Assembly (NCBI RefSeq): GCF_030450125.1
Contig: NZ_CP123923.1
Span: 372,001 to 436,000, forward strand
DNA from: Streptomyces sp. WP-1
GTDB lineage: Bacteria; Actinomycetota; Actinomycetes; Streptomycetales; Streptomycetaceae
DNA: 64,000 nucleotides
Direction of reading: 5' to 3'
Position 1 is the stretch's first letter, and each line of letters opens with the position of its first letter. The position numbers and the translations under genes were made by a program. Below the pieces are notes generated by a model that saw nothing but the letters and a program-made list of their open reading frames with translations, was not told the origin of the DNA and did no database searches. Positions 1 through 64,000 of the stretch are shown piece after piece.

Positions 1-169
1 CCCCGTGCGAGCCGGTGACCACCTCGACGCGTCCGCGCGCCGCGTCCGGAAGCCGGGCGGGATCACGCGCGATCACGCGCAGTTCCTCGCCCGCGGCGGG
101 GGCGGACTCCAGGAGCAGGGAGAGCAGATGACGGCCGATGTTCCCGGTGGGAGCCGTAATGACGATCAT
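1..169 (-). CDS. NmrA-like NAD(P)-binding protein, N-terminal part (runs off window)
   Basis: Only the first 56 codons are in the window; the gene continues past base 1. The N-terminus reads MIVITAPTGNIG and then GRHLLSLLLE, a beta-strand, a glycine-rich TGxxG turn and a helix. This is the Rossmann dinucleotide-binding start of the NmrA/SDR-atypical family, which binds NAD(P) and includes quinone reductases and redox sensors. The next strand (LRVIARDPARL) has an Arg pair that usually favours NADPH. It is divergent from the LysR gene at 274, the usual arrangement of a LysR regulator and its target. The exact function cannot be told from this fragment. Confidence 0.8.
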   Translation of the reverse strand, partial: MIVITAPTGNIGRHLLSLLLESAPAAGEELRVIARDPARLPDAARGRVEVVTGSHG

Positions 170-273
170 GAAAACCTCGTAGGTCGTGCCGATCGGGTAC
201 GTCCCTCATCCTGCTGAGCCGCTCCGTGCTGCCACAATGGGAACTTCGGCACGGAATCATTGACTGAAATGGA

Positions 274-1257
274 ATGATGCTGGTGAGCAGCCCGGATCCG
301 GTCATCGACGCCAATCTCGCCATCGCGCTGGACGCCCTGCTGACCGAGCACAGCGTCACGCGCGCCGCCGCGCGTCTGCACACCTCGCCCGCCGCCATGA
401 GCCGTACGCTCGCCCGGCTGCGCCGCGTCCTCCAGGACCCCCTGCTGGTCCGGGCCGGACAGGCCATGGTTCCCACCCCGCGCGCCCAGGCCCTGCGCGA
501 GGAGGCCGCCGCCGTGGTGCGCGGTCTCGGCGCGCTGCTCAGTCCCGGCGCGAGCGTCGACCCGGCCGGCCTGAGCTGCACCTTCACCCTTCAGGCCGCC
601 GACCTGGTGGGCGCGGCGCTGGCCCCGGGGCTGCTGCGGCTGTCGCGGCGGGAGGCGCCGGGGGTCTCGTTCCGGATCCGGGCCGAGGAGCTGGAGGCGG
701 GGCCCGCCCTGCGCGACGGCCGGATCGACCTGGAGGTCGGTGCCATCGGCCATGTGGACCCCGAGACCCGGGTCGAGGAGCTGGTCGGCCTCCGTATGGT
801 GGCGGCCGTGCGGTCCGGTCATCCGCTCGCCGAGGGGCCGCTGACCCCGGCCCGGTTCGCGGCCGCCCAGCATGTCGCGGTCAGCCGCCGGGGCCGGTTC
901 ACCGGACCGCTCGACGCCGCCCTGGCCGAGCGGGATCTACGGCGGCGGGTCAGCGTCGTCCTCCCCAGCCATCTGGCCGCGATGGCGCTCGCCGCCCGCA
1001 GCGACCTCGTCTGCCTCGTGCCCGCCGCGCTCCCCGGCGCCGCCCCCTCGCCCCTCACCCATGACGCCCACGCCTTCGGGCTGTGCCTCCTCGACATCCC
1101 CTTGGAGCTGCCGCGGCTGACCATCGGCATGGCCTGGCATCCCCGGCACACGGCCGACGGAGCCCACCGCTGGCTGCGGGACGCCGTACGCCGGGCCCTC
1201 AGGGCACCGGCAGCGCCTTCGGACGCGCCCGTGACGGAGGCGGGCGGGTCCGAGTAG
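274..1257 (+). CDS. LysR-family transcriptional regulator
   Basis: A 327-residue protein, the usual length for the family. Residues about 13-72 form the winged helix-turn-helix (NLAIALDALLTEHSVTRAAARLHTS region, with PAAMSRTLARLR as recognition helix). The rest is the periplasmic-binding-protein-like effector domain. The start ATG at 274 is followed at once by a second ATG at 277, and either could be used. The gene is divergent from the NmrA-like gene, with about 104 bp between them that should hold the operator. Regulation of that neighbour, and of itself, is the natural inference. It converges on the end of the isonitrile synthetase gene at 1312, so it is not obviously part of that cluster. 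The inducer is unknown. Confidence 0.9.
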   Translation: MMLVSSPDPVIDANLAIALDALLTEHSVTRAAARLHTSPAAMSRTLARLRRVLQDPLLVRAGQAMVPTPRAQALREEAAAVVRGLGALLSPGASVDPAGLSCTFTLQAADLVGAALAPGLLRLSRREAPGVSFRIRAEELEAGPALRDGRIDLEVGAIGHVDPETRVEELVGLRMVAAVRSGHPLAEGPLTPARFAAAQHVAVSRRGRFTGPLDAALAERDLRRRVSVVLPSHLAAMALAARSDLVCLVPAALPGAAPSPLTHDAHAFGLCLLDIPLELPRLTIGMAWHPRHTADGAHRWLRDAVRRALRAPAAPSDAPVTEAGGSE

Positions 1258-1311
1258 TACGACAAGCAGCGGCCAATGTAAGGGAGTTGAGTTCAGGGAG
1301 TTGGGCCCAGT

Positions 1312-4300
1312 TCACCGGGAGGGGGCGGGCAGCGCGCCCGTCGTCACGCAGTGGTCCAAGGAGCGGAAGAACAGAGCGCGGTCGACGGGCGGGCAGGTGA
1401 TGCCGCTGCCGGCCAGGCCCGCGCGGACCCGGTCGGCGTGGACGTGCCCGAGGCGCAGGTCGGTCGCGGGGTCCTGGCCGGTCGCGGGGTCCTGGCCGGT
1501 CGCGTCTTCGTCGGTGGAGTCGAAGAAGGCGAGCGCCGTGGCCGCCGCGTCGGCCGAACGGGGAAGCCGCTGCCGCCAGTTCGCGAGTGGCAGGGCCCGT
1601 ACCGGATAGCCGTACTCCCGCAGCCAGTCGTACACGTCCGCGAGCCGGACGCGGGGCAGGGTGGCGTGGTTGAAGACGGTGGCCGTCCCGTCGTCCCGGC
1701 GCAGGCACAGATGGACGAGCGAGCGCGCGACGAAGTCCACCGGGGTCCAGACCTCGTCCTCGAAGAGTTCGGGCACGATCCCCGCGGGGATACCGGCCCG
1801 CAGCACGCCCCACAGGAAGTCCCGCTCGTTGACGTGTCCCGTGCGGGCGGGCCCGATGACGCGGCCCAGCCGGTGGACGGTGACGGGCAGACCGCGTTCC
1901 GCCGCCTGTTCCAGGAGGTGTTCGGAGGCCCACTTGGACTGCTGGTAGCCGTACCGCAGGCCCTCGTGCGGCGGCAGGAACTCCTCCGGCACCTCGGGCC
2001 TGCGGCTCGCCGGCGGGGCGACGGAGAGGGTGGAGACGTAGTGCAGGGGCGTGGTGCCGACGGCCGCGAGGCGCAGCAGGCGCCGGGTGGACTCGGTGTT
2101 GGCGGCGCGCAGGGTGGCGTAGTCGCGCAGGACGCTGACGGCCGCCGCGTTGTGGAAGATCGCGTCGCAACTCGCCGCGAGACCGGCCAGGGTTTCCGGG
2201 GGCAGGCCGAGGTCGGTACGGGCCAGGTCGGCGGGCAGGGCCGTCAGGCGGGCCGACGCCCGGTCACCCGGGGTGAGGCCGTGCCGGTTGAGGGCCGCGT
2301 GGACGCGGGCGGTGGCCTGCGGTACGTCGGTGGCCCGTACCGTGCAGACGATCTCGGCGTCCGTGTCGGCGAGTAGCCGTGCCAGCAGGTGTGCGCCGAC
2401 GAAGCCGGTGGCGCCGGTGAGCAGGATGCGTCGAGGGGGGTGGTGGAGGGTGCGCTTCGCGCCCGGCCGGATGTCCGGATCGAGGGCGGCGTCGGCGAGG
2501 AGGGCCGGGGCTGTGAGGGCGCGTACGGCGCGTACGGGAGGGGCGGGGCGCGGGCGTACGGGGGTGGGGGCGGCTTCCACTCCCGCATCGGCTTTCGCTC
2601 CCGCATCGGCTTTCGCCGCCGCTTCGGCTTCGGCTGCCGCTTCGGCATCGGCTTCGGCTCCGGCTCCGGCTCCGGCTCCGGCTTCGGCTCCGGCTTCGGC
2701 TCCGGCTTCGGCTTCGGCTTCGGCTTCGGTGAGGAACTGGGCGAGGCCCGCGACGGTGGGGTGCTGGAAGAGCCAGGCGACCTTCATGTCCCGGCCGAGT
2801 GCCACGCCGAGCCGGTTGGCCGCCTGGATGACCTGGAGGGACTGGGCGCCGAGGTCGAACACGTCGTCGTCCGCGGCGACGGCGTCGATGCCGAGGATCT
2901 GCCGCCAGATACCGGTGACGGTCCGCTCCAGGGGGCTGCCGTCGACGGACGCCCGGTGGGCGGGCGGTTCGGCGAGGGCGGCCCGGTCGATCTTCCCCGA
3001 GCTGGTGCGGGGCAGCCGGTCGACGAACTCAATGGCGGAGGGGACCATCGCCGCGGGCAGCCTCGTCCGAAGGTGTGCCCTGATCTCGGCGGCGGACGGT
3101 GCCGGGGGCTCGGCCACGGCCTGCGCGACCAGCCGCCGGGTGCCGTCCGGCAGGACCTGTCCGGCGACGGCCGCCTCCCGGACGGCGCAATGGGTGAGCA
3201 GGGCGTTCTCCACCTCGGCGGGCTGCACCCGATGCCCGCTGAGCTTGAACTCGGCGTCGGCCCGGCCGACATGGCGTAGTTGCCCGTCCTCCCCGATACG
3301 GACCAGGTCCCCGGTGCGGTAGGCACGCGACGCGCCCGTGAGGGCCGTGAGCGGGGCGAAGCGCGCTCCGTCCGGCACGTCTCCCCGGTAGCCGTCGGCG
3401 AGGGTCGGGCCCAGCAGGTACAGCTCACCGTCGACGACGGCCGCCCTGGTGCCGGGCAGGGGCAGGCCGATCGGCGCCTCACCGGGGGCGAGTTCGGGGG
3501 TGCTCAGGTCGGCGACGGTGGCGACCACGGTGGCCTCGGTGGGGCCGTAGGTGTTCAGCAGCGTGACCGAGGTGCCCACCGCCTCGCGCCAGCGCTCGAC
3601 CCGTTCGGGCAGGGCGGTCTCACCGCCGATGACGACGGTCCGCACGCCCTTCGGCAAGGTGGCGGCGCCGGTCGACACCGCGTGCGCGAGCTCGTGCCAG
3701 TAAGCGGTCGGCAGATCCAGCACGCTCACCCGCAGCCGGGCGCAGGTGTCGAGGAAGCCCGGCACCGACTCCGTCATGTCGTCGGTCCGCACCACCAGGG
3801 TGGCGCCGGCGCACAGGGTCAGGAAGATTTCTTCCACGCTGGCGTCGAAGTGCGGCGGCGCGAACTGGAGGACGCGGTCCTCCCCGCGCAGCCCGTAGCG
3901 GTGCGTGGCCGCGGCGACGAAGTGGGCGAGCGCGGCATGCCCGACCGCCACGCCCTTCGGTCGGCCGGTGGAGCCCGAGGTGTGCAGGACGTACGCGAGG
4001 TCCGTGGGCGCGGGAGCCGAGGGGGTGCCGGTGGTGCCGCGTTCGCGGGCCGTCGTCTCCGGTGGGGTCCCTTCCAGCGTGACTACGGGGCGATCCGTGA
4101 AGTCGGCCGCGCGGTCAGCCGTGGTGAGGACGAGCGCCGGGGCGGTGTCGGCGAGCAGCCGGGCCGTACGGTGGGCGGGTGCTCCGGGGTCGAGGGGGCA
4201 GTAGGCGGCGCCGGACAGGAGCACTCCGAGCAGGGCGGTGACGGCGTCCGCTCCCCGGGGCAGGGCTACGGCCACCAGGTCGCCCCTTCCGACGCCGCGA

Positions 4301-5793
4301 CCGGTGAGTTCCCGGGCGATGTTACGCGCGGCGCCGAAGAGTTGGGCGTAGGTCAGGGTCGCTCCGGCGTGCTCGACGGCGACGGCCGCTCCGCGTCGGG
4401 CGGCGTGCTCGGCGATGAGGCTCAGCACCGGGCGGACGGGGACGGGCAGGGGGCCGCCGTCGAGCACGGACACCGTACGGCGCGCCCGTGTTCCGCCGAG
4501 CGGCCGGTCCGGGTCGGCGAGCGCCTCCGCCAGCAGGGTGAGGAGTCCTTCCTGGAACGCGGCCGCCTCGGACTCGGTGTACAGCTCGGGGTTGGCGTCG
4601 ACGGCGATGCGCGCCCCGGTGCCGTCCGCGCGGTCGTAGACGTTGACGGCCAGGTCGTCGACGGGGCCGGCGGACACGTTGTGGGCGGTGCTCGGACACC
4701 CGGCGAACTTCAGGTCGTACGCGAACGGCATGACGTTCACGCCCGGCCCGGACAGCCGGCGCCGGCCGCCCACCAGCTTCAGGTCGCGCCGCAACTGCTC
4801 GTAGCGGTAACGCTGGTGCGGCAGCGCGGCGCGCAGTTCGCGCGAGACCCGGGGGGCGAGGACACGGAGACTGTCGTCGGGAGTGACGGGGACCCGCAGG
4901 GGCAGGATGTTGCGCACCGTGGTGGGCACCCGCAGCGCCACCGATCCGAGGCGGCCCGTCACGGGCAGGCTCAGGACGATCTCCGGGGCCCGGGTGAGCC
5001 GGTGCAGACGGGCGACGGTCACCGCGAGGAGAATGTCCGACCAGGTGACCGACAATTCGCGGGCTACGGCGCGCAGTCGGCCGGTCGTGGCCGGGTCGAG
5101 GTCGGCGATGTGCCGGTGGAAGGCGCGGGCGGGCAGAGCGGCGCGGCCCGCCGGACCTGAGACCGGCGGGTGGTCGGCATAGCGACCGGTCCAGTAGGCG
5201 CGGTCCTCGGTGTGCCGGGCGGATTCCCGGTAGGCGCGTTCCTCGGCGAGCACGGAATCCAGGGTGCCGAAGCCGTTCGGCGGTACGGGTGCACCGGCCA
5301 TGAGAGCGGTGTAGACCTCGGCGACGCGCCGGGCGACGAGGGAGAGGCCGAAGCCGTCGAGGGCGATGTGGTGGACGCGGTGGTACCAGAGGAACTCCTC
5401 CGGCGCGGTCCGCAGCAGGGCGTGGCCGAAGAGCGGGCCTCGGGTGAGGTCGACGGGACGGGCGATGTCCTGGCTCATCCAGGCCAACGCGCCGACATGC
5501 GGGTCGGGTTGAGAGGTGAGGTCCGCGAGGTGGAGGTGCCAGTCGCCGGCCGGGGTGTCGACCTGCCGGGGGCGGCCGGTGTCGTCGGTGTCGAAGGTGA
5601 CGTTCAGGGCCTCGGTCTCGGCGACGACATGGCGCAGCGCTCGCTCGAAGACGGCCGCGTCCAGCGGACCGGTGATACGCAGGTACTCGGCGGTGTTGTA
5701 CGCCGGGCTCTCCAGGTCGAGTTGCTGTCCGGCCCAGATGCCCTCCTGGGCGGCCAGCAGCGGACGCCGCTCAGACGTCCCGGACGTCGGCAT
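1312..5793 (-). CDS. scoA-like: Single-module NRPS with terminal reductase (C-A-T-R), ScoA/Nrp-type, isonitrile lipopeptide assembly
   Basis: A 1493-residue synthetase. Residues 1 to about 430 are a condensation domain with the HHxxxDG motif as HHIALDG (141-147). Residues about 450-950 are an adenylation domain (LHTSGSTGRPKG, NTYGPTEA, YRTGDL). About 960-1035 is a carrier domain with LGAQSLQ around the phosphopantetheine serine. After a low-complexity Ala/Glu linker comes a thioester reductase domain (LLTGATGFVGAHLL and the Tyr-x3-Lys pair in YQQSK). In the ScoA/Rv0101 family the enzyme acylates an amino acid with isonitrile acyl chains and releases it reductively. A core motif A4 reads FDASVEEIF, with Glu where phenylalanine-activating domains have Trp. 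That hints at a basic substrate such as lysine or ornithine (inference). Last gene of the operon; its start overlaps the ACP gene by 23 nt. Confidence 0.93.
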   Translation of the reverse strand: MPTSGTSERRPLLAAQEGIWAGQQLDLESPAYNTAEYLRITGPLDAAVFERALRHVVAETEALNVTFDTDDTGRPRQVDTPAGDWHLHLADLTSQPDPHVGALAWMSQDIARPVDLTRGPLFGHALLRTAPEEFLWYHRVHHIALDGFGLSLVARRVAEVYTALMAGAPVPPNGFGTLDSVLAEERAYRESARHTEDRAYWTGRYADHPPVSGPAGRAALPARAFHRHIADLDPATTGRLRAVARELSVTWSDILLAVTVARLHRLTRAPEIVLSLPVTGRLGSVALRVPTTVRNILPLRVPVTPDDSLRVLAPRVSRELRAALPHQRYRYEQLRRDLKLVGGRRRLSGPGVNVMPFAYDLKFAGCPSTAHNVSAGPVDDLAVNVYDRADGTGARIAVDANPELYTESEAAAFQEGLLTLLAEALADPDRPLGGTRARRTVSVLDGGPLPVPVRPVLSLIAEHAARRGAAVAVEHAGATLTYAQLFGAARNIARELTGRGVGRGDLVAVALPRGADAVTALLGVLLSGAAYCPLDPGAPAHRTARLLADTAPALVLTTADRAADFTDRPVVTLEGTPPETTARERGTTGTPSAPAPTDLAYVLHTSGSTGRPKGVAVGHAALAHFVAAATHRYGLRGEDRVLQFAPPHFDASVEEIFLTLCAGATLVVRTDDMTESVPGFLDTCARLRVSVLDLPTAYWHELAHAVSTGAATLPKGVRTVVIGGETALPERVERWREAVGTSVTLLNTYGPTEATVVATVADLSTPELAPGEAPIGLPLPGTRAAVVDGELYLLGPTLADGYRGDVPDGARFAPLTALTGASRAYRTGDLVRIGEDGQLRHVGRADAEFKLSGHRVQPAEVENALLTHCAVREAAVAGQVLPDGTRRLVAQAVAEPPAPSAAEIRAHLRTRLPAAMVPSAIEFVDRLPRTSSGKIDRAALAEPPAHRASVDGSPLERTVTGIWRQILGIDAVAADDDVFDLGAQSLQVIQAANRLGVALGRDMKVAWLFQHPTVAGLAQFLTEAEAEAEAGAEAGAEAGAGAGAGAEADAEAAAEAEAAAKADAGAKADAGVEAAPTPVRPRPAPPVRAVRALTAPALLADAALDPDIRPGAKRTLHHPPRRILLTGATGFVGAHLLARLLADTDAEIVCTVRATDVPQATARVHAALNRHGLTPGDRASARLTALPADLARTDLGLPPETLAGLAASCDAIFHNAAAVSVLRDYATLRAANTESTRRLLRLAAVGTTPLHYVSTLSVAPPASRRPEVPEEFLPPHEGLRYGYQQSKWASEHLLEQAAERGLPVTVHRLGRVIGPARTGHVNERDFLWGVLRAGIPAGIVPELFEDEVWTPVDFVARSLVHLCLRRDDGTATVFNHATLPRVRLADVYDWLREYGYPVRALPLANWRQRLPRSADAAATALAFFDSTDEDATGQDPATGQDPATDLRLGHVHADRVRAGLAGSGITCPPVDRALFFRSLDHCVTTGALPAPSR
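2583..2735 (-). repeat. Ala/Glu/Gly-coding microsatellite in the NRPS linker
   Basis: A run of hexamer-like units (ggcttc / ggctcc on the plus strand) encodes a (EA/GA/KA)n stretch of about 50 residues between the carrier and reductase domains. Such in-frame trinucleotide/hexanucleotide tracts change length by slippage, so linker length probably varies between strains. It is a flexible tether, not a catalytic part. Confidence 0.85.
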
Positions 5794-6193
5794 GACCGGC
5801 TCCTCGTATGCGTTCGGTGAGCAGCTGCCACCACTGGGCGAAGGATGTGCGCTCGGCGAGGTCGACGAAGCTCACCTCGGCGCCCGCCGCCTGCCAGCGC
5901 TCCAGCAGGGAGACAATGCGCAGCGAGTCGAGCCCGGCGTCCAACGGGCTTTCCGCCAGGTCGACTTCACCGGGCAACAGGAACAGGCACTCCGCGAGGT
6001 CCGCACGGAAACCGTCCAAGGTGAGCTGTCCGGGCACGGGTTCAAAGACGGATTCAGACACGGGTTCAGACACGGGTTCAGACACGGGTTCAGGCACGAC
6101 TCCAGGTACGGATCCAGGCAGGAGTTCAGGCACGAGTGCAGGCATGGACTCAGACATGGGTTGAGGCATGGGTTCAGCCAGAGGCTCAGACAT
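5771..6193 (-). CDS. scoB-like: Acyl carrier protein, ScoB-type, with repeat-rich N-terminal extension
   Basis: 140 residues. The C-terminal 80 form a carrier domain with the attachment serine in AGLDSLRIVSLLERW (Ser90). In the ScoA-E pathway the fatty acyl group is loaded onto this protein by ScoC, receives glycine on the beta carbon through ScoD, and the resulting amine is turned into an isonitrile by ScoE. Residues about 1-55 are a Pro/Glu/Ser/Val repeat (PVSEPVSEP) with no counterpart in the roughly 80-residue mycobacterial protein. The start at 6193 has only a weak ribosome site (gagagag), and internal Met codons at residues 9, 13 and 17 are alternatives. The stop lies inside the next gene, so the two are translationally coupled. 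Confidence 0.88.
   Translation of the reverse strand: MSEPLAEPMPQPMSESMPALVPELLPGSVPGVVPEPVSEPVSEPVSESVFEPVPGQLTLDGFRADLAECLFLLPGEVDLAESPLDAGLDSLRIVSLLERWQAAGAEVSFVDLAERTSFAQWWQLLTERIRGAGHADVRDV
6033..6180 (-). repeat. 12-bp tandem repeats in the ACP N-terminal extension
   Basis: Near-perfect copies of the unit cacgggttcaga (plus strand) stand in tandem around 6057-6095, with degenerate gttcaggca-type units on both sides. They encode the PVSE/PMSE repeats. The 12-bp unit keeps the frame when copy number changes. Confidence 0.85.
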
Positions 6194-6284
6194 GGGGGGG
6201 CTCTCTCTCGGTGGCTCGTCCGTCGGTGCGGCAGGGGCCCGCCGGTTGGTCCGCGCCGGACATGAACGGCGCAGCCGGGACTGC

Positions 6285-7868
6285 TCAGTTGACCTTGCGG
6301 GCGGAGTCACGCCAGTAGCGGTCGCGCAGCTCGCGGCGGAGGATCTTGCCGCTCGGGTTGCGCGGCACGTGGTCCGTGAACTCGTAGCTCGCGGGCAGTT
6401 TGAACGCCGCCAGCCTCGGGACGAGGAACGTGTGCAGATCCCGCCCGGTGGGCCGGGCACCGGCCGCGGGGACGACGAAGGCGTGGACCCGCTCGCCCCA
6501 CCGCTCGTCGGGGATCCCGATCACCACCGCCTCCCCCACCGCGGGGTGGCGTTCCAGCACGTTCTCGATCTCGGCGGGATAGACGTTCTCGCCCGCGACC
6601 AGGATGGCGTCCTTGATGCGGTCGTGGATGAAGAGGTAGCCGTCCGCATCGAGGTACCCGGCGTCACCGGTGTGGACCCAGCCGTCCACGAGCGTCTGCG
6701 CGGTCATGTCCGGCAGGCCCCAGTACTCGACCATCCGGGCGGGGGTGCGCAGGCAGACCTCGCCCACGGCGCCCGGCGGCAGTTCACGGCCCCGTCCGTC
6801 GATCACCCTGACCCCCACCCCCGGGTAGGGGCGCCCGGCGGCCCGCATGAGGGGGCCGCCGGGGACGTGGGCGGCCGGGGGCAGGCACACCGCGGTGTTG
6901 CCGGTCTCGGTCAGGCCGTAGATCTGGGCGAACTCGCAGTCCAGGACGGCGAGGCTCTGCTCCAGCAGCGCCTCGGAGATCGGGGAGCCGCCGTACACCG
7001 TTTTGCGCAGGGTGTTGAAGTCCCGGGCGCCGACGCCGGGTTCGGTGAGCATCATGCGCAGCATGGCCGGGACCACACAGGCGGTGGTGACGCCGAGGTC
7101 GCGGATGAGGTCCACGGCCTGCCGGGCGGCGAAGGAGCGCAGGGCGACGATCGTCGTTCCGGCGTTGAGGTTCTGGGTGGCCCACCACAGGCCGCCGACG
7201 TGGAAGCCGGGGATGCCGATCAGGGCGATGTCGCCCTCCCGCCAGTCGATCCAGTCCAGTTGCTCGCTCGCGAGTGCGTCACGGATCGCGAAGAAGCTGC
7301 GGTGGGCGAGCACGACCCCCTTCGGCAGTCCGGTGGTACCGCTGGTGTAGAGCTGTGCGACCGGTGTGTCGGGGTCGGCCTCGAACTCCGTTTCGCTGTC
7401 TGGACGTTGGGCGCGCCAGGTGACGATCGATTCGACCGGGACGACGGTCTCCGGGGGCCGGGTGGGCATGGCCGCCACGATCGGGGCGAACTCGCCCTCC
7501 AGGAAGAGCAGTCGGGTCCCGGAGTCCTGAAGGATGTGGCTCACCTCGGGCGCGGCGAGCCGCCAGTTGACCGGGACGAGCACGGTGCCGGTCTTGGCAC
7601 AGGCGAAGAGCGCCTCGTAGTAGTGCTCGGACTCCTTCCCCAGGTACGCGACCCGGTCGCCCTCCCGGAGGCCCGCGGCGCGCAGGGCGTGCGCCATGCG
7701 GTTGCTGTTGCGGTGCAGTTCCCCGTACGTCAGGGTGCGGCCCTCGCAGATCACCGCGGCGGCCTCGGGCCGGCGGGCGGCGTGGAAGCGCGTGGTGTGG
7801 ACGAGGGTGCTCAGTTCGGGGTGGTGGATCCTCGGGCCCCGGGGCGGCGGCGCCGTGGTCGACTCCAT
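6285..7868 (-). CDS. scoC-like: Fatty acyl-AMP/ACP ligase, ScoC/FadD10-type
   Basis: 527 residues, an ANL-superfamily adenylating enzyme. Motifs: AQLYTSGTTGLPKG (P-loop, about residue 170), IYGLTETGN (A5), HTGDAGYLDADGYLFIHDR (A7/A8) and the C-terminal lysine in NPSGKILRREL. Within the ScoA-E family this enzyme adenylates a medium-chain (often alpha,beta-unsaturated) fatty acid and transfers it to the ScoB carrier protein. The mycobacterial counterpart is FadD10. The start ATG at 7868 has a good ribosome site (gaaggga). It lies between the FcoT-like gene (25 nt upstream) and the ACP gene (about 90 nt downstream), the same order as in other isonitrile lipopeptide operons. Chain length cannot be told from sequence. 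Confidence 0.93.
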   Translation of the reverse strand: MESTTAPPPRGPRIHHPELSTLVHTTRFHAARRPEAAAVICEGRTLTYGELHRNSNRMAHALRAAGLREGDRVAYLGKESEHYYEALFACAKTGTVLVPVNWRLAAPEVSHILQDSGTRLLFLEGEFAPIVAAMPTRPPETVVPVESIVTWRAQRPDSETEFEADPDTPVAQLYTSGTTGLPKGVVLAHRSFFAIRDALASEQLDWIDWREGDIALIGIPGFHVGGLWWATQNLNAGTTIVALRSFAARQAVDLIRDLGVTTACVVPAMLRMMLTEPGVGARDFNTLRKTVYGGSPISEALLEQSLAVLDCEFAQIYGLTETGNTAVCLPPAAHVPGGPLMRAAGRPYPGVGVRVIDGRGRELPPGAVGEVCLRTPARMVEYWGLPDMTAQTLVDGWVHTGDAGYLDADGYLFIHDRIKDAILVAGENVYPAEIENVLERHPAVGEAVVIGIPDERWGERVHAFVVPAAGARPTGRDLHTFLVPRLAAFKLPASYEFTDHVPRNPSGKILRRELRDRYWRDSARKVN

Positions 7869-7893
7869 GAGCGGTCTCCCTTCGGTGAGTTGG

Positions 7894-8496
7894 TCAGGGG
7901 ACGTTGACGAACGCGAGGGTCACCTCGCCGTTGCACCGGCCGCCGTGGGCGTCCTGGTAGCGGAACACGGTCGGGGCGTGGAGGAAGGGACCGGCCGCGC
8001 CGGAGGTGCGCCGGGTCACGGAGCGGAACTCCATCTCCCCCGTGAAGCGGCGAGGGTCGACGGGCCGCCGGAAGTTCGCCGCGAACCGGGCGATGAGGAT
8101 GTCCGGGAGCTGGTGGCGCCAGAAGTCGTCCAGGGTCCAGTCCTCGAAGCCGGTCAGCAGCCGCTCCTTCACGGACTTGGCGACCAGGTAGTACATCATC
8201 TGGTTGTAGGCGATGTTGACCTCGACCGAGTTCAGATGCCCGGTGTCGTCGATGTAGCAGGACTCCTCGATCGCGAACGCGCAGCGGGCGGAGGCGAGTC
8301 CGTCGGACGCCGTGACCTCGGCTGACCTCAGGTACGCGCAGTGCTCCTTGTAGGGCGCCAGGACCCGGGCCAGCAGTTCCTCGTCGGTGGCGTACGACCG
8401 TCGCGGCGCGGCGGCCACCGGGTCGGCGGGGAGTGCCGAGTTGGCGGCGGGCACCGAGTTGGCAGTGGGCGCCGTGTTGGCGGCGGGCGCGCTCAC
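7894..8496 (-). CDS. scoD-like: FcoT/ScoD-type hot-dog enzyme, glycine adduct formation on acyl-ACP
   Basis: 200 residues with a GTG start whose stop-overlap (GTGA) couples it to the preceding oxidase gene. After an Ala/Pro/Asn-rich N-terminus of about 35 residues, the fold is that of FcoT (Rv0098), once called a long-chain fatty acyl-CoA thioesterase. The block [19 protein letters not shown] is characteristic of the family. Work on the ScoA-E pathway assigned this protein to the Michael addition of glycine to the alpha,beta-unsaturated acyl-ACP, giving a (3-carboxymethylamino)acyl-ACP. That role is inherited here by family and by context. The low-complexity N-terminus resembles the expansions seen in the ACP and NRPS of this same operon. 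Confidence 0.9.
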
Positions 8497-9389
8497 GCGG
8501 CGTCCATCCCGTCGTACAGTCCCCGCTCGTCGTGGACGGTGACCCGGTACGACACGGTGGGTTCCGGGGTGGTGGTGTGGCGGGCCCGGTGGACGAGGCT
8601 GCGGTTGTCCCAGACCAGCAGGTCGCCCTGCTCGAAGCCCTGCGGGTGGATGCCCTCGTGTTCGAAGGTGTCGTCGAGCTGGCCGGTGGCTTCGAAGAGA
8701 CGCTCCAGCAGCTTCGCGTCGAGCGGTTCGCCGTCCTGGCCCTCGATGCCGACGGTGAAGCCCTCACTGACGTAGAGGACCGTCTCTCCGGTCATCGGGT
8801 GGGTGAAGGTGGTGGGCCGGACGACCGGCGGGGTCCTGGTCTCGACCTCCTCGATGATCTCGGAGAGCGGGCGGTAGACGTCCTGCGGCCGGATCTTGAA
8901 GTACTTGCGCACGGAGTGCCGGCAGCGCGTTCCGGCGATCGCCGCTCTCAGCTCCCCGGGCAGCCGCTCGTACGCCCTGCCCATGTCGATGAAGTAGGTG
9001 CCCCGGTTCTTCTCCGGGATCACCTGCGGGTGGATCAGGGTGATGCCGAACGGGTCGGGCATGAACTGGTAGTCGGCGTGCCAGAACTTGCCCGTCTTCG
9101 GCACCCCTATCCGCCGGCCGTCCTCCGGCACGTTGGAGGAGACGAACACCTCCGGTACGTCCGGGTGCCGGTACATCGGTTCGTAGTACGTCTCGGGACG
9201 GCCCAGGCGCCTGCCGAGGGCGAGAAACTGGGCGGGAGTGAGGTCCTGTCCCTTCAGTACGGCGATCTTCTTCGTGTACACGGCCCTCTTCAGGGCCTGG
9301 ACGTCGGCCTCGGAGGCCGTGGTGTGGTCGAAGCCCTCGACGATGACGCCGAGCGCGGCACCGGGCTGGTCCTTGATCTGCATCTGCAT
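8493..9389 (-). CDS. scoE-like: Non-heme Fe(II)/2-oxoglutarate isonitrile-forming oxidase, ScoE-type
   Basis: 298 residues, TauD-like fold. The metal facial triad is His104, Asp106 (FWHADYQ) and His267 (LVHRAR), and the 2-oxoglutarate salt-bridge arginine is Arg282 (SYRVT). From memory of published ScoE work, the residues implicated there (Tyr96, Tyr97, Tyr101, His132, Asp134, Arg157, Lys193, His295, His299, Arg310) all fall at a constant offset of 28 here: Tyr68, Tyr69, Tyr73, His104, Asp106, Arg129, Lys165, His267, His271, Arg282. So the whole active site appears intact. The reaction is oxidative decarboxylation of an N-carboxymethyl group to an isonitrile. The ATG at 9389 has a ggaagga ribosome site. 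Confidence 0.95.
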
Positions 9390-9507
9390 GGCTGCCGGTC
9401 CTTCCGGATTTTGGGCGGTGTGGTGCGGGGTCAGGCGGTGGTGGTGCGGGGCATGGGTGTTCTCCTCATGGGGGTCGTCGGTCGGGGACGGGGGCGGGGC
9501 AGACCCG

Positions 9508-10944
9508 CTACGCGGCGGGGGTACGGCTCGTGCGCAGGGCCAGGGTGAGCGGGGCGCCGCAGCATAGACCGGCCGCGATGGCGAAGACGGCGACGCGTAT
9601 GCCGGTGAGCTGGTGTTCGTCCGGCGGGCCCTGGCCGGTGCCCGAGGACAGGGCGACCAGGAGAGCGAGCCCGATCGCGCCGCCCACCTGGAGGGTGGTG
9701 GACGCCATACCGGAGGCCACCCCCTGGTCCTCGGCGGCCACTCCGGAGGCGGCGGCGATCCACATGCCGGTCCAGGCGGCGCCCTGCCCGACCCCCAGGA
9801 GCACGATGCCGGGCAGCAGCAGGGAGTACGGCCCGTGCCCGGTGAGCGCGAGTCCGAGCACGACGGCCCCGCCCGCGCCCAGCGCCATGCCGCCGCCCAG
9901 CACCCGCCCCGACCCGGCTCGGGCCACGGCCAGTTCACCGGCCTTGGTACCCAGGGCGGTCACCACGGCGGGGACGAGGAACGCGAGGCCGGTCGTGAAC
10001 GCGCCGTAGCCGCGCACGTTCTGGAAGTAGAGGGTCATGAAGTACGGCAGTGAGCTGAACGTCGCGCTGTAGAGGGCGGTGAGCCCCATCGCCGCGCGCA
10101 GCCCCCGGTGGGTGAACAGCCGTACCGGCACCAGCGGATCGCGCGCCCGGGCCTCCACGACCGCGAAGGCGGCCAGCAGGGTGACCGCGAGTGCGGCGCC
10201 GAGCAGCACGGACGAGCTTGCCCAGCCCGACTCGGGGGCGCGCACCAGCGAGAACACCAGGAGCGTGATGCCCCCGGTGCCGAGCAGGGCGCCCGTCACG
10301 TCGTACCGGCGAGGACCGGTGCGCGGGCCGTCTCCCGGGAAGAGCCGCCACCCCGCCCATGCCAGTGCCCCCGCCAAGGGCACGTTGACGAAGAAGACGG
10401 ACCGCCAGCCGAACGCCTCCACGAGCACGCCGCCCAGCAGCGAGCCGAAGCAGAGGCCGCCGGCCCCGGCGGCGCCCCACACCGCCACCGCGCGGTTGCG
10501 GGCGGGGCCCTCCGCGTACAGGGTGTTGATCAGGGCGAGGGTGGCCGGGAACAGCAGTGAGCCGCCGATGCCCTGTGCCGCGCGGACGGTGATCAGGGCG
10601 CCCGCCGACTCGGCCAGGCCGCCCACCAGCGAGGACCCCGCGTACAGGAGGGCCGCGGCGACGAAGGTCCGGCGCCGTCCCAGCAGATCGGCCGTGCGGC
10701 CGCCCAGCAGGAGGAAGCCGCCCGTCGTCACGACATAGGCGCTCACCACCCACTGGAGGTCGTGCGGGGCGAAGCCGAGACCGGCGCCTATGTCGGGAAG
10801 GGCGACGTAGACGATGTTGTAGTCGAGCGCGATGACCAGCTGGGCCAGCGCCAGGACGAGCAGGGAGAGCCCCCGCACATCCTTGCCAATGCCCTTGCGT
10901 GGCAATGGAGTTGTCCGCCCGGTCGGTTCGCCGTTGTTTCCCAC
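9508..10944 (-). CDS. MFS exporter (DHA2/QacA-like), first gene of the isonitrile operon, possibly leaderless
   Basis: 478 residues from the GTG at 10944. It is a hydrophobic multi-span permease with DHA2 signatures: [16 protein letters not shown] in helix 1, [13 protein letters not shown] in the 2-3 loop and [18 protein letters not shown] (motif C region). Likely job: export of the isonitrile lipopeptide, or re-import of its metal complex; direction cannot be read from sequence. An ORF in this frame extends to an ATG at 11028, but the ECF-type promoter at 10947-10980 sits inside that extension. The GTG at 10944 is 7 nt after CGACTA, exactly where transcription should begin, so the message may start with its start codon. 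TTG and GTG codons further in are alternatives. Confidence 0.85.
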
Positions 10945-10946
10945 AC

Positions 10947-10980
10947 CGCAGTAGTCGCACGCCCCTGCCGTCGAGTTCCC
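10947..10980 (-). promoter_or_regulatory. ECF-sigma-type promoter of the isonitrile operon
   Basis: On the minus strand: GGGAACTCGACG, then 11 unrelated bases, then CGACTACTGCG. GGAAC is the classic ECF -35 core, and CGAC lies 17 bases further on as -10. The same two blocks with the same spacing recur at 16027-16060 before the copper ATPase operon, while the central 11 bases differ. That is the pattern of a shared promoter and not of a duplicated gene. The sigma gene lies just upstream. Confidence 0.8.
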
Positions 10981-11056
10981 GGCGGCACGGTCCCCTGCCG
11001 AGGACCGTGCCGCCACATACGCGGTCAAGGACGTCCGGCCCCGAGCGGGCCCGGGG

Positions 11057-11659
11057 TCAGCCGGCGAGGCTGCTCGCCGACTCGGCCTCCCGCAGCACCC
11101 GTTCGAGACTCGCGCGGGCTCGGGAGACCCGGGAGCGGACCGTGCCGACGGGACAGCCGACGAACCCGGCCGCCTCCTCGTACGACAGCCCGACCACCTG
11201 GGTCAGCAGGAACGCCTCCCGGCGCTCGTCGGGCAGGGTCTCCAGGAGGTCGAGCAGGGCGATGCCGTCGTCGAAGCCCGGCAGGCCGCGGGGCTGGGTG
11301 CCCTCCACCGCCGTCTGCCAGTCGACGGTGTCCGCGATCCGGGGGCGGACCGCGGCGCGGCGCAGACTGTCGGCGACCGCGCGGCGCGCGATGGAGAGCA
11401 GCCAGGTACGGGCCGAGGCCCGGCCCTCGTAGCGGTGCAGGCTGCCGAACGCCCGCGCGAAGGTGTCCTGGGTCAGATCGTGGGCGGTCTGGGGATCGCC
11501 GCTGAGGTAGGTGACGTACCGCAGGACGTCGGCGTGCAGGGCGCGGACGAAGTGGTCGGCGGCGTCGGGGTCTCCACCTCGGGCGGCCAGCGCCCAGGCG
11601 GTCGCCGACGCGTCCACGGAGGCACGATCCGCCCGTGGAACGGGCATGACAGAGATCAT
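11057..11659 (-). CDS. ECF RNA polymerase sigma factor, SigC-like
   Basis: 200 residues from the ATG at 11659, chosen for the upstream gaaggac; an ORF start at 11716 lacks a site. Region 2 spans about residues 25-95 (VLRYVTYLSG, DLTQDTFARAF, SARTWLLSIARRAVAD). Region 4 spans about 135-190 (LPDERREAFLLTQVVGLSYEEAAG and CPVGTVRSRVSRAR). The wording of these blocks is close to what I recall of mycobacterial SigC, which controls the nrp isonitrile operon and the copper ATPase gene ctpB. No anti-sigma gene with a zinc-binding or membrane-anchor pattern follows it; SigC also has no known cognate anti-sigma. It lies between the copper genes and the isonitrile operon and probably drives both promoters described here. 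Confidence 0.9.
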   Translation of the reverse strand: MISVMPVPRADRASVDASATAWALAARGGDPDAADHFVRALHADVLRYVTYLSGDPQTAHDLTQDTFARAFGSLHRYEGRASARTWLLSIARRAVADSLRRAAVRPRIADTVDWQTAVEGTQPRGLPGFDDGIALLDLLETLPDERREAFLLTQVVGLSYEEAAGFVGCPVGTVRSRVSRARASLERVLREAESASSLAG

Positions 11660-11877
11660 CGTGAGATGTCCTTCTCGGGTCTTCCGGGGCCGGACCCGCA
11701 CAGGGGCACGGCTCACCGGGGCATGGGGTGCGCCCGTACGCGGAGGTAGGGCGATGCCCGGAGCCCGTGGGGAACGGTCCGCTCACGGCGGCGCGTGGGG
11801 GTGCCGAGCAGAGGAGCGTGGGCACACCCGCGCGCGAGAACACCGCAGGACGAGGGGCTCCGGTGGATCCGGCTGTC

Positions 11878-12654
11878 TCAGCGGACAGCGGCACCCGCGG
11901 GCGGCCCCCGGAAGGTGAGGGAACAGCACAGGAGCAGACGCACCGGGGCGGGCGCGTCGACGGCGCGGCGCCGGTGTACGCCGGGGCGGCGGTACGGCGT
12001 GGGGAGCGCCCCGAGCAGCAGCCGCAGCGGGGCCGCCAGCCAGGCCGCCGTCGCCCGCAGGACGCGGAAGACGGCCCGCTCACCGTAGGCGAGCCACAGC
12101 CCGCACAGGACAGCGGCGAGGACGTGGGCGGCGAGCATGCCGACCGAGGCCGCGCCGCTCATGCCGGCCATGTCGTGCAGGGCGCCGGGAGCGGCCATCC
12201 CGTGGGCCGTGTGGGCCGCGTGACCGGCGGACCCCATGTCCATCCCGCCCATGGAGCCCATGTCCATCCTCATGGAACCCATGGAGCCCATGCCCATCGC
12301 GCCGTTGCCCATCGAGCCCATTGAGTGCATCGAGCCCATGTGCGGGGCGGCCGGGTCCGTCTGCGGACCGCCGTGGGACATGGCCGCGGGGCCGGACGCC
12401 GAGGACTGCGCCAGTGAGAAGGTCTCGTGAAGCACCATCTGGGCGGCGGTCACGACCGCGACGATCGACGTGCGGCCGCGCTCCCGTCCGGCCAGCAGCC
12501 AGCCCGCCGCGCCGGTCCCGAGCGCGCCCGCGGCCATGGCCCACCAGGGGACGGGGGTTCCCGACATGGTCGCGTGGCCGAGGGCGGCCAGCAGCACGCA
12601 GGCCGCGGCGAACACGCCGGCCCGCGCTGTACGGCACCACCCCGGGACAGTCAT
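11878..12654 (-). CDS. Membrane protein with Met/His-rich loop, probable copper-binding
   Basis: 258 residues. Two or three N-terminal membrane segments (about 14-32, 36-56, 62-80) are followed by an extracytoplasmic-looking loop (about 90-160). The loop is packed with Met, Gly, Ser and His (HMGSMHSMGSMG, MGGMDMGSAGHAAHTAHGM), the kind of MxxM/MxM ligand array used for Cu(I). A further membrane helix (about 165-185) follows, and an Arg-rich tail. It shares orientation with the PCuAC and copper ATPase genes upstream and the sigma factor downstream. By position it occupies the place of the CopD-like Rv0102 in mycobacteria, but I see no clear CopD motif. Its role in periplasmic copper capture or sensing is an inference. 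Confidence 0.75.
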   Translation of the reverse strand: MTVPGWCRTARAGVFAAACVLLAALGHATMSGTPVPWWAMAAGALGTGAAGWLLAGRERGRTSIVAVVTAAQMVLHETFSLAQSSASGPAAMSHGGPQTDPAAPHMGSMHSMGSMGNGAMGMGSMGSMRMDMGSMGGMDMGSAGHAAHTAHGMAAPGALHDMAGMSGAASVGMLAAHVLAAVLCGLWLAYGERAVFRVLRATAAWLAAPLRLLLGALPTPYRRPGVHRRRAVDAPAPVRLLLCCSLTFRGPPAGAAVR

Positions 12655-12871
12655 AGCCCGCTCATCCTCGCACCCGGAGTCCGACCGTCGGCAGGGGGGA
12701 GGCAGGAACCCTCGCCTTCCGGTTCGCGCCCCTCGCCGACCTCACCGACCTCGGCGACCCCGCCGACTCCACCAACTTCGCCGACTTCGCCGAGTTCGCC
12801 GAGTTCGCCGACCAGGAGGCGCGGTACAACTCACGCCAGCCACAAGGCAACTCGGGAAGCACAGAAAACGA

Positions 12872-13414
12872 CTACCGGAACGCCACCGTGCCCGGCCGCA
12901 CCACCACGGCCAGAACCGTGACCGGTCCGCCGCGCCGGAACTCCAGGGTGAACGGCACGCGATCCCCGGCGTACCACGCCCCCGAGGGAACCGGCACGGT
13001 GAGGTCGATCCCGGTCGGCGACATGCGGAGGTCCTCGCCCGCCGCGACGGAGACGGAGTCGATCGCGGACCGGTAGGCCGTGTTGCCCGCCGTCATACGG
13101 TGCTGGGAGAGCGTGACCGCGCCGGGAACGTCCCGCGCGGTGACCCGTACGAGCGTGTCGGCGGAGCCGCCCTCATTGGCGACGCGGAAGAACGCCGCCG
13201 TCTCCGGGACCCCGACGGACGGCAGCAGGACCCGCCCCTCGGTGACACGGATCCGCGCCGGGCTGCCCGCGCGGCCCGCGCCGACCCAGACGGCCAGCCC
13301 CACCAGCGCCGTACAACATGCCACGACGGGCACCAGGACGGCCAGGGTGCCGTCCCTCAGCCGCCGCCGGCCGAGACCCCTCAGGGAGGAGGCCCGGTCC
13401 ATGATCCGCTTCAT
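12872..13414 (-). CDS. PCuAC-like (DUF461) copper chaperone, membrane-anchored, degenerate metal site
   Basis: 180 residues with a start (ATG 13414) overlapping the copper ATPase stop by 4 nt. An N-terminal anchor helix (about 20-45, TLAVLVPVVACCTALVGLAVWVG) precedes one PCuAC cupredoxin-like domain: ETAAFFRVANEGGSADTLV, SQHRMTAG, VAAGEDLRMSPTGIDLTV. The family carries Cu(I) in the cell envelope to cytochrome oxidase or other acceptors, using two His/Met pairs. The first pair survives as HRM. The second, normally GxHxM after the PxG turn, reads GIDLTV here, so those ligands are missing. It may bind copper weakly or act only as a partner protein. The 217 bp behind it hold a 9-bp ttcgccgag-type repeat and no convincing gene. 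Confidence 0.82.
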   Translation of the reverse strand: MKRIMDRASSLRGLGRRRLRDGTLAVLVPVVACCTALVGLAVWVGAGRAGSPARIRVTEGRVLLPSVGVPETAAFFRVANEGGSADTLVRVTARDVPGAVTLSQHRMTAGNTAYRSAIDSVSVAAGEDLRMSPTGIDLTVPVPSGAWYAGDRVPFTLEFRRGGPVTVLAVVVRPGTVAFR

Positions 13415-15720
13415 CGCACGACCGCCTTCCCGCCGCGCGTCCCCCGCGTCCCCCGCGTCCCGCGCGCCCGGCTTCGGGCCCCTGACGGCTGCCAGCCCCG
13501 CAGCCGCAGGCTGTTCGCCACCACGAGCACGGAGCTCACCGACATCGCCGCGGCCGCGACCATGGGATCGAGCAGGCCGACCATGGCCAGCGGCACGGTG
13601 ACGACGTTGTAGCCGAACGCCCAGGCCAGGTTGGCCCGGATCGTGCCCAGGGTGCGCCGGGCCAGGCGCACCGCGTCCACCAGGGCCTCGATGTCCCCCC
13701 GGGCCAGCGTCAGGTCGGCCGCGCCGATGGCCACGTCGGCGCCGCCGCCCATGGCGATGCCCAGATCGGCACCGGCGAGCGCGGCGGCGTCGTTCACCCC
13801 GTCGCCCACCACCGCGACCCGAGCGCCCCGCTGCCTCAACTCCCGCACGAGGGCGGCCTTGCCCTCGGGAGTGCAACGGGCGTGCACCTCGTCGACACCG
13901 AGCGCGGCGGCGACGGCCGCGGCGGGCGCCTCGCGGTCGCCGGTGGCCAGCACCGGGCGGATGCCGAGCCGGCGCAGCCGGTCCACGGCCCGGTAGCTGC
14001 CGGGGCGCAGCACATCGCCGACGGCGATCAGCGCCTCGGCCCGGCCGTCCACCCGTACCAGGACCGGTGTGTGCGCGGCCTCCTCCGCCGCGGCCAGCGC
14101 TTCGGCCAACGCGCGCGGCAATCGACCGCCCGGCGCCCCCACCTCGACGACCAGGCCGTCCACCCGGCCGCTGACCCCGTGCCCGGGGAGGGCGGCGAAA
14201 TCCGTGACGTCCGGGAGAGACCCAGGTTCGCCCCTACGGCGCGCGTACGCGGTGACGGCCTGTCCGATCGGATGCTCGGAGCCCTGCTCCACGGCCCCGG
14301 CCAGCCGTACCAGCGCGTCCTGCCCGCGCCCGCCCGGCAGCGCGGTCACCCGGGCCACCGTCATACGGCCGGTGGTCAACGTGCCGGTCTTGTCGAGGAC
14401 GACCGTGTCCACCTGCCGAAGGGCTTCCAGCGTCTGCGGTCCCCGCACCAGCACGCCCAGTTGCGCCCCGCGCCCGGTGGCGGCCATCAGGGCGGTCGGT
14501 GTGGCCAGCCCCAGCGCGCACGGGCAGGCCACGACGAGGACGGCCACGCAGGCGGTGAGGGCCGCCTGCGGATCGGCTCCGGCTCCCAGCCAGAACCCGA
14601 GGACGGTCACCGCGAGGGCGAGGACGGCGGGTACGAACACTCCGGCGACCGTGTCGGCCAGCCGCTGCGCCCGCGCCTTGCCGGTCTGGGCCTCCGTGAC
14701 GAGACGGGTGATCCGCGCCAGCCGGATGTCCGCGCCGACCGCCGTGGCCGCCACGAACAGCAGTCCGCCGGCGTTGACGGCGCCGCCGACCAGAGCCGAG
14801 CCGGGGCCCACCTCCACGGGCTCGCTCTCGCCGGTGACCAGGGACAGATCCACGGCGGAGGTGCCCCGCACCACCCGTCCGTCGGTCGCGACCCGCTCCC
14901 CCGGGCGCACCACGAAGGTCTGCCCCACCCGCAGCCGCTCGATCGGGATCGACCGCTCGCCGGACTCGTCCCGTACCGACACCTTCTTGGCCGCCAGTTC
15001 GGCGAGCGACCGCAGCGCCGCCCCGGTCCCCCGCCGGGCCCGCCCCTCCAGGAACCGCCCGGTCAGCACGAACAGCGGGACGCTCACGGCCGCTTCCAGA
15101 TACAGGTGCGCCATGCCGTCCGACGCTGCGGGCAGGAGGCTGAACGACATCCGCGTCCCGGGCCGGCCCGCCCCGCCGAAGAACAGCGCGTACGCCGACC
15201 ACGCGAACGACGCGACGGTCCCCAGCGAGACCAGGGTGTCCATCGTGGCCGTCGAGTGGCGCAGGCCCCGCAGCGCCCTGACGTGGAACGGCCAGGCGCT
15301 CCATACGGCCACCGGGGCGGCCAGCACGAAGCACAGCCACTGCCAATCACGGAACTGCAGGGCCGGCACCATCGAGAGCACCAGCACCGGTACGGCCAGC
15401 AGCGCGGTGACCGTGATCCGTTCCCGCTCGCGCCGGTCCGCGGCCTCCTCCTCGTCCGGCGCCTCGGGGCCCTCGTCGTCCTCGCTCACCGGCAACGCGG
15501 CCTGGTACCCGGCCTGTTCGACCGCGGCGACGAGGCTGTCGGGCGCGGTGTCGGCCGGGTGGCTGACCCGGGCGAGTCCCGTGGCGAGGTTGACCGTGGC
15601 CGTGACGCCCGCCAGCTTGCCGAGTTTCCTCTCCACGCGCCGGACACAGGCCGCGCAGGTCATCCCGCCGACGGTGATGTCCGTGACGACGCGTTCCGCC
15701 GCCGGTTCGAGAGCGGTCAC
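13411..15720 (-). CDS. P1B-type copper-translocating ATPase (CopA/CtpA/CtpB-like)
   Basis: 769 residues. An N-terminal heavy-metal domain carries GMTCAACV (about 19-26). The transmembrane metal motif is CPCALGLATP, the phosphorylation site DKTGTLTTG, and the hinge VGDGVNDAAALAGADLG. The CPC triad with an MxCAAC domain marks Cu(I) as cargo. In most bacteria such pumps export copper, but relatives such as mycobacterial CtpB and CtaP-like pumps serve metallation of envelope enzymes. The GTG start overlaps the preceding small gene by 4 nt (GTGA) and the stop overlaps the PCuAC gene, so at least three genes form one translation unit. Transcription probably comes from the ECF-type promoter at 16027-16060. 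Confidence 0.94.
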   Translation of the reverse strand: MTALEPAAERVVTDITVGGMTCAACVRRVERKLGKLAGVTATVNLATGLARVSHPADTAPDSLVAAVEQAGYQAALPVSEDDEGPEAPDEEEAADRRERERITVTALLAVPVLVLSMVPALQFRDWQWLCFVLAAPVAVWSAWPFHVRALRGLRHSTATMDTLVSLGTVASFAWSAYALFFGGAGRPGTRMSFSLLPAASDGMAHLYLEAAVSVPLFVLTGRFLEGRARRGTGAALRSLAELAAKKVSVRDESGERSIPIERLRVGQTFVVRPGERVATDGRVVRGTSAVDLSLVTGESEPVEVGPGSALVGGAVNAGGLLFVAATAVGADIRLARITRLVTEAQTGKARAQRLADTVAGVFVPAVLALAVTVLGFWLGAGADPQAALTACVAVLVVACPCALGLATPTALMAATGRGAQLGVLVRGPQTLEALRQVDTVVLDKTGTLTTGRMTVARVTALPGGRGQDALVRLAGAVEQGSEHPIGQAVTAYARRRGEPGSLPDVTDFAALPGHGVSGRVDGLVVEVGAPGGRLPRALAEALAAAEEAAHTPVLVRVDGRAEALIAVGDVLRPGSYRAVDRLRRLGIRPVLATGDREAPAAAVAAALGVDEVHARCTPEGKAALVRELRQRGARVAVVGDGVNDAAALAGADLGIAMGGGADVAIGAADLTLARGDIEALVDAVRLARRTLGTIRANLAWAFGYNVVTVPLAMVGLLDPMVAAAAMSVSSVLVVANSLRLRGWQPSGARSRARGTRGTRGTRGGKAVVR

Positions 15721-15965
15721 TCACCGCTCCCATGGCTCATCCCGGGCATGTCGCCATTGCCACCGCCGCCCCCGCCGTCCCCGCCACTCCCGCCGCTCCC
15801 GGTGCCGTGCATGCCGGGCGCCACCGGCCCGACCGCCGCGCCGACGGCGTAGGACGCCGCGAACAGCAGCATCAGCAGGAGCAGGAATCCACAGAGCGCG
15901 GGAGGCGGCAGCAGCTTGCCACGGGTCGTACCGGGGGAGCGGGGTGACAACGGAATATCGGCCAT
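15717..15965 (-). CDS. Small single-span membrane protein with Met/His tail
   Basis: 82 residues from the ATG at 15965 (site aggaagg, 6 nt spacing). It has a cytoplasmic Pro/Arg start, one membrane helix (about 24-48) and a Gly-rich outer tail ending GDMPGMSHGSGE, plus PGMHGTG near the helix. The Met and His residues are placed like Cu(I) ligands. As first gene of the copper ATPase operon it may pass copper to, or sense it for, the pump; no enzyme function is suggested. No named family is recognised. It is the gene directly behind the second ECF-type promoter, with about 55 nt of leader. Confidence 0.75.
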   Translation of the reverse strand: MADIPLSPRSPGTTRGKLLPPPALCGFLLLLMLLFAASYAVGAAVGPVAPGMHGTGSGGSGGDGGGGGGNGDMPGMSHGSGE

Positions 15966-16026
15966 GCCCGACCTTCCTGGTCCCATCGGACCGTCGTGCG
16001 AGAGATGGCGGTGGAAGCCGTACCGT

Positions 16027-16060
16027 CGCAGTAGTCGGACCGGTGGAGCGTCGAGTTCCG
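16027..16060 (-). promoter_or_regulatory. ECF-sigma-type promoter of the copper ATPase operon
   Basis: Minus strand: CGGAACTCGACG, 11 other bases, CGACTACTGCG. The outer blocks match those at 10947-10980 (22 bases identical at the same spacing). GGAAC and CGAC are 17 bases apart. The predicted transcript starts about 55 nt before the small membrane protein gene. Confidence 0.8.
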
Positions 16061-16153
16061 GGACGTGATCGTGACGTACGCCATAACGGCCGCACCGGCG
16101 GCACGCATCGGCGACGTCGGCAGCTCACGGAAGTCCGCGACGCGGCCGCAGCG

Positions 16154-17245
16154 TCAGCCGCCCTCGCCGAGCCGGCCCGCCCACCTCTCCTCCACCCTGG
16201 CCAGCCGCCAGTACGCCAGCGCCGCCGCCCACACGACCACGAACAGGCCGACGATGACGTACCCCACGTTGTCCAGGTCCAGTCCGGCGATCCAGCCGGT
16301 CACCGCGTCGCTCAGATCGAGCTTCTCGCGCAGCACCCCGACCAGTTCGATGGTGCCGATCAGAAAGGCGACCGCGATGGACAGGCCGGTGATGGTCAGG
16401 TTGTAGAACACCTTGCGCACCGGGTTGGAGAACGCCCACTGGTAGGCGAAGTTCATGAAGGTGCCGTCGAGCGTGTCGAACAGGCTCATCCCCGCCGCGA
16501 ACAGCAGCGGCAGGCACAGGATCGCGTACCACGGGAGCCCGGCCGCGGCGCCGCTGCCCGCCATCACCATCAGGGTGACCTCGGTCGCGGTGTCGAAGCC
16601 GATCCCGAACAGGAAGCCCAGCGGGAACATCTGCCCGGGCCGGGTGATCGACCTGGTGAAGCGGCCCAGGATCCGGTTCATGAACCCCCGGGAATCCAGG
16701 TGCTGTTCCAGGGCGGCCTCGTCGTACCTGCCCGCTCGCATCGCCCGGAACACCCGCACGATGCCCGCGAGCGCCACCAGGTTGAGGGCCGCGATGAGGT
16801 ACAGGAAGGTCCCGGAGACGGTGGTGCCGACGACACCGAGGGTCTGGTGGGTACGGGAGTCGTCGTCGAGCAGGATCCCGGCGAGCTGTGCGCCGCCCGC
16901 GACCAGGGCCGCCATGGCGACCACCACGCTGGAATGGCCGAGCGCGAACCAGAAGCCGACCGACACCGGCCGCTTGCCGTCGGCCATCAGCTTGCGGGTG
17001 GTGTTGTCGATCGCGGCGATGTGATCGGCGTCGAACGCGTGCCGCATGCCCAGCGTGTACGCGGTCACGCCGAGGCCGATCCCGAACGCCTTGGAGCCGA
17101 CCTCGTAGTGCCCGGGCACGACCAGCAGGAACAGGATGCCGAACGCCACAACGTGCAGGGCGGCGATCACCACCAGCAGCCCGGCGGTCCGCACGGAGTC
17201 CTCGCGCCGCCAGCGAAAACGGGTCGGCTCTGCGGACAGGGTCAT
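16154..17245 (-). CDS. NiCoT-family nickel/cobalt permease (HoxN/NixA type)
   Basis: 363 residues, eight or so membrane segments. Helix 2 has the family signature RHAFDADHIAAIDNTTRK (HX4DH), needed for Ni/Co binding, and a second signature is GIGFDTATEVTL. The ATG at 17245 has ggag 8 nt upstream; a GTG at 17263 is the alternative. A cobalamin riboswitch precedes it, so expression should fall when B12 is abundant. That points to cobalt for corrin synthesis as the main cargo. It is transcribed in the same direction as the copper operon but separated from it by the promoter at 16027-16060. Confidence 0.93.
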   Translation of the reverse strand: MTLSAEPTRFRWRREDSVRTAGLLVVIAALHVVAFGILFLLVVPGHYEVGSKAFGIGLGVTAYTLGMRHAFDADHIAAIDNTTRKLMADGKRPVSVGFWFALGHSSVVVAMAALVAGGAQLAGILLDDDSRTHQTLGVVGTTVSGTFLYLIAALNLVALAGIVRVFRAMRAGRYDEAALEQHLDSRGFMNRILGRFTRSITRPGQMFPLGFLFGIGFDTATEVTLMVMAGSGAAAGLPWYAILCLPLLFAAGMSLFDTLDGTFMNFAYQWAFSNPVRKVFYNLTITGLSIAVAFLIGTIELVGVLREKLDLSDAVTGWIAGLDLDNVGYVIVGLFVVVWAAALAYWRLARVEERWAGRLGEGG

Positions 17246-17289
17246 GGGGTCACGCTCCAGCACCTCGTGGATCAGCTCGTGAAGTGCCG

Positions 17290-17462
17290 TGGCCGGTCTC
17301 CTGGCTTACGGGTGCTCGCGTGTCCGTCCCGGCCTTCCCGTCCGCCGGGCGGCGAACAGTGACCGTGCACGACGTGGGACGGATACTCCCCGATCACAGT
17401 GGCGAGGGCCGCTCCGGCATGAGCCCCGCTGAGGGCTGTCACCGGTCTTCCCGAACACCACG
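17290..17462 (-). promoter_or_regulatory. Cobalamin riboswitch
   Basis: On the minus strand the region carries the B12 box AGCCAGGAGACCGGCC (at 17291-17307) and the core GCCACTGTGATCGG (around 17391-17405). It also has GGGAAGACCGGTGA at its 5' end and GGGAAGGCCGGGACGG in the middle, in the order of the AdoCbl riboswitch. It ends about 45 nt before the Ni/Co permease start, so control is probably at translation initiation or by a terminator in between. Confidence 0.92.
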
Positions 17463-17565
17463 GCCCGCCCACCGTAGGACCGACCACCCCCTTCCGCACA
17501 ACCGGACGGTCCCCCAGGTATCCAAGATCACATCGGACCGCCGCCAGGAGGTCTCCGGCGCGTCC

Positions 17566-17925
17566 TCACTCGCGCGGCACCACCACGAGCAGCACCACCA
17601 ACGCGATCAGCGGCGCGCCGCCGACCGACGCCAGGGTGATCTTCGCCGCGCTGTACGGCCGTTCGCCGAGGACCCCGCCGGTGCGGGCGTCGACCATGAC
17701 GGGCCGGACCTTGCCGACGTGGAGGTAGGCCAGGAACCAGACGGGCAGCAGCACCAGTTGCAGTATGGGCAGGGCAGCGCGTACGTCCCGGGCGCGTCCT
17801 CACTCGGCGTCGCGCATAGTCACCGGGTTCTGGGTGCCCCACTTGAAGTCGGTGAACTGCCAGGTGGTGACGGAGCAGACCTCGGCCTTGAACGGCGACT
17901 CGAAGCGGACGGGAGTCAAGATTTT
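17566..17925 (-). pseudogene. Fused remnants: SPFH (virion-core-like) protein piece and C-terminal piece of a membrane protein
   Basis: In one minus-strand frame, [18 protein letters not shown] and KWGTQNPVTMRDAE match the N-terminal part of the SPFH/virion-core protein family. A TGA at 17800-17802 ends it. The same frame then reads ILQLVLLPVWFLAYLHVGKV, DARTGGVLGERPYSAAKI and a last membrane helix, which looks like the end of a different envelope protein. Neither piece has a proper start or full length. The simplest reading is a deletion that fused two formerly neighbouring genes. Family names are from memory of motif wording. Confidence 0.6.
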
Positions 17926-18014
17926 TGCCAATCTTGAGGCAACCATTTGATGATGCGGAGGTTCTGACGTCTCGCGTGCCGCAATCGACGGGAGAGACGA
18001 GATGGAGAGACGAG

Positions 18015-19469
18015 ATGAAGCCTCGCACGGCGCCGACCCACCGGCACCGGCGCTCCGTGTCCGCCTGGGCTCCGACAGCGGTGCTGCTCCTGGCCATGAC
18101 GACGTCCTGCGCCGGCCCCGGGCCGGTGGGCGGCCACGCGGCCGCGAAGCCCGGCGCGGCGGGAGTGGGTGACCGGCTGTTCCCGACGCTCGGCAACGGC
18201 GGCTACGACGTGACGCATTACGGGCTGACGCTGGATTACACACCGCAGACCAATCACCTGAAGGGCACGGCGGTCATCACGGCGCGGGCCACCCAGGACC
18301 TGAGCCGCTTCGACCTCGACCTGTCGGGCCTGCGGGTACGCACCGCGACGGTGCAGGGGTCGAAAGCCCAATTCTCCCGTTCGGGTGACGAGTTGGTCGT
18401 CACACCGGCGAAGACATTGAAGAACGACGAGATCTTCAAGACGGTCGTCACGTACGACGGCACCCCGCGAACGATCAAAGGCGACGACGGAGGTCTCGAA
18501 GGCTGGATCGAGACCGATGACGGCTCGACCGCCCTGGGCCAGCCGACCGGCTCCATGACCTGGTTCCCCGGTAACCATCACCCCTCGGACAAGGCCACGT
18601 TCGACATATGGGTCACCGTGCCCAGGGACGAGGACGGCGACTTCTACGACGCGGTGGGCAACGGCGAGCTGATCGCGGAGGAGGACAAGGGCGGGTCGAT
18701 GACACGGCACTGGCGTACTGCGGAGCCCATGGCCGGCTACCTCGCCCATGTCTCCGTCGGCTACTTCGAGATTCACAAGGGCCGGACACACGACCGCCTG
18801 CCCGTCTACGTCGCCGTCGACCCGGACGAGTCCGCAGACGCCGGCGACGTCCCGCACCTGGTGCCCGAGATCGTCGACTGGGCGGACGGGCTCTTCGGCC
18901 CCTACCCCTTCTCCTCGACCGGCGCCGTCGTCGACCATCTGCCCGAACTCGGCTATGCCCTGGAGACCCAGACCAAGCCCTACTTCGCCGGGGCTCCCGA
19001 CGAGGCCCTGCTCGTCCACGAGTTGGCGCACCAGTGGTTCGGCAACTCGGTGACCCCGCGAACGTGGCAGGACATGTGGCTCAGCGAGGGAATGGCCACC
19101 TACGCGGAGTGGCTGTGGGAGGAGAAGCGGGGCGGCAGGAGCACCGACGAGATCTTCGAGGACTTCTACGACGGCACGGACGACGAGGCCGAGGGCATCT
19201 GGGCCTTCCCGCCCGCCGCTCCGCCCAGCGGTGGGCGTGTTTCCGACCCGCCCGTCTACGGCCGCGGCGCCATGGTCGTACACAAGGTGCGCAAGGCCGT
19301 CGGCGACGACGTCTTCTTCGACATACTCCGCACCTGGACGCGACAGCACCGGCACGGCAACGCCGGCACCCGGCAGTTCGTCACCCTGTGCGAGAACGCG
19401 TCCGGGAAGGACTTGACCGAACTCTTCGACACCTGGCTCTTCGACAAGGGGAAGCCGTCCCGGATGTGA
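18015..19469 (+). CDS. M1-family (gluzincin) metallopeptidase, lipoprotein
   Basis: 484 residues. The start ATG at 18015 is preceded by ggagagacgag; an in-frame ATG at 17925 would put 30 unrelated residues before the signal. The signal peptide ends in a lipobox ([11 protein letters not shown]), so the protein is anchored outside the membrane. Zinc site: [12 protein letters not shown] followed by the distal glutamate in [13 protein letters not shown], i.e. HExxH-x18-E of clan MA(E). The exopeptidase GxMEN loop is replaced by GYALETQ, as in several actinobacterial members. A beta-sandwich N-terminal domain (about 60-250) is present. It should trim peptides from N-termini; substrates are unknown. 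No operon partner is evident. Confidence 0.9.
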
Positions 19470-19539
19470 GGAGAACGATCCGGTGCGGGAAGGCTTTTCC
19501 CCAGCGGGTACCGCACCCGAAAAGCGTTCGTCGCCGGTC

Positions 19540-19650
19540 ATGGGAGCACGAGCGCGGTACGTGGTGGTCGAGAACGGCGCCTGGCAGCGGTACTACTCGC
19601 ACCGGACCGCCAACCAGGCGGTCAGCGATCTGCTGCCCCGGCCTGATCGA
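19540..19650 (+). pseudogene. Truncated remnant of a small Streptomyces hypothetical protein
   Basis: From the ATG at 19540 the frame reads GARARYVVVENGAWQRYY then SHRTANQAVSDLLP, a pattern I recall from a conserved actinobacterial protein of unknown function. After DLLP the family wording is lost. The reading frame continues for long but only as antisense to the flavin monooxygenase gene. The piece has no clear ribosome site. Treated as a broken gene of about 37 codons. Confidence 0.45.
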
Positions 19651-19773
19651 CCTGCTCCTCCCGTCAACGGCCTCCGCGCCCCGTCGCCCGGCATGAACCC
19701 GCTCCTCGCCGGGGCGGAGGCCGACCGACCACCGCCCCCTCGGCTCCCCGTGGACGGGGCAGGACGCGGTGTG

Positions 19774-21024
19774 TCAGGCCTCGGTCCGCTCCCCCCTCCC
19801 CCGGGCCCGCGCCTGCCGGTACGCCTGCGCCCGGGCGAGGTAGTTGCGGTGCTCCTGCTCCTGGTCCGGCGGGAGGTCCGGCTCGTCGGTGGTGGCGAAG
19901 AACTGCACCAGGGCGTCGTTGGAGCTCGCGGCCAGTTCCCCGGAGCGGGCGAACATGGCCGACTCGTAATCGGCGACCGCCTCGTCGAGACCGGCCGCCG
20001 GATCGGGGCCGACCGCCCGGCGGACGGCGTGCGCGAGTTCCGCGCCGTCCAGCATCGCGAGGTTGGCACCGTGACCGCCGAAGGGCGCCATCAGGTGGGC
20101 CGCGTCCCCGATCAGTGTGACGCCGGGGACGTGTTCCCAGGTGAGCGGGGCGGGCAGCGCCCAGAAGGACCGCGGGACGTAGTCGCCGTCGTTCCGGACG
20201 ATCAACTCGCGCATGGCCGACGACCAGTGGCCGAACTCCCGTACGAGATGGGCACGGATGCTCTCCCGGTCGGTGAGGTCCACCCCGGCCGCGACATGCC
20301 AGTCCGGTGCGGCGCGGAAGGCGATGTAGCCGCGGACCACGCCGTCGCCGTTGCGCTGGAGGATCACCGCGCGGCCGTCGTTGTCGTTGGAGAACATGTG
20401 GCCGTCTCCGACGATCTTGGCGACCTCGGGGTGGCGTGAGTCGACCTCGTCGAACCGGGCGTCCAGGAAGCACACCCCGAGGTGCCGCGGGGCCGCCTCG
20501 CTGACCAGGGGGCGGACCTTCGACCACGCCCCGTCGGCGCCGATCACCAGATCGGCCTCCGCGGTGGTGCCGTCCGCGAACTCCAGGCCGTGCCCGCCGT
20601 AGCCGAGCGGGTTCACACGGACGAGCCGGTGGCCCCAGCGGACGGTGCCGGGCCGCAGGTGGTCGAAGAGCATGCGGCGCAGGCGGCCGCGGTCGATCTC
20701 CGGCGCGGCCTCGTCGCCGGGGCCCGGGACGAACTCCGCCAGGACCGTGCCGTGGTGGTCGCGGCGGGTCTTGGCCTGCCCCTCCGGCCGGGCCCGCGCC
20801 ATGAAGGCGTCGAGCAGCCCGGCGTCCTCCAGGGCGATCTGCCCGGAGTCGGCGTGCAGGTCGAGCGTGCCGCCGGGGTCGCGGGAGTCCACGGCGTCGT
20901 CGGCGTCGTACACCGTGACCTCGATGCCGTGTCCTTGCAGGACGCGGGCGCAGGTCAGACCGGCGGGCCCGCCGCCGATCACAGCGATGCGGGGCGTGCT
21001 GGGCCGGGGTGTGCTGTTCGTCAT
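19774..21024 (-). CDS. TetX-like FAD-dependent monooxygenase
   Basis: 416 residues from the ATG at 21024 (gaggggaagg site). Class A flavoprotein hydroxylase: dinucleotide fold IAVIGGGPAGLTCARVLQ (about 12-29), the NADPH/FAD DG motif in DLVIGADGAWSKVRPL, and the FAD motif LIGDAAHLMAPFGGHGANL. The segment GGTLDLHADSGQIALEDAG closely follows tetracycline-inactivating TetX enzymes, which hydroxylate tetracyclines. Many soil relatives have other aromatic substrates, so resistance is possible, not shown. It is divergent from a TetR gene, with a 126-bp AT-rich spacer; drug-inducible repression is the likely control. Confidence 0.88.
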   Translation of the reverse strand: MTNSTPRPSTPRIAVIGGGPAGLTCARVLQGHGIEVTVYDADDAVDSRDPGGTLDLHADSGQIALEDAGLLDAFMARARPEGQAKTRRDHHGTVLAEFVPGPGDEAAPEIDRGRLRRMLFDHLRPGTVRWGHRLVRVNPLGYGGHGLEFADGTTAEADLVIGADGAWSKVRPLVSEAAPRHLGVCFLDARFDEVDSRHPEVAKIVGDGHMFSNDNDGRAVILQRNGDGVVRGYIAFRAAPDWHVAAGVDLTDRESIRAHLVREFGHWSSAMRELIVRNDGDYVPRSFWALPAPLTWEHVPGVTLIGDAAHLMAPFGGHGANLAMLDGAELAHAVRRAVGPDPAAGLDEAVADYESAMFARSGELAASSNDALVQFFATTDEPDLPPDQEQEHRNYLARAQAYRQARARGRGERTEA

Positions 21025-21150
21025 CGGGACCTTCCCCTCGGGTGGCGCGGGTCGCGAACGGGTCGCGACAGCACCCAGTGGGTGCAACCGCTAAAAAAGC
21101 GTAACAGCTAAACTTTCTAATTCGCTCCACGATCGCGATAAGGTGGCCCG
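21025..21150. promoter_or_regulatory. Divergent control region with AT-rich operator-like patch
   Basis: Between the monooxygenase and TetR genes. The stretch 21090-21120 is unusually AT-rich for this genome and has a direct repeat gctaaa (21090 and 21107) and a loose palindrome agcg...cgct around it. This is the expected site of TetR binding and of both promoters; no exact operator is claimed. Confidence 0.5.
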
Positions 21151-21735
21151 GTGACCGAGATGGGGCGCCGAGAGCGCAAGAAGGCAGCCACCCGCCAAGC
21201 CCTTGCCGACGCGGCACTGCGGCTGTTCTCCGAGCGGGGATACGACGACGTCGGGGTGCGCGAGATCGCCGACGCGGCCGATGTCTCGGTGACGACGCTC
21301 TTCAAGCACTTCCCCGACGGCAAGGAGGCGCTGGTCTTCGACCAGGACGTGGACCGCGAGGCGGCGCTGGTCGCGGCGGTCCGCGAGCGCCCCGCCGGTC
21401 AGTCCGTCCCGCAGGCCCTGCACCGGCTGCTGCTGGGCGAGCACTCCCGGCGGGTCCACACCGACCCCCGGTTCGACGACTTCCTGCGCCTGATCGACAC
21501 CACCCCGGCGCTGCGCGAGTACGCCCGCCGGATGTGGCTACGGCACGAGCACGCCCTGGCCGCCGCGATCGCCGACGACGCCGGACTGCCCGCCGACGAC
21601 CCGGGCTGCCAGGCCCTCGCCCACTTCGCCCTGGAGGCGCCCGTCCTCGTCCGCGGCGCCCGCGACCCCGACACCGCCCTCGACCGGGTGTTCGACCTGC
21701 TCACCAGCGGCTGGACCGGCACCCGCGCCGACTGA
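21151..21735 (+). CDS. TetR-family repressor
   Basis: 194 residues from a GTG at 21151; an ATG three codons in is an alternative. The N-terminal helix-turn-helix is typical: RKKAATRQALADAALRLF, then YDDVGVREIADAADVSVTTLFKHF. The ligand domain is not similar to a named subgroup. Placed head to head with the TetX-like gene, it should repress that gene and itself until a ligand, perhaps the enzyme substrate, binds. A hairpin terminator follows at 21796. Confidence 0.92.
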   Translation: MTEMGRRERKKAATRQALADAALRLFSERGYDDVGVREIADAADVSVTTLFKHFPDGKEALVFDQDVDREAALVAAVRERPAGQSVPQALHRLLLGEHSRRVHTDPRFDDFLRLIDTTPALREYARRMWLRHEHALAAAIADDAGLPADDPGCQALAHFALEAPVLVRGARDPDTALDRVFDLLTSGWTGTRAD

Positions 21736-21795
21736 CCTCGGCGTGCACACACCGTCGTCCCGTAGCGCCCGCTTGAGGCCACTGCCCGCGAACGC

Positions 21796-21835
21796 GGGAC
21801 AGGCAGAAGTACCCGTACGACAGTTCTGCCTGCCC
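21796..21835 (+). terminator. Hairpin terminator after tetR
   Basis: Inverted repeat gggacaggcagaa and ttctgcctgccc with a 14-15-nt loop and one bulged base. It has no strong T run, as is common in high-GC genomes. It lies 60 bp after the TetR stop. Confidence 0.65.
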
Positions 21836-21948
21836 TTCCGCATGGTCCGGCGCGACGCCACCGTGATCGACTTCCTCTCGTCGGTGACGGCGCATCAGCC
21901 CCGACCCCACCACCGACCGGAACCTCGACTCGCGTGAAGGAATCGGAC

Positions 21949-22371
21949 ATGAACAAGATCAAGGCCGCCCTCGTCGCCGCCACCATCGCCCTGGGCGGGC
22001 TCGGCATCGCCGCAGCGCCGGCGCAGGCGGACACCTGCAAGCTCATGGGCAAGGCCTACGACTGCGGCTACACCGTGACGTCCGAGGCGCTGCCGAACGG
22101 TACGAAGCAGGTGTTCGTCATCGGCACCGACCGCGCGGTGTGGACGAACTGGAGCCTGCCAGACGGCAGTTGGTACGGATGGGAGTCCATGGGCGGCATC
22201 GCTCGGAGCGGGGTCTCCATCTGGGACGTGAGCGACGGCGGCTGGGTGTTCTCGATCGTCGTCACGGGCACCGACGACAACCCCTGGCACCGCACCCGCT
22301 CCGCCGGCGGCACCTGGTCGCCCTGGTCCCTTCCCACCTGCCCCGAACCGGACTACAACTCGTCCTGCTGA
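21949..22371 (+). CDS. Small secreted protein with tryptophan-rich repeats
   Basis: 140 residues; ATG at 21949 with gaagga upstream. A Sec signal peptide (about 1-27, cleavage after APAQA) is followed by two related blocks: VWTNWSLPDGSWYGWESMGG and WHRTRSAGGTWSPWSLP. Such W-x-x-W-S-L-P units occur in PLL/tachylectin-like beta-propeller proteins, which usually have many more repeats. Here there are only two to three, so the protein may oligomerise or be a relic. Four cysteines are present in the mature part (CKL, DCG, TCP, SSC), fit for disulfides outside the cell. The function is unknown. Confidence 0.8.
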   Translation: MNKIKAALVAATIALGGLGIAAAPAQADTCKLMGKAYDCGYTVTSEALPNGTKQVFVIGTDRAVWTNWSLPDGSWYGWESMGGIARSGVSIWDVSDGGWVFSIVVTGTDDNPWHRTRSAGGTWSPWSLPTCPEPDYNSSC

Positions 22372-22545
22372 CGCCCGCCGCAAGCGGGCTCGCACCCCGG
22401 CGACATCGGCCGATCCCCGTCGTACGGCATTCGACCGGCCGGCGCCCGCACCGGCCGAGCGGGTGAGGCAGGCCGGGCGGGGACGGCGCCCGCGGCCTAG
22501 GTTGGGGGCAGGGCACCGGCGGCAGCGGGTACGAGGAGCGGCGAG

Positions 22546-23799
22546 ATGGCGGCACAAGTGGATCACGCGGCCCTGTTCGCAGCCGTCCCGAGCCCGTGTC
22601 TGGTGCTGGGCCCGGACCTGGTGATCGTGGACGTCAACCGCGCCTACCTGGAGACCACCGGCCGGACCCGGGACGACCTGGTGGGGCGGCACATCTTTCA
22701 GGCGTTCCCCGACAACCCGAGCGATCCGGAGGCCGACGGGGTACGGAACATGAACGCCTCCCTGCACCGGGTGCTGGCCACCCGGAAAGCGGACACGATG
22801 CCGCTCCAGAAGTACGACATCCCCGTACCGCACCGGCGCGGCCTGTTCGAGGAACGCTGGTGGTCCCCGGTGAACACCCCCGTCTTCGGGCCGGACGGGC
22901 AGGTGGCGTGGATCATCCACCGGGGCGAGGACGTCACCGCCTACGTCAAGGCCCACCAGGACACCCGGCCCACGGGCGCCCAAGTGGAGAAGGACCTGGA
23001 GGCGGCCGAGTCGCTGGAGGCGGAGCTGTATGTACGGGCCCGGGAGCTTCAGCGGCTGAACGAGGAACTGCGCCAGGCCCACACCCGCGAGCGTGAGGTC
23101 GCCGTCACCTTGCAGGAGGCCATGCTGCGCACCCCCGACCTGGAGCATCACTCCCAGGACGTGGCGGTGCGCTACCAGCCGGCGGTCGGTTCGCTGAACG
23201 TGTGCGGTGACTGGTACGACGTCGTCGACATCCCCCCGGACCAGGTGGCGCTGGCGGTCGGCGACGTCATCGGCCACGGTCTCCGGGCCGCCGCGGTCAT
23301 GGGCATGCTGCGCAGCGCCCTGTCGGCGGCCGTACGCGCCCTCGCGCGCCCCGCGCAGGCGCTGGAGGTACTGGGTCTGTACGCCCGGTCGATCGACGAC
23401 GCGCTGGGCACGACCGCGGTCAAGGCCATCGTCGACCGGCGGAGCCGGCTGATCACCTACAGCAGCGCCGGGCACCCGCCCCCGGTCCTGGTGCATGCCG
23501 ACGGCCGGACCGAGCTGCTGGACCAGGCGACCGACCCACCGCTGGGAGCGCGGCCGCAGCACGTCCCCCGCCCGCAGGCCAGCCTCCACTACAAGCCGGG
23601 CGACACGCTGGTGATGTACACCGACGGGCTCATCGAACGCCGCCATGAGGACATCGACGTCGGCCTGAACCGCCTGACCGATGTCCTGTCCGAGTGCGGC
23701 CGTCTGGGCCCGGAACAGGTGGCCGACACCGTCCTGGCCCGCCTCGGCATGGCCGGCGGCGGCCGGGACGACATCGCCCTCGTCGTCGTCCGCCTCTGA
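22546..23799 (+). CDS. PAS-PP2C (RsbU/SpoIIE-type) serine phosphatase
   Basis: 417 residues. PAS sensor at about 8-130 (LFAAVPSPCLVLGPDLVIVD, DVNRAYLETTGR), a coiled-coil linker at about 150-185 (LEAELYVRARELQRLNEELR), then a SpoIIE phosphatase domain with metal motifs [39 protein letters not shown] and GGRDDIALVVVRL. These enzymes dephosphorylate anti-anti-sigma factors in partner-switching stress circuits. The PAS cavity could bind a ligand or cofactor. It stands alone with 174 bp of upstream sequence holding no gene. Confidence 0.93.
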   Translation: MAAQVDHAALFAAVPSPCLVLGPDLVIVDVNRAYLETTGRTRDDLVGRHIFQAFPDNPSDPEADGVRNMNASLHRVLATRKADTMPLQKYDIPVPHRRGLFEERWWSPVNTPVFGPDGQVAWIIHRGEDVTAYVKAHQDTRPTGAQVEKDLEAAESLEAELYVRARELQRLNEELRQAHTREREVAVTLQEAMLRTPDLEHHSQDVAVRYQPAVGSLNVCGDWYDVVDIPPDQVALAVGDVIGHGLRAAAVMGMLRSALSAAVRALARPAQALEVLGLYARSIDDALGTTAVKAIVDRRSRLITYSSAGHPPPVLVHADGRTELLDQATDPPLGARPQHVPRPQASLHYKPGDTLVMYTDGLIERRHEDIDVGLNRLTDVLSECGRLGPEQVADTVLARLGMAGGGRDDIALVVVRL

Positions 23800-24026
23800 C
23801 CGGCCCCCTGCGCTCCTCCGTCTCCGGCAGTCGGCGGACTGCGTAGACCGGGGTGTCGTCGGTGAGCCGGTGCCCACTGTGCCGCAACACGCCGTCGCGG
23901 ATGCGGCGGACCAGGAGGTCGGGGGCGGCACAGCCCGGATCGGCGGCGACGTCACCGTGCGGGGAGGAGAACCTGCCCTTGCTGTCACGGGAAGCCGCCC
24001 GATGGGACCCCCGGCTCGGGAGCGGT

Positions 24027-24233
24027 CTACGACCTGGGCAGCTGGAGCGCGGCTCGCGCGGAGGCGTCGGGCTGTCGCATCGGCAGCGGGCTGGTGGAGA
24101 GGGCGGGCAACGACATTCCCCCCATCACATGGTCGAGTTCGCGCAATATGCTCGTCGCCGCGTCCCGTACGCGCGCAGGTACATCGCCACGCTCCGCGAC
24201 AAGTTGGTGGTAGATCGGAGCGTCCTGGAACAT
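24027..24233 (-). CDS. Small conserved hypothetical protein (68 aa)
   Basis: Start ATG at 24233 with a good ribosome site (ggaaggga, 4 nt spacing). The sequence begins MFQDAPIYHQLVAERGDVPA and continues with a charged helix (RVRDAATSILRELDHVMGG). I recall this wording from small Streptomyces proteins of unknown function. It has no signal peptide or membrane helix. An upstream in-frame ATG at 24257 is less likely. The 227 bp after its stop, up to the phosphatase gene, show no gene. Confidence 0.65.
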   Translation of the reverse strand: MFQDAPIYHQLVAERGDVPARVRDAATSILRELDHVMGGMSLPALSTSPLPMRQPDASARAALQLPRS

Positions 24234-24754
24234 GGGGTCCCTTCCCGTAGTGATCATGACTGGTACGGGCGCCGAGTCTAAGGGCTGTCCGCGGTCGGTT
24301 GTGCCTGGTGGCGGAAGGGTGACCGATTACGTCGAGTCCGGGGCCAGGGCCCGGATGCCCATCCGCCAGGGCCCGGATGCCCATCCGGAAGCATGGCCGG
24401 GCTGCGCCGATCCCCGTCCGCCGGCCGACATTTCGGAGACCGTGGCACCCACTTCCCACCAGGTCGTGATCGAACTCACGCCACGTATGCCCCCTGGGTC
24501 ACACCCCACGGCAGCCGTCTTCCGCCCGAGCGTCCCGGAACCGAGCGGTTCGTTCGACGGCCCGCGTGACGACCATCGGCGTTTCGGCCACCACGCGGTC
24601 CGGCGACCGGTCCGCCCAGGCAAGGGTCGATGTATCCGGCACGAACGTGTATTCGCCCGGCGCCGGGATTTCCACCACGTCCGAAAGACGTGTGTTCGAC
24701 ACGGGGACCCTTCTCGTTGATCCCGGTGTCCCATCCCCGTCGCCGGAGGCCACC
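24234..24754. other. 521 bp without a supportable gene
   Basis: Several overlapping reading frames are open on both strands, as usual at this GC content, but none has both a ribosome site and recognisable protein sequence. It should hold the promoter of the small gene at 24233 and that of the peptide/ABC operon. A direct repeat, catccgccagggcccggatg-like, occurs at about 24350-24385 (two copies of cccggatgccc/atccg). Confidence 0.5.
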
Positions 24755-24940
24755 ATGGACCGCTTGCTCGATCCCCACACCGTCCTTCCGCCCGCTCCCG
24801 CCACGCCAGCTCCCGCCACGCCCGCTCCCGCCACGCCCGCTCCTGCCACGTCCGCCCAGCTCGCCGTCACACCGGCGCGTGCCCGGTGCGCCGTCGACTC
24901 CGTCCGTGCGGCAAGTCCGGATACGGGGTGGGCGGCATGA
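24755..24940 (+). CDS. Small Pro/Ala-repeat ORF coupled to ABC exporter, possible precursor peptide
   Basis: 61 codons from an ATG preceded by an ideal ribosome site (ggagg, 5-6 nt). The product starts MDRLLDPHTVLPP, has four copies of APATP in a row, then AQLAVTPARARCAVDSV and ends SPDTGWAA, with a single cysteine. Its TGA overlaps the ATG of the ABC exporter by 4 nt, so the two are translationally coupled. The APATP units come from a 15-bp DNA repeat. A short peptide directly in front of an exporter ATPase/permease could be its cargo, but no modifying enzyme is next to it. It may equally be a leader ORF. Confidence 0.5.
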   Translation: MDRLLDPHTVLPPAPATPAPATPAPATPAPATSAQLAVTPARARCAVDSVRAASPDTGWAA

Positions 24941-26934
24941 GCAGGGCCACCGATGAGTCGGCCGACCGCGTGCCCGAGCCGCGCACCGCCCCGGCGGCGG
25001 AGTCCGGCAAAGCCCCCGCCCCCGGGGAGCAGGAAACTCCGCCCCCGCCGAAGTCCGGCGCCGAGCCGCAGATGCGGTACGTCGACCTGACCGGCAGCCG
25101 GGAAGCGGCCGGCCGTTCGATCCGGCTGCGTGACATGGCCCGGCGGCTGCCGCAGCTGGTGCGCCGCTCACTGGCCCTGGCCTGGCAGGTCGACCGACCG
25201 GCGACCATCGGCCTCCTGCTGTGCCAGGCCACCGCCGGCGTCATGCAGGCCCTCGGCCTGGTCGCCATCAGCGGCACCCTCACCGCGCTCCTCACCAGCG
25301 ACGACGTCTACGACCGGCTCCTTGAGGCATGGCCGTCCGTCGCCCTGCTGGCCGGTGCCGCAGGTGTGCGCGCGCTGCTCGGCATCACCGTCAACTGGCT
25401 GTCCTCCCGGCTCGGCCCGATGATGTCGCGCGAGGCCGAGCAGCAACTGCTCCTCGGCTGCGCCGCCGTCGAGTTGTGCGCCTACGACGACCCCGAGTTC
25501 AACCGTGCCCGTGAGGCGGCCGACCGCGGCGCACAGGTCACCGGTGACCTGATCGACGAGGGACAGGACCTCATCGCCTCGGCCGCCTCCTTCGTCGCCG
25601 GAGCGCTCGTACTGGCCGGGGTGAACTGGCTGCTGCTGCCGCTCCTGATCGCCGCGAGCCTGCCGCAGGCCATGGCCCAGATCAGTGCCGCGCGGGTGCG
25701 GTACCTGGCGAACCTGCGCAGCAACGGCGACCTGCGCATGCTGTCGGTGCTGCGCTGGCACATCTACAACAGGGACGCCGCCGACCAGATCCGCGCCGGC
25801 ACCATGGCACCGTTCCTGTCCGGCCGGTACCGGGAGACGGTCGCCCGGATCAACCGCGAGGACCGGACCGCGGCCGACAAGGGCGCCCGTATGTCCCTCG
25901 TCGGCGCGCTGTGCGGCGGGCTGGGGTCGGCCGTCGTCTGGGCGGCGGTCGTACTGCTGCTGGCCGACGGGCGGATCAGCGTCGGTCACGCGGGGACGGC
26001 CATCTTCGCGCTCCAGATGGTGGGCCAGTCGGTCCGCGGCCTGGTGGCGATCGGCGCGCGAGCCGTCCGCACGGGCCTGTACATGGACGACTGGAGCGAC
26101 TTCCTGGAGCGCGCGGGCGGCTTCCGCATGCGCCGGGGCACACGCCGTCCCGAGCCGCCGGGGACGATCGAGGTCAAGTCGGTCACCCACCGCTACGCGG
26201 GCAAGGACCGCGACGCCCTGTCCGATGTCTCCCTGACCTTGCGCCGCGGGGAGGTCACCGCTCTGGTCGGTTTCAACGGGTCGGGGAAGTCGACGCTGTC
26301 CAAGCTGATCAGCGGCCTGAACCTGCCCACGGCCGGCGAGGTGCTGTGGGACGGCAAGCCCGTCGGCGAGGCCGACCCCCAGGCCCTGTGGCGGCAGGTG
26401 GCGCTGGTGCCCCAGGACTACGCGCACTGGCCGCTGACCGTCCGCGAGAACGTGCACCTGGGACAGCCCACGGCACGCGGCGACGCCGCGGTGCGGGAGG
26501 CGTGCGAGGCGGCCGGCGCGGACGAGGTGGTCGACCAGCTCGCCTCCGGCCTGGACACCCTGCTCGCGCGCGAGTGGCTCAACGGCGAGGAACTCAGCGG
26601 CGGCCAGTGGCAGCGCATCGCGCTGGCCAGGGCGTTCTTCCGGGAGGCCGGGCTGCTGGTCCTCGACGAACCGACCGCGAACCTCGATCCCCGCGCCGAG
26701 TACCGCATCTTCCAGCGTCTGCGGGACCTGGCCCAGGACCGCGTGGTGCTGCTGGTCACCCACCGGATCACCAATGTGGCCGTGGCCGACCGGATCGTCG
26801 TCCTCGACGAGGGCAGGGTCGTACAGGAGGGCACCTACCAGGAACTGTCCCAACAGGCAGGCATGTTCCAGCAGTTGCTGTCCTATCAGGTCACCTCCGA
26901 ACACTCCGCCGAGCAGACCGGGACCCGCTCATGA
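24937..26934 (+). CDS. ABC exporter, fused permease and ATPase
   Basis: 665 residues. A Pro-rich polar N-terminus (about 1-60) precedes a six-helix membrane domain (about 75-370). A full ATPase domain (about 400-640) follows: Walker A GFNGSGKST, signature LSGGQWQRIALARAFF, Walker B LLVLDEPTANLDP, H-loop VTHRIT. Half-transporters of this kind act as homodimers; in Streptomyces they often export peptides or lipids. The start ATG overlaps the preceding small ORF, and the stop overlaps an ATG (26931) that opens an 11-codon frame, MSNTPLPLLPR. The latter may be the start of a lost gene. Cargo is unknown. Confidence 0.9.
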   Translation: MSRATDESADRVPEPRTAPAAESGKAPAPGEQETPPPPKSGAEPQMRYVDLTGSREAAGRSIRLRDMARRLPQLVRRSLALAWQVDRPATIGLLLCQATAGVMQALGLVAISGTLTALLTSDDVYDRLLEAWPSVALLAGAAGVRALLGITVNWLSSRLGPMMSREAEQQLLLGCAAVELCAYDDPEFNRAREAADRGAQVTGDLIDEGQDLIASAASFVAGALVLAGVNWLLLPLLIAASLPQAMAQISAARVRYLANLRSNGDLRMLSVLRWHIYNRDAADQIRAGTMAPFLSGRYRETVARINREDRTAADKGARMSLVGALCGGLGSAVVWAAVVLLLADGRISVGHAGTAIFALQMVGQSVRGLVAIGARAVRTGLYMDDWSDFLERAGGFRMRRGTRRPEPPGTIEVKSVTHRYAGKDRDALSDVSLTLRRGEVTALVGFNGSGKSTLSKLISGLNLPTAGEVLWDGKPVGEADPQALWRQVALVPQDYAHWPLTVRENVHLGQPTARGDAAVREACEAAGADEVVDQLASGLDTLLAREWLNGEELSGGQWQRIALARAFFREAGLLVLDEPTANLDPRAEYRIFQRLRDLAQDRVVLLVTHRITNVAVADRIVVLDEGRVVQEGTYQELSQQAGMFQQLLSYQVTSEHSAEQTGTRS

Positions 26935-26970
26935 GTAACACCCCGCTCCCCCTTCTCCCGAGGTGATGAC

Positions 26971-27194
26971 GTGCCGCCCACTCGTTCCCACATCCGTACG
27001 ACCACCGAGCGATACCTGGCCCGACACCCGCCCTGGACCCGTATGCGCACGACGAGTTGCGGGTCCTGCCGTTGCCCGAGTGGCAGGCGCTGATGCCGCC
27101 CGGTGACTTCGCACGTCTCAACGCCCTGGCGGCGGCCCGACGCACCGGCCGGGCCGCCTGCTTCGACACCTGGGACTGGGGCCCGACGGAATGA
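26971..27194 (+). pseudogene. NUDIX hydrolase N-terminal remnant plus out-of-frame fragment
   Basis: The GTG at 26971 (site gaggtgat) reads PPTRSHIRTTTERYLARHP, which I recall as the N-terminus of Streptomyces NUDIX hydrolases, then derails to a stop at about 27091. In another frame, from about 27039 to the TGA at 27192-27194, DELRVLPLPEWQALMPPG and ARLNALAAARRTGRAACFDT look like genuine protein sequence of unknown family. So the middle of one gene, or of two, was lost. It sits directly after the ABC exporter, suggesting a decayed operon. Confidence 0.5.
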
Positions 27195-27244
27195 ACGGCG
27201 GCAAGCACGCCGACCAGCTGTCGCTCGGGCCCGGTCGGCTCACG

Positions 27245-28150
27245 TCAGAGCCGGGTCTTGTCCGCGAACACCCACCGGTTTCCCTCCAGCGCGTCGTTCG
27301 GTTCGGGGAGGGGGCCGCGGCCGTGTCGGTGGGTGAACTCGAAGGGGGTGTGGACGGAGGTGGACCAGCCCTTGGCCGTCAGGTGGCCCGCGGAATCGGG
27401 CCGGGGCCCCTTGTCGAAGAGGTGGAGCAGGTCGATGCCGATCTGCTCGTGCGTCGCGGTGTAGATGGCGCTGTCACGGTACTGGAGCAGGTCCTTCTCC
27501 AGCTTGGCCTCGTAGGCCAAAGCGCTGCCCTCGGCGCTCAGCTGCTCCACCCTGTCGATGAGGGCGGTCTCGGCGGGACCCGGCAGGTAGAAGAGGAGCC
27601 CCTCGGCCAGCCAGACGCTCGGTACGGCCGGGTCGAAGCCGGCGGCGGACAGCGCGGTGACCCAGTCCTCGCGCAGATCGACCGGCACGGGGACGCGCTT
27701 CACCTTCGGCGTGGCCGACAGGCCCGTGAGCACCTGGTGCTTGAACGCCAGCACGCCGGCCCTGTCGATCTCGAAGACCACGCAGTCGGACGGCCAGTCC
27801 AGCCGGAAGGCGCGGGTGTCCAACCCCGCCCCCAGCAACACCACTTGGCGGGCGCTCGCACGGACCGACCGGAGGAGGAAGTCGTCGAGGACCCTGGTGC
27901 GCAGGCCGAAGTAGCGGGCGAACCGCCCCCAGAGCGGATTGTCGTCCCCGCCCGCTACCTGCTGGATCCGCACCGGCCAGTCCGCGCACACCGGGGCGGC
28001 GCGCACGAAGGTTTCCGCGTAGATGTCCTGGGCGAGGCTGTCGTGACGGTAAGTCTCGATCGCCCGTGCCGCGGCGACCAGGAGGGCGGTCAGGCCCACT
28101 CCCCCGTCCACGCCTTCCCTGTCCGTGTGCTGCGGCGCCGTACCGACCAT
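27245..28150 (-). CDS. SAM-dependent O-methyltransferase (leucine carboxyl methyltransferase-like, TIGR00027 type)
   Basis: 301 residues from the ATG at 28150 (ggaggaaac). An in-frame ATG at 28234, which overlaps the alcohol dehydrogenase stop as ATGA, would add 28 Pro-rich residues and is the alternative. The SAM site is VVLLGAGLDTRAFRLDWP. Other family blocks are WLAEGLLFYLP and the N-terminal R-x-x-Y segment NPLWGRFARYFGLRTRVLDD. This class methylates carboxylates or hydroxyls of small polyketide-like molecules. It is the last gene of the MfnB-like operon. It could form a methyl ester of a furan carboxylic acid made by the upstream enzymes (inference). Confidence 0.88.
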   Translation of the reverse strand: MVGTAPQHTDREGVDGGVGLTALLVAAARAIETYRHDSLAQDIYAETFVRAAPVCADWPVRIQQVAGGDDNPLWGRFARYFGLRTRVLDDFLLRSVRASARQVVLLGAGLDTRAFRLDWPSDCVVFEIDRAGVLAFKHQVLTGLSATPKVKRVPVPVDLREDWVTALSAAGFDPAVPSVWLAEGLLFYLPGPAETALIDRVEQLSAEGSALAYEAKLEKDLLQYRDSAIYTATHEQIGIDLLHLFDKGPRPDSAGHLTAKGWSTSVHTPFEFTHRHGRGPLPEPNDALEGNRWVFADKTRL

Positions 28151-28230
28151 GTTTCCTCCGTTGGCGGGGGTGGGGACTGCGAGGGGTCTGCTCGTCGGAT
28201 GCGGTGGGTCCGGGGTGCCGTATGCCACGC

Positions 28231-29334
28231 TCATCGGCCTTTTCCTTCCGGCACGAGCACGGGTTTGACGACGCGGCCCGCCGCGCAGTCGCGTTCGGCC
28301 CTGTTGATGTCGGACAGGGGGTAGGTGCGGATCAGTTGGTCGAAGGGGAAGCGTCCGGCCTGCCACAGCCCGGTCAGCCGGGGTATCAGCAGTCCGGGTA
28401 CGGCGTCCCCCTCGCAGATGTGGCGGATGGTGCGGCCCCGGTCGAGCGTGCCGGGTGCGAGCGACAGGGCGATGTGGAGCCGTGCCACCAGGCCGAGGCT
28501 TCCGGTGGGGCGCAGTGCGCGGAGCGCGTCGTTGATGAGCGGGGGCGAGGCCGTGGTGTCCAGCGCGTACTGCGCGCCGCCGTCGGTCAGCCGCCGGATC
28601 CGCTCGGGCAGCCCGGCCGTCTCGGCGGGCAGCGGGAGGGCGCCGAACCGTTCGGCGAGGGCCAGCCGTTGGGGATACCGGTCGACGGCCACGGTCAGCG
28701 CGCCCGCGGCGGTGGCCGCCATCACCGCGGCCAGGCCCACCGCTCCCGCGCCGAGGACCACGAGGGTGTCGCCGGGGCCCGCGCGGAAGGTGTTCAGCAC
28801 GGCTCCGGCGCCGGTGAGGAAGCCGCAGCCGAGCGGTCCGAGCAGTTCGACGGGCAGCGCGGGGTCCACTCGTACGGCGTTGCGGGCGGGGACGAGCGCG
28901 TACCGGGCGAACGAGGACTGGCCGAACCACCGGGGTGCCAGCGCTCCCCCGGCCGCGTCGGTGAGGCGTGGGGTGTCCTCCTTGCGCCCTCCGAAGAGGT
29001 TGAGGGCGGCGAAGGAGTCGCAGTAGGCAGGGGCCGCGCTGCGGCAGTTGCGGCAGTGCCCGCAGGAGTCGAAGCTCAGTACGACATGGTCACCGACGCC
29101 GATCGCGGTGTCCGGTCCGCCGCCCGTCCGCACCACGATCCCGGCCCCTTCGTGGCCGAGCACCGCGGGCAGCGGGCTGCGGCCGGCGGACCGTACGGCG
29201 AGATCGGTGCGGCACATTCCGCAGCCGGCGATCTCGACCAGGATCTCGCCGTCGGCGGGTTCCGTGCGCAGGGCCACCTCCTCGACCGTGAACGGGTCGT
29301 CGTACGAGCGCAGTACGGCCGCCTGGAACCTCAT
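28231..29334 (-). CDS. Zinc-dependent alcohol dehydrogenase (MDR)
   Basis: 367 residues; ATG at 29334 with gggaggatt upstream, 2 bp after the aldehyde dehydrogenase stop. Catalytic zinc ligands: Cys in GCGMCRTD, His in LGHEGAG. The structural zinc lobe has the four cysteines of CGHCRNCRSAAPAYC. The cofactor fold is VVLGAGAVGLAAV with an acidic-type strand end (VAVDRYPQR) favouring NAD. Aryl- and benzyl-alcohol dehydrogenases share this pattern. In this operon it could oxidise a hydroxymethyl group on a furan ring or reduce the matching aldehyde. Substrate is inferred only from neighbours. Confidence 0.92.
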   Translation of the reverse strand: MRFQAAVLRSYDDPFTVEEVALRTEPADGEILVEIAGCGMCRTDLAVRSAGRSPLPAVLGHEGAGIVVRTGGGPDTAIGVGDHVVLSFDSCGHCRNCRSAAPAYCDSFAALNLFGGRKEDTPRLTDAAGGALAPRWFGQSSFARYALVPARNAVRVDPALPVELLGPLGCGFLTGAGAVLNTFRAGPGDTLVVLGAGAVGLAAVMAATAAGALTVAVDRYPQRLALAERFGALPLPAETAGLPERIRRLTDGGAQYALDTTASPPLINDALRALRPTGSLGLVARLHIALSLAPGTLDRGRTIRHICEGDAVPGLLIPRLTGLWQAGRFPFDQLIRTYPLSDINRAERDCAAGRVVKPVLVPEGKGR

Positions 29335-29336
29335 CC

Positions 29337-30740
29337 TCAATCCTCCCGTGGGCGGTGGACGACGAAGGGCCGGAGGTTGCCGTAGAGCCCCCATGGTCCG
29401 CCCGCGACGCCGACGCCGCTGTTCTTGATGCCGGCGAAGGGCTGGGCGAGGGACAGTTCGGCATGGTGGTTGATCCAGGCGGTGCCGCATTCGAGCCGGT
29501 CGGCCACCGCCTCGGCCCGGTCGGGATCGGTGCCCCATACGGAGCAGCCCAGGCCGAAGCCGGTGCCGTTGGCCGCGTCGATGGCCTGGTCGAGGCTCCG
29601 GTAGGGCAGCACTGGCAGAACGGGGCCGAACTGTTCCCCGGTCACCACCGGGCTGTCGGGCGGGACGTCGGTGAGGATCGTGGGTGCGAAGAAGTAGCCC
29701 GGCCCGTCCAGCCGGTGGCCGCCGGCCGCGGCCCGGGCGCCGTCCGCCAGGGCCTGCCGCGTGACCTGCTCGACCCGGGCCAGTTGGGGCGCGTTGTTGA
29801 CCGGGCCCAGCCGGGTGTCCGGGTCGAGTCCCGGCCCGACGGCGACGCTCTTCGCGCGCTGGGCGAGGGCTTCCACGACCTCGGTGTGGAGCCGTGCGGG
29901 GGCGTAGACGCGTTTGACCGCCATGCAGACCTGCCCGCAGTTGCGGAACGCGGCCCAGAACAGCCGGTCCGCGATCCGGTCCACGTCGACGTCGTCCAGC
30001 AGTACGGCGGGGTCGTTGCCGCCCAGTTCGAGGGTGACCATGGCGAGCGAGGCCGCCGCCGCGCCGGCGACGGCCCGCCCGGTGGGCACCGAGCCGGTGA
30101 AGGTGACATGGCGGATCCCCGGGTGGGAGGCGAGGCGGGCGCCGAGGGGTTCGCGGCCGGTGACGACGGTCAGTACGTCCCCGGGAAGTGCGGTGGCGAG
30201 GACGGAGCCGAGCAGTCGGGTGGCGAGGGGCGTGAAGGGCGACGGTTTGAGGACGACGGTGTTGCCCGCCGCGAGCGCGGGCGCGAACTTGGCCGCCGCG
30301 AGCTGGAGCGGAAAGTTCCACGGCACGATCGCGGCGACGGGCCCGAGGGGCCGCCAGCGGACCTCGCTCCGCACCGGCCGGCCATCGGTGATCACCCTGG
30401 TTCTGGGGGCCAGGCCGGCGAAGTAGCGCAGGCGGGCGGCCGTACGGGCGATCTCCGCGTACGACTCGGTCAGGGGCTTGCCCTGTTCCCGGGTGAGCAG
30501 CCGGGCGAGGTCGTCACCGGCCGTCTCCACGGCGTCGGCCGCCCCGCGCAGGGCGGTGGTGCGGGCGGCGGGGTCGGCGCGCCAGTCGTGCCAGACCCGG
30601 TGGGCCCGGTCGACCACGGCGTCCAACTCGTCCGGTCGCTGGTCGGGGGCTTCGTCAAAGGTCTCCCCGGTCGCCGGGTCCACGACGGCGAAACGCGCGC
30701 CCCCGCGCCCGGCGGCGCGGTCGGGCTCGGATGTCGGCAT
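29337..30740 (-). CDS. Aldehyde dehydrogenase
   Basis: 467 residues, normal family length. NAD fold and catalytic motifs: PWNFPLQLAAAKFAPALAAG, the glutamate in LELGGNDP, and the nucleophile cysteine in NCGQVC (about 270-275). GEQFGPVLPV marks the C-terminal region. It would oxidise an aldehyde to an acid with NAD(P). It lies 8 bp behind the MfnB-like synthase, whose expected product is a furan aldehyde phosphate. Oxidation of that aldehyde to a furoic acid is the simplest joint role (inference). Confidence 0.93.
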   Translation of the reverse strand: MPTSEPDRAAGRGGARFAVVDPATGETFDEAPDQRPDELDAVVDRAHRVWHDWRADPAARTTALRGAADAVETAGDDLARLLTREQGKPLTESYAEIARTAARLRYFAGLAPRTRVITDGRPVRSEVRWRPLGPVAAIVPWNFPLQLAAAKFAPALAAGNTVVLKPSPFTPLATRLLGSVLATALPGDVLTVVTGREPLGARLASHPGIRHVTFTGSVPTGRAVAGAAAASLAMVTLELGGNDPAVLLDDVDVDRIADRLFWAAFRNCGQVCMAVKRVYAPARLHTEVVEALAQRAKSVAVGPGLDPDTRLGPVNNAPQLARVEQVTRQALADGARAAAGGHRLDGPGYFFAPTILTDVPPDSPVVTGEQFGPVLPVLPYRSLDQAIDAANGTGFGLGCSVWGTDPDRAEAVADRLECGTAWINHHAELSLAQPFAGIKNSGVGVAGGPWGLYGNLRPFVVHRPRED

Positions 30741-30748
30741 GCCCGCGG

Positions 30749-31504
30749 TCAGTTCACGGCGGCGACGCCGGCCGCGTGCTCCTGGGCCTGCCGGTCCATC
30801 TCGGCCCGGAAGGCGGCCACCAGATGCGGCTGAATCCTTCCGGCATTGCGGTCACCGCCCTCGCAGACCGCTCCGCGCACGCCCACGATGTCCGTGCCGA
30901 TACGGGTCAGCGGACCGAGGTCGGCCTGTTCGACACTGCCGGCGAGAGCGGCGAGCCGCCCGGCCGCGTGCGCCAGCCGGACGAACTCGGCGCAGACGTC
31001 CGGCGGCACGTGGTCGAACAGCCGGGTCCCGTCCTTGATGGCGGTGTCGAGCATGGCCGCGTCGGCGCCGGAGCGGGCGGCGATGTCGGGTACCGCGAGC
31101 GGGTTGACGCAGCCGATGCGGTGCGCGTCGGCGTATCCGGAGGCGACGACGAGCGCGTCGGGGCGGTGGTCCTTCACCGCGCGTACGACCGCGCGCATGA
31201 CCTCGATGCCCTGCTCGGGCGTCGTGCATCCGTAGAGGCCGACCTTGATGTACGTGGCGCCGGAGACGACCGCGCCGAGCGCCGCCTGGGCGACCGTGCC
31301 GGGCTTGTACGGTACGTCCCCCACGGTGGCGGACACCGGTTTGTCCGCCGGAACGGCGTCGCGGATCTCCCGGATGACCCAGGGGAAGTTGGCGCCGAGC
31401 GACCCCTCGTCGGGTTTCTTGACGTCGACGATGTCGAGGTGTTCGGCCGCCTTCGCACAGTCGAGGGCCTCCTCGACACTGTCCGGGGAGATGAGAAGCA
31501 ACAC
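30749..31504 (-). CDS. mfnB-like: MfnB-like (5-formylfuran-3-yl)methyl phosphate synthase (DUF556)
   Basis: 251 residues from a GTG at 31504 (ggaaggag site). Known methanogen MfnB condenses two glyceraldehyde 3-phosphate molecules to 4-(hydroxymethyl)-2-furancarboxaldehyde phosphate for methanofuran. Conserved blocks here are [56 protein letters not shown] and [14 protein letters not shown]. They include the lysines and acidic residues expected of this TIM-barrel aldolase. It heads a tight four-gene unit with aldehyde dehydrogenase, alcohol dehydrogenase and methyltransferase. Streptomyces do not make methanofuran, so the furan must go to a specialised metabolite. No transaminase (MfnC) is present. 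Confidence 0.9.
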
Positions 31505-31818
31505 GATGAGCTCCTTCCGCCGCGGGCCCGCCCGGCCGAGGTCAGGGGGTGCGGATCACCTGGTTCATGTGCGGTGCGCTCATCATTTCCGCCGCTCGTG
31601 GGCGGCGGTAGAGCGTGCGGGGTTCCCGCAGGGCGCGCGTGAGTATGCGCAGTGCGCCGCGCGGACCGGCGTGAACCGGCCCTGTTCTACGGCCGGTTGG
31701 GGGCCGTACGCCGGGCGATATGTCGCTCGGAGCCCTGGTGGGATTCTCCTGGGACGGCGGGGTCGACCGGTCCATCGACGCCGTACTCAGGTCGTTCTCG
31801 GCTCAGGCCGTTCTCGCC
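31505..31818. other. 314-bp spacer upstream of the furan operon
   Basis: It should contain the promoter of the MfnB-like operon. One minus-strand frame (31542-31775, 77 codons, ending [16 protein letters not shown]) is open and lies 37 bp before the GTG, but its ATG has no ribosome site and I recognise nothing in it. No hairpin terminator of note was seen. Confidence 0.45.
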
Positions 31819-32415
31819 TCAGGTCTCTCTCGCCCCGGCCATGTAGTTCGTCGCCAGCAGGGTGAGTTCGTCGATCAGTTCCTCGCGCCGGATGGCGGGC
31901 CGTTCGAGGATCCAGCGGACGCTGAGCGCCTCCATCGCGGACACGATCACCCAGGAGCGCGTCGTCCCGCTCCGCTCCCCCGGCGCGCGCCCCGCGAGAT
32001 AGGCCGAGCCCAGGTCCTGGACGCGGCGCCGGAGGGCGTGCAGATGAGCCTCGCTGTATCTCGGCGGGACCTCCTCGACCACAACGCGAAGCAGTTGCGA
32101 GTCGTGCTCCAGCGCGAAGAGCAGGGCTTCCACCGCATTGCGGATCAGCCGGTCGGGAGGATCGTTGAGACGGTCGGCCAGCGCGGCCGCCACCCGGTCG
32201 CCGGTCTCCGCCCAGTACCGTTCCATGAGGACGGTGAGCAGTTCGTCCTTGTCACGAAAGTACTGGTAGAGCGAGCCGGGGCTGATTCCGGCCTCGTTCG
32301 CGACGCGGGTGGTGACGAACCGCGCGTAGCCGTCGCGCGCCAGGACCGACCGGCCCGCCGTGACGATCCGCTCGACCATCCGGCGCGACCGCTCCTGCCG
32401 CGGTTCCTTCCGCAT
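31819..32415 (-). CDS. TetR-family regulator
   Basis: 198 residues from the ATG at 32415. DNA-binding helices: RQERSRRMVERIVTAGRSVL and FVTTRVANEAGISPGSLYQYF. The C-terminal part is of the common TetR_C type with a long helix bundle. The start codon abuts a 9-bp inverted repeat at 32415-32449, placing the regulator on its own promoter and on that of the divergent DUF2236 gene. The transcript would be nearly leaderless. It should autoregulate and repress the oxygenase-like gene; the ligand is unknown. Confidence 0.92.
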   Translation of the reverse strand: MRKEPRQERSRRMVERIVTAGRSVLARDGYARFVTTRVANEAGISPGSLYQYFRDKDELLTVLMERYWAETGDRVAAALADRLNDPPDRLIRNAVEALLFALEHDSQLLRVVVEEVPPRYSEAHLHALRRRVQDLGSAYLAGRAPGERSGTTRSWVIVSAMEALSVRWILERPAIRREELIDELTLLATNYMAGARET

Positions 32416-32449
32416 AACGCGAATTGTATGCGAATGAATGTTCGCGTTA
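32415..32449. promoter_or_regulatory. TetR operator palindrome
   Basis: Perfect inverted repeat TAACGCGAA - 17 bp - TTCGCGTTA between the divergent TetR and DUF2236 genes. An inner pair GCGAA/TTCGC shares the right arm, with a third gcgaa core. AT content is high for the window, as expected for two promoters back to back. Confidence 0.75.
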
Positions 32450-32460
32450 CAACGGATGGT

Positions 32461-33726
32461 ATGACGCAGAGCAGCGAGGTTCGTGACGGCGCCCGCTTTC
32501 CCCGCCGCTTCCGGGAGGCCGAGGAACGCGGCCGCAGGATCGCCCGCGCGCTGTTCCTCTTCACCGACATCGGCAGAGAAGTCGACGAGGCACTCATGGA
32601 ACGCGTGGGTGGCGCTCTGCTCCAGCGGGACGAGCCGGGCGCCGCCCTCGCCGAGGCGATGCGGCTGCCGGCCGGCGACCCGGACCGGGTCACGCCCGCG
32701 CGGATCGACCAGGCTCTGCGCGCGGCGGACGTATCCCAGGATCTGCCGTCGGCGTTGCGGGAGTTCCTCGATCAGGCGAGGGCCGTGCCCGAATGGGTGG
32801 ACTGGGACCGGGTCGAGCGCGGAGCCGCCGCGTACCGATTCCTCGGCCGCAACAGCGGCGACGTGCTCACCCTTCTCTCCCTCATCGGCGGTTACCGCTT
32901 CGGCGGACCGGCCGACCTGCTCGTCCTCACCGGCGGGCTGTCGGGCGGGACGACTCTGCGCCGCCTCGGCGAGACGACCAAGTGGTCCCATGCCGTCACC
33001 CGGGCCGGGGGCCTGCGACCCGGCGCGGAGGGCTGGCGCCTCACGGTGCATGTGCGCGCCATGCACGCCCTGGTGAACGCGCGGTTCGAGCCCCGCTGGG
33101 ACACCGGGCGCTGGGGCTACCCGATCAACCAGGCCGACCAGGCGGCCACCCTCGGGCTCTTCGACAGCACGGTGATCATCGGCTGCCTCGGCCTGGGTGT
33201 GCGGCTGACCCGCGCGCAGCGCGACGACCTCATGCATCTGTGGCGGTACGTCGGCTGGCTGATGGGTGTCTCGCCGGAGTGGCTGACCGATGTCGAGAAC
33301 GTCCGGCACCGCTGGAACTACCACATCCTGCTGGCCGCGGGCGGGCAGACCCAGGCCGGCCGGGATCTGGCCCGGCTGACCCTGGACGCCCAGGCAGAAC
33401 GCGACTTCGGGCACCGCGCTCCCGCCGTCGAGCGGCTCCACCGCCGCTACGAGCGGGCCCGCCGGGCGAGCATCCTCAGCGCCTTCATGGGGAAGGACGG
33501 AATGCGCGATCTGGGGCTGCGACGCCGGTTCCCCTGGGCCCTGCTGCTCGCCCTGGCGGGCAACACCCTCCGGTACCGGGTTCTCGGGGTCCTACCGGGA
33601 GGCCGGGAGCGGCTCGAGGTGCGTGGGGCACGGGTCCAGGACCGGCAGTTGGCCTCGATGTTCCATGACGGGCGGCCTGCCGACGTGGCCCGCTTGCCGG
33701 GAGCCGCGCGGGAGGCCGCCGTCTGA
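32461..33726 (+). CDS. DUF2236 (rubber oxygenase/MpaB-like heme) protein
   Basis: 421 residues. The family includes latex-clearing protein Lcp, a b-type heme oxygenase that cleaves polyisoprene, and fungal MpaB. Seen here: the conserved arginine/histidine segments of the domain (GGTTLRRLGETTKWSHAVT, about 155-180; LTVHVRAMHALVNARF; WRYVGWLMGVSPEWLTD). No Tat or Sec signal is present, unlike secreted Lcp, so it is probably cytoplasmic and acts on a small terpenoid or lipid. The start ATG at 32461 has no clear ribosome site and lies close to the predicted promoter. Divergent TetR control is likely. Confidence 0.82.
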   Translation: MTQSSEVRDGARFPRRFREAEERGRRIARALFLFTDIGREVDEALMERVGGALLQRDEPGAALAEAMRLPAGDPDRVTPARIDQALRAADVSQDLPSALREFLDQARAVPEWVDWDRVERGAAAYRFLGRNSGDVLTLLSLIGGYRFGGPADLLVLTGGLSGGTTLRRLGETTKWSHAVTRAGGLRPGAEGWRLTVHVRAMHALVNARFEPRWDTGRWGYPINQADQAATLGLFDSTVIIGCLGLGVRLTRAQRDDLMHLWRYVGWLMGVSPEWLTDVENVRHRWNYHILLAAGGQTQAGRDLARLTLDAQAERDFGHRAPAVERLHRRYERARRASILSAFMGKDGMRDLGLRRRFPWALLLALAGNTLRYRVLGVLPGGRERLEVRGARVQDRQLASMFHDGRPADVARLPGAAREAAV

Positions 33727-33797
33727 GGGCCGCAGGCCGCTGCCTGAGGGCTGTCGGCGGCCGTCTGAGGGCTGGGGCGCGAACGCGTGCGCGCGAC

Positions 33798-34337
33798 TCA
33801 GCTCGTCGGCGTGGCCGGGGGTCGCATGCCGAGCCACTGCTCGGCGTCCCATGCCTCGAACCGCTCCACCTCGGTGAACCCCAGCCTCACCGCGAGCCGC
33901 ATCGAACCGGCGTTGGCGCTCTGGGTGGTGAGCACCACCGGCTCGCCGGGAAGCGTGTCTTCGAGCCAGCCGAGTGCCGCCGTGCACGCCTCGGCGGCGT
34001 ACCCGAATCCCCAGGCCCGCGGCAGGAACAGATAGCCGAGGTCGGTCTTCCCCGCGGCGGCCGGTCGGCGGTGCCCCGTTGCCCGCCTGAGCAGGACATG
34101 GCCGATCATCGACCCGTCGAGTTCCACGGCGAAGCTTCCGGGCCATCGCTCGGGCACCTCGGGCAACTCGCGTTCGAGCTGGTCACGGGGGCGGGGGCCG
34201 CCAAGGTAGGTGTGCACCTGTGGTGAGGCGAGCAGTTCGACGAACGCCGCACGGTCCCGGCTCTCTGGTTCACGGAGCACGAGCCTCTCGGTCCTGATCG
34301 GCTCAGGCGGCCAGGCTACGGCTCCAAGATCTTCCAT
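33798..34337 (-). CDS. GNAT-family N-acetyltransferase (RimJ/RimL-like)
   Basis: 179 residues. Begins with the usual RimJ/L wording IRTERLVLREPESRDRAAF. The acetyl-CoA region is DLGYLFLPRAWGFGYAAEAC with A/B motifs, and the end has SMRLAVRLGFTEVERFEAWD. Such enzymes acetylate protein N-termini or small amines; the substrate is not evident. It is followed by the nucleotidyltransferase gene upstream in the same direction with 66 bp between. Confidence 0.9.
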   Translation of the reverse strand: MEDLGAVAWPPEPIRTERLVLREPESRDRAAFVELLASPQVHTYLGGPRPRDQLERELPEVPERWPGSFAVELDGSMIGHVLLRRATGHRRPAAAGKTDLGYLFLPRAWGFGYAAEACTAALGWLEDTLPGEPVVLTTQSANAGSMRLAVRLGFTEVERFEAWDAEQWLGMRPPATPTS

Positions 34338-34403
34338 CCGCGCACGCTATCAGGGTCCCCGAGGGCCCTTTCGAACTCGACGACGAAGGACACGCGGACT
34401 ACC

Positions 34404-35045
34404 TCAACTGACCGCCAGTCTCGCCGCCCAGTCGTGTCCGGGGTGCACGCGCGTCAGCCACGCCCCGAGAAAGTCGCGCCGCGCCCGGCTCAGCAGCGGG
34501 AGGATTCCCTCGAAGTCCGCCTGGTCCTTGGGGCGTGCCGCCTTCGCCTTGAACAGCAGGACCAGTTCCGGAATCAGATAGGGGATCCCGTCCGTGGTCC
34601 GCTCGATGATCGCGTCGTACGGCAGCCGCAGGCGCTCGTCCCGCCGGCAGATCCACGTCCCGCCCTCATGCGGCTCACGGAAGACGTCGAACAGGAACTG
34701 ACCGCTCGCCGGGTCCCGGAGCCATGTCTGGTGGGTGGCCGCGAGTTCCTCGGCTCCCGGGCTCGCCCAGACCTTTCCCGAACCCACCGCGTCAAACGCG
34801 TACTCGGGGAAGCGGTCCCGGATCTCCGTGAACCGCGCGGCGGGTACCGCGAGTTCCAGATCGCCGTGGGGCCGGGTCTGTTCGCCACGGAACAGATCAA
34901 GCGCCCAACCTCCCGCGACGCACCAGGGCACACCGACCCCGTTCAACCGCTCCGCGACCTGCTCCGGGCGCCAGGCATCCGCCCACCGGGCATCCAGTTC
35001 GTCCATGTCGAGAACAGCACCGCCGGGCGGCAGGGATTCGGTCAT
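34404..35045 (-). CDS. Nucleotidyltransferase-fold protein (aminoglycoside/lincosamide adenylyltransferase-like)
   Basis: 213 residues. The N-terminal pol-beta-like motif is VAGGWALDLFRGEQTRPHGDLEL, i.e. GGxALD...R.H.DhEh, as in LinA/AadB-like O-nucleotidyltransferases. Usually the last motif is HxDxD; here it is HGDLEL, with Asp and Glu kept. The C-terminal part has the YLIPELVLLFKAKAARPKDQADF block common to this subgroup, where the Lys-Ala-Lys and Asp-Asp residues bind ATP. Antibiotic modification is possible but most genomic copies have unknown substrates. An internal ATG (MDELDARW) is an alternative start. Confidence 0.82.
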   Translation of the reverse strand: MTESLPPGGAVLDMDELDARWADAWRPEQVAERLNGVGVPWCVAGGWALDLFRGEQTRPHGDLELAVPAARFTEIRDRFPEYAFDAVGSGKVWASPGAEELAATHQTWLRDPASGQFLFDVFREPHEGGTWICRRDERLRLPYDAIIERTTDGIPYLIPELVLLFKAKAARPKDQADFEGILPLLSRARRDFLGAWLTRVHPGHDWAARLAVS

Positions 35046-35204
35046 CGGACCAACCTACTGCCAGGCCCCCTACGGGTTGCGGCCTTTTTCTGGCAGGGGT
35101 GGTGCTTGCGAGGTGGCAACCCGTTTGAGGGACAAAGCGCCTATGCGGCTGTTTCCGGGGCATCGCTGGCACTGACCGAATCAGCACCCGAAAGAGAGAT
35201 CCCT

Positions 35205-35558
35205 GTGTCTGCTCGCTCCCTCACGGCAGCCCTCGGCGCCGCCTGTAGTGCCTTCGTTCTGCTGCTGGCCGCGCCTGGTTCGGCCTCGGCGGCGACCGGC
35301 CAGTTCCGCTACTCGTACACCACCGCCGAGGGATACGAAGCCGTCGGCTTCCTGAACAACCCCGTCAGCGGCGAGTGCATCAATCTGAGTGGGCCCGGTT
35401 CGGAGCCGGGATCGGCCGGCAGGGCCCCCAAGAACCGCACGGACGCCACCGCCACCGTCTTCCTCGACCCCGACTGCGAGGGCGACATCTACTACACCCT
35501 GACGCCCGGCAGGGGCGCGGGCGACCGACTCCGCATGCGGTCCGTCGTCTTCTCCTGA
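35205..35558 (+). CDS. Small secreted hypothetical protein
   Basis: 117 residues from a GTG (site aaagagag). Sec signal peptide at about 1-30 with cleavage after ASA; the mature part begins ATGQFRYSY. Two cysteines (ECINLS and DPDCEGD) could form one disulfide. The rest is polar and Gly-rich (PGSEPGSAGRAPKN). It matches a type of short exported Streptomyces protein without known function. No neighbours suggest a role. Confidence 0.75.
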   Translation: MSARSLTAALGAACSAFVLLLAAPGSASAATGQFRYSYTTAEGYEAVGFLNNPVSGECINLSGPGSEPGSAGRAPKNRTDATATVFLDPDCEGDIYYTLTPGRGAGDRLRMRSVVFS

Positions 35559-35775
35559 CCCACCGGTCCGGGGAAGGCCGAGCCTCAGGCGGCCCCGTGT
35601 TCGTGAGGCCATCCGCGAACGAGGCTTCGGCATGGCCCACGACACGGGGGTCTTCCCCGACTTGATCACAGCGGGGCCGGTCGGAGGGGCGTCGGCCCGG
35701 TCGGCATGCCGCCGGTGGCCGAGCGGACGCGAGCGTCGTATCCGCGTTGCCGCCGTACCTCATCGCCGCCGTACC

Positions 35776-36498
35776 TCAGGCGGGCGACTCCCGGTGAAGG
35801 GCCAGCGCTTCCAGGGGGCGGGGCCGCGCGTCCGAGGGGGCGTACACCAAGGGATCGGCCCTCATGGCCGGACCACGCGGGGCGGGCTCGCCGCGCAACG
35901 CCGCCCCGACGAATTTCCGCATGCGCTCCCCGCACCGCCGGTAGAAACGCAGTTGGGTACGGCGGCCGAACAGCCGCCAGCCGAGCGCGACGACCGGACC
36001 GAGTGTGGGCGCGCCCTGGGAATGGCAGGTGACCAGGAACTCGACCGCACCCGTCCGGCTGTTCTTCACCACCTCGTAGGTGACTTTGCCGCGCTCCAAG
36101 TGGCCGTCGAGGGTCTCGTAGGCCCAGCCCCAGACGCGGTCGGTGCCGTCGCGCGTCTCGTCGACCACCTGGGTGACGCGTACGCCGCAGTAGAAGTGCA
36201 GGCCGTGGAACCTGGCTTCGAGCAGCATGTCACGGCCGAGGAGGGGGGCCGCCGGGTCGTACAGCGCCCGGACGATCTCCGGTGGCGAGAACTCGTAGTC
36301 GCGGACGAGTCGGCAGGCGTGCGTCCAGGAGCCGCCGGGCACGGGAGGGCCCGGCGGCTCGGCGGGCAGCGGGATGCGGTGGACGTCGATGTTCCACGCG
36401 GGGCGGCGTACCTCGTCGAGCGAGTAGTTGACGGACGCCTCCGCGAGCCTTTCCCATGCCCGTACCGCGTCGAACCGTCCGAAGAGCCGGTCGCCCAA
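35776..36498 (-). CDS. DUF1990-family protein
   Basis: 240 residues with a TTG start at 36498, placed 8 nt after a ggag site; no ATG or GTG lies suitably in frame. START-like beta-barrel family with blocks GRDMLLEARFHGLHFYCGVR, WGWAYETLDGHLERGK and the ending GWRLFGRRTQLRFYRRCGERM. Members of this family are predicted lipid- or ligand-binding proteins, some fused to membrane proteins like YndJ. The upstream small membrane protein gene ends 6 bp before this start, so they form an operon. Confidence 0.85.
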   Translation of the reverse strand: MGDRLFGRFDAVRAWERLAEASVNYSLDEVRRPAWNIDVHRIPLPAEPPGPPVPGGSWTHACRLVRDYEFSPPEIVRALYDPAAPLLGRDMLLEARFHGLHFYCGVRVTQVVDETRDGTDRVWGWAYETLDGHLERGKVTYEVVKNSRTGAVEFLVTCHSQGAPTLGPVVALGWRLFGRRTQLRFYRRCGERMRKFVGAALRGEPAPRGPAMRADPLVYAPSDARPRPLEALALHRESPA

Positions 36499-36504
36499 AG
36501 GTCA

Positions 36505-36735
36505 TCACTCCGGCTGCCGTAGTGATTCACCGATCAACCACAAGGTCGGCGGCCACAGGCCCACGAAGAGCGCCCGCCGTTCGGCGTTGCCCCGCTGCTC
36601 CTGGTCGACGGACTTCGCGCGCACCCACAGCGTCACGCACAGACCGATCGCGCCGAACGAGGCGAGATGCAGATGAGCGCTGCGCACGCCCGCTCGGTGC
36701 AGCAGCCGGACCACCATGCGCGCCTCCTGGTTCAT
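36505..36735 (-). CDS. Small membrane protein upstream of DUF1990 gene
   Basis: 76 residues: one or two hydrophobic helices (ASFGAIGLCVTLWVRA about 25-40, ALFVGLWPPTLWLIGESL about 54-72) joined by a charged loop KSVDQEQRGNAERR. Probably a helical hairpin in the membrane. Spacing of 6 bp to the DUF1990 start points to co-expression. The ribosome site is weak. The promoter shares a 95-bp AT-rich spacer with the divergent gene at 36831. Confidence 0.7.
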   Translation of the reverse strand: MNQEARMVVRLLHRAGVRSAHLHLASFGAIGLCVTLWVRAKSVDQEQRGNAERRALFVGLWPPTLWLIGESLRQPE

Positions 36736-36830
36736 CCGCTTGTGTCACACCACCGTGTCATCAGCGCTATACCAGGGTATGCACCTATTCATTCCTATTT
36801 ATGCCCATCCGATGATGTGAGGGGAATGCG

Positions 36831-37553
36831 ATGCCCCGACAGCGCTGGCAACGGGGGCTGACCGTGCTGGCGCGGTGGCTCCTGGGCACGATGCTGGTCA
36901 CCTGGCGTTATCTCTGGGAGACGACGCCCCTGTACCGTGCCGGCGAGTGCGAGGGCGACGAGCGGGACCGCCCGCCACCGCTTCCCGCCACGGCGGTCGA
37001 CGACAGGGTGCAGCCGGCCGAGGACGGCTGCGGTCCCCTGTTCCACCGGGTCTTCCAGGTGCGTATCGCCGGGGCCGATGTCGACGGCGCCCGGCTCGTC
37101 GAGCACGTCTGCCGTAACTTCGAGCGTTTCGTCCCGACGGAGGTGGTCGGTATCCGCGCGGGTGAGCTGCGCGCCCAGGGCCTGGATGTCGCGGACGAGC
37201 TGGTGGTGGAGATGCCGGGCCCCTGGAACGGCCCGGTGCGGGTCCTGCGCCGCGAGCGGGGGTTGCTGCACCTGGTGACGCTGCGCGGCCACATGGAGGC
37301 CGGGCAGGTGCAGTTCCGCGCCCACGAGGACGGCGAACTGCTCGTCTTCGAGATCGAGTTGTGGGCACGCGCCGCTACCCGCCTGGTGCACGTCCTCTAC
37401 TCGTACCTGCGCGTGGCGAAGGAGATCCAGCTCAATATGTGGGTCCGCTTCTGCCTGTCCGCCGTCGCGGACTCGGGCGGCCGGCTGGTGGACGGCGTGC
37501 ACATCCGCACCCGTCGGCTCCGCCCGCCGCACGCAGCAGCGCGGGAGGGGTGA
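36831..37553 (+). CDS. DUF1990-related protein
   Basis: 240 residues with an N-terminal hydrophobic segment (about 8-27) and then a soluble domain: PLFHRVFQVRIAGADVDGAR, FVPTEVVGIRAGELR, GHMEAGQVQFRAHEDGEL and FEIELWARAATRLVHVLYSY. The second half resembles DUF1990-type proteins in layout, weakly. The ATG at 36831 has gagggga upstream. It is divergent from the small membrane/DUF1990 pair and 10 bp before an SDR gene, so the three may act on the same lipid-like molecule (inference). No catalytic residues are assigned. Confidence 0.65.
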   Translation: MPRQRWQRGLTVLARWLLGTMLVTWRYLWETTPLYRAGECEGDERDRPPPLPATAVDDRVQPAEDGCGPLFHRVFQVRIAGADVDGARLVEHVCRNFERFVPTEVVGIRAGELRAQGLDVADELVVEMPGPWNGPVRVLRRERGLLHLVTLRGHMEAGQVQFRAHEDGELLVFEIELWARAATRLVHVLYSYLRVAKEIQLNMWVRFCLSAVADSGGRLVDGVHIRTRRLRPPHAAAREG

Positions 37554-37563
37554 GGGTCACCCC

Positions 37564-38448
37564 ATGCCGAACAGTCCCCTCCAGGACCGGACCGTCGTGG
37601 TCACCGGAGCCGCGCGCGGGTTGGGCGCGGCGCTGGCGCGCGCACTGGCCCGGCGCGGGGCGCGCGTCGCGCTCCTGGGCCATGACGCGGCCGGTCTGAG
37701 CGCCGTGGCGGCGTCCCTGCCGACCGCGTCCGTGGCGATCGAGGTCGACGTCACCGATCACACCGCCCTGGGTGAGGCGGCGGCCGGGGTACGCGGTCGG
37801 CTCGGCCGGCCGTCGGTGGTCGTGGCCAACGCGGGGATCGCGCACGGCGGCCCGTTCGCGACGTCCGACCCCGGCGCGTGGGGCCGTGTCGTCGACGTCA
37901 ATCTGACGGGCAGCGCCCACACGGCGCGGGCCTTCCTGCCCGACCTCGTCGCGACGGCCGGCTACTACCTCCAGATCGCCTCGCTGGCCTCGCTCGGCGC
38001 GACCCCCATGCTGAGTGCCTACTGCGCCTCCAAGGCGGGTGTGGAGGCGTTCGCGCACGCGCTGCGGGCCGAGGTCGCTCACCAAGGGGTCGCCGTGGGC
38101 ATCGCCTATCCCGCCTGGGCGGACACCGCCATGATCCGTGCTGCCGAACGCTTCACCGCCCTGCACGAGTTGCGCGTCCACATGCCGCCTCCCCTGCGCA
38201 CCATCCACCCGCCCGACGCGGTCGCCGAACGGCTGGCGCGCGCGGTGGAGTCGCGTCGTACGGCGGTCTACATGCCCTCCTGGCTGCGCTGCGTCCAGGC
38301 GGTCCGCTCCGCCCTGCCTCCCGTCGTGCTACGGCTGACCCGGCGCGAGCTTCCCCGCCTGGACGCCGGGCAACCCCTGCCGTCCACGGGCCCGCTCGGC
38401 GCCGGCGGGCGCTCCGGCGGCGGCGCGGCAGAACCGGGAGAGGGCTGA
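37564..38448 (+). CDS. Short-chain dehydrogenase/reductase
   Basis: 294 residues, classical SDR. Cofactor turn [17 protein letters not shown] (11-27), the NAG motif in [11 protein letters not shown], and catalytic Ser/Tyr/Lys in QIASLASLG and [11 protein letters not shown]. The C-terminal 40 residues are an unstructured Gly/Arg-rich tail. Starts 10 bp after the DUF1990-related gene and is probably in its operon. Substrate unknown; about 200 bp separate it from the PKS gene, so it could also supply that pathway, but nothing shows this. Confidence 0.9.
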
Positions 38449-38647
38449 CCGCCCGGTCCGTTGCGGGTACGCGTGGGCGGCCCTCGGGCAGCGGCGGAGT
38501 CCGGAGTCGGGGGCAACTGCGCTGTGGCGGGGGCCTGTCGGCAATGAGAGCGGCGACGTCTGCGGCCCTCGGTCGTTGATCCCGGTGGGCAACCGGCCCG
38601 ATAGCGCAGCCGTCCTCAACGACGGGTCACCTCAAGGGGGTCATGCG

Positions 38648-41600
38648 GTGAGTGCATACGCCGATGTCGTCAAGCCGCTGCCGGAGCTGATCGGGGATCA
38701 CGCTCGTCGTCGCGGGGCCAAAGTCGCTTTCCGGGACCGGTTCCGGCGGGTGACCTACCGGGAGTTGGCGGAGCGGACCGCGTGGCTGGCCGGTCACCTG
38801 GTGGGGCTCGGTGTGGCGCGTGGTGACCGGGTGGCCGTGCTGCTCGGCAACCGTGTCGAGGCGGTCGAGAGTCTGCTCGCGGTCACCCGGGCGAGCGGCG
38901 TGGGCGTACCGCTGGACCCGGGGAGTTCGGAGGAGGAGCTGGCCCGCTTGCTGGACGACAGCGGGGCGCGGCTGCTCATCACCGATGACGCCGGTCTGGC
39001 GCGACGGCGCACGCTGGCGTTCCGGCCCGGACTGACCGTGGTCGTGGCCGAGGGCGGTGACGACGAGGAGGGGAGCGGGAGTTCGGCTTCGCGCGCGGAC
39101 GGGGACCGGCCCGGCATCGCGAACCATCCGCTGTCGTACGAGGACTTGGCGGGTACGGCGTCCCGGACGCCCGCCCGGGACGATCTCGCGCTGGACGAAG
39201 TGGCCTGGCTGCTCTACACCTCGGGCTCCTCCGGCGTGCCCAAGGGCGTTCTGTCCACGCAGCGCAACCGTCTCTCGCCGGTCGCGACGGGCCTCGTCGG
39301 CGTCCTGGGTCTGTCCGAACGGGACCGTCTGCTCTGGCCGTTACCCCTCCATCACGCGATGAGCCAGATCGTGTGCTTCCTCGGAGTGACCGCGGTGGGA
39401 GCGAGCGCGCTGCTGCTGCCCCGGTTCTCGGTGGCGGACGTACTCCGTGAACTACGCGGTGGGGGCGCCTCGTTCACCTTGCTCGGCGGGGTGCCGACGA
39501 CGTACTCCGCGCTGCTCGACGTGGTCCGGGGTGCGCAGGACGGTACCGGTCTCGGCGCTCCCGCGCTGCGCGGCTGCATCAGTGGTGGCGCCGCCGCGGG
39601 GCCCGGGTTCCGTGAGTCCTTCGAGGCGGTCTGCCGCGCCCCCTATCTGGAGCACTACGGCAGTACGGAGGCCGGTCCGGTCACCATGGCGGGGCCGGGC
39701 GGGACGACGGTGGACGGGGCGTGCGGCCGGGTGCTGCCCGGAACCCGGGTCCGGGTCGGCGGGGGTGCCGACGGGCGGGACACCGGCGAGGGCGAGTTAT
39801 GGGTCGACGGACCCGGGATCATGGCCGGTTACCACGGCCGGCCTGAGGCCACGGCGGAGGTGCTGCGCGACGGCTGGTTCCGCACGGGCGACCTGGCCAG
39901 GATCGACGCCTCCGGTGAGCTGGTGATCACCGGCCGGGCGAGTGATCTGATCATCCGGGGCGGCGTGAACATCCACCCCTCGGAGGTGGAAGCGGTGTTA
40001 CGGCGGTTCCCGGGGGTGGCGGACGCCGCCGTGGCCGGGCGCCCGCACCCCGTCTTCGGCGAGGTGCCGGTCGGCTATCTGGTCGCGCGGCCCGATGGCG
40101 GCACGCTGGACAGGGGGCGTGTCCTCGCCGCCTGCCGTGCCCGGCTGTCCGCCACCAAGGTGCCGGTCGAGCTGTTCGAGGTGGCGGCCATCCCCCGAAC
40201 CGTCTCCGGTAAGATCGTACGCCGGGACCTCGCCGGTCTGCCCGCACGGGCGTTGGGCGCGGAGGCCACCGAGGAGTCTGCGCGGCGGCAGGGCCGTACG
40301 CTCGCCGGGAGGAACCGGTCGGCCTCGGGGGATCTGCTGGACCTGGTGCGGAGCGAGGTGGCGGCCGTACTCGGGTGTACGCCTCGGTCGGTGGAGCCGG
40401 GCACCGCGCTGCGCGATCTGGGTATGGACTCGCTGACGGCGACGGTGCTGCGGGAGCGGCTGTCGGCGGTGACCGGGCTGCCGCTCTCCGAGGCCGTCGC
40501 GTTCGATTTCCCGACGGCCGCCGCGCTCGCCGCCCACCTCGGGGAGCGCACCGCCGCCGCGCCGACCGGTACCGGGCTCGCGCCCCGGGCGGCGGTCCGG
40601 TCGGACGACGATCCCGTGGTGATCGTGGGGATGGCGTGCCGCTATCCCGGGGAGGTGACCTCCCCGGAGGAACTGTGGCGGCTGGTCGCCGACGGCAGGG
40701 ACGCCATCGGCCCCTTTCCCACCGACCGGGGCTGGGACACCGAGGCGCTGTACGACCCGGATCCCGGGCGGCCGGGGCAGACGTACGTGCGCGAGGGCGG
40801 TTTCCTTTCCGGCGTGGACCGTTTCGACCCCGCCTTCTTCGGCATCTCGCCTCGCGAGGCGCCGGCCATGGACCCGCAGCACCGGCTGCTGCTCGAAGTG
40901 GCGTGGGAGACCTTCGAGTACGCCGGGCTCGTCCCCGCCGCTCTGCGCGGTTCACCGACCGGGGTGTACGTCGGGCTGATGTACAGCGACTACGCGCGCC
41001 GGCTGACCAGGACGCCCGAGCATGTCGAGGGGTACCTCGGACTCGGCAACGCCGGAAGCGTCGCCTCGGGCCGGATCGCGTACACCTTCGGTCTCGAAGG
41101 TCCGGCCCTCACGGTGGACACGGCGTGTTCCTCGTCCCTGGTGGCCCTGCATCTGGCCGCCCAGGCGCTGTGCCGGGGTGAGTGCGCCTTCGCGTTGGCC
41201 GGGGGCGCCACGGTGATGTCGGGACCCTCGTCGTTCGTGGAGTTCAGCCGCCAGCGGGCGCTGGCACCGGACGGCCGCTGCAAGGCGTTCGGCGCGTCCG
41301 CCGACGGTACGGGGTGGGCCGAGGGCGCCGGAATGCTGCTGCTGAGCCGGTTGTCGGAGGCGCGCGACGCGGGACTTCCGGCGCTGGCCGTGGTGCGTGG
41401 CTCGGCGGTGAACCAGGACGGCGCGAGCAACGGGCTGACCGCGCCGCACGGACCGGCGCAGCAGCGGGTGATCCGGCAGGCGCTCGCGGACGCGGGGCTG
41501 GCCCCCGGAGACATCGACGCGGTGGAGGCGCACGGCACCGGCACCCGGCTGGGGGACGTCATCGAGGCGGAGGCGTTCTTCGCGACGTACGGCCGGGCCC

Positions 41601-44600
41601 CGCGGCGGCGTCCCCTCCTGCTGGGCTCGGTGAAGTCGAACATCGGCCACAGCCAGGCCGCCGCCGGAGTGGCCGGCGTCATCAAGATGGTGCAGGCCAT
41701 GCGGCACGGCGTACTGCCGCGCACGCTGCACGCCGACGAGCCGACCCCCCGCGTCGACTGGTCCTCCGAGCAGATCGCGCTGCTGCACCGGGCGGTGGAG
41801 TGGCCCGCGACGGACCGTCCGCGCCGGGCGGGGGTGTCGTCCTTCGGTATCAGCGGCACCAACGCCCATGTGGTGCTCGAAGAGCCCCCGGGGCACGGGG
41901 CAGCGAGCCGCCATGAGGTGCGGGAGGGTACGGCGTCTGCCGGACCGGGTGTGACGACGCCACCCGAGCGGGCAGCGGTGGCGTTTCCGGTCTCGGCCCG
42001 GAACGCCCCGGCGCTGCGAGCCCAGGCACGACGGCTGTACGACCATGTGGTCGCCGCTCCCGACACGTCCCTGGTGGACCTCGGGTACTCACTCGCCACC
42101 ACGCGCACGGCCTTCGAGCACCGGGCGGTGGTGGTGGCCCGGGACCATTCCGAACTGCTGGGCTCCCTGAGGGCGTTGACGGAGGACGACGGCCGGCCCG
42201 GAGTGCACAGGGGCACGTCCCGCAGCCAGAGCCGCCTGGCCCTGCTGTTCACCGGCCAGGGCAGCCAACGGGCTGAAATGGGACGTGAGTTGTACGAGTC
42301 GCGGAATCTGCACCCCGCCTTCGCCCACTCGCTGGACGAGTGCTGTGTCCTGCTCGACCCGCTGTTGCCGGTGCCCCTGCGGGACGTCGTGTTCGCCGCG
42401 CCCGGTACGGAGTTCAGCGAGCTGCTCCGGACGACCCGGTTCGCACAGCCGGCGCTCTTCGCCCTGGAGACGGCCCTGTTCCGGCAGTTCGAGGCCTGGG
42501 GTGTGGGTCCCGGGCTGGTGGCCGGGCACTCGGTGGGCGAGGTGACGGCCGCCCATGTCGCCGGGGTGTTGTCCCTCGCGGACGCGTGCACGCTGGTGGC
42601 GGCCCGAGGACGGCTGATGGACGCGCTGCCCGCGGGCGGCGGGATGGTGGCGGTGGCCGCCGGTGCGGACGAGGTGGCCGGGTATCTCGCCGGGACCGGG
42701 TGTGCGGCGGAGATCGCGGCGGTCAACGGTCCCGCCTCGGTGGTCGTGTCCGGCGACGAGACCGCCGTGCGGGAGGTCGCCGAGCACTTCCGGACGCAGG
42801 GCCGTCCGGTGACCCCGCTGCGGGTCGGCCATGCCTTCCACTCCGCCCGGATGGAGCCCATGCTGGCGGAGTTCGCGGACGTGGTCCGGCATCTGTCCTT
42901 CGCCGCACCCCAGTTGCCGCTGCTGACCGCCGTCGCGGGCCGGGCGGCCACCGATGAAGAGCTGTGTACACCGGAGTTCTGGGTCGACCATGTCCGCCGT
43001 CCGGTCCGCTTCGCCGATTCGGTGGCGTACCTGGATGGACAAGGGACCACGGAGTACGTCGAGTTGGGGCCGGACGGGGTGCTCACCGGTCTGGTGCGGG
43101 ATTGCCTCGCCGTGACCGGAACGCCTTCGGCAGCAGGCGCTGGTGAGCAGGGCCCGCCACCTCTGGTCCTGCCGACTCTGCGCACGTCCCGGCCGGCAGG
43201 GCGGGCCCTGCTCGACACGCTGGCCGCGCTGCACGCGCACGGCGTACCCGTCGACTGGCCGGCCGTCTTCGCCGGGCGCGGCGGACGGCGTGTCGCACTG
43301 CCCACGTACGCCTTCCAGCGCCGCCGGTACTGGCTGGAGGACACCGCCGCCGCGCCGTCACCCGTGATCCCGGCGACCGAGGCCGGCCACCCCCTCCTGC
43401 GGTCGTACACCCGCGTCGCCGAGGACGGCGGCCTGCTGCTGAGCGCGGTGCTCCTGGTGCGCGACCAGCCGTGGCTCGCCGACCATGTGGTGGCCGGGGA
43501 GATCCTGCTGCCGGCGACCGCCTTCGTCGACATGGCCCTGTACGCGGGTGAGCTGGCGGACGCGGCCGTCCTGGCCGAGCTGGTCCTGACCGCGCCGCTG
43601 CCGTTGCCGCCGGACGGCGCCGTCGCCTTGCAGGTGAAGGTGGCGGGGCCCGACGACGCGGGACGACGGGCCGTGTCCTTCCACTCCCGGCCGCACACCA
43701 CGGCGGACGAGGAGCCCTGGGTCCGGAACGCCGTCGGAACCCTCTCACCGACGTTGCCGCCCGTGGACCGGGGAAGGGCCGGGGCCGAGGACGCGATCTG
43801 GCCGCCGGAGGGGGCGGTACCGCTGGGAGCCGACGGTTCGGGGAGCGGATCGTACGGCCGGCTGGCCGCCCACGGGCTGCGCTACGGTCCCGCCTTCCGG
43901 GGCGTGCGCGCCGCCTGGAGGCGCGGGGAGGAGCTGTACGCCGACGTCGAGCTGCCCGAAGCGGCCCGCGCGCCGCAACCGGGGGCGGACGGACCGGAGT
44001 TCGTCCTGCACCCCGCGCTGCTCGACGCGGCCCTGCACGTCCGGGCCTTGGACGGCCTGGTCCCGGGCGTCCTGGTCCCGGGCGGCTCCGGGGCAGACGC
44101 TCCGACGGCCGACGGGCTGTCCCTGCCGTTCGCCTTCAGCGGCGTGCGCGTGCACACCACAGGCGTACGACGCCTGCGGGTACGGATGGCCCCAGGACCC
44201 GACGGGCAGCCCCAGGTGGAGCTGACCGCTGAGACGAACTCACCGGTCGCGACGATCCGTTCACTGACGCTCCGGCCCCTGCCGCGCACCGGATCGGCGA
44301 CGGCGGACGCGCTCACCGGTGCTCTGCACCGTACGGACTGGGTGCCGCTGACCGAGCCGCCCGTGCCTGCGGCGATGCCCCGCTGGGCGGTTCTGGGTAC
44401 GGCGGGCACACGGCTGGTGGACGCCCTCGCGCCGTCCGGTTCCGGCGTCCCGGTGTACGCGGGCCCGGCGCTGTGCGACGCCTCGACGGCCGTCGTCGCG
44501 GCACCGTGCCCACCGCCCGGCACGGACGGCGACGCACGGGACCAGGCCGCCGAGTTGCTGCGGACAGCGGACCGGGCGCTGAGGCTCGTACAGGAGTGGC

Positions 44601-46972
44601 TCGCGGAACCGCACCTGTCCCGCTCGCGGCTCGTCCTCGTGACGTCCGGCGCCGTCGCTCTGTCCGACGACGGTCCCGCCACGGCGGCTGTCGATGGTGG
44701 CCGGTCGGGCGACGCGGCGGCCGTACCGTCGCACACACCGGTGTGGGGGCTGGTCCGCTCGGCGCTGCGCGAGCACCCGGGCCGTTTCGCCCTGATCGAC
44801 GTGGACGAACACCCCGGCTCCTGGGCCGCTCTGCCCGCCCTGCTGGCCGCCCCGATGCCGGAGGCAGCCGTACGCCGGGGGGCGGTGTACGTACCGAAGC
44901 TGGTACGACTGGCCGACGCGGCACCGGAGTCGCTGAGGCGACGGCCGCTCGATCCGGAGGGCACCGTCCTGGTCACCGGCGGCACCGGTTCCCTCGGCAT
45001 GCTGGTGGCGCGGCATCTGGTCGTCGCCCACGGCGTTCGTCATCTGCTGCTCGCCGGCCGACGCGGGCCGGACGCGCCGGGGGCGCGGGAACTCGTCGCG
45101 GAGTTGCGCGGGGCGGGCGCCCAAGTCACCGTACGCGCCTGCGACGTGGCGGACCGGACCGCGCTCGCCGCCCTGCTCGACGCGGTACCGGCGGCCCACC
45201 CGCTGACCGGCGTCGTGCACACCGCGGGAGTGCTGGACGACGGTGTCGTCACGGCCCTCACCACCGACCGGCTGCGGCGGGTGCTGCGCCCCAAGGTGGA
45301 TGCCGCGCTCGCGCTGCACGAACTGACGCGTAGTCATGATCTCGCCCTGTTCGCACTGTTCTCCTCCGTGGCAGGCGTCTTCGGCTCTGCGGGGCAGGCC
45401 AACTACGCTGCCGCGAACTGCGTGCTGGACGCCTTGGCAGGGCGTCGCGCCCGGCTCGGACTGCCCGGTACGTCGATCGCCTGGGGCCCCTGGCGGCAGG
45501 ACGACGGCATGATGGCGCACCTCGACGAAGCGGACCGGCGGCGGATGGCCCGTGCCGGGTTCGTACCGCTCGGGCAGGAGGAGGGCCTGGCCCTCTTCGA
45601 CGCCGCCGTGGACGGTGACGAACCCGTCGTGGTGGCGGCCCGGCTCGCCCCGGCCGCCCTCCGTGGCACCGACCCCGCGGCCGACCGGATCCGAACCCGT
45701 ACCGCCGACAGGGGCGGGGCCCGACTCGGCCGGGCCCTGGCCGCCGCCTCCCCCCGCGAGCAGGCCGGGGTGCTGCTCACCGAGGTCCGGACCCTGGCGG
45801 CCCGCGTCCTGGGCCACACGGGCGGGGCGAGCGAGATCGGCGCGGACGACCTGCTGGCGGACCTGGGGCTGGACTCCCTGGCGGCGGTGGATCTGCGCAA
45901 TGAACTCGCGGCCTGGACGGGGCTGGCGCTGCCGACCACGCTGCTGTTCGACTTCCCGACGCCGCGCGCGCTCGCCACCGAGCTGGGCCGACGGTATGCC
46001 GCCGAGATGCCTTCCGGGCGCGCCGCGTCCGATGGCCCGGCAGTACCTGAGGCCTTCGGACCTCCGTCTTCCCCTGGCCAAGAGGCGGGCGGAAAGGCGG
46101 CGTTCGCTCCCCGGGCCGCCTCCGGACCACAAGCCGCCGACGCGCCGAACACCGACGAGGCCCCGGACTCCCTGGGCGCTCTCTTCCGTACCGCATGTGC
46201 CCGGGGGCGGACCTGGGACGGCATGGTTCTCCTCACCGTCGCCGCGCGCCTGCGCCCGGTGTTCGGCAGGGCCGGCGCGCCCGGCGCGACGCACGAACCC
46301 GTCATGCTCGCGACGGGCGGTACGGGGGCCCGGCTGGTCTGCTCCCCCGCGCTCAGCGCGTTGTCCGGGCCGCAGGAGTACGCGCGTCTCGGGGCCGGTC
46401 TGCGCGGGCTGCGGCCGGTCTCCGCCGTACGGCACCCCGGGTTCGAGCCCGGAGAGGCGCTGCCCGCCACGCTGGACGCGCTGGTCACCGCCCAGGCCAT
46501 GGCCGTCCGCACGGCCGCGCCCGATGGGCCCCTGGTCCTGCTGGGGCGGTCGGCCGGTGGCTGGGTGGCCCATGCCGTGGCCGAGCGTCTGGAGTCCGAG
46601 GGCACCGGCCCGGCGGCCGTGGTGCTGCTGGACACCTATCCGCCGGGCCACGGCGACCGGGATCAGGCACTCTCCGCGATGACGTCGGACATGCTGCGCC
46701 GGGCGGCGACCTTCGCCTCCGCGAGCCCCGACCGGCTCACCGCGATGGCCGGATACTTCGAACTCTTCGACGGCTGGAAGCCCGCGCCGCTCGCCTGTCC
46801 CACCCTGTACGTGCGAGCCCAGGACCGCCTGCCCGGCGCCGAGCCCGCCCCGGCCTGGAGCCCGCCGCACGCCGAGATCACCGTGCCCGGGGACCACTTC
46901 ACCATGCTGGAGGAGCATGCCCGCACCACCGCGGCCGCCGTCCACCAGTGGTTGGGGGGCGGGGCGGTCTGA
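38648..46972 (+). CDS. Stand-alone type I PKS: acyl ligase-ACP-KS-AT-DH-KR-ACP-TE
   Basis: 2774 residues from the GTG at 38648 (site aaggggg); an in-frame ATG at 38576 is less likely. Order: acyl ligase about 10-560 ([29 protein letters not shown]); ACP about 575-640 (LGMDSLTA); KS about 655-1080 with Cys827 in [15 protein letters not shown] and KSNIGHS; AT about 1195-1490 with Ser1295 in GHSVGE and HAFH, which predicts malonyl-CoA; DH about 1575-1870 with His1613 in [10 protein letters not shown] and [12 protein letters not shown] about 2100-2290 with [12 protein letters not shown] (B-type) and NYAAAN; ACP about 2380-2450 (LGLDSLAA); TE about 2550-2774 with GRSAGG and GDHF. No ER. Prediction: a carboxylic acid is activated, extended by two carbons, reduced, dehydrated and released as an alpha,beta-unsaturated acid, unless it iterates. 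Confidence 0.95.
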
Positions 46973-47232
46973 GGGCGTCCGGGGCGGACCCACGGGAACG
47001 CCCACCACCCCGTGGCCGGAGGCCCGTACCGGGATGTCACATCCGACGCCGCGGAGGTCGTCCCCCTGAGCGGGCCGACCCGGCGGAGCCGGCCGCCGCG
47101 AGGGCCTTCGCCGGGCAACCGCGCGAGAGGCGAGGGCCGGTGTCCTGACGAGGACCGCCCGGGAGTCGTACCGAAGGAACGTGCCGCACAACCCCTTTGA
47201 CCGCCCTGCGGCGGGCCGTCTACCTTCACCCG

Positions 47233-48072
47233 ATGGACATCCTGCGCTACGTGGCCTTCAGCAGCGACCCCCTCGGCGGGAACCCGGCGGGTGTGGTGCT
47301 GGACGCCGCCGGTATCGACGAGGCGGAGATGGCCGCAACCGCGGCCGAAGTCGGCTACTCCGAAACGGCGTTCACCGTTCCCCGCCCCGACGGGTCGCTC
47401 GACATCCGGTACTTCAGCCCGCAGGCGGAGGTCCCGTTCTGCGGCCACGCCACCATCGCGACGGCCGTCGCGCACGCCTCCCGGCACGGCGTCGGCCGCC
47501 TGCTGCTGCACACCCAGGCGGGGCCCGTCCACGTGACCACCTCGACCGCCCCGGACGGCGCGGTCACGGCCACCCTGGTCAGCGTCGAGCCCCGTACGAC
47601 GGAACTCTCCGACGCCGACCTCGCCGAACTCCTCGCCGCCCTGCGCTGGTCCGCCGCCGACCTCGATCCGGCGTTGCCGCCGCAGGTCGCCTACGCGGGT
47701 GCCTGGCATCCGGTCATCGCAACCGCCGACCGGGCGCGGCTCGCCGATCTCGACTACGACATGCCGGCGCTCAACGCCCTGATGGCGAGGCGGGGTTGGA
47801 CGACGATCGCCCTTGTGCACCGCGAGTCGGACACGGTCTTCCATGCCCGCAACCCCTTCCCGCCGGGCGGCGTCGTCGAGGACCCGGCCACCGGCGCGGC
47901 GGCCGCGGCCTTCGGCGGGTACCTCCGCGGCAACGGCCTCGTCGCGCCGCCCGCCGTGCTGACCATCCACCAAGGCGTGGACATGGGCCGCCCGAGCCTG
48001 CTGACCGTGGGCATCCCGGCGGATCCGTCCAGCGGCATCGAGGTCACGGGCGCGGCGGTCCCCATCTCCTGA
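47233..48072 (+). CDS. PhzF-family isomerase/epimerase-like protein
   Basis: 279 residues. The start DILRYVAFSSDPLGGNPAGV and the catalytic glutamate in GYSETAFTV are typical. Further family marks are IRYFSPQAEVPFCGHATI and, near the end, VVEDPATGAAAAAFGGYL. PhzF itself isomerises an intermediate of phenazine synthesis, but most bacterial members have unknown substrates. The ATG at 47233 lacks a good ribosome site, and an ATG-like start at 47197 would add 12 residues. 260 bp separate it from the PKS; they hold no gene. Link to the PKS is unproven. Confidence 0.88.
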   Translation: MDILRYVAFSSDPLGGNPAGVVLDAAGIDEAEMAATAAEVGYSETAFTVPRPDGSLDIRYFSPQAEVPFCGHATIATAVAHASRHGVGRLLLHTQAGPVHVTTSTAPDGAVTATLVSVEPRTTELSDADLAELLAALRWSAADLDPALPPQVAYAGAWHPVIATADRARLADLDYDMPALNALMARRGWTTIALVHRESDTVFHARNPFPPGGVVEDPATGAAAAAFGGYLRGNGLVAPPAVLTIHQGVDMGRPSLLTVGIPADPSSGIEVTGAAVPIS

Positions 48073-48337
48073 ACGGCCCGAACTCCTCGGCGGGACGCGT
48101 CGACGAGCGGGGTGTGCCGCCGTCCGGTGCCCGGCTGAACCTGCTCGCGCAGGCGGTGGCCGCCTCGGCCGAGCGGAGTGACGGTCAGCCCCTTGAGGAT
48201 CGTTGTCCGTGTCATGGCGGCGGAGCCCTTCGGGCCTTCCCGGTGCCCGATGATCCACCGCCGTGTGATCGCCGTCCTGACCCACCCGCTTCCCCATCGG
48301 GGACGCGATGCGACCCTCGGCGTCCTAAGCTGCTGGT

Positions 48338-49225
48338 ATGCGCATGCGTCCGATCGTCGGCCCCATACCCGACACCGGTATACGTCCCGCGGGCGGGATG
48401 GACGAGATCGCCGGGCAACTGGCCGCCGGCGGGGTGGCGGTGCTGACCGGGGCCGGGATCTCCACCGAGTCCGGTATCCCCGACTACCGGGGTGTGACCG
48501 GGCGGCACCGGCGGCACTCCCCCATGACCTACCAGGACTTCGTCTCGGACGAGGAGAACCGGCGCCGCTACTGGGCCCGCGGCTACGTCGGGCGCCGTGC
48601 CATCGCCGAGGCACGGCCCAACGCCGGTCACCGCGCCGTGCAGGCGCTGCGCGCGTCCGGGTACGTCGATGCCGTGATCACGCAGAACGTGGACGGGCTG
48701 CACCAGGCGGCCGGGACGACGGACGCCGTCGCCCTGCACGGCAGTCTGGACCGCGTCGTATGCCTCGACTGCGGGACGATCGGCCCGCGCGACGAACTCG
48801 ACGCGCGGCTGCTCGACGCCAACGGGGAGTTCCTCGCCGCGCAGGACGCCGCCGGGCTCCGGGTCAACCCCGACGGCGACATCGAGCTGCCCGACGACAT
48901 CGTGCACACGTTCCGCGTCGTGCCGTGCGCGCGGTGCGGTGGTGTGCTCAAGCCGTACGTCGTGTTCTTCGGTGAGAACGTGCCCAAGCCGCGCACCCAG
49001 CGCTGCCTGGATCTGATCGACGCGGCCGACTCTCTCCTCGTCCTCGGCTCGTCCCTGGCCGTCCTGTCGGGCCTGCGGTTCGTACGCCGCGCCGCGAAGG
49101 ACGGCAAGCCCGTCGCGATCATCAACCTCGGCCCGACCCGCGGCGACGACCTCGCCCACGCACACGTGGCACTGCCGCTCGGCCAGGCCCTCACCGAACT
49201 GACCCAACGCCTCGCCGTCGCCTGA
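48338..49225 (+). CDS. Sir2-family NAD-dependent protein deacylase
   Basis: 295 residues. NAD motif VLTGAGISTESGIPDYRG, TQNVDGLHQAAG, and the general-base histidine in VALHGSLDRV. The zinc site is the Cys pairs CLDC (about 144-147) and CARC (about 195-198), with a 45-residue insertion between them. It should remove acetyl or longer acyl groups from lysines, for example on acyl-CoA synthetases. The two leading ATG codons (48338 and 48344) are both possible starts. The 265 bp before it contain no supportable gene. Confidence 0.93.
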   Translation: MRMRPIVGPIPDTGIRPAGGMDEIAGQLAAGGVAVLTGAGISTESGIPDYRGVTGRHRRHSPMTYQDFVSDEENRRRYWARGYVGRRAIAEARPNAGHRAVQALRASGYVDAVITQNVDGLHQAAGTTDAVALHGSLDRVVCLDCGTIGPRDELDARLLDANGEFLAAQDAAGLRVNPDGDIELPDDIVHTFRVVPCARCGGVLKPYVVFFGENVPKPRTQRCLDLIDAADSLLVLGSSLAVLSGLRFVRRAAKDGKPVAIINLGPTRGDDLAHAHVALPLGQALTELTQRLAVA

Positions 49226-49329
49226 ACCACGGCGCGGGTGGACGGCCCAGTACCCGGCCGCGGTGACTGCCGAGCAACACCACGTCGTGGAAGTCCCCGG
49301 CCAGGGACCCGTGTTGGCGCAGTCGTGTA

Positions 49330-50574
49330 TCAGTGTTTCCCGGCGGCCGGGCCCTTCCGGGGAGCCCGGTCGGTGTCGGCGCCGGTGTTCGCGTCGCGGC
49401 CCTCGGGGTGGGGGCCGTGCCAGTCGAGGCACATCACGGTGGCGTCGTCCTGGAGGTGCCCGCCGCAGGCGTCGTTGACCGCCGAGGTCAGGGCGCGTAC
49501 CACCTCACGGGGATGCTCATCGGCGGTGTCACGCAGCAGACCGGGCAGGTCGACGGTCTGCGCCCGGCGTTCCAGCATGCCGTCGGTGTAGAGCACGAGG
49601 CGGTCGCCCGGACGCAGGTCGAGGTCCTGCGCCCGGTAGGAGCTGTACGCGGCGGGGACGCCGAAGGGCAGGCCGGCCTCCAGGGGGACCTCGGCGACCG
49701 TGCCGTCGCGCAGCCGCAGCGGCCGGGGGTGGCCCGCGTTGACGAACCGGGCGCCGGTCCCGTCGAGGGCGATGCGGAGCAGCTGGCCGGTGGCGAAGGT
49801 GTGGCGGCCGTGTTCGAGCATCGCCTGGTGGGTCCGGCATGCCTGTTCCACGATGTCGGCCCCGGCACGGCGGGCGCCCCGGGAGGCGTTGACCAGGAGG
49901 GTCGCCATCAAGGAGGCGTCGACGTCGTGGCCCATGGCGTCGGTGACGGACAGGTGCAGGGTGTCGTGGTCGAGGGTGTAGTCGTAGGTGTCGCCGGCGA
50001 TGGTGTCGGCGGGGACGAGGGCGCAGGCGAGGGCGAACTCGGCCGCCTCGCAGGAGGGAGCCGAGGGCAGGAGCTGGCGCTGGATCTCGGCGGCCAGGCT
50101 GAGCCCGGTGGTCCGCTGGCCCCATTGGTAGAGATCGGTGAAACGCCGGTCGGTGACGACGAGGTACGCCAGCGCGTGGGCGGCCTCCTCCACCTGCTCC
50201 AGCACGTCCTCGCCGAGGTCGGGCAGGGACAGCTCCAGGACGCCGATGGTGTCGCCGCGGTTGGTGACCGGGACGATCACCCGTGGCCACCGCTCACCCT
50301 CCGACGAGGCGCACACCGGTCGCTGGGAGCGCAGGACGTCGTCGTAGACGCTGCCGTGCAGGTCGACCTGGTCGGCGCGCCGGCCCTCCTGGGTGGCGGT
50401 CTCCTCGCTGAACCGCACCAGCTTCCGGCCGATGACGTCCACGAAGAGGAACGAGACGTACCGCGCGCCGAACCGGTCCCGCAGGTTTCGCGCGACCACG
50501 TCCAGCGAAGCCATCGGCGCGGCGTTCTCCGCCGCGGCCAGCACCTCGGCCGGCCCGATCCGATCACGCGCCAC
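49330..50574 (-). CDS. GAF-PP2C (SpoIIE-type) serine phosphatase
   Basis: 414 residues. GAF sensor at about 20-150 ([37 protein letters not shown]), then a PP2C phosphatase domain with [59 protein letters not shown] and [12 protein letters not shown]. Metal-binding aspartates are in place. It would dephosphorylate an anti-anti-sigma protein in a stress or sporulation circuit. It is followed downstream (minus direction) by nothing in its operon; the DUF5133 gene lies about 110 bp upstream in the same direction and may be co-expressed. Confidence 0.92.
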
Positions 50575-50687
50575 CTCAGCCTCCCTGCGTTCCCCCCTTC
50601 TCCTTTCCCGCTGGCTCCTCCGGCATCACGGGCACCGCTCACGGTCCCCCGTTTCGGCTTCCGTCCCGGTCGGGGGACGGGCGGCCG

Positions 50688-50915
50688 TCAGGCGGACAGG
50701 AGGGAATCGTCCTCGACACGGGCGCCGGGCAGGCGGTGGCGGGCCGCGATGAGGGCGGCGTCGATGTCGCTGGTGCCCGTGGCGACGCACAGCGTGTAGG
50801 CGAGGTCGTCCATGCGCCGCCGCACCTCCTCGTCGCCCTCCTCGGCGTGCAGAACCCGCAGGGTCTCGTACTGCTCGATCAGGTTCTTCAGGACAGCGGG
50901 GTGCGCCATGAGCAT
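50688..50915 (-). CDS. DUF5133 protein
   Basis: 75 residues from the ATG at 50915, preceded by an ideal aaggagg. The sequence MLMAHPAVLKNLIEQYETLR, followed by DEEVRRRMDDLAYTLCVATG, is the standard form of this short, all-helical Streptomyces family, whose function is unknown. DUF5133 genes are often found beside regulatory phosphatases such as the one here. 274 bp upstream, before the cold-shock gene, must hold the promoters of both. Confidence 0.88.
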   Translation of the reverse strand: MLMAHPAVLKNLIEQYETLRVLHAEEGDEEVRRRMDDLAYTLCVATGTSDIDAALIAARHRLPGARVEDDSLLSA

Positions 50916-51189
50916 CGTGAGCCTCCTTGTGGCCACCGTTCACATGAGTCGTACACCGCCTCGTGTGCCCCGCCTCCGCTCCGCCATTCAGGTGAAGATC
51001 GGCAACCTGGTCCACGGGGCCGAACGGGGGTGCGGCACGGGTGATCCGCGGCGACGCCACACCGACTGCTGTGTCATGAGCCGGATAGGCGGCGGTGCTC
51101 GGGGTAGAAACGATGTCGGCTCCTACTGCCAAGGGAGCCGGAGCGGCCCGGGACATGGGTGGCTCCCGGTATGAACGAAGGATCGATCG

Positions 51190-51393
51190 ATGGCCAGCGG
51201 CACCGTGAAATGGTTCAACTCCGAGAAGGGGTACGGCTTCATCGCCCAGGACGGCGGAGGGGCTGACGTCTTCGCGCACTATTCCGAGATCCAGGGCGGT
51301 GGATTCCGCGAGCTCACCGAGGGCGAGCAGGTCACCTTCGACATCGGCCAGGGCCAGAAGGGTCCGCAGGCCCAGAACATCATCCGGGGCTGA
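51190..51393 (+). CDS. CspA-family cold-shock protein
   Basis: 67 residues, one OB-fold. RNP1 is KGYGFIAQ and RNP2 is VFAHYSEI; it opens with [12 protein letters not shown]. Binds single-stranded RNA/DNA and melts RNA structure. The ribosome site is gaagga. A strong hairpin terminator follows 22 bp after the stop. The long leader sequence is consistent with post-transcriptional control, though no specific element was identified. Confidence 0.95.
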
Positions 51394-51415
51394 CCGGCCA
51401 TACCCGTGACATACC

Positions 51416-51443
51416 GAGGCGGCTGCCGTACGGCAGCCGCCTC
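51416..51443. terminator. Bidirectional hairpin terminator
   Basis: Perfect 14-bp palindrome (gaggcggctgccgt and its complement) between the convergent cold-shock and transglycosylase genes, able to serve both. Confidence 0.85.
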
Positions 51444-51446
51444 TCG

Positions 51447-52037
51447 TCACGCGGGTCGCCCGTGATCCGTCGTGGCCAGGGCCTCGGCGGCGCGGTTGCG
51501 GTGGGCGCGGAACCGGCGCAGGTACGACCGCGCCATGGGGCCCGGCGGGACGCCCCGGGCGAAGGCCCGCATATTGCGTTCGCCCGTGTTGTAGCCGAGG
51601 GCGAGCAGTTCGTCGCGGCTGTAGCGGCGCACGTGCCGCCGCGGCAGTCCGCGGTCGAGGTCCTTCAGATGCAGCGCCGCCGCGTGGATGGCGAAGGCGG
51701 GGTCGTCGCGCAGGTCCTGCCACCGCCCCGGCAGGTCGTGGGCCCGTCGTACCCGCTCGAACGTCGCGCGGTGCATGTTGGCCAGGCCGAAGGACGCCCC
51801 GGGCTTCCACCACTGCCACAGCCGCTCCAGCAGCGGGTGGTGCGGCTTGTACGCCTCGTTGTGGAGCACCGTCATGACGAGCAGCGCGGACACTCCGGCT
51901 TCCTCGGCGGCGCGCGCCACGGCTTCGGCGTAGTCGGCCGGATCGTAGCCGCCGGGCCGGATCGGCGGCAGCCGCACCTCATCGCGGTCCGCCGACGAGG
52001 ACCCCTGCCCCGGCTGCAACGTCGATTGTCCGGTCAT
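51447..52037 (-). CDS. Lytic transglycosylase-like (SLT) protein
   Basis: 196 residues from the ATG at 52037; a longer frame to 52259 reads as noise. Lysozyme-like fold: the likely catalytic glutamate is in VMTVLHNEAYKP (about residue 62). The rest of the SLT pattern is GASFGLANMHRATFE, DDPAFAIHAAALHLKDL and LLALGYNTGERNM. Such enzymes cut the glycan strands of peptidoglycan. No signal peptide is visible, so it may be exported another way or act as a phage- or secretion-linked enzyme. Confidence 0.8.
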   Translation of the reverse strand: MTGQSTLQPGQGSSSADRDEVRLPPIRPGGYDPADYAEAVARAAEEAGVSALLVMTVLHNEAYKPHHPLLERLWQWWKPGASFGLANMHRATFERVRRAHDLPGRWQDLRDDPAFAIHAAALHLKDLDRGLPRRHVRRYSRDELLALGYNTGERNMRAFARGVPPGPMARSYLRRFRAHRNRAAEALATTDHGRPA

Positions 52038-52261
52038 CCGCACACCCACACCTCTTCCGCCGCCTTCGCTTCGGGCCACTGCCCCGGCGAGGGCGCGTCC
52101 ATCGGCCTGAGGTGCGCCTTCCCGCCATGCTGGGCCGCAATCCAGGAGATGGACGACGGCTGCGCAACCGGTCGGTCCGGGTCGTACCCGACGACGTGGT
52201 GGTTCGTCTCGTACTCGCCGCGGCGCCCGATCCGCGGAGCGGGCGCCGCGGCCGTTCACCG

Positions 52262-53026
52262 TCAGGCCGGTACGGTGACCGCCCGGCCGAGGTGCCGGGC
52301 GAGGAACCGGACCGCGCTGTCGGCCTCGAACCTGGGCCAGTCGAAGTGCTTGCCCGCGTTGGCGTGCAGCGTCTTCTCCTTCGAGGCGAAGGCGTCGAAC
52401 AGCGCGAGGCCGGCCTTACGCGGGATGCGCTCGTTGTCCCACTGCATGTCGAACTCGATCGGCACGGTGATCCGCTCGGCCGTCTCGATCAGGGCGTCGG
52501 GCCAGTGCATGCCGAAGACCGCGGCCGTGATCCTGGGTTCGGCCGCCACCAGCGGTATCCCGATCGCGGTGCCCAGGCCGAGGCCGGTGTAGCCCACCGG
52601 CCCGTCGGCGCCGATCTCCGGAAGCTGCTGGAGGGCGTCCAGGACCGCCTGCCACTCGGGCACGGCGACCTCTGCCAGACGGGCGTTGTACGGGACGACG
52701 ACCGGGCCTTCCGGCTCGCCCGCGGCCTGCGCGGCGCGCAGTGCGGCGATGTCCCGCTCGTCGCGCGCGGTGCGGGGCCGGTCGCCGTGACCGGGCGCGT
52801 CGATGACGGCGGCATGGAAGCCGCAGCCGTTCACGAGGAGGCGGGCGCGGCCCGTCATGGCCGGCTCCTTCTTGTGCCGACCGCCGCCGTGGCCCATCAG
52901 GACCAGGGGCGCGCGATCGCCGCCGGACGCCGGCGACCAGAGGACTCCGGGGATGTCGCCCAGGGTGAAATCGCGCTCGATCACGCCGTCCGCCGACGAC
53001 TCGGCGGTGAAGTGCAGAGAAAGCAC
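52262..53026 (-). CDS. Alpha/beta-hydrolase-fold protein lacking the nucleophile serine
   Basis: 254 residues from a GTG at 53026. Oxyanion-side motif LVLMGHGGG, DAPGHGDR, and a C-terminal histidine in NAGKHFDWPRFE. At the nucleophile elbow, where the family has G-x-S-x-G, the text reads GYTGLGLGTAIG: residue 150 is Gly (GGC, one base from AGC Ser). The rest of the fold looks intact. It is thus probably not a classical serine hydrolase; it may bind a ligand, or use another residue. A 19-codon leader ORF with a strong ribosome site lies 50 bp upstream. Confidence 0.85.
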   Translation of the reverse strand: MLSLHFTAESSADGVIERDFTLGDIPGVLWSPASGGDRAPLVLMGHGGGRHKKEPAMTGRARLLVNGCGFHAAVIDAPGHGDRPRTARDERDIAALRAAQAAGEPEGPVVVPYNARLAEVAVPEWQAVLDALQQLPEIGADGPVGYTGLGLGTAIGIPLVAAEPRITAAVFGMHWPDALIETAERITVPIEFDMQWDNERIPRKAGLALFDAFASKEKTLHANAGKHFDWPRFEADSAVRFLARHLGRAVTVPA

Positions 53027-53076
53027 AGGTGTTGCCTTTCGGGAGTGCCTTGGTGGGGAGGCGCTCCCGGCGACGC

Positions 53077-53136
53077 CTACGTCGGTCGCCGGCCGTGACG
53101 GGAAAGGGGGAGCACCCACGTCGATACAGCGTTCAT
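53077..53136 (-). CDS. 19-codon leader ORF upstream of the hydrolase gene
   Basis: MNAVSTWVLPLSRHGRRPT followed by TAG. The ATG at 53136 stands behind aggaggtgag, one of the best ribosome sites in the window. After the stop a G/C hairpin (gggagcgcctccc and cactcccg region, about 53040-53062) precedes the GTG of the hydrolase. This layout suits a translated leader that controls the downstream gene. It could also be a spurious match. Confidence 0.45.
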   Translation of the reverse strand: MNAVSTWVLPLSRHGRRPT

Positions 53137-53233
53137 GGGTCTCACCTCCTCGGGCGGTGTCACGGTCGACTGCAAGCTATAGGCCCGGTCGCCGCCCCGT
53201 CCAGGCCTTTTCCGGGGCCCGCCCACCTCCAGG

Positions 53234-54817
53234 TCACACGGTGAACCGATCGGGATCCGCGCTCTCCCAGTCGGCCGCCCAGGACTGTGGTGGCTCGGCG
53301 AGCAGCTGCCCGGGTTCGAGCCACTCGTACAGTTGTTCGTAGGAGCGTTCGGTGTGGGGGTCGATGCGGCGGTGGAGCATGTGGGGGCGCAGGTCCGCGG
53401 GATGGGTGACGCCCATGGAGGCCATGAGTTGCATCGCGCTGGCCACGGTCGCTTCCTGGAAGCGGTGGACGCGTGGGGCCTTGTCGGTGACGTCCAGGGC
53501 GCGGGCGCGGTGGGGGTCCTGGGTGGTGATGCCGGTGGGGCAGGTGTTGGTGTGGCAGCGCTGTGCCTGGATGCAGCCGACGGCGAACATCATCGCCCGG
53601 GCGGCGTTGGCGTAATCGGCGCCCTGGACCATGCGTTTGAGGAGATCGCTGCCGGTGGCGACCTTGCCGCTCGCCCCGATCCTGATCCGGTCGCGCAGGC
53701 CCGCCCCCACGAGGGCGTTGTGCACCGTGAGCAGGCCCTCGGTGAGCGGGGTGCCCATATGGTCGGCGAACTCCAGCGGTGCCGCGCCCGTTCCGCCTTC
53801 CGCGCCGTCCACCACGATGAAGTCGGGTGCGGTGCCCTCCTCCAGCATGGCCCTGCACACCGCGAGGAACTGCCGGCGTGAGCCCACGCACAGCTTGAAC
53901 CCGGCGGGCTTGCCACCGGACAGCTCACGCATGCGGGCGATGAAGCGGACGAGTTCGCGCGGGGTGGAGAACACCCGGTGGTACGGCGGGGAGACGACCG
54001 TACGCCCCTCGGGCACGCCCCGGACCCGGGCGATCTCCGCGTTCACCTTGGCCCCCGGCAGCACGCCCCCGATGCCGGGCTTCGCCCCCTGGGACAGCTT
54101 CAGGGACACGCACCTGACCTGGTCGTGCGCCGCCTTCCCGGCGAACTGCGCCGCGTCGAAGTCCCCGTCCCGGGTACGGCAGCCGAAGTACCCGGTACCG
54201 ATCTCCCACACCAGGTCGCCCCCCGGACGCAGGTGGTACTCCGACAGCCCGCCCTCACCGGTGTCCTGGGCGAAACCCCCCGCCGCGGCACCACCGCCCA
54301 GCGCCAGGACCGCGTTGGCCGACAACGAACCGAAACTCATCGCCGACACGTTCAGCAGCGCCATCTCGTACGGCCGACCGCAGTCCGGCCCGCCGATCCG
54401 CACCCGCGGCGGGGTCGTCGGCACCGGGCACGGCGCCATCGACGGCACCAGGAACTCATGACCCGGCCGGTACACATCGCGCTCGGTACCGAACGGCTCC
54501 TCCGCGTCCGTACCCTTGGCACGCTCATAGACGATGCTGCGCACATCCCGGTCGAAGGGACGCCCGTCGAAGTTCCGCTCGATGAAATACTGCTGGAGCT
54601 CCGGGCGCAGACGCTCCAAGAGAAAGCGGGCATGGCCCAGAACGGGATAGTTGCGCAGCACCGAATGCCGGCGCTGCACCAGATCCCACCCGCCCAGCAG
54701 ACCCAGCAGGGTCACCGGTGCGGCGGCGAACAGCCACCAGGGGGAGAGGCAGGCGCTCGCCGCGGACGCGAGCACACCCACGGCAACGATCAGAGTGACG
54801 GTGGCGATGCGTGTCAT
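53234..54817 (-). CDS. FMN-binding glutamate synthase-like protein (GltB2/archaeal type), membrane-anchored
   Basis: 527 residues. Two N-terminal membrane helices (about 4-22, 26-46) precede the FMN barrel of the glutamate synthase large subunit: ALLNVSAMSFGSLSANAV, SLKLSQGAKPGIGGVLPG, VVDGAEGGTGAAPLEFADH and a cysteine cluster CIQAQRCHTNTCPTGI (3Fe-4S ligands). Stand-alone members lack the glutaminase part and are not proven glutamate synthases. A GTG at 54820 directly before the ATG is an equal start. It is followed by a 200-bp spacer and the leader ORF; no partner subunit is visible. Confidence 0.9.
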   Translation of the reverse strand: MTRIATVTLIVAVGVLASAASACLSPWWLFAAAPVTLLGLLGGWDLVQRRHSVLRNYPVLGHARFLLERLRPELQQYFIERNFDGRPFDRDVRSIVYERAKGTDAEEPFGTERDVYRPGHEFLVPSMAPCPVPTTPPRVRIGGPDCGRPYEMALLNVSAMSFGSLSANAVLALGGGAAAGGFAQDTGEGGLSEYHLRPGGDLVWEIGTGYFGCRTRDGDFDAAQFAGKAAHDQVRCVSLKLSQGAKPGIGGVLPGAKVNAEIARVRGVPEGRTVVSPPYHRVFSTPRELVRFIARMRELSGGKPAGFKLCVGSRRQFLAVCRAMLEEGTAPDFIVVDGAEGGTGAAPLEFADHMGTPLTEGLLTVHNALVGAGLRDRIRIGASGKVATGSDLLKRMVQGADYANAARAMMFAVGCIQAQRCHTNTCPTGITTQDPHRARALDVTDKAPRVHRFQEATVASAMQLMASMGVTHPADLRPHMLHRRIDPHTERSYEQLYEWLEPGQLLAEPPQSWAADWESADPDRFTV

Positions 54818-54901
54818 CACTTGCTCGTTGCCGTGGGCGCGCCCTCCAGTCCTGCGGTTACGTCAAGAGCACTTCAAGCACGGCGCTTCGGGCTTGGTGC
54901 T

Positions 54902-55255
54902 TCAAGCGCCGCGGTGGCTCAGGACGTTGATCACGCGGCCGCTGGGATCGCGGACGAAGAAGCGCCGCACCCCCCAGTCCTCGTCCCGCAGCGGGTGGAC
55001 GATCTCCGCGCCGGCGGCCCGCACGGCCGCGTAGGCCGCGTCCACGTCGTCCACCTCGATGCTCATGTCCGGGGTGACCGGGGCGGTTCTGTCGGCTGAT
55101 ACGACGCTGATCTGGGCCGTCGGGGTCGACGGCGCGGCAAGCGTCATCACCCAGTCGAGGTTCATGACCTCCTCGAAGCCCAGCAGGCCGTAGAAATCGC
55201 GGCTCTCCTCCGCCGCCGCGGAATGAATGATGGGCATGACTCGGCGAACGGCCAT
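54902..55255 (-). CDS. VOC-superfamily (glyoxalase/bleomycin-resistance) protein
   Basis: 117 residues from the ATG at 55255 (ggag, 6 nt). Two beta-alpha-beta-beta-beta units: MPIIHSAAAEESRDFYGLLG and MSIEVDDVDAAYAAVRAAGA, ending RRFFVRDPSGRVINVLSH with the usual acidic position replaced by Asn. First-unit His is present. These proteins bind a metal or sequester a small ligand; the reaction cannot be predicted. It is monocistronic, about 110 bp after the GAPDH gene. Confidence 0.88.
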   Translation of the reverse strand: MAVRRVMPIIHSAAAEESRDFYGLLGFEEVMNLDWVMTLAAPSTPTAQISVVSADRTAPVTPDMSIEVDDVDAAYAAVRAAGAEIVHPLRDEDWGVRRFFVRDPSGRVINVLSHRGA

Positions 55256-55363
55256 CTGCGACTCCAAGGGCAAGAGGACACGACGGGTACGGGTACGAGG
55301 CTACGAGACCGTCCGTATGTCCTGCGGCGCCTTCCGTCGTACATCCGTGCGCCGGGTCCTCGG

Positions 55364-56362
55364 TCAGCTGGCGGCGAGGAGGCCGAGGGTGTCGATCACG
55401 CGGTTCGAGAAGCCCCACTCGTTGTCGTACCACGCGACGACCTTGATGTGGCGGCCGTCGACGCGGGTGAGGGCCGAGTCGAAGATCGACGAGGCGGGGT
55501 TGCCGGTGATGTCGGAGGAGACGAGCGGGTCCTCCGAGTATTCGAGGACACCGGCGAGGGGGCCCTCCGCCGCGGCGCGGTAGGCCGCCAGCACCTCGTC
55601 GCGGGTCACGTCGCGGGCGACGGTCGTGTTGAGTTCGACGATCGAGCCCACCGGCACCGGGACACGGATCGAGTCGCCCGACAGCTTGCCTTCGAGGTTC
55701 GGCAGCACCAGCCCGATCGCCTTGGCGGCGCCGGTCGTGGTCGGCACGATGTTGACACCGGCCGCACGGGCGCGGCGTGCGTCGCGGTGCGGACCGTCCT
55801 GGAGGTTCTGCTCCTGGGTGTAGGCGTGCACCGTGGTCATGAACCCGTGCTCGATACCGGCGAGTTCGTCGAGGACGGCGGCGAGCGGCGCCAGCGCGTT
55901 GGTGGTGCAGGAGGCGTTCGAGACGATGGTGTGCACCGCCGGGTCGTAGGCGTCGGTGTTGACGCCGAACGCGAGGGTGACGTCGGCGCCGTCGGACGGC
56001 GCGCTGACGAGCACCTTCCTCGCACCCGCGTCGAGGTGGGCGCGGGCGGCCTTCGCCGAGGTGAAGCGGCCGGTGGCCTCCAGGACGATGTCGACGCCGA
56101 GTTCGCCCCAGGGCAGCTGCGCCGGCTCGCGCTCGGCCAGCACGGTGATCCGGCGGCCGTCGACGACGAGGGTGTTGCCGTCGACGGTGACCGGGCGCCC
56201 GAGCCGGCCGGCCGTGCTGTCGTAGGCGAGCAGTCGCGCGAGGGTGGCGGGCTCCGTCAGGTCGTTGACGGCGACGACCTCAAGCGCGCTGTCCCGTTCG
56301 AGCAGTGCGCGCAGCACATTGCGTCCGATGCGGCCGAACCCGTTGATGGCGATGCGAGTCAT
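55364..56362 (-). CDS. gap: Glyceraldehyde-3-phosphate dehydrogenase, type I
   Basis: 332 residues, full length. NAD site INGFGRIGRNVLRALLE, catalytic cysteine in SNASCTTNALAPL, histidine in TTVHAYTQEQNL, and WYDNEWGFSNRV at the end. The ATG at 56362 has gaaggga upstream. Streptomyces genomes usually have several gap genes. This one is not next to pgk/tpi, so it is probably a secondary copy expressed under special conditions. It lies 108 bp downstream of a GlxA-type regulator gene, which may control it. Confidence 0.95.
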   Translation of the reverse strand: MTRIAINGFGRIGRNVLRALLERDSALEVVAVNDLTEPATLARLLAYDSTAGRLGRPVTVDGNTLVVDGRRITVLAEREPAQLPWGELGVDIVLEATGRFTSAKAARAHLDAGARKVLVSAPSDGADVTLAFGVNTDAYDPAVHTIVSNASCTTNALAPLAAVLDELAGIEHGFMTTVHAYTQEQNLQDGPHRDARRARAAGVNIVPTTTGAAKAIGLVLPNLEGKLSGDSIRVPVPVGSIVELNTTVARDVTRDEVLAAYRAAAEGPLAGVLEYSEDPLVSSDITGNPASSIFDSALTRVDGRHIKVVAWYDNEWGFSNRVIDTLGLLAAS

Positions 56363-56470
56363 GAGTGGTGTCCCTTCCGTTCGCCACCAGGCTCGCCTGT
56401 GGAGCGCGCCGCTGACAGTGGCGGGATGGCCATGGTTCAAAAGGATTCCGCCACCGTGCCGCCGGGCGGG

Positions 56471-57427
56471 TCACTCGCCCCGGGTGAAGGTGCGCCGGTA
56501 CTCGCTCGGGGTGGTGCCGAGGATGCGCTGGAAGTGCAGGCGCAGGTTCGCGCCGGTGCCCAGTCCGACGTCGGCGGCGATCTGTTCGACACCGCGCTGG
56601 GAGCGTTCGAGCAGTTCGCGGGCCAGGTCGATGCGGGCGCGCATCACCCACTGCATCGGCGTGTAGCCGGTCTCCTCGACGAAGCGCCGGGAGAAGGTGC
56701 GCGGCGAGACCCCGGCCGCACGCGCCAGGGTGTCGAGGGTGAGGGGCTCGCCGAGCCGGTGCAGCGCCCACTCGCGGGTGGCGCCGAAGCGTTCGCCGTG
56801 CGGCTCGGGGACGCTGCGCGGCACGTACTGGGCCTGGCCGCCGCTGCGGTAGGGGGCGGCGACCAGGCGCCGGGCCGCGTGGTTGGAGGCGGCCACTCCG
56901 ACGTCGCCGCGCAGGATGTGCAGGCACAGGTCGATACCGGAGGCGGCGCCGGCCGAGGTGAGCACGCTGCCCTCGTCCACGAACAGCACGTTCTCGTCGA
57001 CCCGGACGAGGGGGTGCCGGGCCGCGAGTGCCTGGGTGTAGTGCCAGTGCGTCGTGGCGCGCCTGCCGTCGAGCAGGCCGGTGGCGGCGAGCGCGAAGGC
57101 CCCCGTCGAGATGGCCGCGAGCCGCGCGCCCCGCTCGTGGGCGGCGATCAGCGCGTCGACGACGGCCTGCGGCGGGTCTTCGCGGTCCGGGTGCCGGTAG
57201 CCGGGCACGAACACGATGTCGGCCCACCCGAGCGCGTCCAGGCCGTGGGCGACGTAGTACGCGAGCCCGTCACCCCCGGCCACGAGCCCGGGCGCCGCCC
57301 CGCACACCCGCACCTCGTACGGCATGCTCGCGCGGGTCGTGAACACCTGCGCGGGGATCCCGACATCGAGCGGCTTCGCGCCTTCGAGGACGAGGACGGC
57401 GACGCGATACAGGCGAGGGGCGGACAC
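56471..57427 (-). CDS. GlxA-family transcriptional regulator (DJ-1/PfpI + AraC HTH)
   Basis: 318 residues from a GTG at 57427. N-terminal DJ-1-like domain (about 5-175: VAVLVLEGAKPLDVGIPAQV, TSAGAASGIDLCLHIL), in which the usual nucleophile cysteine position reads AISTGAFAL, i.e. Thr/Gly, so it is a sensor and not an enzyme. The C-terminal AraC double helix-turn-helix is at about 220-315 (LTLDTLARAAGVSPRTFSRR, GVEQIAADVGLGTGANLRLH). Probably a regulator of the gap gene just downstream or of an unlinked target. Confidence 0.92.
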   Translation of the reverse strand: MSAPRLYRVAVLVLEGAKPLDVGIPAQVFTTRASMPYEVRVCGAAPGLVAGGDGLAYYVAHGLDALGWADIVFVPGYRHPDREDPPQAVVDALIAAHERGARLAAISTGAFALAATGLLDGRRATTHWHYTQALAARHPLVRVDENVLFVDEGSVLTSAGAASGIDLCLHILRGDVGVAASNHAARRLVAAPYRSGGQAQYVPRSVPEPHGERFGATREWALHRLGEPLTLDTLARAAGVSPRTFSRRFVEETGYTPMQWVMRARIDLARELLERSQRGVEQIAADVGLGTGANLRLHFQRILGTTPSEYRRTFTRGE

Positions 57428-57482
57428 AGGATGAGGGTACGTGGGGAGGTGACCCCGGCACGCCCGCGTGGTGCCCCCGTGA

Positions 57483-57938
57483 TCACGGCGCCAGTCCGGC
57501 CTCGGCTGCCCGGCGGAAGACGTCACCGCAGGTGGAGGACCGCGTCGGCGTGCGTGCGGCGAGTACGGCCAGGGCGTGGCGCACTTCGCCGCTCAGCCGG
57601 AAGACGTTGACGGCCTGTTCCTTGCGGACGTCGGCGAAGGTGTCCGGGAGCCCGGCGAGCAGTTCGAAATCGCGCTTACAGGTCACGGCCTCGGCCACGG
57701 CGAGAAGCGGCAGGCCGTCGAACTCCGCCGCGGACAGGGAGGCGTCGAGCGCGACGGCGTGGGCGGCCAGGACCGCGAAGATCTCGATCAGCCGCTCCCC
57801 CACCGCCGTGTCGATGCCCCGGTCCCGCAGACTCTCCCGGCGGCGGGGCCGACGCCACGGCTCCTGGTCCACCAGCGGCAGCAGGACACGGCCCAGGTAC
57901 GCACACCGACGCCACACCATGTCGTGGTCCGAGGTCAT
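57483..57938 (-). CDS. Hypothetical protein (151 aa)
   Basis: ATG at 57938 with an ideal gggagga site. All-helical by appearance: VWRRCAYLGRVLLPLVDQEP, then a basic stretch RRPRRRESLRDRG, and a hydrophobic helix LIEIFAVLAAHAVALDASL. No family is recognised. It follows the phosphatase gene by about 90 bp in the same direction and could belong to the same operon. There are two cysteines near the end (one in SSTCGDVF). Confidence 0.7.
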   Translation of the reverse strand: MTSDHDMVWRRCAYLGRVLLPLVDQEPWRRPRRRESLRDRGIDTAVGERLIEIFAVLAAHAVALDASLSAAEFDGLPLLAVAEAVTCKRDFELLAGLPDTFADVRKEQAVNVFRLSGEVRHALAVLAARTPTRSSTCGDVFRRAAEAGLAP

Positions 57939-58027
57939 GAGCGATCCTCCCGCCGGGGAGCGGAGGTGTCCATGGGCTCGCCGCCACCGATCCGCTCGGC
58001 GGGTGCGCGGGGCCGCGGCCCCGGTCC

Positions 58028-60532
58028 TCAGTCCACCCTGATCCCCACGATGCAGGTGTCGTCGTCGGTGTCCGACCTGCTGTACGTGAGGAGTCTGTCC
58101 AGGTGCTGGTCCAGGGTGCGGGGGCCCGAGCGGGCCGTGTCCAGGAGGTGGGTGAGGGATTCCTCGACCGAGCGGTCGCGGCGTTCGATCAGGCCGTCGG
58201 TGTACATGAGGAGGGTGTCGCCCGCGGCCAGGTTCAGTTCGGTCTCCTCGTAGACCGCCTCCGGGAGGGCGCCCAGCAGGAGGCCGCTGAGGGTGGGGAG
58301 GGTGGTGGCCTCCTGCTCGCGGACGAGGACGGGCGGCAGATGGCCGGCCCGTGCCCAGCGCAGGGTGCGGTTCTCGCCGTCGTACAGGCCGCACACGGCG
58401 GTCGCGGTGACGGCGCCCGTCAGATGGTGGGCGACGATGTTCAGCCAGGACAGCAGCTGAGCGGGCCCGGCTCCGGTGACGGCGAGGCCGCGCAGCGCGT
58501 TGCGCAGGACGACCATGCTGGTGGCCGCCTCGATGCCGTGCCCGGCGACGTCGCCGACGCACAGCAGGACGAGCCCCGAGGGCAGCACCACGGCGTCGTA
58601 CCAGTCGCCGCCGACCAGGTGCTCGGTCTCGGCCGGCCGGTAACGGACCGCCACCTGGAGGCCGGGCACGCGCAGCGGTGCCTGGGTGGGGGGCATGATC
58701 GCGTGCTGGAGCTGGAGGGTGAGCCGGTTGCGCTCGGCGGCCTGCTGCTCGGTGTGGGCGAGCTGGTCGCGGGTCGCGGCGAGGGCGACCTCGGTCCAGT
58801 GCTGGGCGGAGATGTCCTGGTAGGCGCCGCGCACACCGAACAGCTGGCCGTCGGTGTCGAGGACCGGTTCGGCGACCAGGCGCATGTGCCGGGACACCCC
58901 GTCCGGCCGCTGCAAGCGGAACGCCGCCGAGGCCGGCCTGCGGTGGTGCAGCAGGGTGCGCAGGAACCGCCCGATCTGGACGGCGTCGTCCGGGTGGGAG
59001 TAGGCGGGCAGCTCCTCCAGGGCGACCGGGGAGCTGGTGGCCGCCCGGCCGTAGAGGCTGAACATCTGCCCGTTCCAGGTGATCTCGCCGGTCAGCAGGT
59101 TCTCCTCGAACCCGCCGATCCGGCCGAGCCGCTGCGCGTGCTGGAGCAGGCTGGCCAGGCGCGCGGTCTCGTCCTCGATGCGCCAGATGAGCAGCAGGCT
59201 GGAGCCGTGGCGGCTGATGCTGATGTCGGCGACCGCGGACAGCGGGACCTGGTCGACCAGCGCGGTGAGCCGCACGCGCTGGGCGCGGAACGGCTCCCCG
59301 GTGGCGTAGACCCGCTCCACACGCTGGAACAGCTCGCTGGTGCCGGCGGACATCGGGTACGCCTCCAGCAGCAGGGCGCCGCCGATGACGGCACGCGGGC
59401 GGCCCGCCGGGTCGAGGAAGCGGCTGTTGACGTGCTGGATGCGGAAGTCGACGAGCCGGCCCGTGTCGTCGAGGTGCGGCACCAGGACCAGGGCCGGGTC
59501 GTGCAGTCCGTCCGCGAGGTCCATCAGCTCCGCGGCGTCGGGCATGGCCCGGGATTCCGGGTGGGGCACGGCGGGGGCCACGAAGTCGTCCAGGGTGTGC
59601 GCGCACAGTTCGGCGAGCGTCTCCACCTGACGCAGCACGGGGCGCGGCAGCGGCTCCTCGGGCTTGGGCCAGGCGATCTCCAGGACGCCGTGGATACGGC
59701 CGCCCGCACCGGCGGGTACGGCGATCCGCGCGCCGTCGGCGTACTCGCGCCGCCCGATGGTGGGCAGCCCGGACTCGGCGAGCGAGGGCAGCCACTGTCC
59801 GCCGGGCTCGGTCAGGCCCCGGCGGGCCACCGTGGCCACGTCCGGCGGGACGTAGCACCAGCGGGCCGCCTCGGCCGGGGCGAAGCCCGCGCTGCCCGCG
59901 AGGGTCAGCGAACCGTCCGAGCCGGCCGCCCAGATGGCGACGGCGACGGCGCCGAGCGGGCGCAGCGCGTGTTCGAGCAGGGAGGCGGCCATCGCCTCGG
60001 TGTCGTGGGCGGCCAGCACCCCGCTCTCGGCGGCGCGCAGCCGTACGGCGGCGGAGTCCTCGTCCGCGCCACCGGGGTCCGCGGTGGTGGAGAGGAACGC
60101 CTCGGTCACCTCGGCGACCCGGTCCCTGGCCGCCTGGTTGATGACGTCCACCGCGAGTTCCAGCGGCGTCACCTGGGCCTGTTCGGTCAGTTCGGCGAGC
60201 TGCCGGGCGGCCTGGGCGGGCCCGCAGCCGAGGCGTTCGACCAGGATGCCCTTGGCCAGTTCGATCAGCGCCCGGCCCTCGGCCTCCGCCTGCGCGGTCC
60301 GCACCTCGCGGCGCAACCGCTCCACGGTGGCGGCGAGCCTGCCCACCGGGGAGTCGGCGGGCACGTCGGTCACTGCCACCGTGTCCACCGGCGGCAGCGG
60401 GGCGGGCTGGGCCGGCACGCCGCTCGACGGGTCGAACGGGGTGCCGGGATCGGTGGACGGCTGGATGTTCACCGGACGGGTACTCCTCGGCCTGCGGTAG
60501 GACGGTTGCGCGGTGTCGTTGTCCGGTCTCAT
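58028..60532 (-). CDS. ANTAR-GAF-PAS-PP2C multi-sensor phosphatase
   Basis: 834 residues. About 60-145 is an ANTAR-like three-helix domain ([40 protein letters not shown]), an RNA-binding antiterminator fold. About 165-320 is GAF ([21 protein letters not shown]). About 330-450 and 460-580 are PAS domains ([20 protein letters not shown]). About 610-830 is a SpoIIE phosphatase ([60 protein letters not shown]). An ANTAR at the N-terminus with a phosphatase at the C-terminus is less usual. The start overlaps the kinase gene stop by 4 nt, so the two are made together; the kinase probably signals to it. Confidence 0.9.
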
Positions 60533-63500
60533 GCCGGCAGCCAGCGCCGGACGCAGGCGATGAGGTCGCGGGTGTCCACCGGTTTCGTGACGTAGTCGCT
60601 GGCGCCGGAGGCGAGGCTCTTCTCCCGGTCGCCCTGCATCGCCTTCGCGGTGACGGCGATCACCGGCAGGTCCGCGTACCGGGGCATGCTGCGGATCTCG
60701 GCGGTGGCGGCGTAGCCGTCCATCTCGGGCATCATCACATCCATCAGGACGAGTTCGATGTCCGAGTTGTTCACCAGCGTCTCGATGCCCTTGCGGCCGT
60801 TCTCCGCGTGCAGCACGCGGAAGCCGTGCAGTTCGAGGATGCCGCTGAGCGCGAAGAGGTTGCGCGCGTCGTCGTCGACGACGAGGACGGTACGGCCGCG
60901 GGTGTGTTCGTCGACCTGGTCCGGGGTGTGCTGGAGTTCCTCGCCGCGGACGAAGGTGAGCACCTCGCCGGGCTCCTCCGCGGACAGGTGGAGGGCGATC
61001 CGCTCCCGCAGCTCGTCCAGGCTGGAGAGGTACTCCAGCGAGCCGCCCGGCTCCGCCTCGGGGTACTCGGCGCGGTGGGAGCCGTTGTGCACCAGCACGG
61101 GGACGCCGGCGAGGGCCGAGTCGCCGTGCAGCGCCTGGAGGAACCGGGCCGACTCCCCGTCGGGGGCGCCCAGTTCGACGACGACGCAGTGGCAGGGTTC
61201 GGCGGCGAGGGCGCCGGCCGCCTCCTGGGCGCCGACCGCGGTGATGATGTCGACGGGGATGCCGTCGGCGTGCCCGTGGTCGAGATCGCCCACGACACTC
61301 TCGGCGACCAGGGTCAGCAGGCCGCGCGGACGCTCCTCCACGACGAGCAGCCGACGGGCCCGCTGCCGCTTGGCGGAGACGAGGGGCGGCGCCGCCTTGA
61401 GCTCGTGCGGGGCGGCGGCGTCCGTCTGCTCCAGTTCGGCCGGTTCGACGGTGCCGCGGACGCCGCGCAGGTGTTCGTCGAAGTCGGGCCGGGCCACGGG
61501 CAGGAAGAGGGTGAAGGTGCTGCCCCTGCCGGGTGTGCTGTCGACGGTGACGGCGCCGCCGAGCAGATGGGCGATCTCCCGGGTGATGGACAGGCCGAGC
61601 CCGGTGCCGCCGTACTTGCGGCTGGTGGTGCCGTCGGCCTGCTGGAACGCGCCGAAGATGCTCTCCAGTTGCTGCTCCGGGATGCCGATGCCGGTGTCCT
61701 TCACCCGGAAGGCGACCACCGCGCCGCCGCGGACCACGTCGCGCGGCACCTCGTCGTCGGTGGCGGGTTCGACGCGCAGTTCGACCCCGCCCTGCTCGGT
61801 GAACTTCACCGCGTTGGACAGCAGGTTGCGCAGGATCTGGCGGAGCCGGGAGTCGTCGGTGAGGAGGTCGGCGGGCGCCCCGGCCGAGGTGGTGACGGTG
61901 AAGCCGAGGCTCTTCTGCGAGGTCATCGGCCGGAAGGTGGCCTCGACGTACTCGATGAGCTGGCGCAGCGAGACCCGTTCCGGGGTGACGTCCATCTTGC
62001 CGGCCTCGACCTTGGACAGGTCGAGGATGTCGTTGATCAGCTGGAGCAGGTCGGAGCCCGCCGAGTGGATGATGCCCGCGTATTCGACCTGCTTCGGGGT
62101 GAGGTTGCGGGACGGGTTCTGGGCGAGCAGCTGGGCCAGGATGAGCAGGCTGTTGAGCGGGGTGCGCAGCTCGTGGCTCATGTTGGCGAGGAACTCGGAC
62201 TTGTACTTGGAGGCCAGCGACAACTGCTGGGCGCGTGCCTCCAGTTCCTGCCGGGCCTGCTCGATCTGGAGGTTCTTGCCCTCGATGTCGCGGTTCTGCT
62301 CGGCGAGCAGTGAGGCCTTCTCCTCCAGTTCCGCGTTGGAGCGCTGGAGTTCCTCCTGCTGGGCCTGCAACTCGGCGGAGCGGGCCTGGAGTTCGCTGGT
62401 GAGACGCTGGGACTCTTCGAGCAGTTCGTCGGTGCGGGCGTTGGCGACGATCGTGTTCACGTTGACGCCGATGGTGTCCACGAGCTGCTGGAGGAAGTCC
62501 CGTTGCACGGTGGTGAACCGGGTGACGGAGGCCAGTTCGATGACGCCGAGTACCTGCTCCTCGAAGAGGATAGGCAGCAGGAGCAGCGCGGTGGGCTCGA
62601 TCTGTCCGAGTCCGGAGGAGATGGTGACGTAGCGGGGCGGCAGCTCGTCGACCGCGATCGTACGGCGGCTGCGCGCGGCCTGGCCGACCAGGGAGCGGCC
62701 GAAGGGGATCCGCTCGGGGCGCTCGTCCTGGTCGGGGCGGCCGTAGTCGCCGACGAGCCGCAGCTCGGGGCCGGCGGCGCTGTCCTCGGCGAGGTAGAAG
62801 GCGCCGTACTGGGCGGACACCTGGGGTACCAGCTCGTCCATGATCAGCTCGGCCACGACGCGCAGGTCGCGGTGGCCCTGCATGAGGCCGGAGAGCCGGG
62901 CGAGGTTGGTCTTGAGCCAGTCCTGTTCCTGGTTGGCCCGGGTGGTCTCGCGCAGGGACTCCACCATGGAGTTGATGTTGTCCTTGAGGTCGGCGACCTC
63001 TCCGGAGGCGTCGACGGTGATGGAGCGGGTCAGGTCGCCCTCGGCGACGGCGCTGGCGACGTCGGCGATGGCGCGGACCTGCCGGGTGAGGTTCCCGGCG
63101 AGTTCGTTGACGTTCTCGGTGAGCCGCTTCCAGGTGCCGGAGACGCCCTCGACCTCGGCCTGGCCGCCGAGGCGGCCCTCGGTGCCGACCTCGCGGGCGA
63201 CACGGGTGACCTCGTCGGCGAACGCGGACAGCTGGTCCACCATCGTGTTGATGGTCGTCTTCAGTTCGAGGATCTCGCCGCGCGCGTCGACGTCGATCTT
63301 CTTCGACAGGTCGCCCTTGGCCACGGCGGTGGTCACCAGCGCGATGTTGCGCACCTGGCCGGTGAGGTTGTTGGCCATGGAGTTGACGTTGTCGGTGAGG
63401 TCCTTCCAGGTGCCGGCCACGTTGGGCACATGGGCCTGGCCGCCGAGACGGCCCTCGGTGCCGACCTCACGGGCGACACGCGTCACCTCGTCCGCGAACG

Positions 63501-64000
63501 CCGAGAGGGTGTCGACCATGGTGTTGATGACGTCGGCGAGCGCGGCGACCTCGCCCTTGGCCTCCACCATGATCTTCTGCGAGAGGTCGCCCTTGGCGAC
63601 GGCGGTGGCGACCTGGGTGATGGAGCGGACCTGGCCGGTGAGGTTGGAGGCCATCACGTTGACGTTGTCGGTGAGGTCCTTCCAGGTGCCGGCGACGCCC
63701 CGCACCTGCGCCTGGCCGCCGAGGCGGCCCTCGGTGCCGACCTCGCGGGCGACACGGGTGACCTCGTCCGCGAACGCGGACAGCTGGTCCACCATCGTGT
63801 TGATGGTCGACTTCAGCTCCAGGATCTCGCCCCGGGCATCCACCGTGATCTTCTGCGACAGATCGCCCTGGGCCACGGCGGTGGCCACCTGGGCGACGTT
63901 GCGCACCTGGTTGGTCAGGTTTCCGGCCATGAAGTTGACCGAGTCCGTGAGGTCCCGCCAGGTGCCCTTGACGCCCTTGACGTCGGCCTGGCCGCCGAGG
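60529..64000 (-). CDS. HAMP-repeat hybrid histidine kinase, 5' end beyond window
   Basis: At least 1157 residues; the frame is open to base 64000. Upstream half: tandem HAMP units of about 92 residues with near-identical wording ([42 protein letters not shown]). Then GAF (about 340-490 of the visible part), a coiled coil, HisKA with the phospho-acceptor in [19 protein letters not shown], and HATPase_c ([33 protein letters not shown]). A degenerate receiver follows, and a full receiver with the phospho-site aspartate in [19 protein letters not shown]. These soluble kinases are a Streptomyces group without a classical membrane sensor. Coupled to the phosphatase gene at 58028. Confidence 0.93.
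62960..64000 (-). repeat. 276-bp direct repeats encoding HAMP units
   Basis: The sequence gtgaggtccttccaggtgcc and its surroundings recur at about 63399 and 63674, with diverged copies near 63122 and 63950, i.e. every 276 bp. Copies are nearly identical at DNA level, showing recent gene conversion or expansion by unequal crossing-over. Confidence 0.88.

Follow-up and report, generated by a model that had tools for sequence, protein, structure and literature searches.

This locus of Streptomyces sp. WP-1 raises the question of whether an isonitrile lipopeptide cluster, an ECF sigma factor and a copper-handling operon lying next to each other belong to one regulon, and which signal such a regulon would answer. 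We addressed it from the sequence of a 64,000-nucleotide window (the whole stretch of DNA analysed), the complete genome and the corresponding loci of other actinomycetes.

Gene content of the locus

All the genes that the first-pass annotation had named, namely the isonitrile lipopeptide cluster, the SigC-like sigma factor and the copper operon, are present side by side (Table 1). Every one of them lies on the minus strand, and the biosynthetic genes follow the order scoE-D-C-B-A with an exporter. ScoE matched the solved ScoE structure 6dch at 568 bits, with HxD at residue 104, and ScoD scored 306.8 bits against its NCBIfam equivalog (cut-off 250). The scoB product is ACP-like by its GLDSL site, and gave no Pfam PP-binding match at E ≤ 0.01. 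The copper ATPase carries CPC at residue 399, CxxC at 22 and DKTGT at 443, and smallMH had no family match in Pfam or NCBIfam. The protein encoded next to the ATPase reached 58.8 bits against PF04314 (cut-off 29.4), which upholds its proposed domain; its copper ligand motif is only partly kept, HRM being present and the second His-x-Met absent (relative to the full His/Met motif of PCuAC), and it is therefore called PCuAC-like. A NicO-type nickel transporter gene adjoins the locus.

Table 1 Features of the locus, in positions of the window.
Feature	Position	Strand	Basis
scoA, single-module NRPS (C-A-PCP-thioester reductase)	1312..5793	-	Pfam; NCBIfam thioester reductase domain
scoB, acyl carrier protein, start codon uncertain	about 5771..6193	-	GLDSL site and synteny
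scoC, acyl-ACP ligase	6285..7868	-	Pfam AMP-binding
scoD, FcoT-like, (2E)-enoyl-ACP glycyltransferase ScoD	7894..8496	-	PF10862; NCBIfam
scoE, Fe(II)/2-oxoglutarate isonitrile-forming enzyme	8493..9389	-	PF02668; PDB 6dch
MFS exporter	9508..10944	-	PF07690
Promoter P1 of MFS-scoEDCBA, GGAAC-N17-CGACTA	10952..10979	-	Sequence motif
SigC-like ECF sigma factor	11057..11659	-	Pfam regions 2 and 4; PDB 2o7g/2o8x; NCBIfam
MetTM, RGPP-tailed membrane protein of four helices, rich in Met and His; may sense copper for the sigma factor	11878..12654	-	Predicted function
PCuAC-like copper chaperone domain protein	12872..13414	-	PF04314
CPC-type copper P-type ATPase with HMA domain	13411..15720	-	Pfam, NCBIfam, sequence motifs
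smallMH, small Met/His-tailed membrane protein	15717..15965	-	Sequence; conserved beside copA
Promoter P2 of smallMH-copA-PCuAC, GGAAC-N17-CGACTA	16032..16059	-	Sequence motif

The best PDB sequence match of the sigma factor was M. tuberculosis sigma-C (2o7g, 80 bits; next match 66 bits), and NCBIfam SigC was the best of 79 families at 161.3 bits. Since this lies under the SigC cut-off of 219, we keep the name SigC-like: the kinship claimed at first holds for the nearest solved relative and for the promoter form described below, and stops short of membership in the NCBIfam family. At E ≤ 1e-30 the genome contains a single gene of this type.

Nearly always upstream of the Streptomyces sigma gene lies the gene for MetTM, a candidate sensor of the sigma factor, which has 17 Met and 7 His inside an 81-residue stretch. 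It stands beside the sigma gene in 30/33, 20/20 and 35/37 sigma matches (overlapping sets). AlphaFold predicted four long helices, at a mean pLDDT of 63 and a pTM of 0.37 that make the model good for the helix count only. MetTM had no Pfam or NCBIfam family, including known anti-sigma domains such as zf-HC2, and no PDB sequence match at E ≤ 1. No MetTM was detected next to the sigma factors of mycobacteria or Allokutzneria, and zf-HC2 proteins take its place next to the sigma gene in 7 of 20 non-Streptomyces loci. Candidate sensors are thereby offered for a sigma family whose regulation, according to a review, has solely a proposed conformational mechanism.

A promoter shared by the isonitrile and copper operons

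The pattern GGAACTCGACG-N11-CGACTACTGCG occurs upstream of exactly two operons genome-wide, exporter-scoEDCBA and smallMH-copA-PCuAC. The two promoters are identical, and allowing up to three mismatches revealed no further copy in 7.6 Mb; the control for this long pattern, read backward, gave one site versus the two real ones. Because an identical promoter precedes both operons, they can be regarded as one regulon, as had been proposed. The exporter has a GTG start 8 nt downstream of CGACT, and its transcript is possibly leaderless.

A looser copy of the motif, GGAAC-N17-CGACTAC, stands ahead of a FecBCD-type importer 1.3 kb beyond the window, which had been missed in the first-pass annotation because of that position. 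The importer is 82% identical to those of relatives and was present in all 51 full sco loci with enough flank, making FecBCD a named candidate importer for isonitrile chalkophores. Nine genome sites match GGAAC-N17-CGACTAC exactly, three of them being the cluster promoters. A wider regulon in this genome, as would be defined by the loose motif, was rejected: five of the other six sites overlap predicted genes, the sixth is intergenic with no adjacent same-strand gene, and the loose pattern showed no enrichment when one mismatch was tolerated (74 sites versus 150 for the backward-read control).

Conservation in Streptomyces and kinship with the mycobacterial regulon

Linkage was assessed among 150 Streptomyces genomes as presence within 15 kb, with uniform placement as the expectation. 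Among the 19 ScoE loci, a sigma homologue was linked to 9 of the 11 with ScoE identity of at least 74% (expected 0.1), in 9 genomes of the 150, and to none of the 8 with identity of 59–65%, which are presumably of the SF2768 type. In a second survey, of 55 full sco loci from named genomes, GGAAC-N17-CGACTA occurred 106 times at spacing 17 versus once over ten other spacings, and reversed or swapped motifs were absent. Position weight matrix (PWM) sites were found upstream of AspH (22/48), smallMH (15/27) and CopA (18/42), and neither upstream of scoE (0/55) nor in shuffled sequences (0). The CopA and smallMH promoters were thus detected in merely about half of the loci; the exact motif was not found in loci L065, L067 and L175, and the sole nearby site of locus L215 is directed away from the cluster.

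Mere proximity of the isonitrile cluster to the copper module, with no co-regulation, might be argued from the 97 of 131 Streptomyces sigma loci that have neither ScoE nor PvcA within 15 kb. Each of the two operons has the identical promoter, however, of which the genome contains no further copy, and a fixed-spacing motif recurs in dozens of loci, which together render this reading highly improbable. The synteny comparison across actinomycetes recommended in the first-pass annotation showed that the arrangement recurs widely, in other Streptomyces and in mycobacteria. This rules out an adjacency limited to one strain, and therefore removes one of the observations that, according to that annotation, would have spoken against its proposal.

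The sigma factor is 47–53% identical to its mycobacterial counterparts. In mycobacterial loci with an adjoining sigma gene, the motif lies ahead of the copper ATPase and of the PPE-nrp operon, so the promoter form is the same here as in mycobacterial relatives of the M. tuberculosis SigC regulon; over the mycobacterial loci it occurred 8 times at spacing 17 and twice at other spacings. M. tuberculosis sigC is reported to drive ctpB and ppe1-nrp and to be needed in low copper (PMC7924339, PMC9147137), and ctpB and ppe1-nrp to have almost identical promoter elements (PMC7924339). The locus had been described as an independent or ancestral version of the mycobacterial regulon; the sigma identity and the same -35/-10 elements and spacing favour common descent over a separate origin. 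Both systems combine a SigC-like sigma factor, ScoE/D/C/A-type enzymes and a copper ATPase. The Streptomyces version differs in having the MFS exporter, the FecBCD importer, the PCuAC-like protein and MetTM, in lacking a PPE gene, and in the adjacency of sigma factor, ATPase and cluster. Its ATPase also fell into a different clade of an unrooted tree, in which the Streptomyces-linked form made its own group and the mycobacterial linked ATPases clustered with that of Allokutzneria, and CtpB orthology of the pump was accordingly dropped as a settled point.

Could the motif be read by a different ECF sigma factor, the SigC-like one being merely nearby? The motif was found ahead of neither the sigma gene (0/36) nor the MetTM gene (0/36), and 14 of the 51 sco loci that have flank showed no sigma gene inside it; both results suit this alternative. 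It is nevertheless very unlikely in our view, since the genome has a single gene of this type, since the same motif and spacing accompany the sigma factor in mycobacteria and other families, and since SigC itself is reported to drive ctpB and ppe1-nrp in M. tuberculosis, whose promoter elements nearly match each other (PMC7924339).

A second isonitrile pathway and the proposed copper-starvation circuit

The sigma gene is also linked to PvcA, in 25 loci from 24 of the 150 Streptomyces genomes (chance expectation 0.2), and the motif in PvcA-type loci occurred 28 times at spacing 17 and never at ten other spacings. An Asn synthase accompanies 11 of 20 PvcA-type loci, a recount that ruled out its presence in every one. 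Other Streptomyces, as well as one or more genomes from a different family, thus appear to have the PvcA-P450 cluster within the same regulon; in locus L320, outside Streptomyces, the sigma factor, motif, Asn synthase, P450, PvcA and FecBDC occur together. Hazimycin is a candidate product type of such clusters; the word was absent among the literature matches listed. A NicO-type gene also lies near some PvcA-type loci.

Taken together, the locus is likely to represent an actinobacterial SigC-type copper-starvation regulon that takes either of two unrelated isonitrile pathways, its copper response, its product and the recognition of the promoter by the sigma factor being predicted from genomic data. 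Low envelope copper would cause MetTM, encoded upstream of the sigma gene, to release the sigma factor, which with RNA polymerase would read GGAAC-N17-CGACTA at three operons. The isonitrile lipopeptide made by ScoA-E would leave through the MFS pump, bind copper outside and re-enter through the FecBCD importer. The ATPase, smallMH and the PCuAC-like protein would then hand copper to cuproenzymes of the envelope, the aa3 oxidase being the likeliest recipient. The isonitrile module appears exchangeable, with PvcA-P450, in some cases with Asn synthase, in place of sco.

Alternatively, the regulon might answer another metal or stress (zinc, nickel or nitric oxide), with a product that is a metallophore for zinc or for metals in general, and with copper genes that guard against the copper it mobilises. 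The NicO-type neighbour would fit this account, as would the fact that P-type CPC ATPases often export copper. NicO, however, has no motif and was thus excluded as a regulon member, and in other genera this motif repeatedly precedes genes for CopC, CopC-CopD and copper ATPases. PMC9600254 cites one M. tuberculosis study giving the nrp product a zinc role, and yet reports that the mycobacterial homologue responds to a shortage of copper and not to one of zinc. On balance we judge the other-metal account unlikely and favour copper starvation.

A more far-reaching version, which we put forward tentatively and at somewhat less than even chances, is that the cassette predates the split between Streptomyces and mycobacteria, accepts either ScoA-E or PvcA-P450 (Asn synthase being optional in the latter), and brings along a FecBCD importer for its chalkophore. 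The Streptomyces sigma factor would be restrained by a regulator of a new type, with four helices, a Met/His-rich outer loop that reads envelope copper directly and a conserved cytoplasmic RGPP tail.

The same enzyme set is known from scoA-E of S. coeruleorubidus and from the SF2768 chalkophore cluster of S. thioluteus, and what is added here to those clusters is the regulon link; the 8 more distant ScoE loci, in contrast, had no sigma gene within 15 kb in the 150-genome sample. SF2768 is described in PMC9600254 as mediating copper uptake. New here are the two-operon promoter with its importer copy, the fixed spacing in sco loci, the mycobacterial motif and the sigma-PvcA link. Titles and abstract openings among the matches listed did not describe the Streptomyces link, in a search that left supplements and most subscription journals outside. 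Siderophore clusters with FecBCD uptake likewise make and export a metallophore and import it through a FecBCD-type system, but the present locus differs in its copper context and SigC-type sigma factor, its importer specificity being predicted.

The combination of sigma factor and GGAAC-N17-CGACTA may serve as a sequence-level rule for copper-starvation regulons across Actinobacteria, and the locus offers a harmless Streptomyces model for a system that the papers considered here study mainly in M. tuberculosis. A copper role is predicted for the PvcA type, a second, unrelated kind of isonitrile cluster; under the more far-reaching version above, PvcA clusters would make up a set of copper scavengers not yet described, for which this promoter could serve as a search handle. 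The fungal crm and xan clusters, which copper starvation is reported to induce (PMC9381783), share the PF05141 enzyme with PvcA/Isn-type clusters; by comparison, the bacterial PvcA-P450 clusters described here are wired to the same sigma factor, motif and importer as the sco genes.

The two window operons and their shared promoter

The isonitrile cluster, its exporter, an ECF sigma factor and the copper genes adjoin one another in the window (first base 372001 of the 7.62 Mb chromosome), and the gene coordinates and the matches of the Sco proteins showed that the first-pass annotation had described this arrangement correctly: ScoE matched the solved ScoE at 568 bits and ScoD passed the NCBIfam ScoD cut-off. 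By sequence, the nearest solved relative of the sigma factor is M. tuberculosis sigma-C, and its score lies below the NCBIfam SigC cut-off (161 vs 219 bits). The assignment of the CPC copper ATPase (CopA) as a CtpB orthologue was unsupported, as was a full PCuAC ligand set in the PCuAC-like protein.

The composite sequence GGAACTCGACG-N11-CGACTACTGCG was found twice in the window, as predicted promoter of the exporter-scoEDCBA operon and of the operon of the small Met/His-tailed protein (smallMH), copA and PCuAC, and was absent from 100 shuffles of the window. Allowing up to three mismatches, the whole WP-1 genome held it only at these two sites (backward-read control, one). Because an in-frame GTG at 10944 lies only 8 nt past the CGACT, the exporter-scoEDCBA message may be leaderless, as this spacing suggests; seven loci from other genera likewise have a zf-HC2 protein gene whose start codon follows CGACT at 8 nt (once 9). 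No such promoter was found upstream of the window genes for the sigma factor and for MetTM, the Met/His-rich membrane protein.

The shorter form GGAAC-N17-CGACTA is a candidate target of the SigC-like sigma. In eight other loci (L149-L153, L155, L159, L163) a conserved copy lies at the PCuAC stop codon, about 137 bp before MetTM, directed back into PCuAC and copA in the manner of an antisense promoter; the window has this copy with one mismatch.

In relatives, a FecBCD-type importer (PF01497, PF01032, PF00005) follows scoA. The WP-1 genome carries this importer outside the window, with a binding protein 82% identical to those of the relatives and a predicted promoter of its own (GGAAC-N17-CGACTAC, position weight matrix score 39.0); three genes, one of them a LysR gene, separate it from scoA. 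A LysR gene likewise follows scoA in S. murinus (L148).

Elsewhere in the window, a 2774-aa hybrid protein with AMP-ligase, carrier, KS, AT, DH, KR and thioesterase domains is a separate polyketide-type synthase, and a SpoIIE phosphatase with ANTAR, PAS and GAF domains adjoins a large HAMP-repeat hybrid histidine kinase.

Features of the window, of the WP-1 genome and of single loci in other genomes (L-numbers)
Feature	Source	Coordinates	Strand	Remark
LysR gene	window	274-1257	+	after scoA
scoE, D, C, B, A	window	9389 down to 1312	-	in that order
MFS exporter	window	9508-10944	-	
Promoter GGAACTCGACG-N11-CGACTACTGCG	window	10947-10979		MFS-scoEDCBA
ECF sigma factor	window	11057-11659	-	
MetTM	window	11878-12654	-	
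Antisense-like motif	window	about 12847-12875		
PCuAC-like protein	window	12872-13414	-	
CPC copper ATPase	window	13411-15720	-	
smallMH	window	15717-15965	-	
Promoter GGAACTCGACG-N11-CGACTACTGCG	window	16027-16059		smallMH-copA-PCuAC
NicO	window	16154-17263	-	first in transcription order of the minus-strand run
2774-aa hybrid protein	window	38648-46972	+	
SpoIIE phosphatase and adjoining histidine kinase	window	58028-60472, 60529-63999	-	
FecBCD importer	WP-1 genome	about 367657-370634		
Importer promoter	WP-1 genome	370685-370713		
Genes between scoA and importer	WP-1 genome	370867-373257		LysR gene and two more
zf-HC2-like membrane protein	L313, L314, L316-L319, L322			beside SigC-like gene, behind motif
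PepSY-TM/DUF5134	L092	10319-12396		
PepSY-TM/DUF5134	L153	start		
PepSY-TM/DUF5134	L263	19072-19611		
PepSY-TM/DUF5134	L310	11709-13678		
PepSY-TM/DUF5134	L312	9770-10175		
Cys-rich protein, 74 aa	L082	13245-13469		

Conservation and linkage in Streptomyces

A contig scan for ScoE relatives in named genomes kept 80 of 112 loci. Of these, 55 counted as full sco-type loci, having the whole ScoA-E set and a ScoE of at least 70% identity, and 25 did not. GGAAC-N17-CGACTA occurred 106 times, spread over 45 of the 55 full loci, where spacings of 12-16 and 18-22 together gave one occurrence and reversed and swapped motifs none; the 25 others held three, two in a truncated sco locus (L169) and one in L212. 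Downstream of ScoE, 51 full loci had 9.9 kb or more of sequence, and every one of them contained FecB and FecD; upstream, 51 had as much, and of these the ATPase was found in 44, a PCuAC-like gene in 44 and the sigma in 37. A position weight matrix was trained on 42 importer promoters, so that its matches at 50 of 51 importers are partly circular. At a score of at least 14, it also found sites upstream of AspH (22/48), smallMH (15/27), CopA (18/42) and the exporter (2/51), and none upstream of scoE (0/55), KASIII (0/47), PCuAC (0/25), sigma (0/36) or MetTM (0/36), nor for any gene class in shuffled upstream regions. An Asp/Asn beta-hydroxylase (50), KASIII (49) and a second ACP (50) were extra genes of the 55 full loci; neither the window nor the stretch left of it showed any of the three.

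Gene neighbourhoods were also compared in 150 Streptomyces genomes, a sample overlapping the 80 named loci (contigs of equal length, for example, in G033/L168, G016/L170 and G100/L175). The sigma was present in 106 genomes (131 loci), ScoE in 16 (19 loci) and PF05141 isocyanide synthases in 34 (46 rows). Sigma and ScoE lay within 15 kb in 9/150 genomes (0.1 expected under uniform placement). In two sco-type loci they were unlinked: in G033 the sigma is on a different contig, and G109 (L064) has a partial sigma match where the sequence read ends. Sigma and PF05141 lay within 15 kb at 25 distinct loci (27 rows, two genes each being split over two rows) in 24/150 genomes, with 0.2 expected; PvcA was downstream and in the same orientation at all 25. 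Overall, 34 of the 131 sigma loci had either ScoE or PF05141 within 15 kb.

Twenty PvcA-type loci read fully contained PvcA (20), P450 (19), Asn synthase (11), FecB (19), ATPase (18) and PCuAC-like genes (16), with GGAAC-N17-CGACTA 28 times and none at ten other spacings. The best NCBIfam name for one PvcA protein was tyrosine isonitrile synthase (276 bits, under the cut-off of 600). A rough tree of the sigmas, many of its forks being weak, requires three or more changes to account for the two cluster types. Near sigma modules of both types recurs a Cys-rich protein of 74 aa (CGDCDCGCP), of no Pfam family and perhaps a copper-binding peptide (5/20 PvcA-type loci; also L179, L180, L185, L226).

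Sigma loci of other genera

In a class-wide sample of 394 genomes from 137 genera (E<=1e-35 for the sigma), the sigma occurred in 70 genomes and 18 genera, and ScoE in five genomes of one genus (six loci), which we take as Mycobacterium in the wide sense because PPE genes were present in both ScoE loci checked. The sigma lay within 10 kb of ScoE in 3/5 of these genomes. The six loci held GGAACT-N16-CGAC[TA] eight times vs two at ten other spacings, among them copies before the ATPase (3663) and before PPE-nrp (7556) in L262, and one before PPE-nrp (7880) in L263, where the listed frame starts earlier and the PPE domain begins after the motif. In Allokutzneria (L215), sigma, ScoE-A, FecBDC and ATPase form a single run, from which the sole nearby motif is directed away; in another family (G495, L320), sigma, motif, Asn synthase, P450, PvcA and FecBDC do so.

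Across 20 non-Streptomyces sigma loci, GGAAC-N17-CGAC[TA] occurred 18 times, and ten other spacings 0-4 times each (20 together). In seven of the 20, it lay upstream of a zf-HC2-like membrane protein gene adjoining the sigma (6/7 proteins above the Pfam cut-off), a candidate anti-sigma for this sigma family; in two others it precedes CopC or CopC-CopD. PepSY-TM and DUF5134 genes recur close to SigC-like sigmas, at times behind the motif.

Proposed role in copper starvation, and MetTM

Comparison of these sequences strongly supports the regulon architecture, and a function in copper starvation rests on mycobacterial homology and gene content. In M. tuberculosis, ctpB and ppe1-nrp rise on sigC induction and carry near-identical predicted SigC elements upstream (PMC7924339), while sigC is required in copper-starved medium and CtpB data were interpreted as copper import (PMC9147137). 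A review places SigC in ECF36 with a proposed conformational mechanism (PMC8999054), and SF2768 is reported as a Streptomyces chalkophore (PMC9600254). None of the open-access matches listed connected a SigC-like sigma, the promoter described here, the importer or PvcA clusters with a copper regulon in Streptomyces.

MetTM would, in our hypothesis, hold the sigma back until copper is lost. A MetTM relative directly preceded the sigma, in the same orientation, for 30/33, 20/20 and 35/37 sigma matches in three partly overlapping sets (99/116 when pooled under a different rule); L076 was scored as a miss, yet MetTM is visible there. The AlphaFold model (mean pLDDT 63) has four long helices, with the Met/His loop disordered, and charges, by the positive-inside rule, predict an outward-facing loop and an inward-facing tail. 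Invariant residues among 26 sequences include H27, H76, M173 and H177 in the helices and R249, P251 and P252 in the tail. MetTM was not detected next to mycobacterial or Allokutzneria sigmas, and three loci from genomes of family f17 gave weak, partial MetTM matches (L311, L327, L328).
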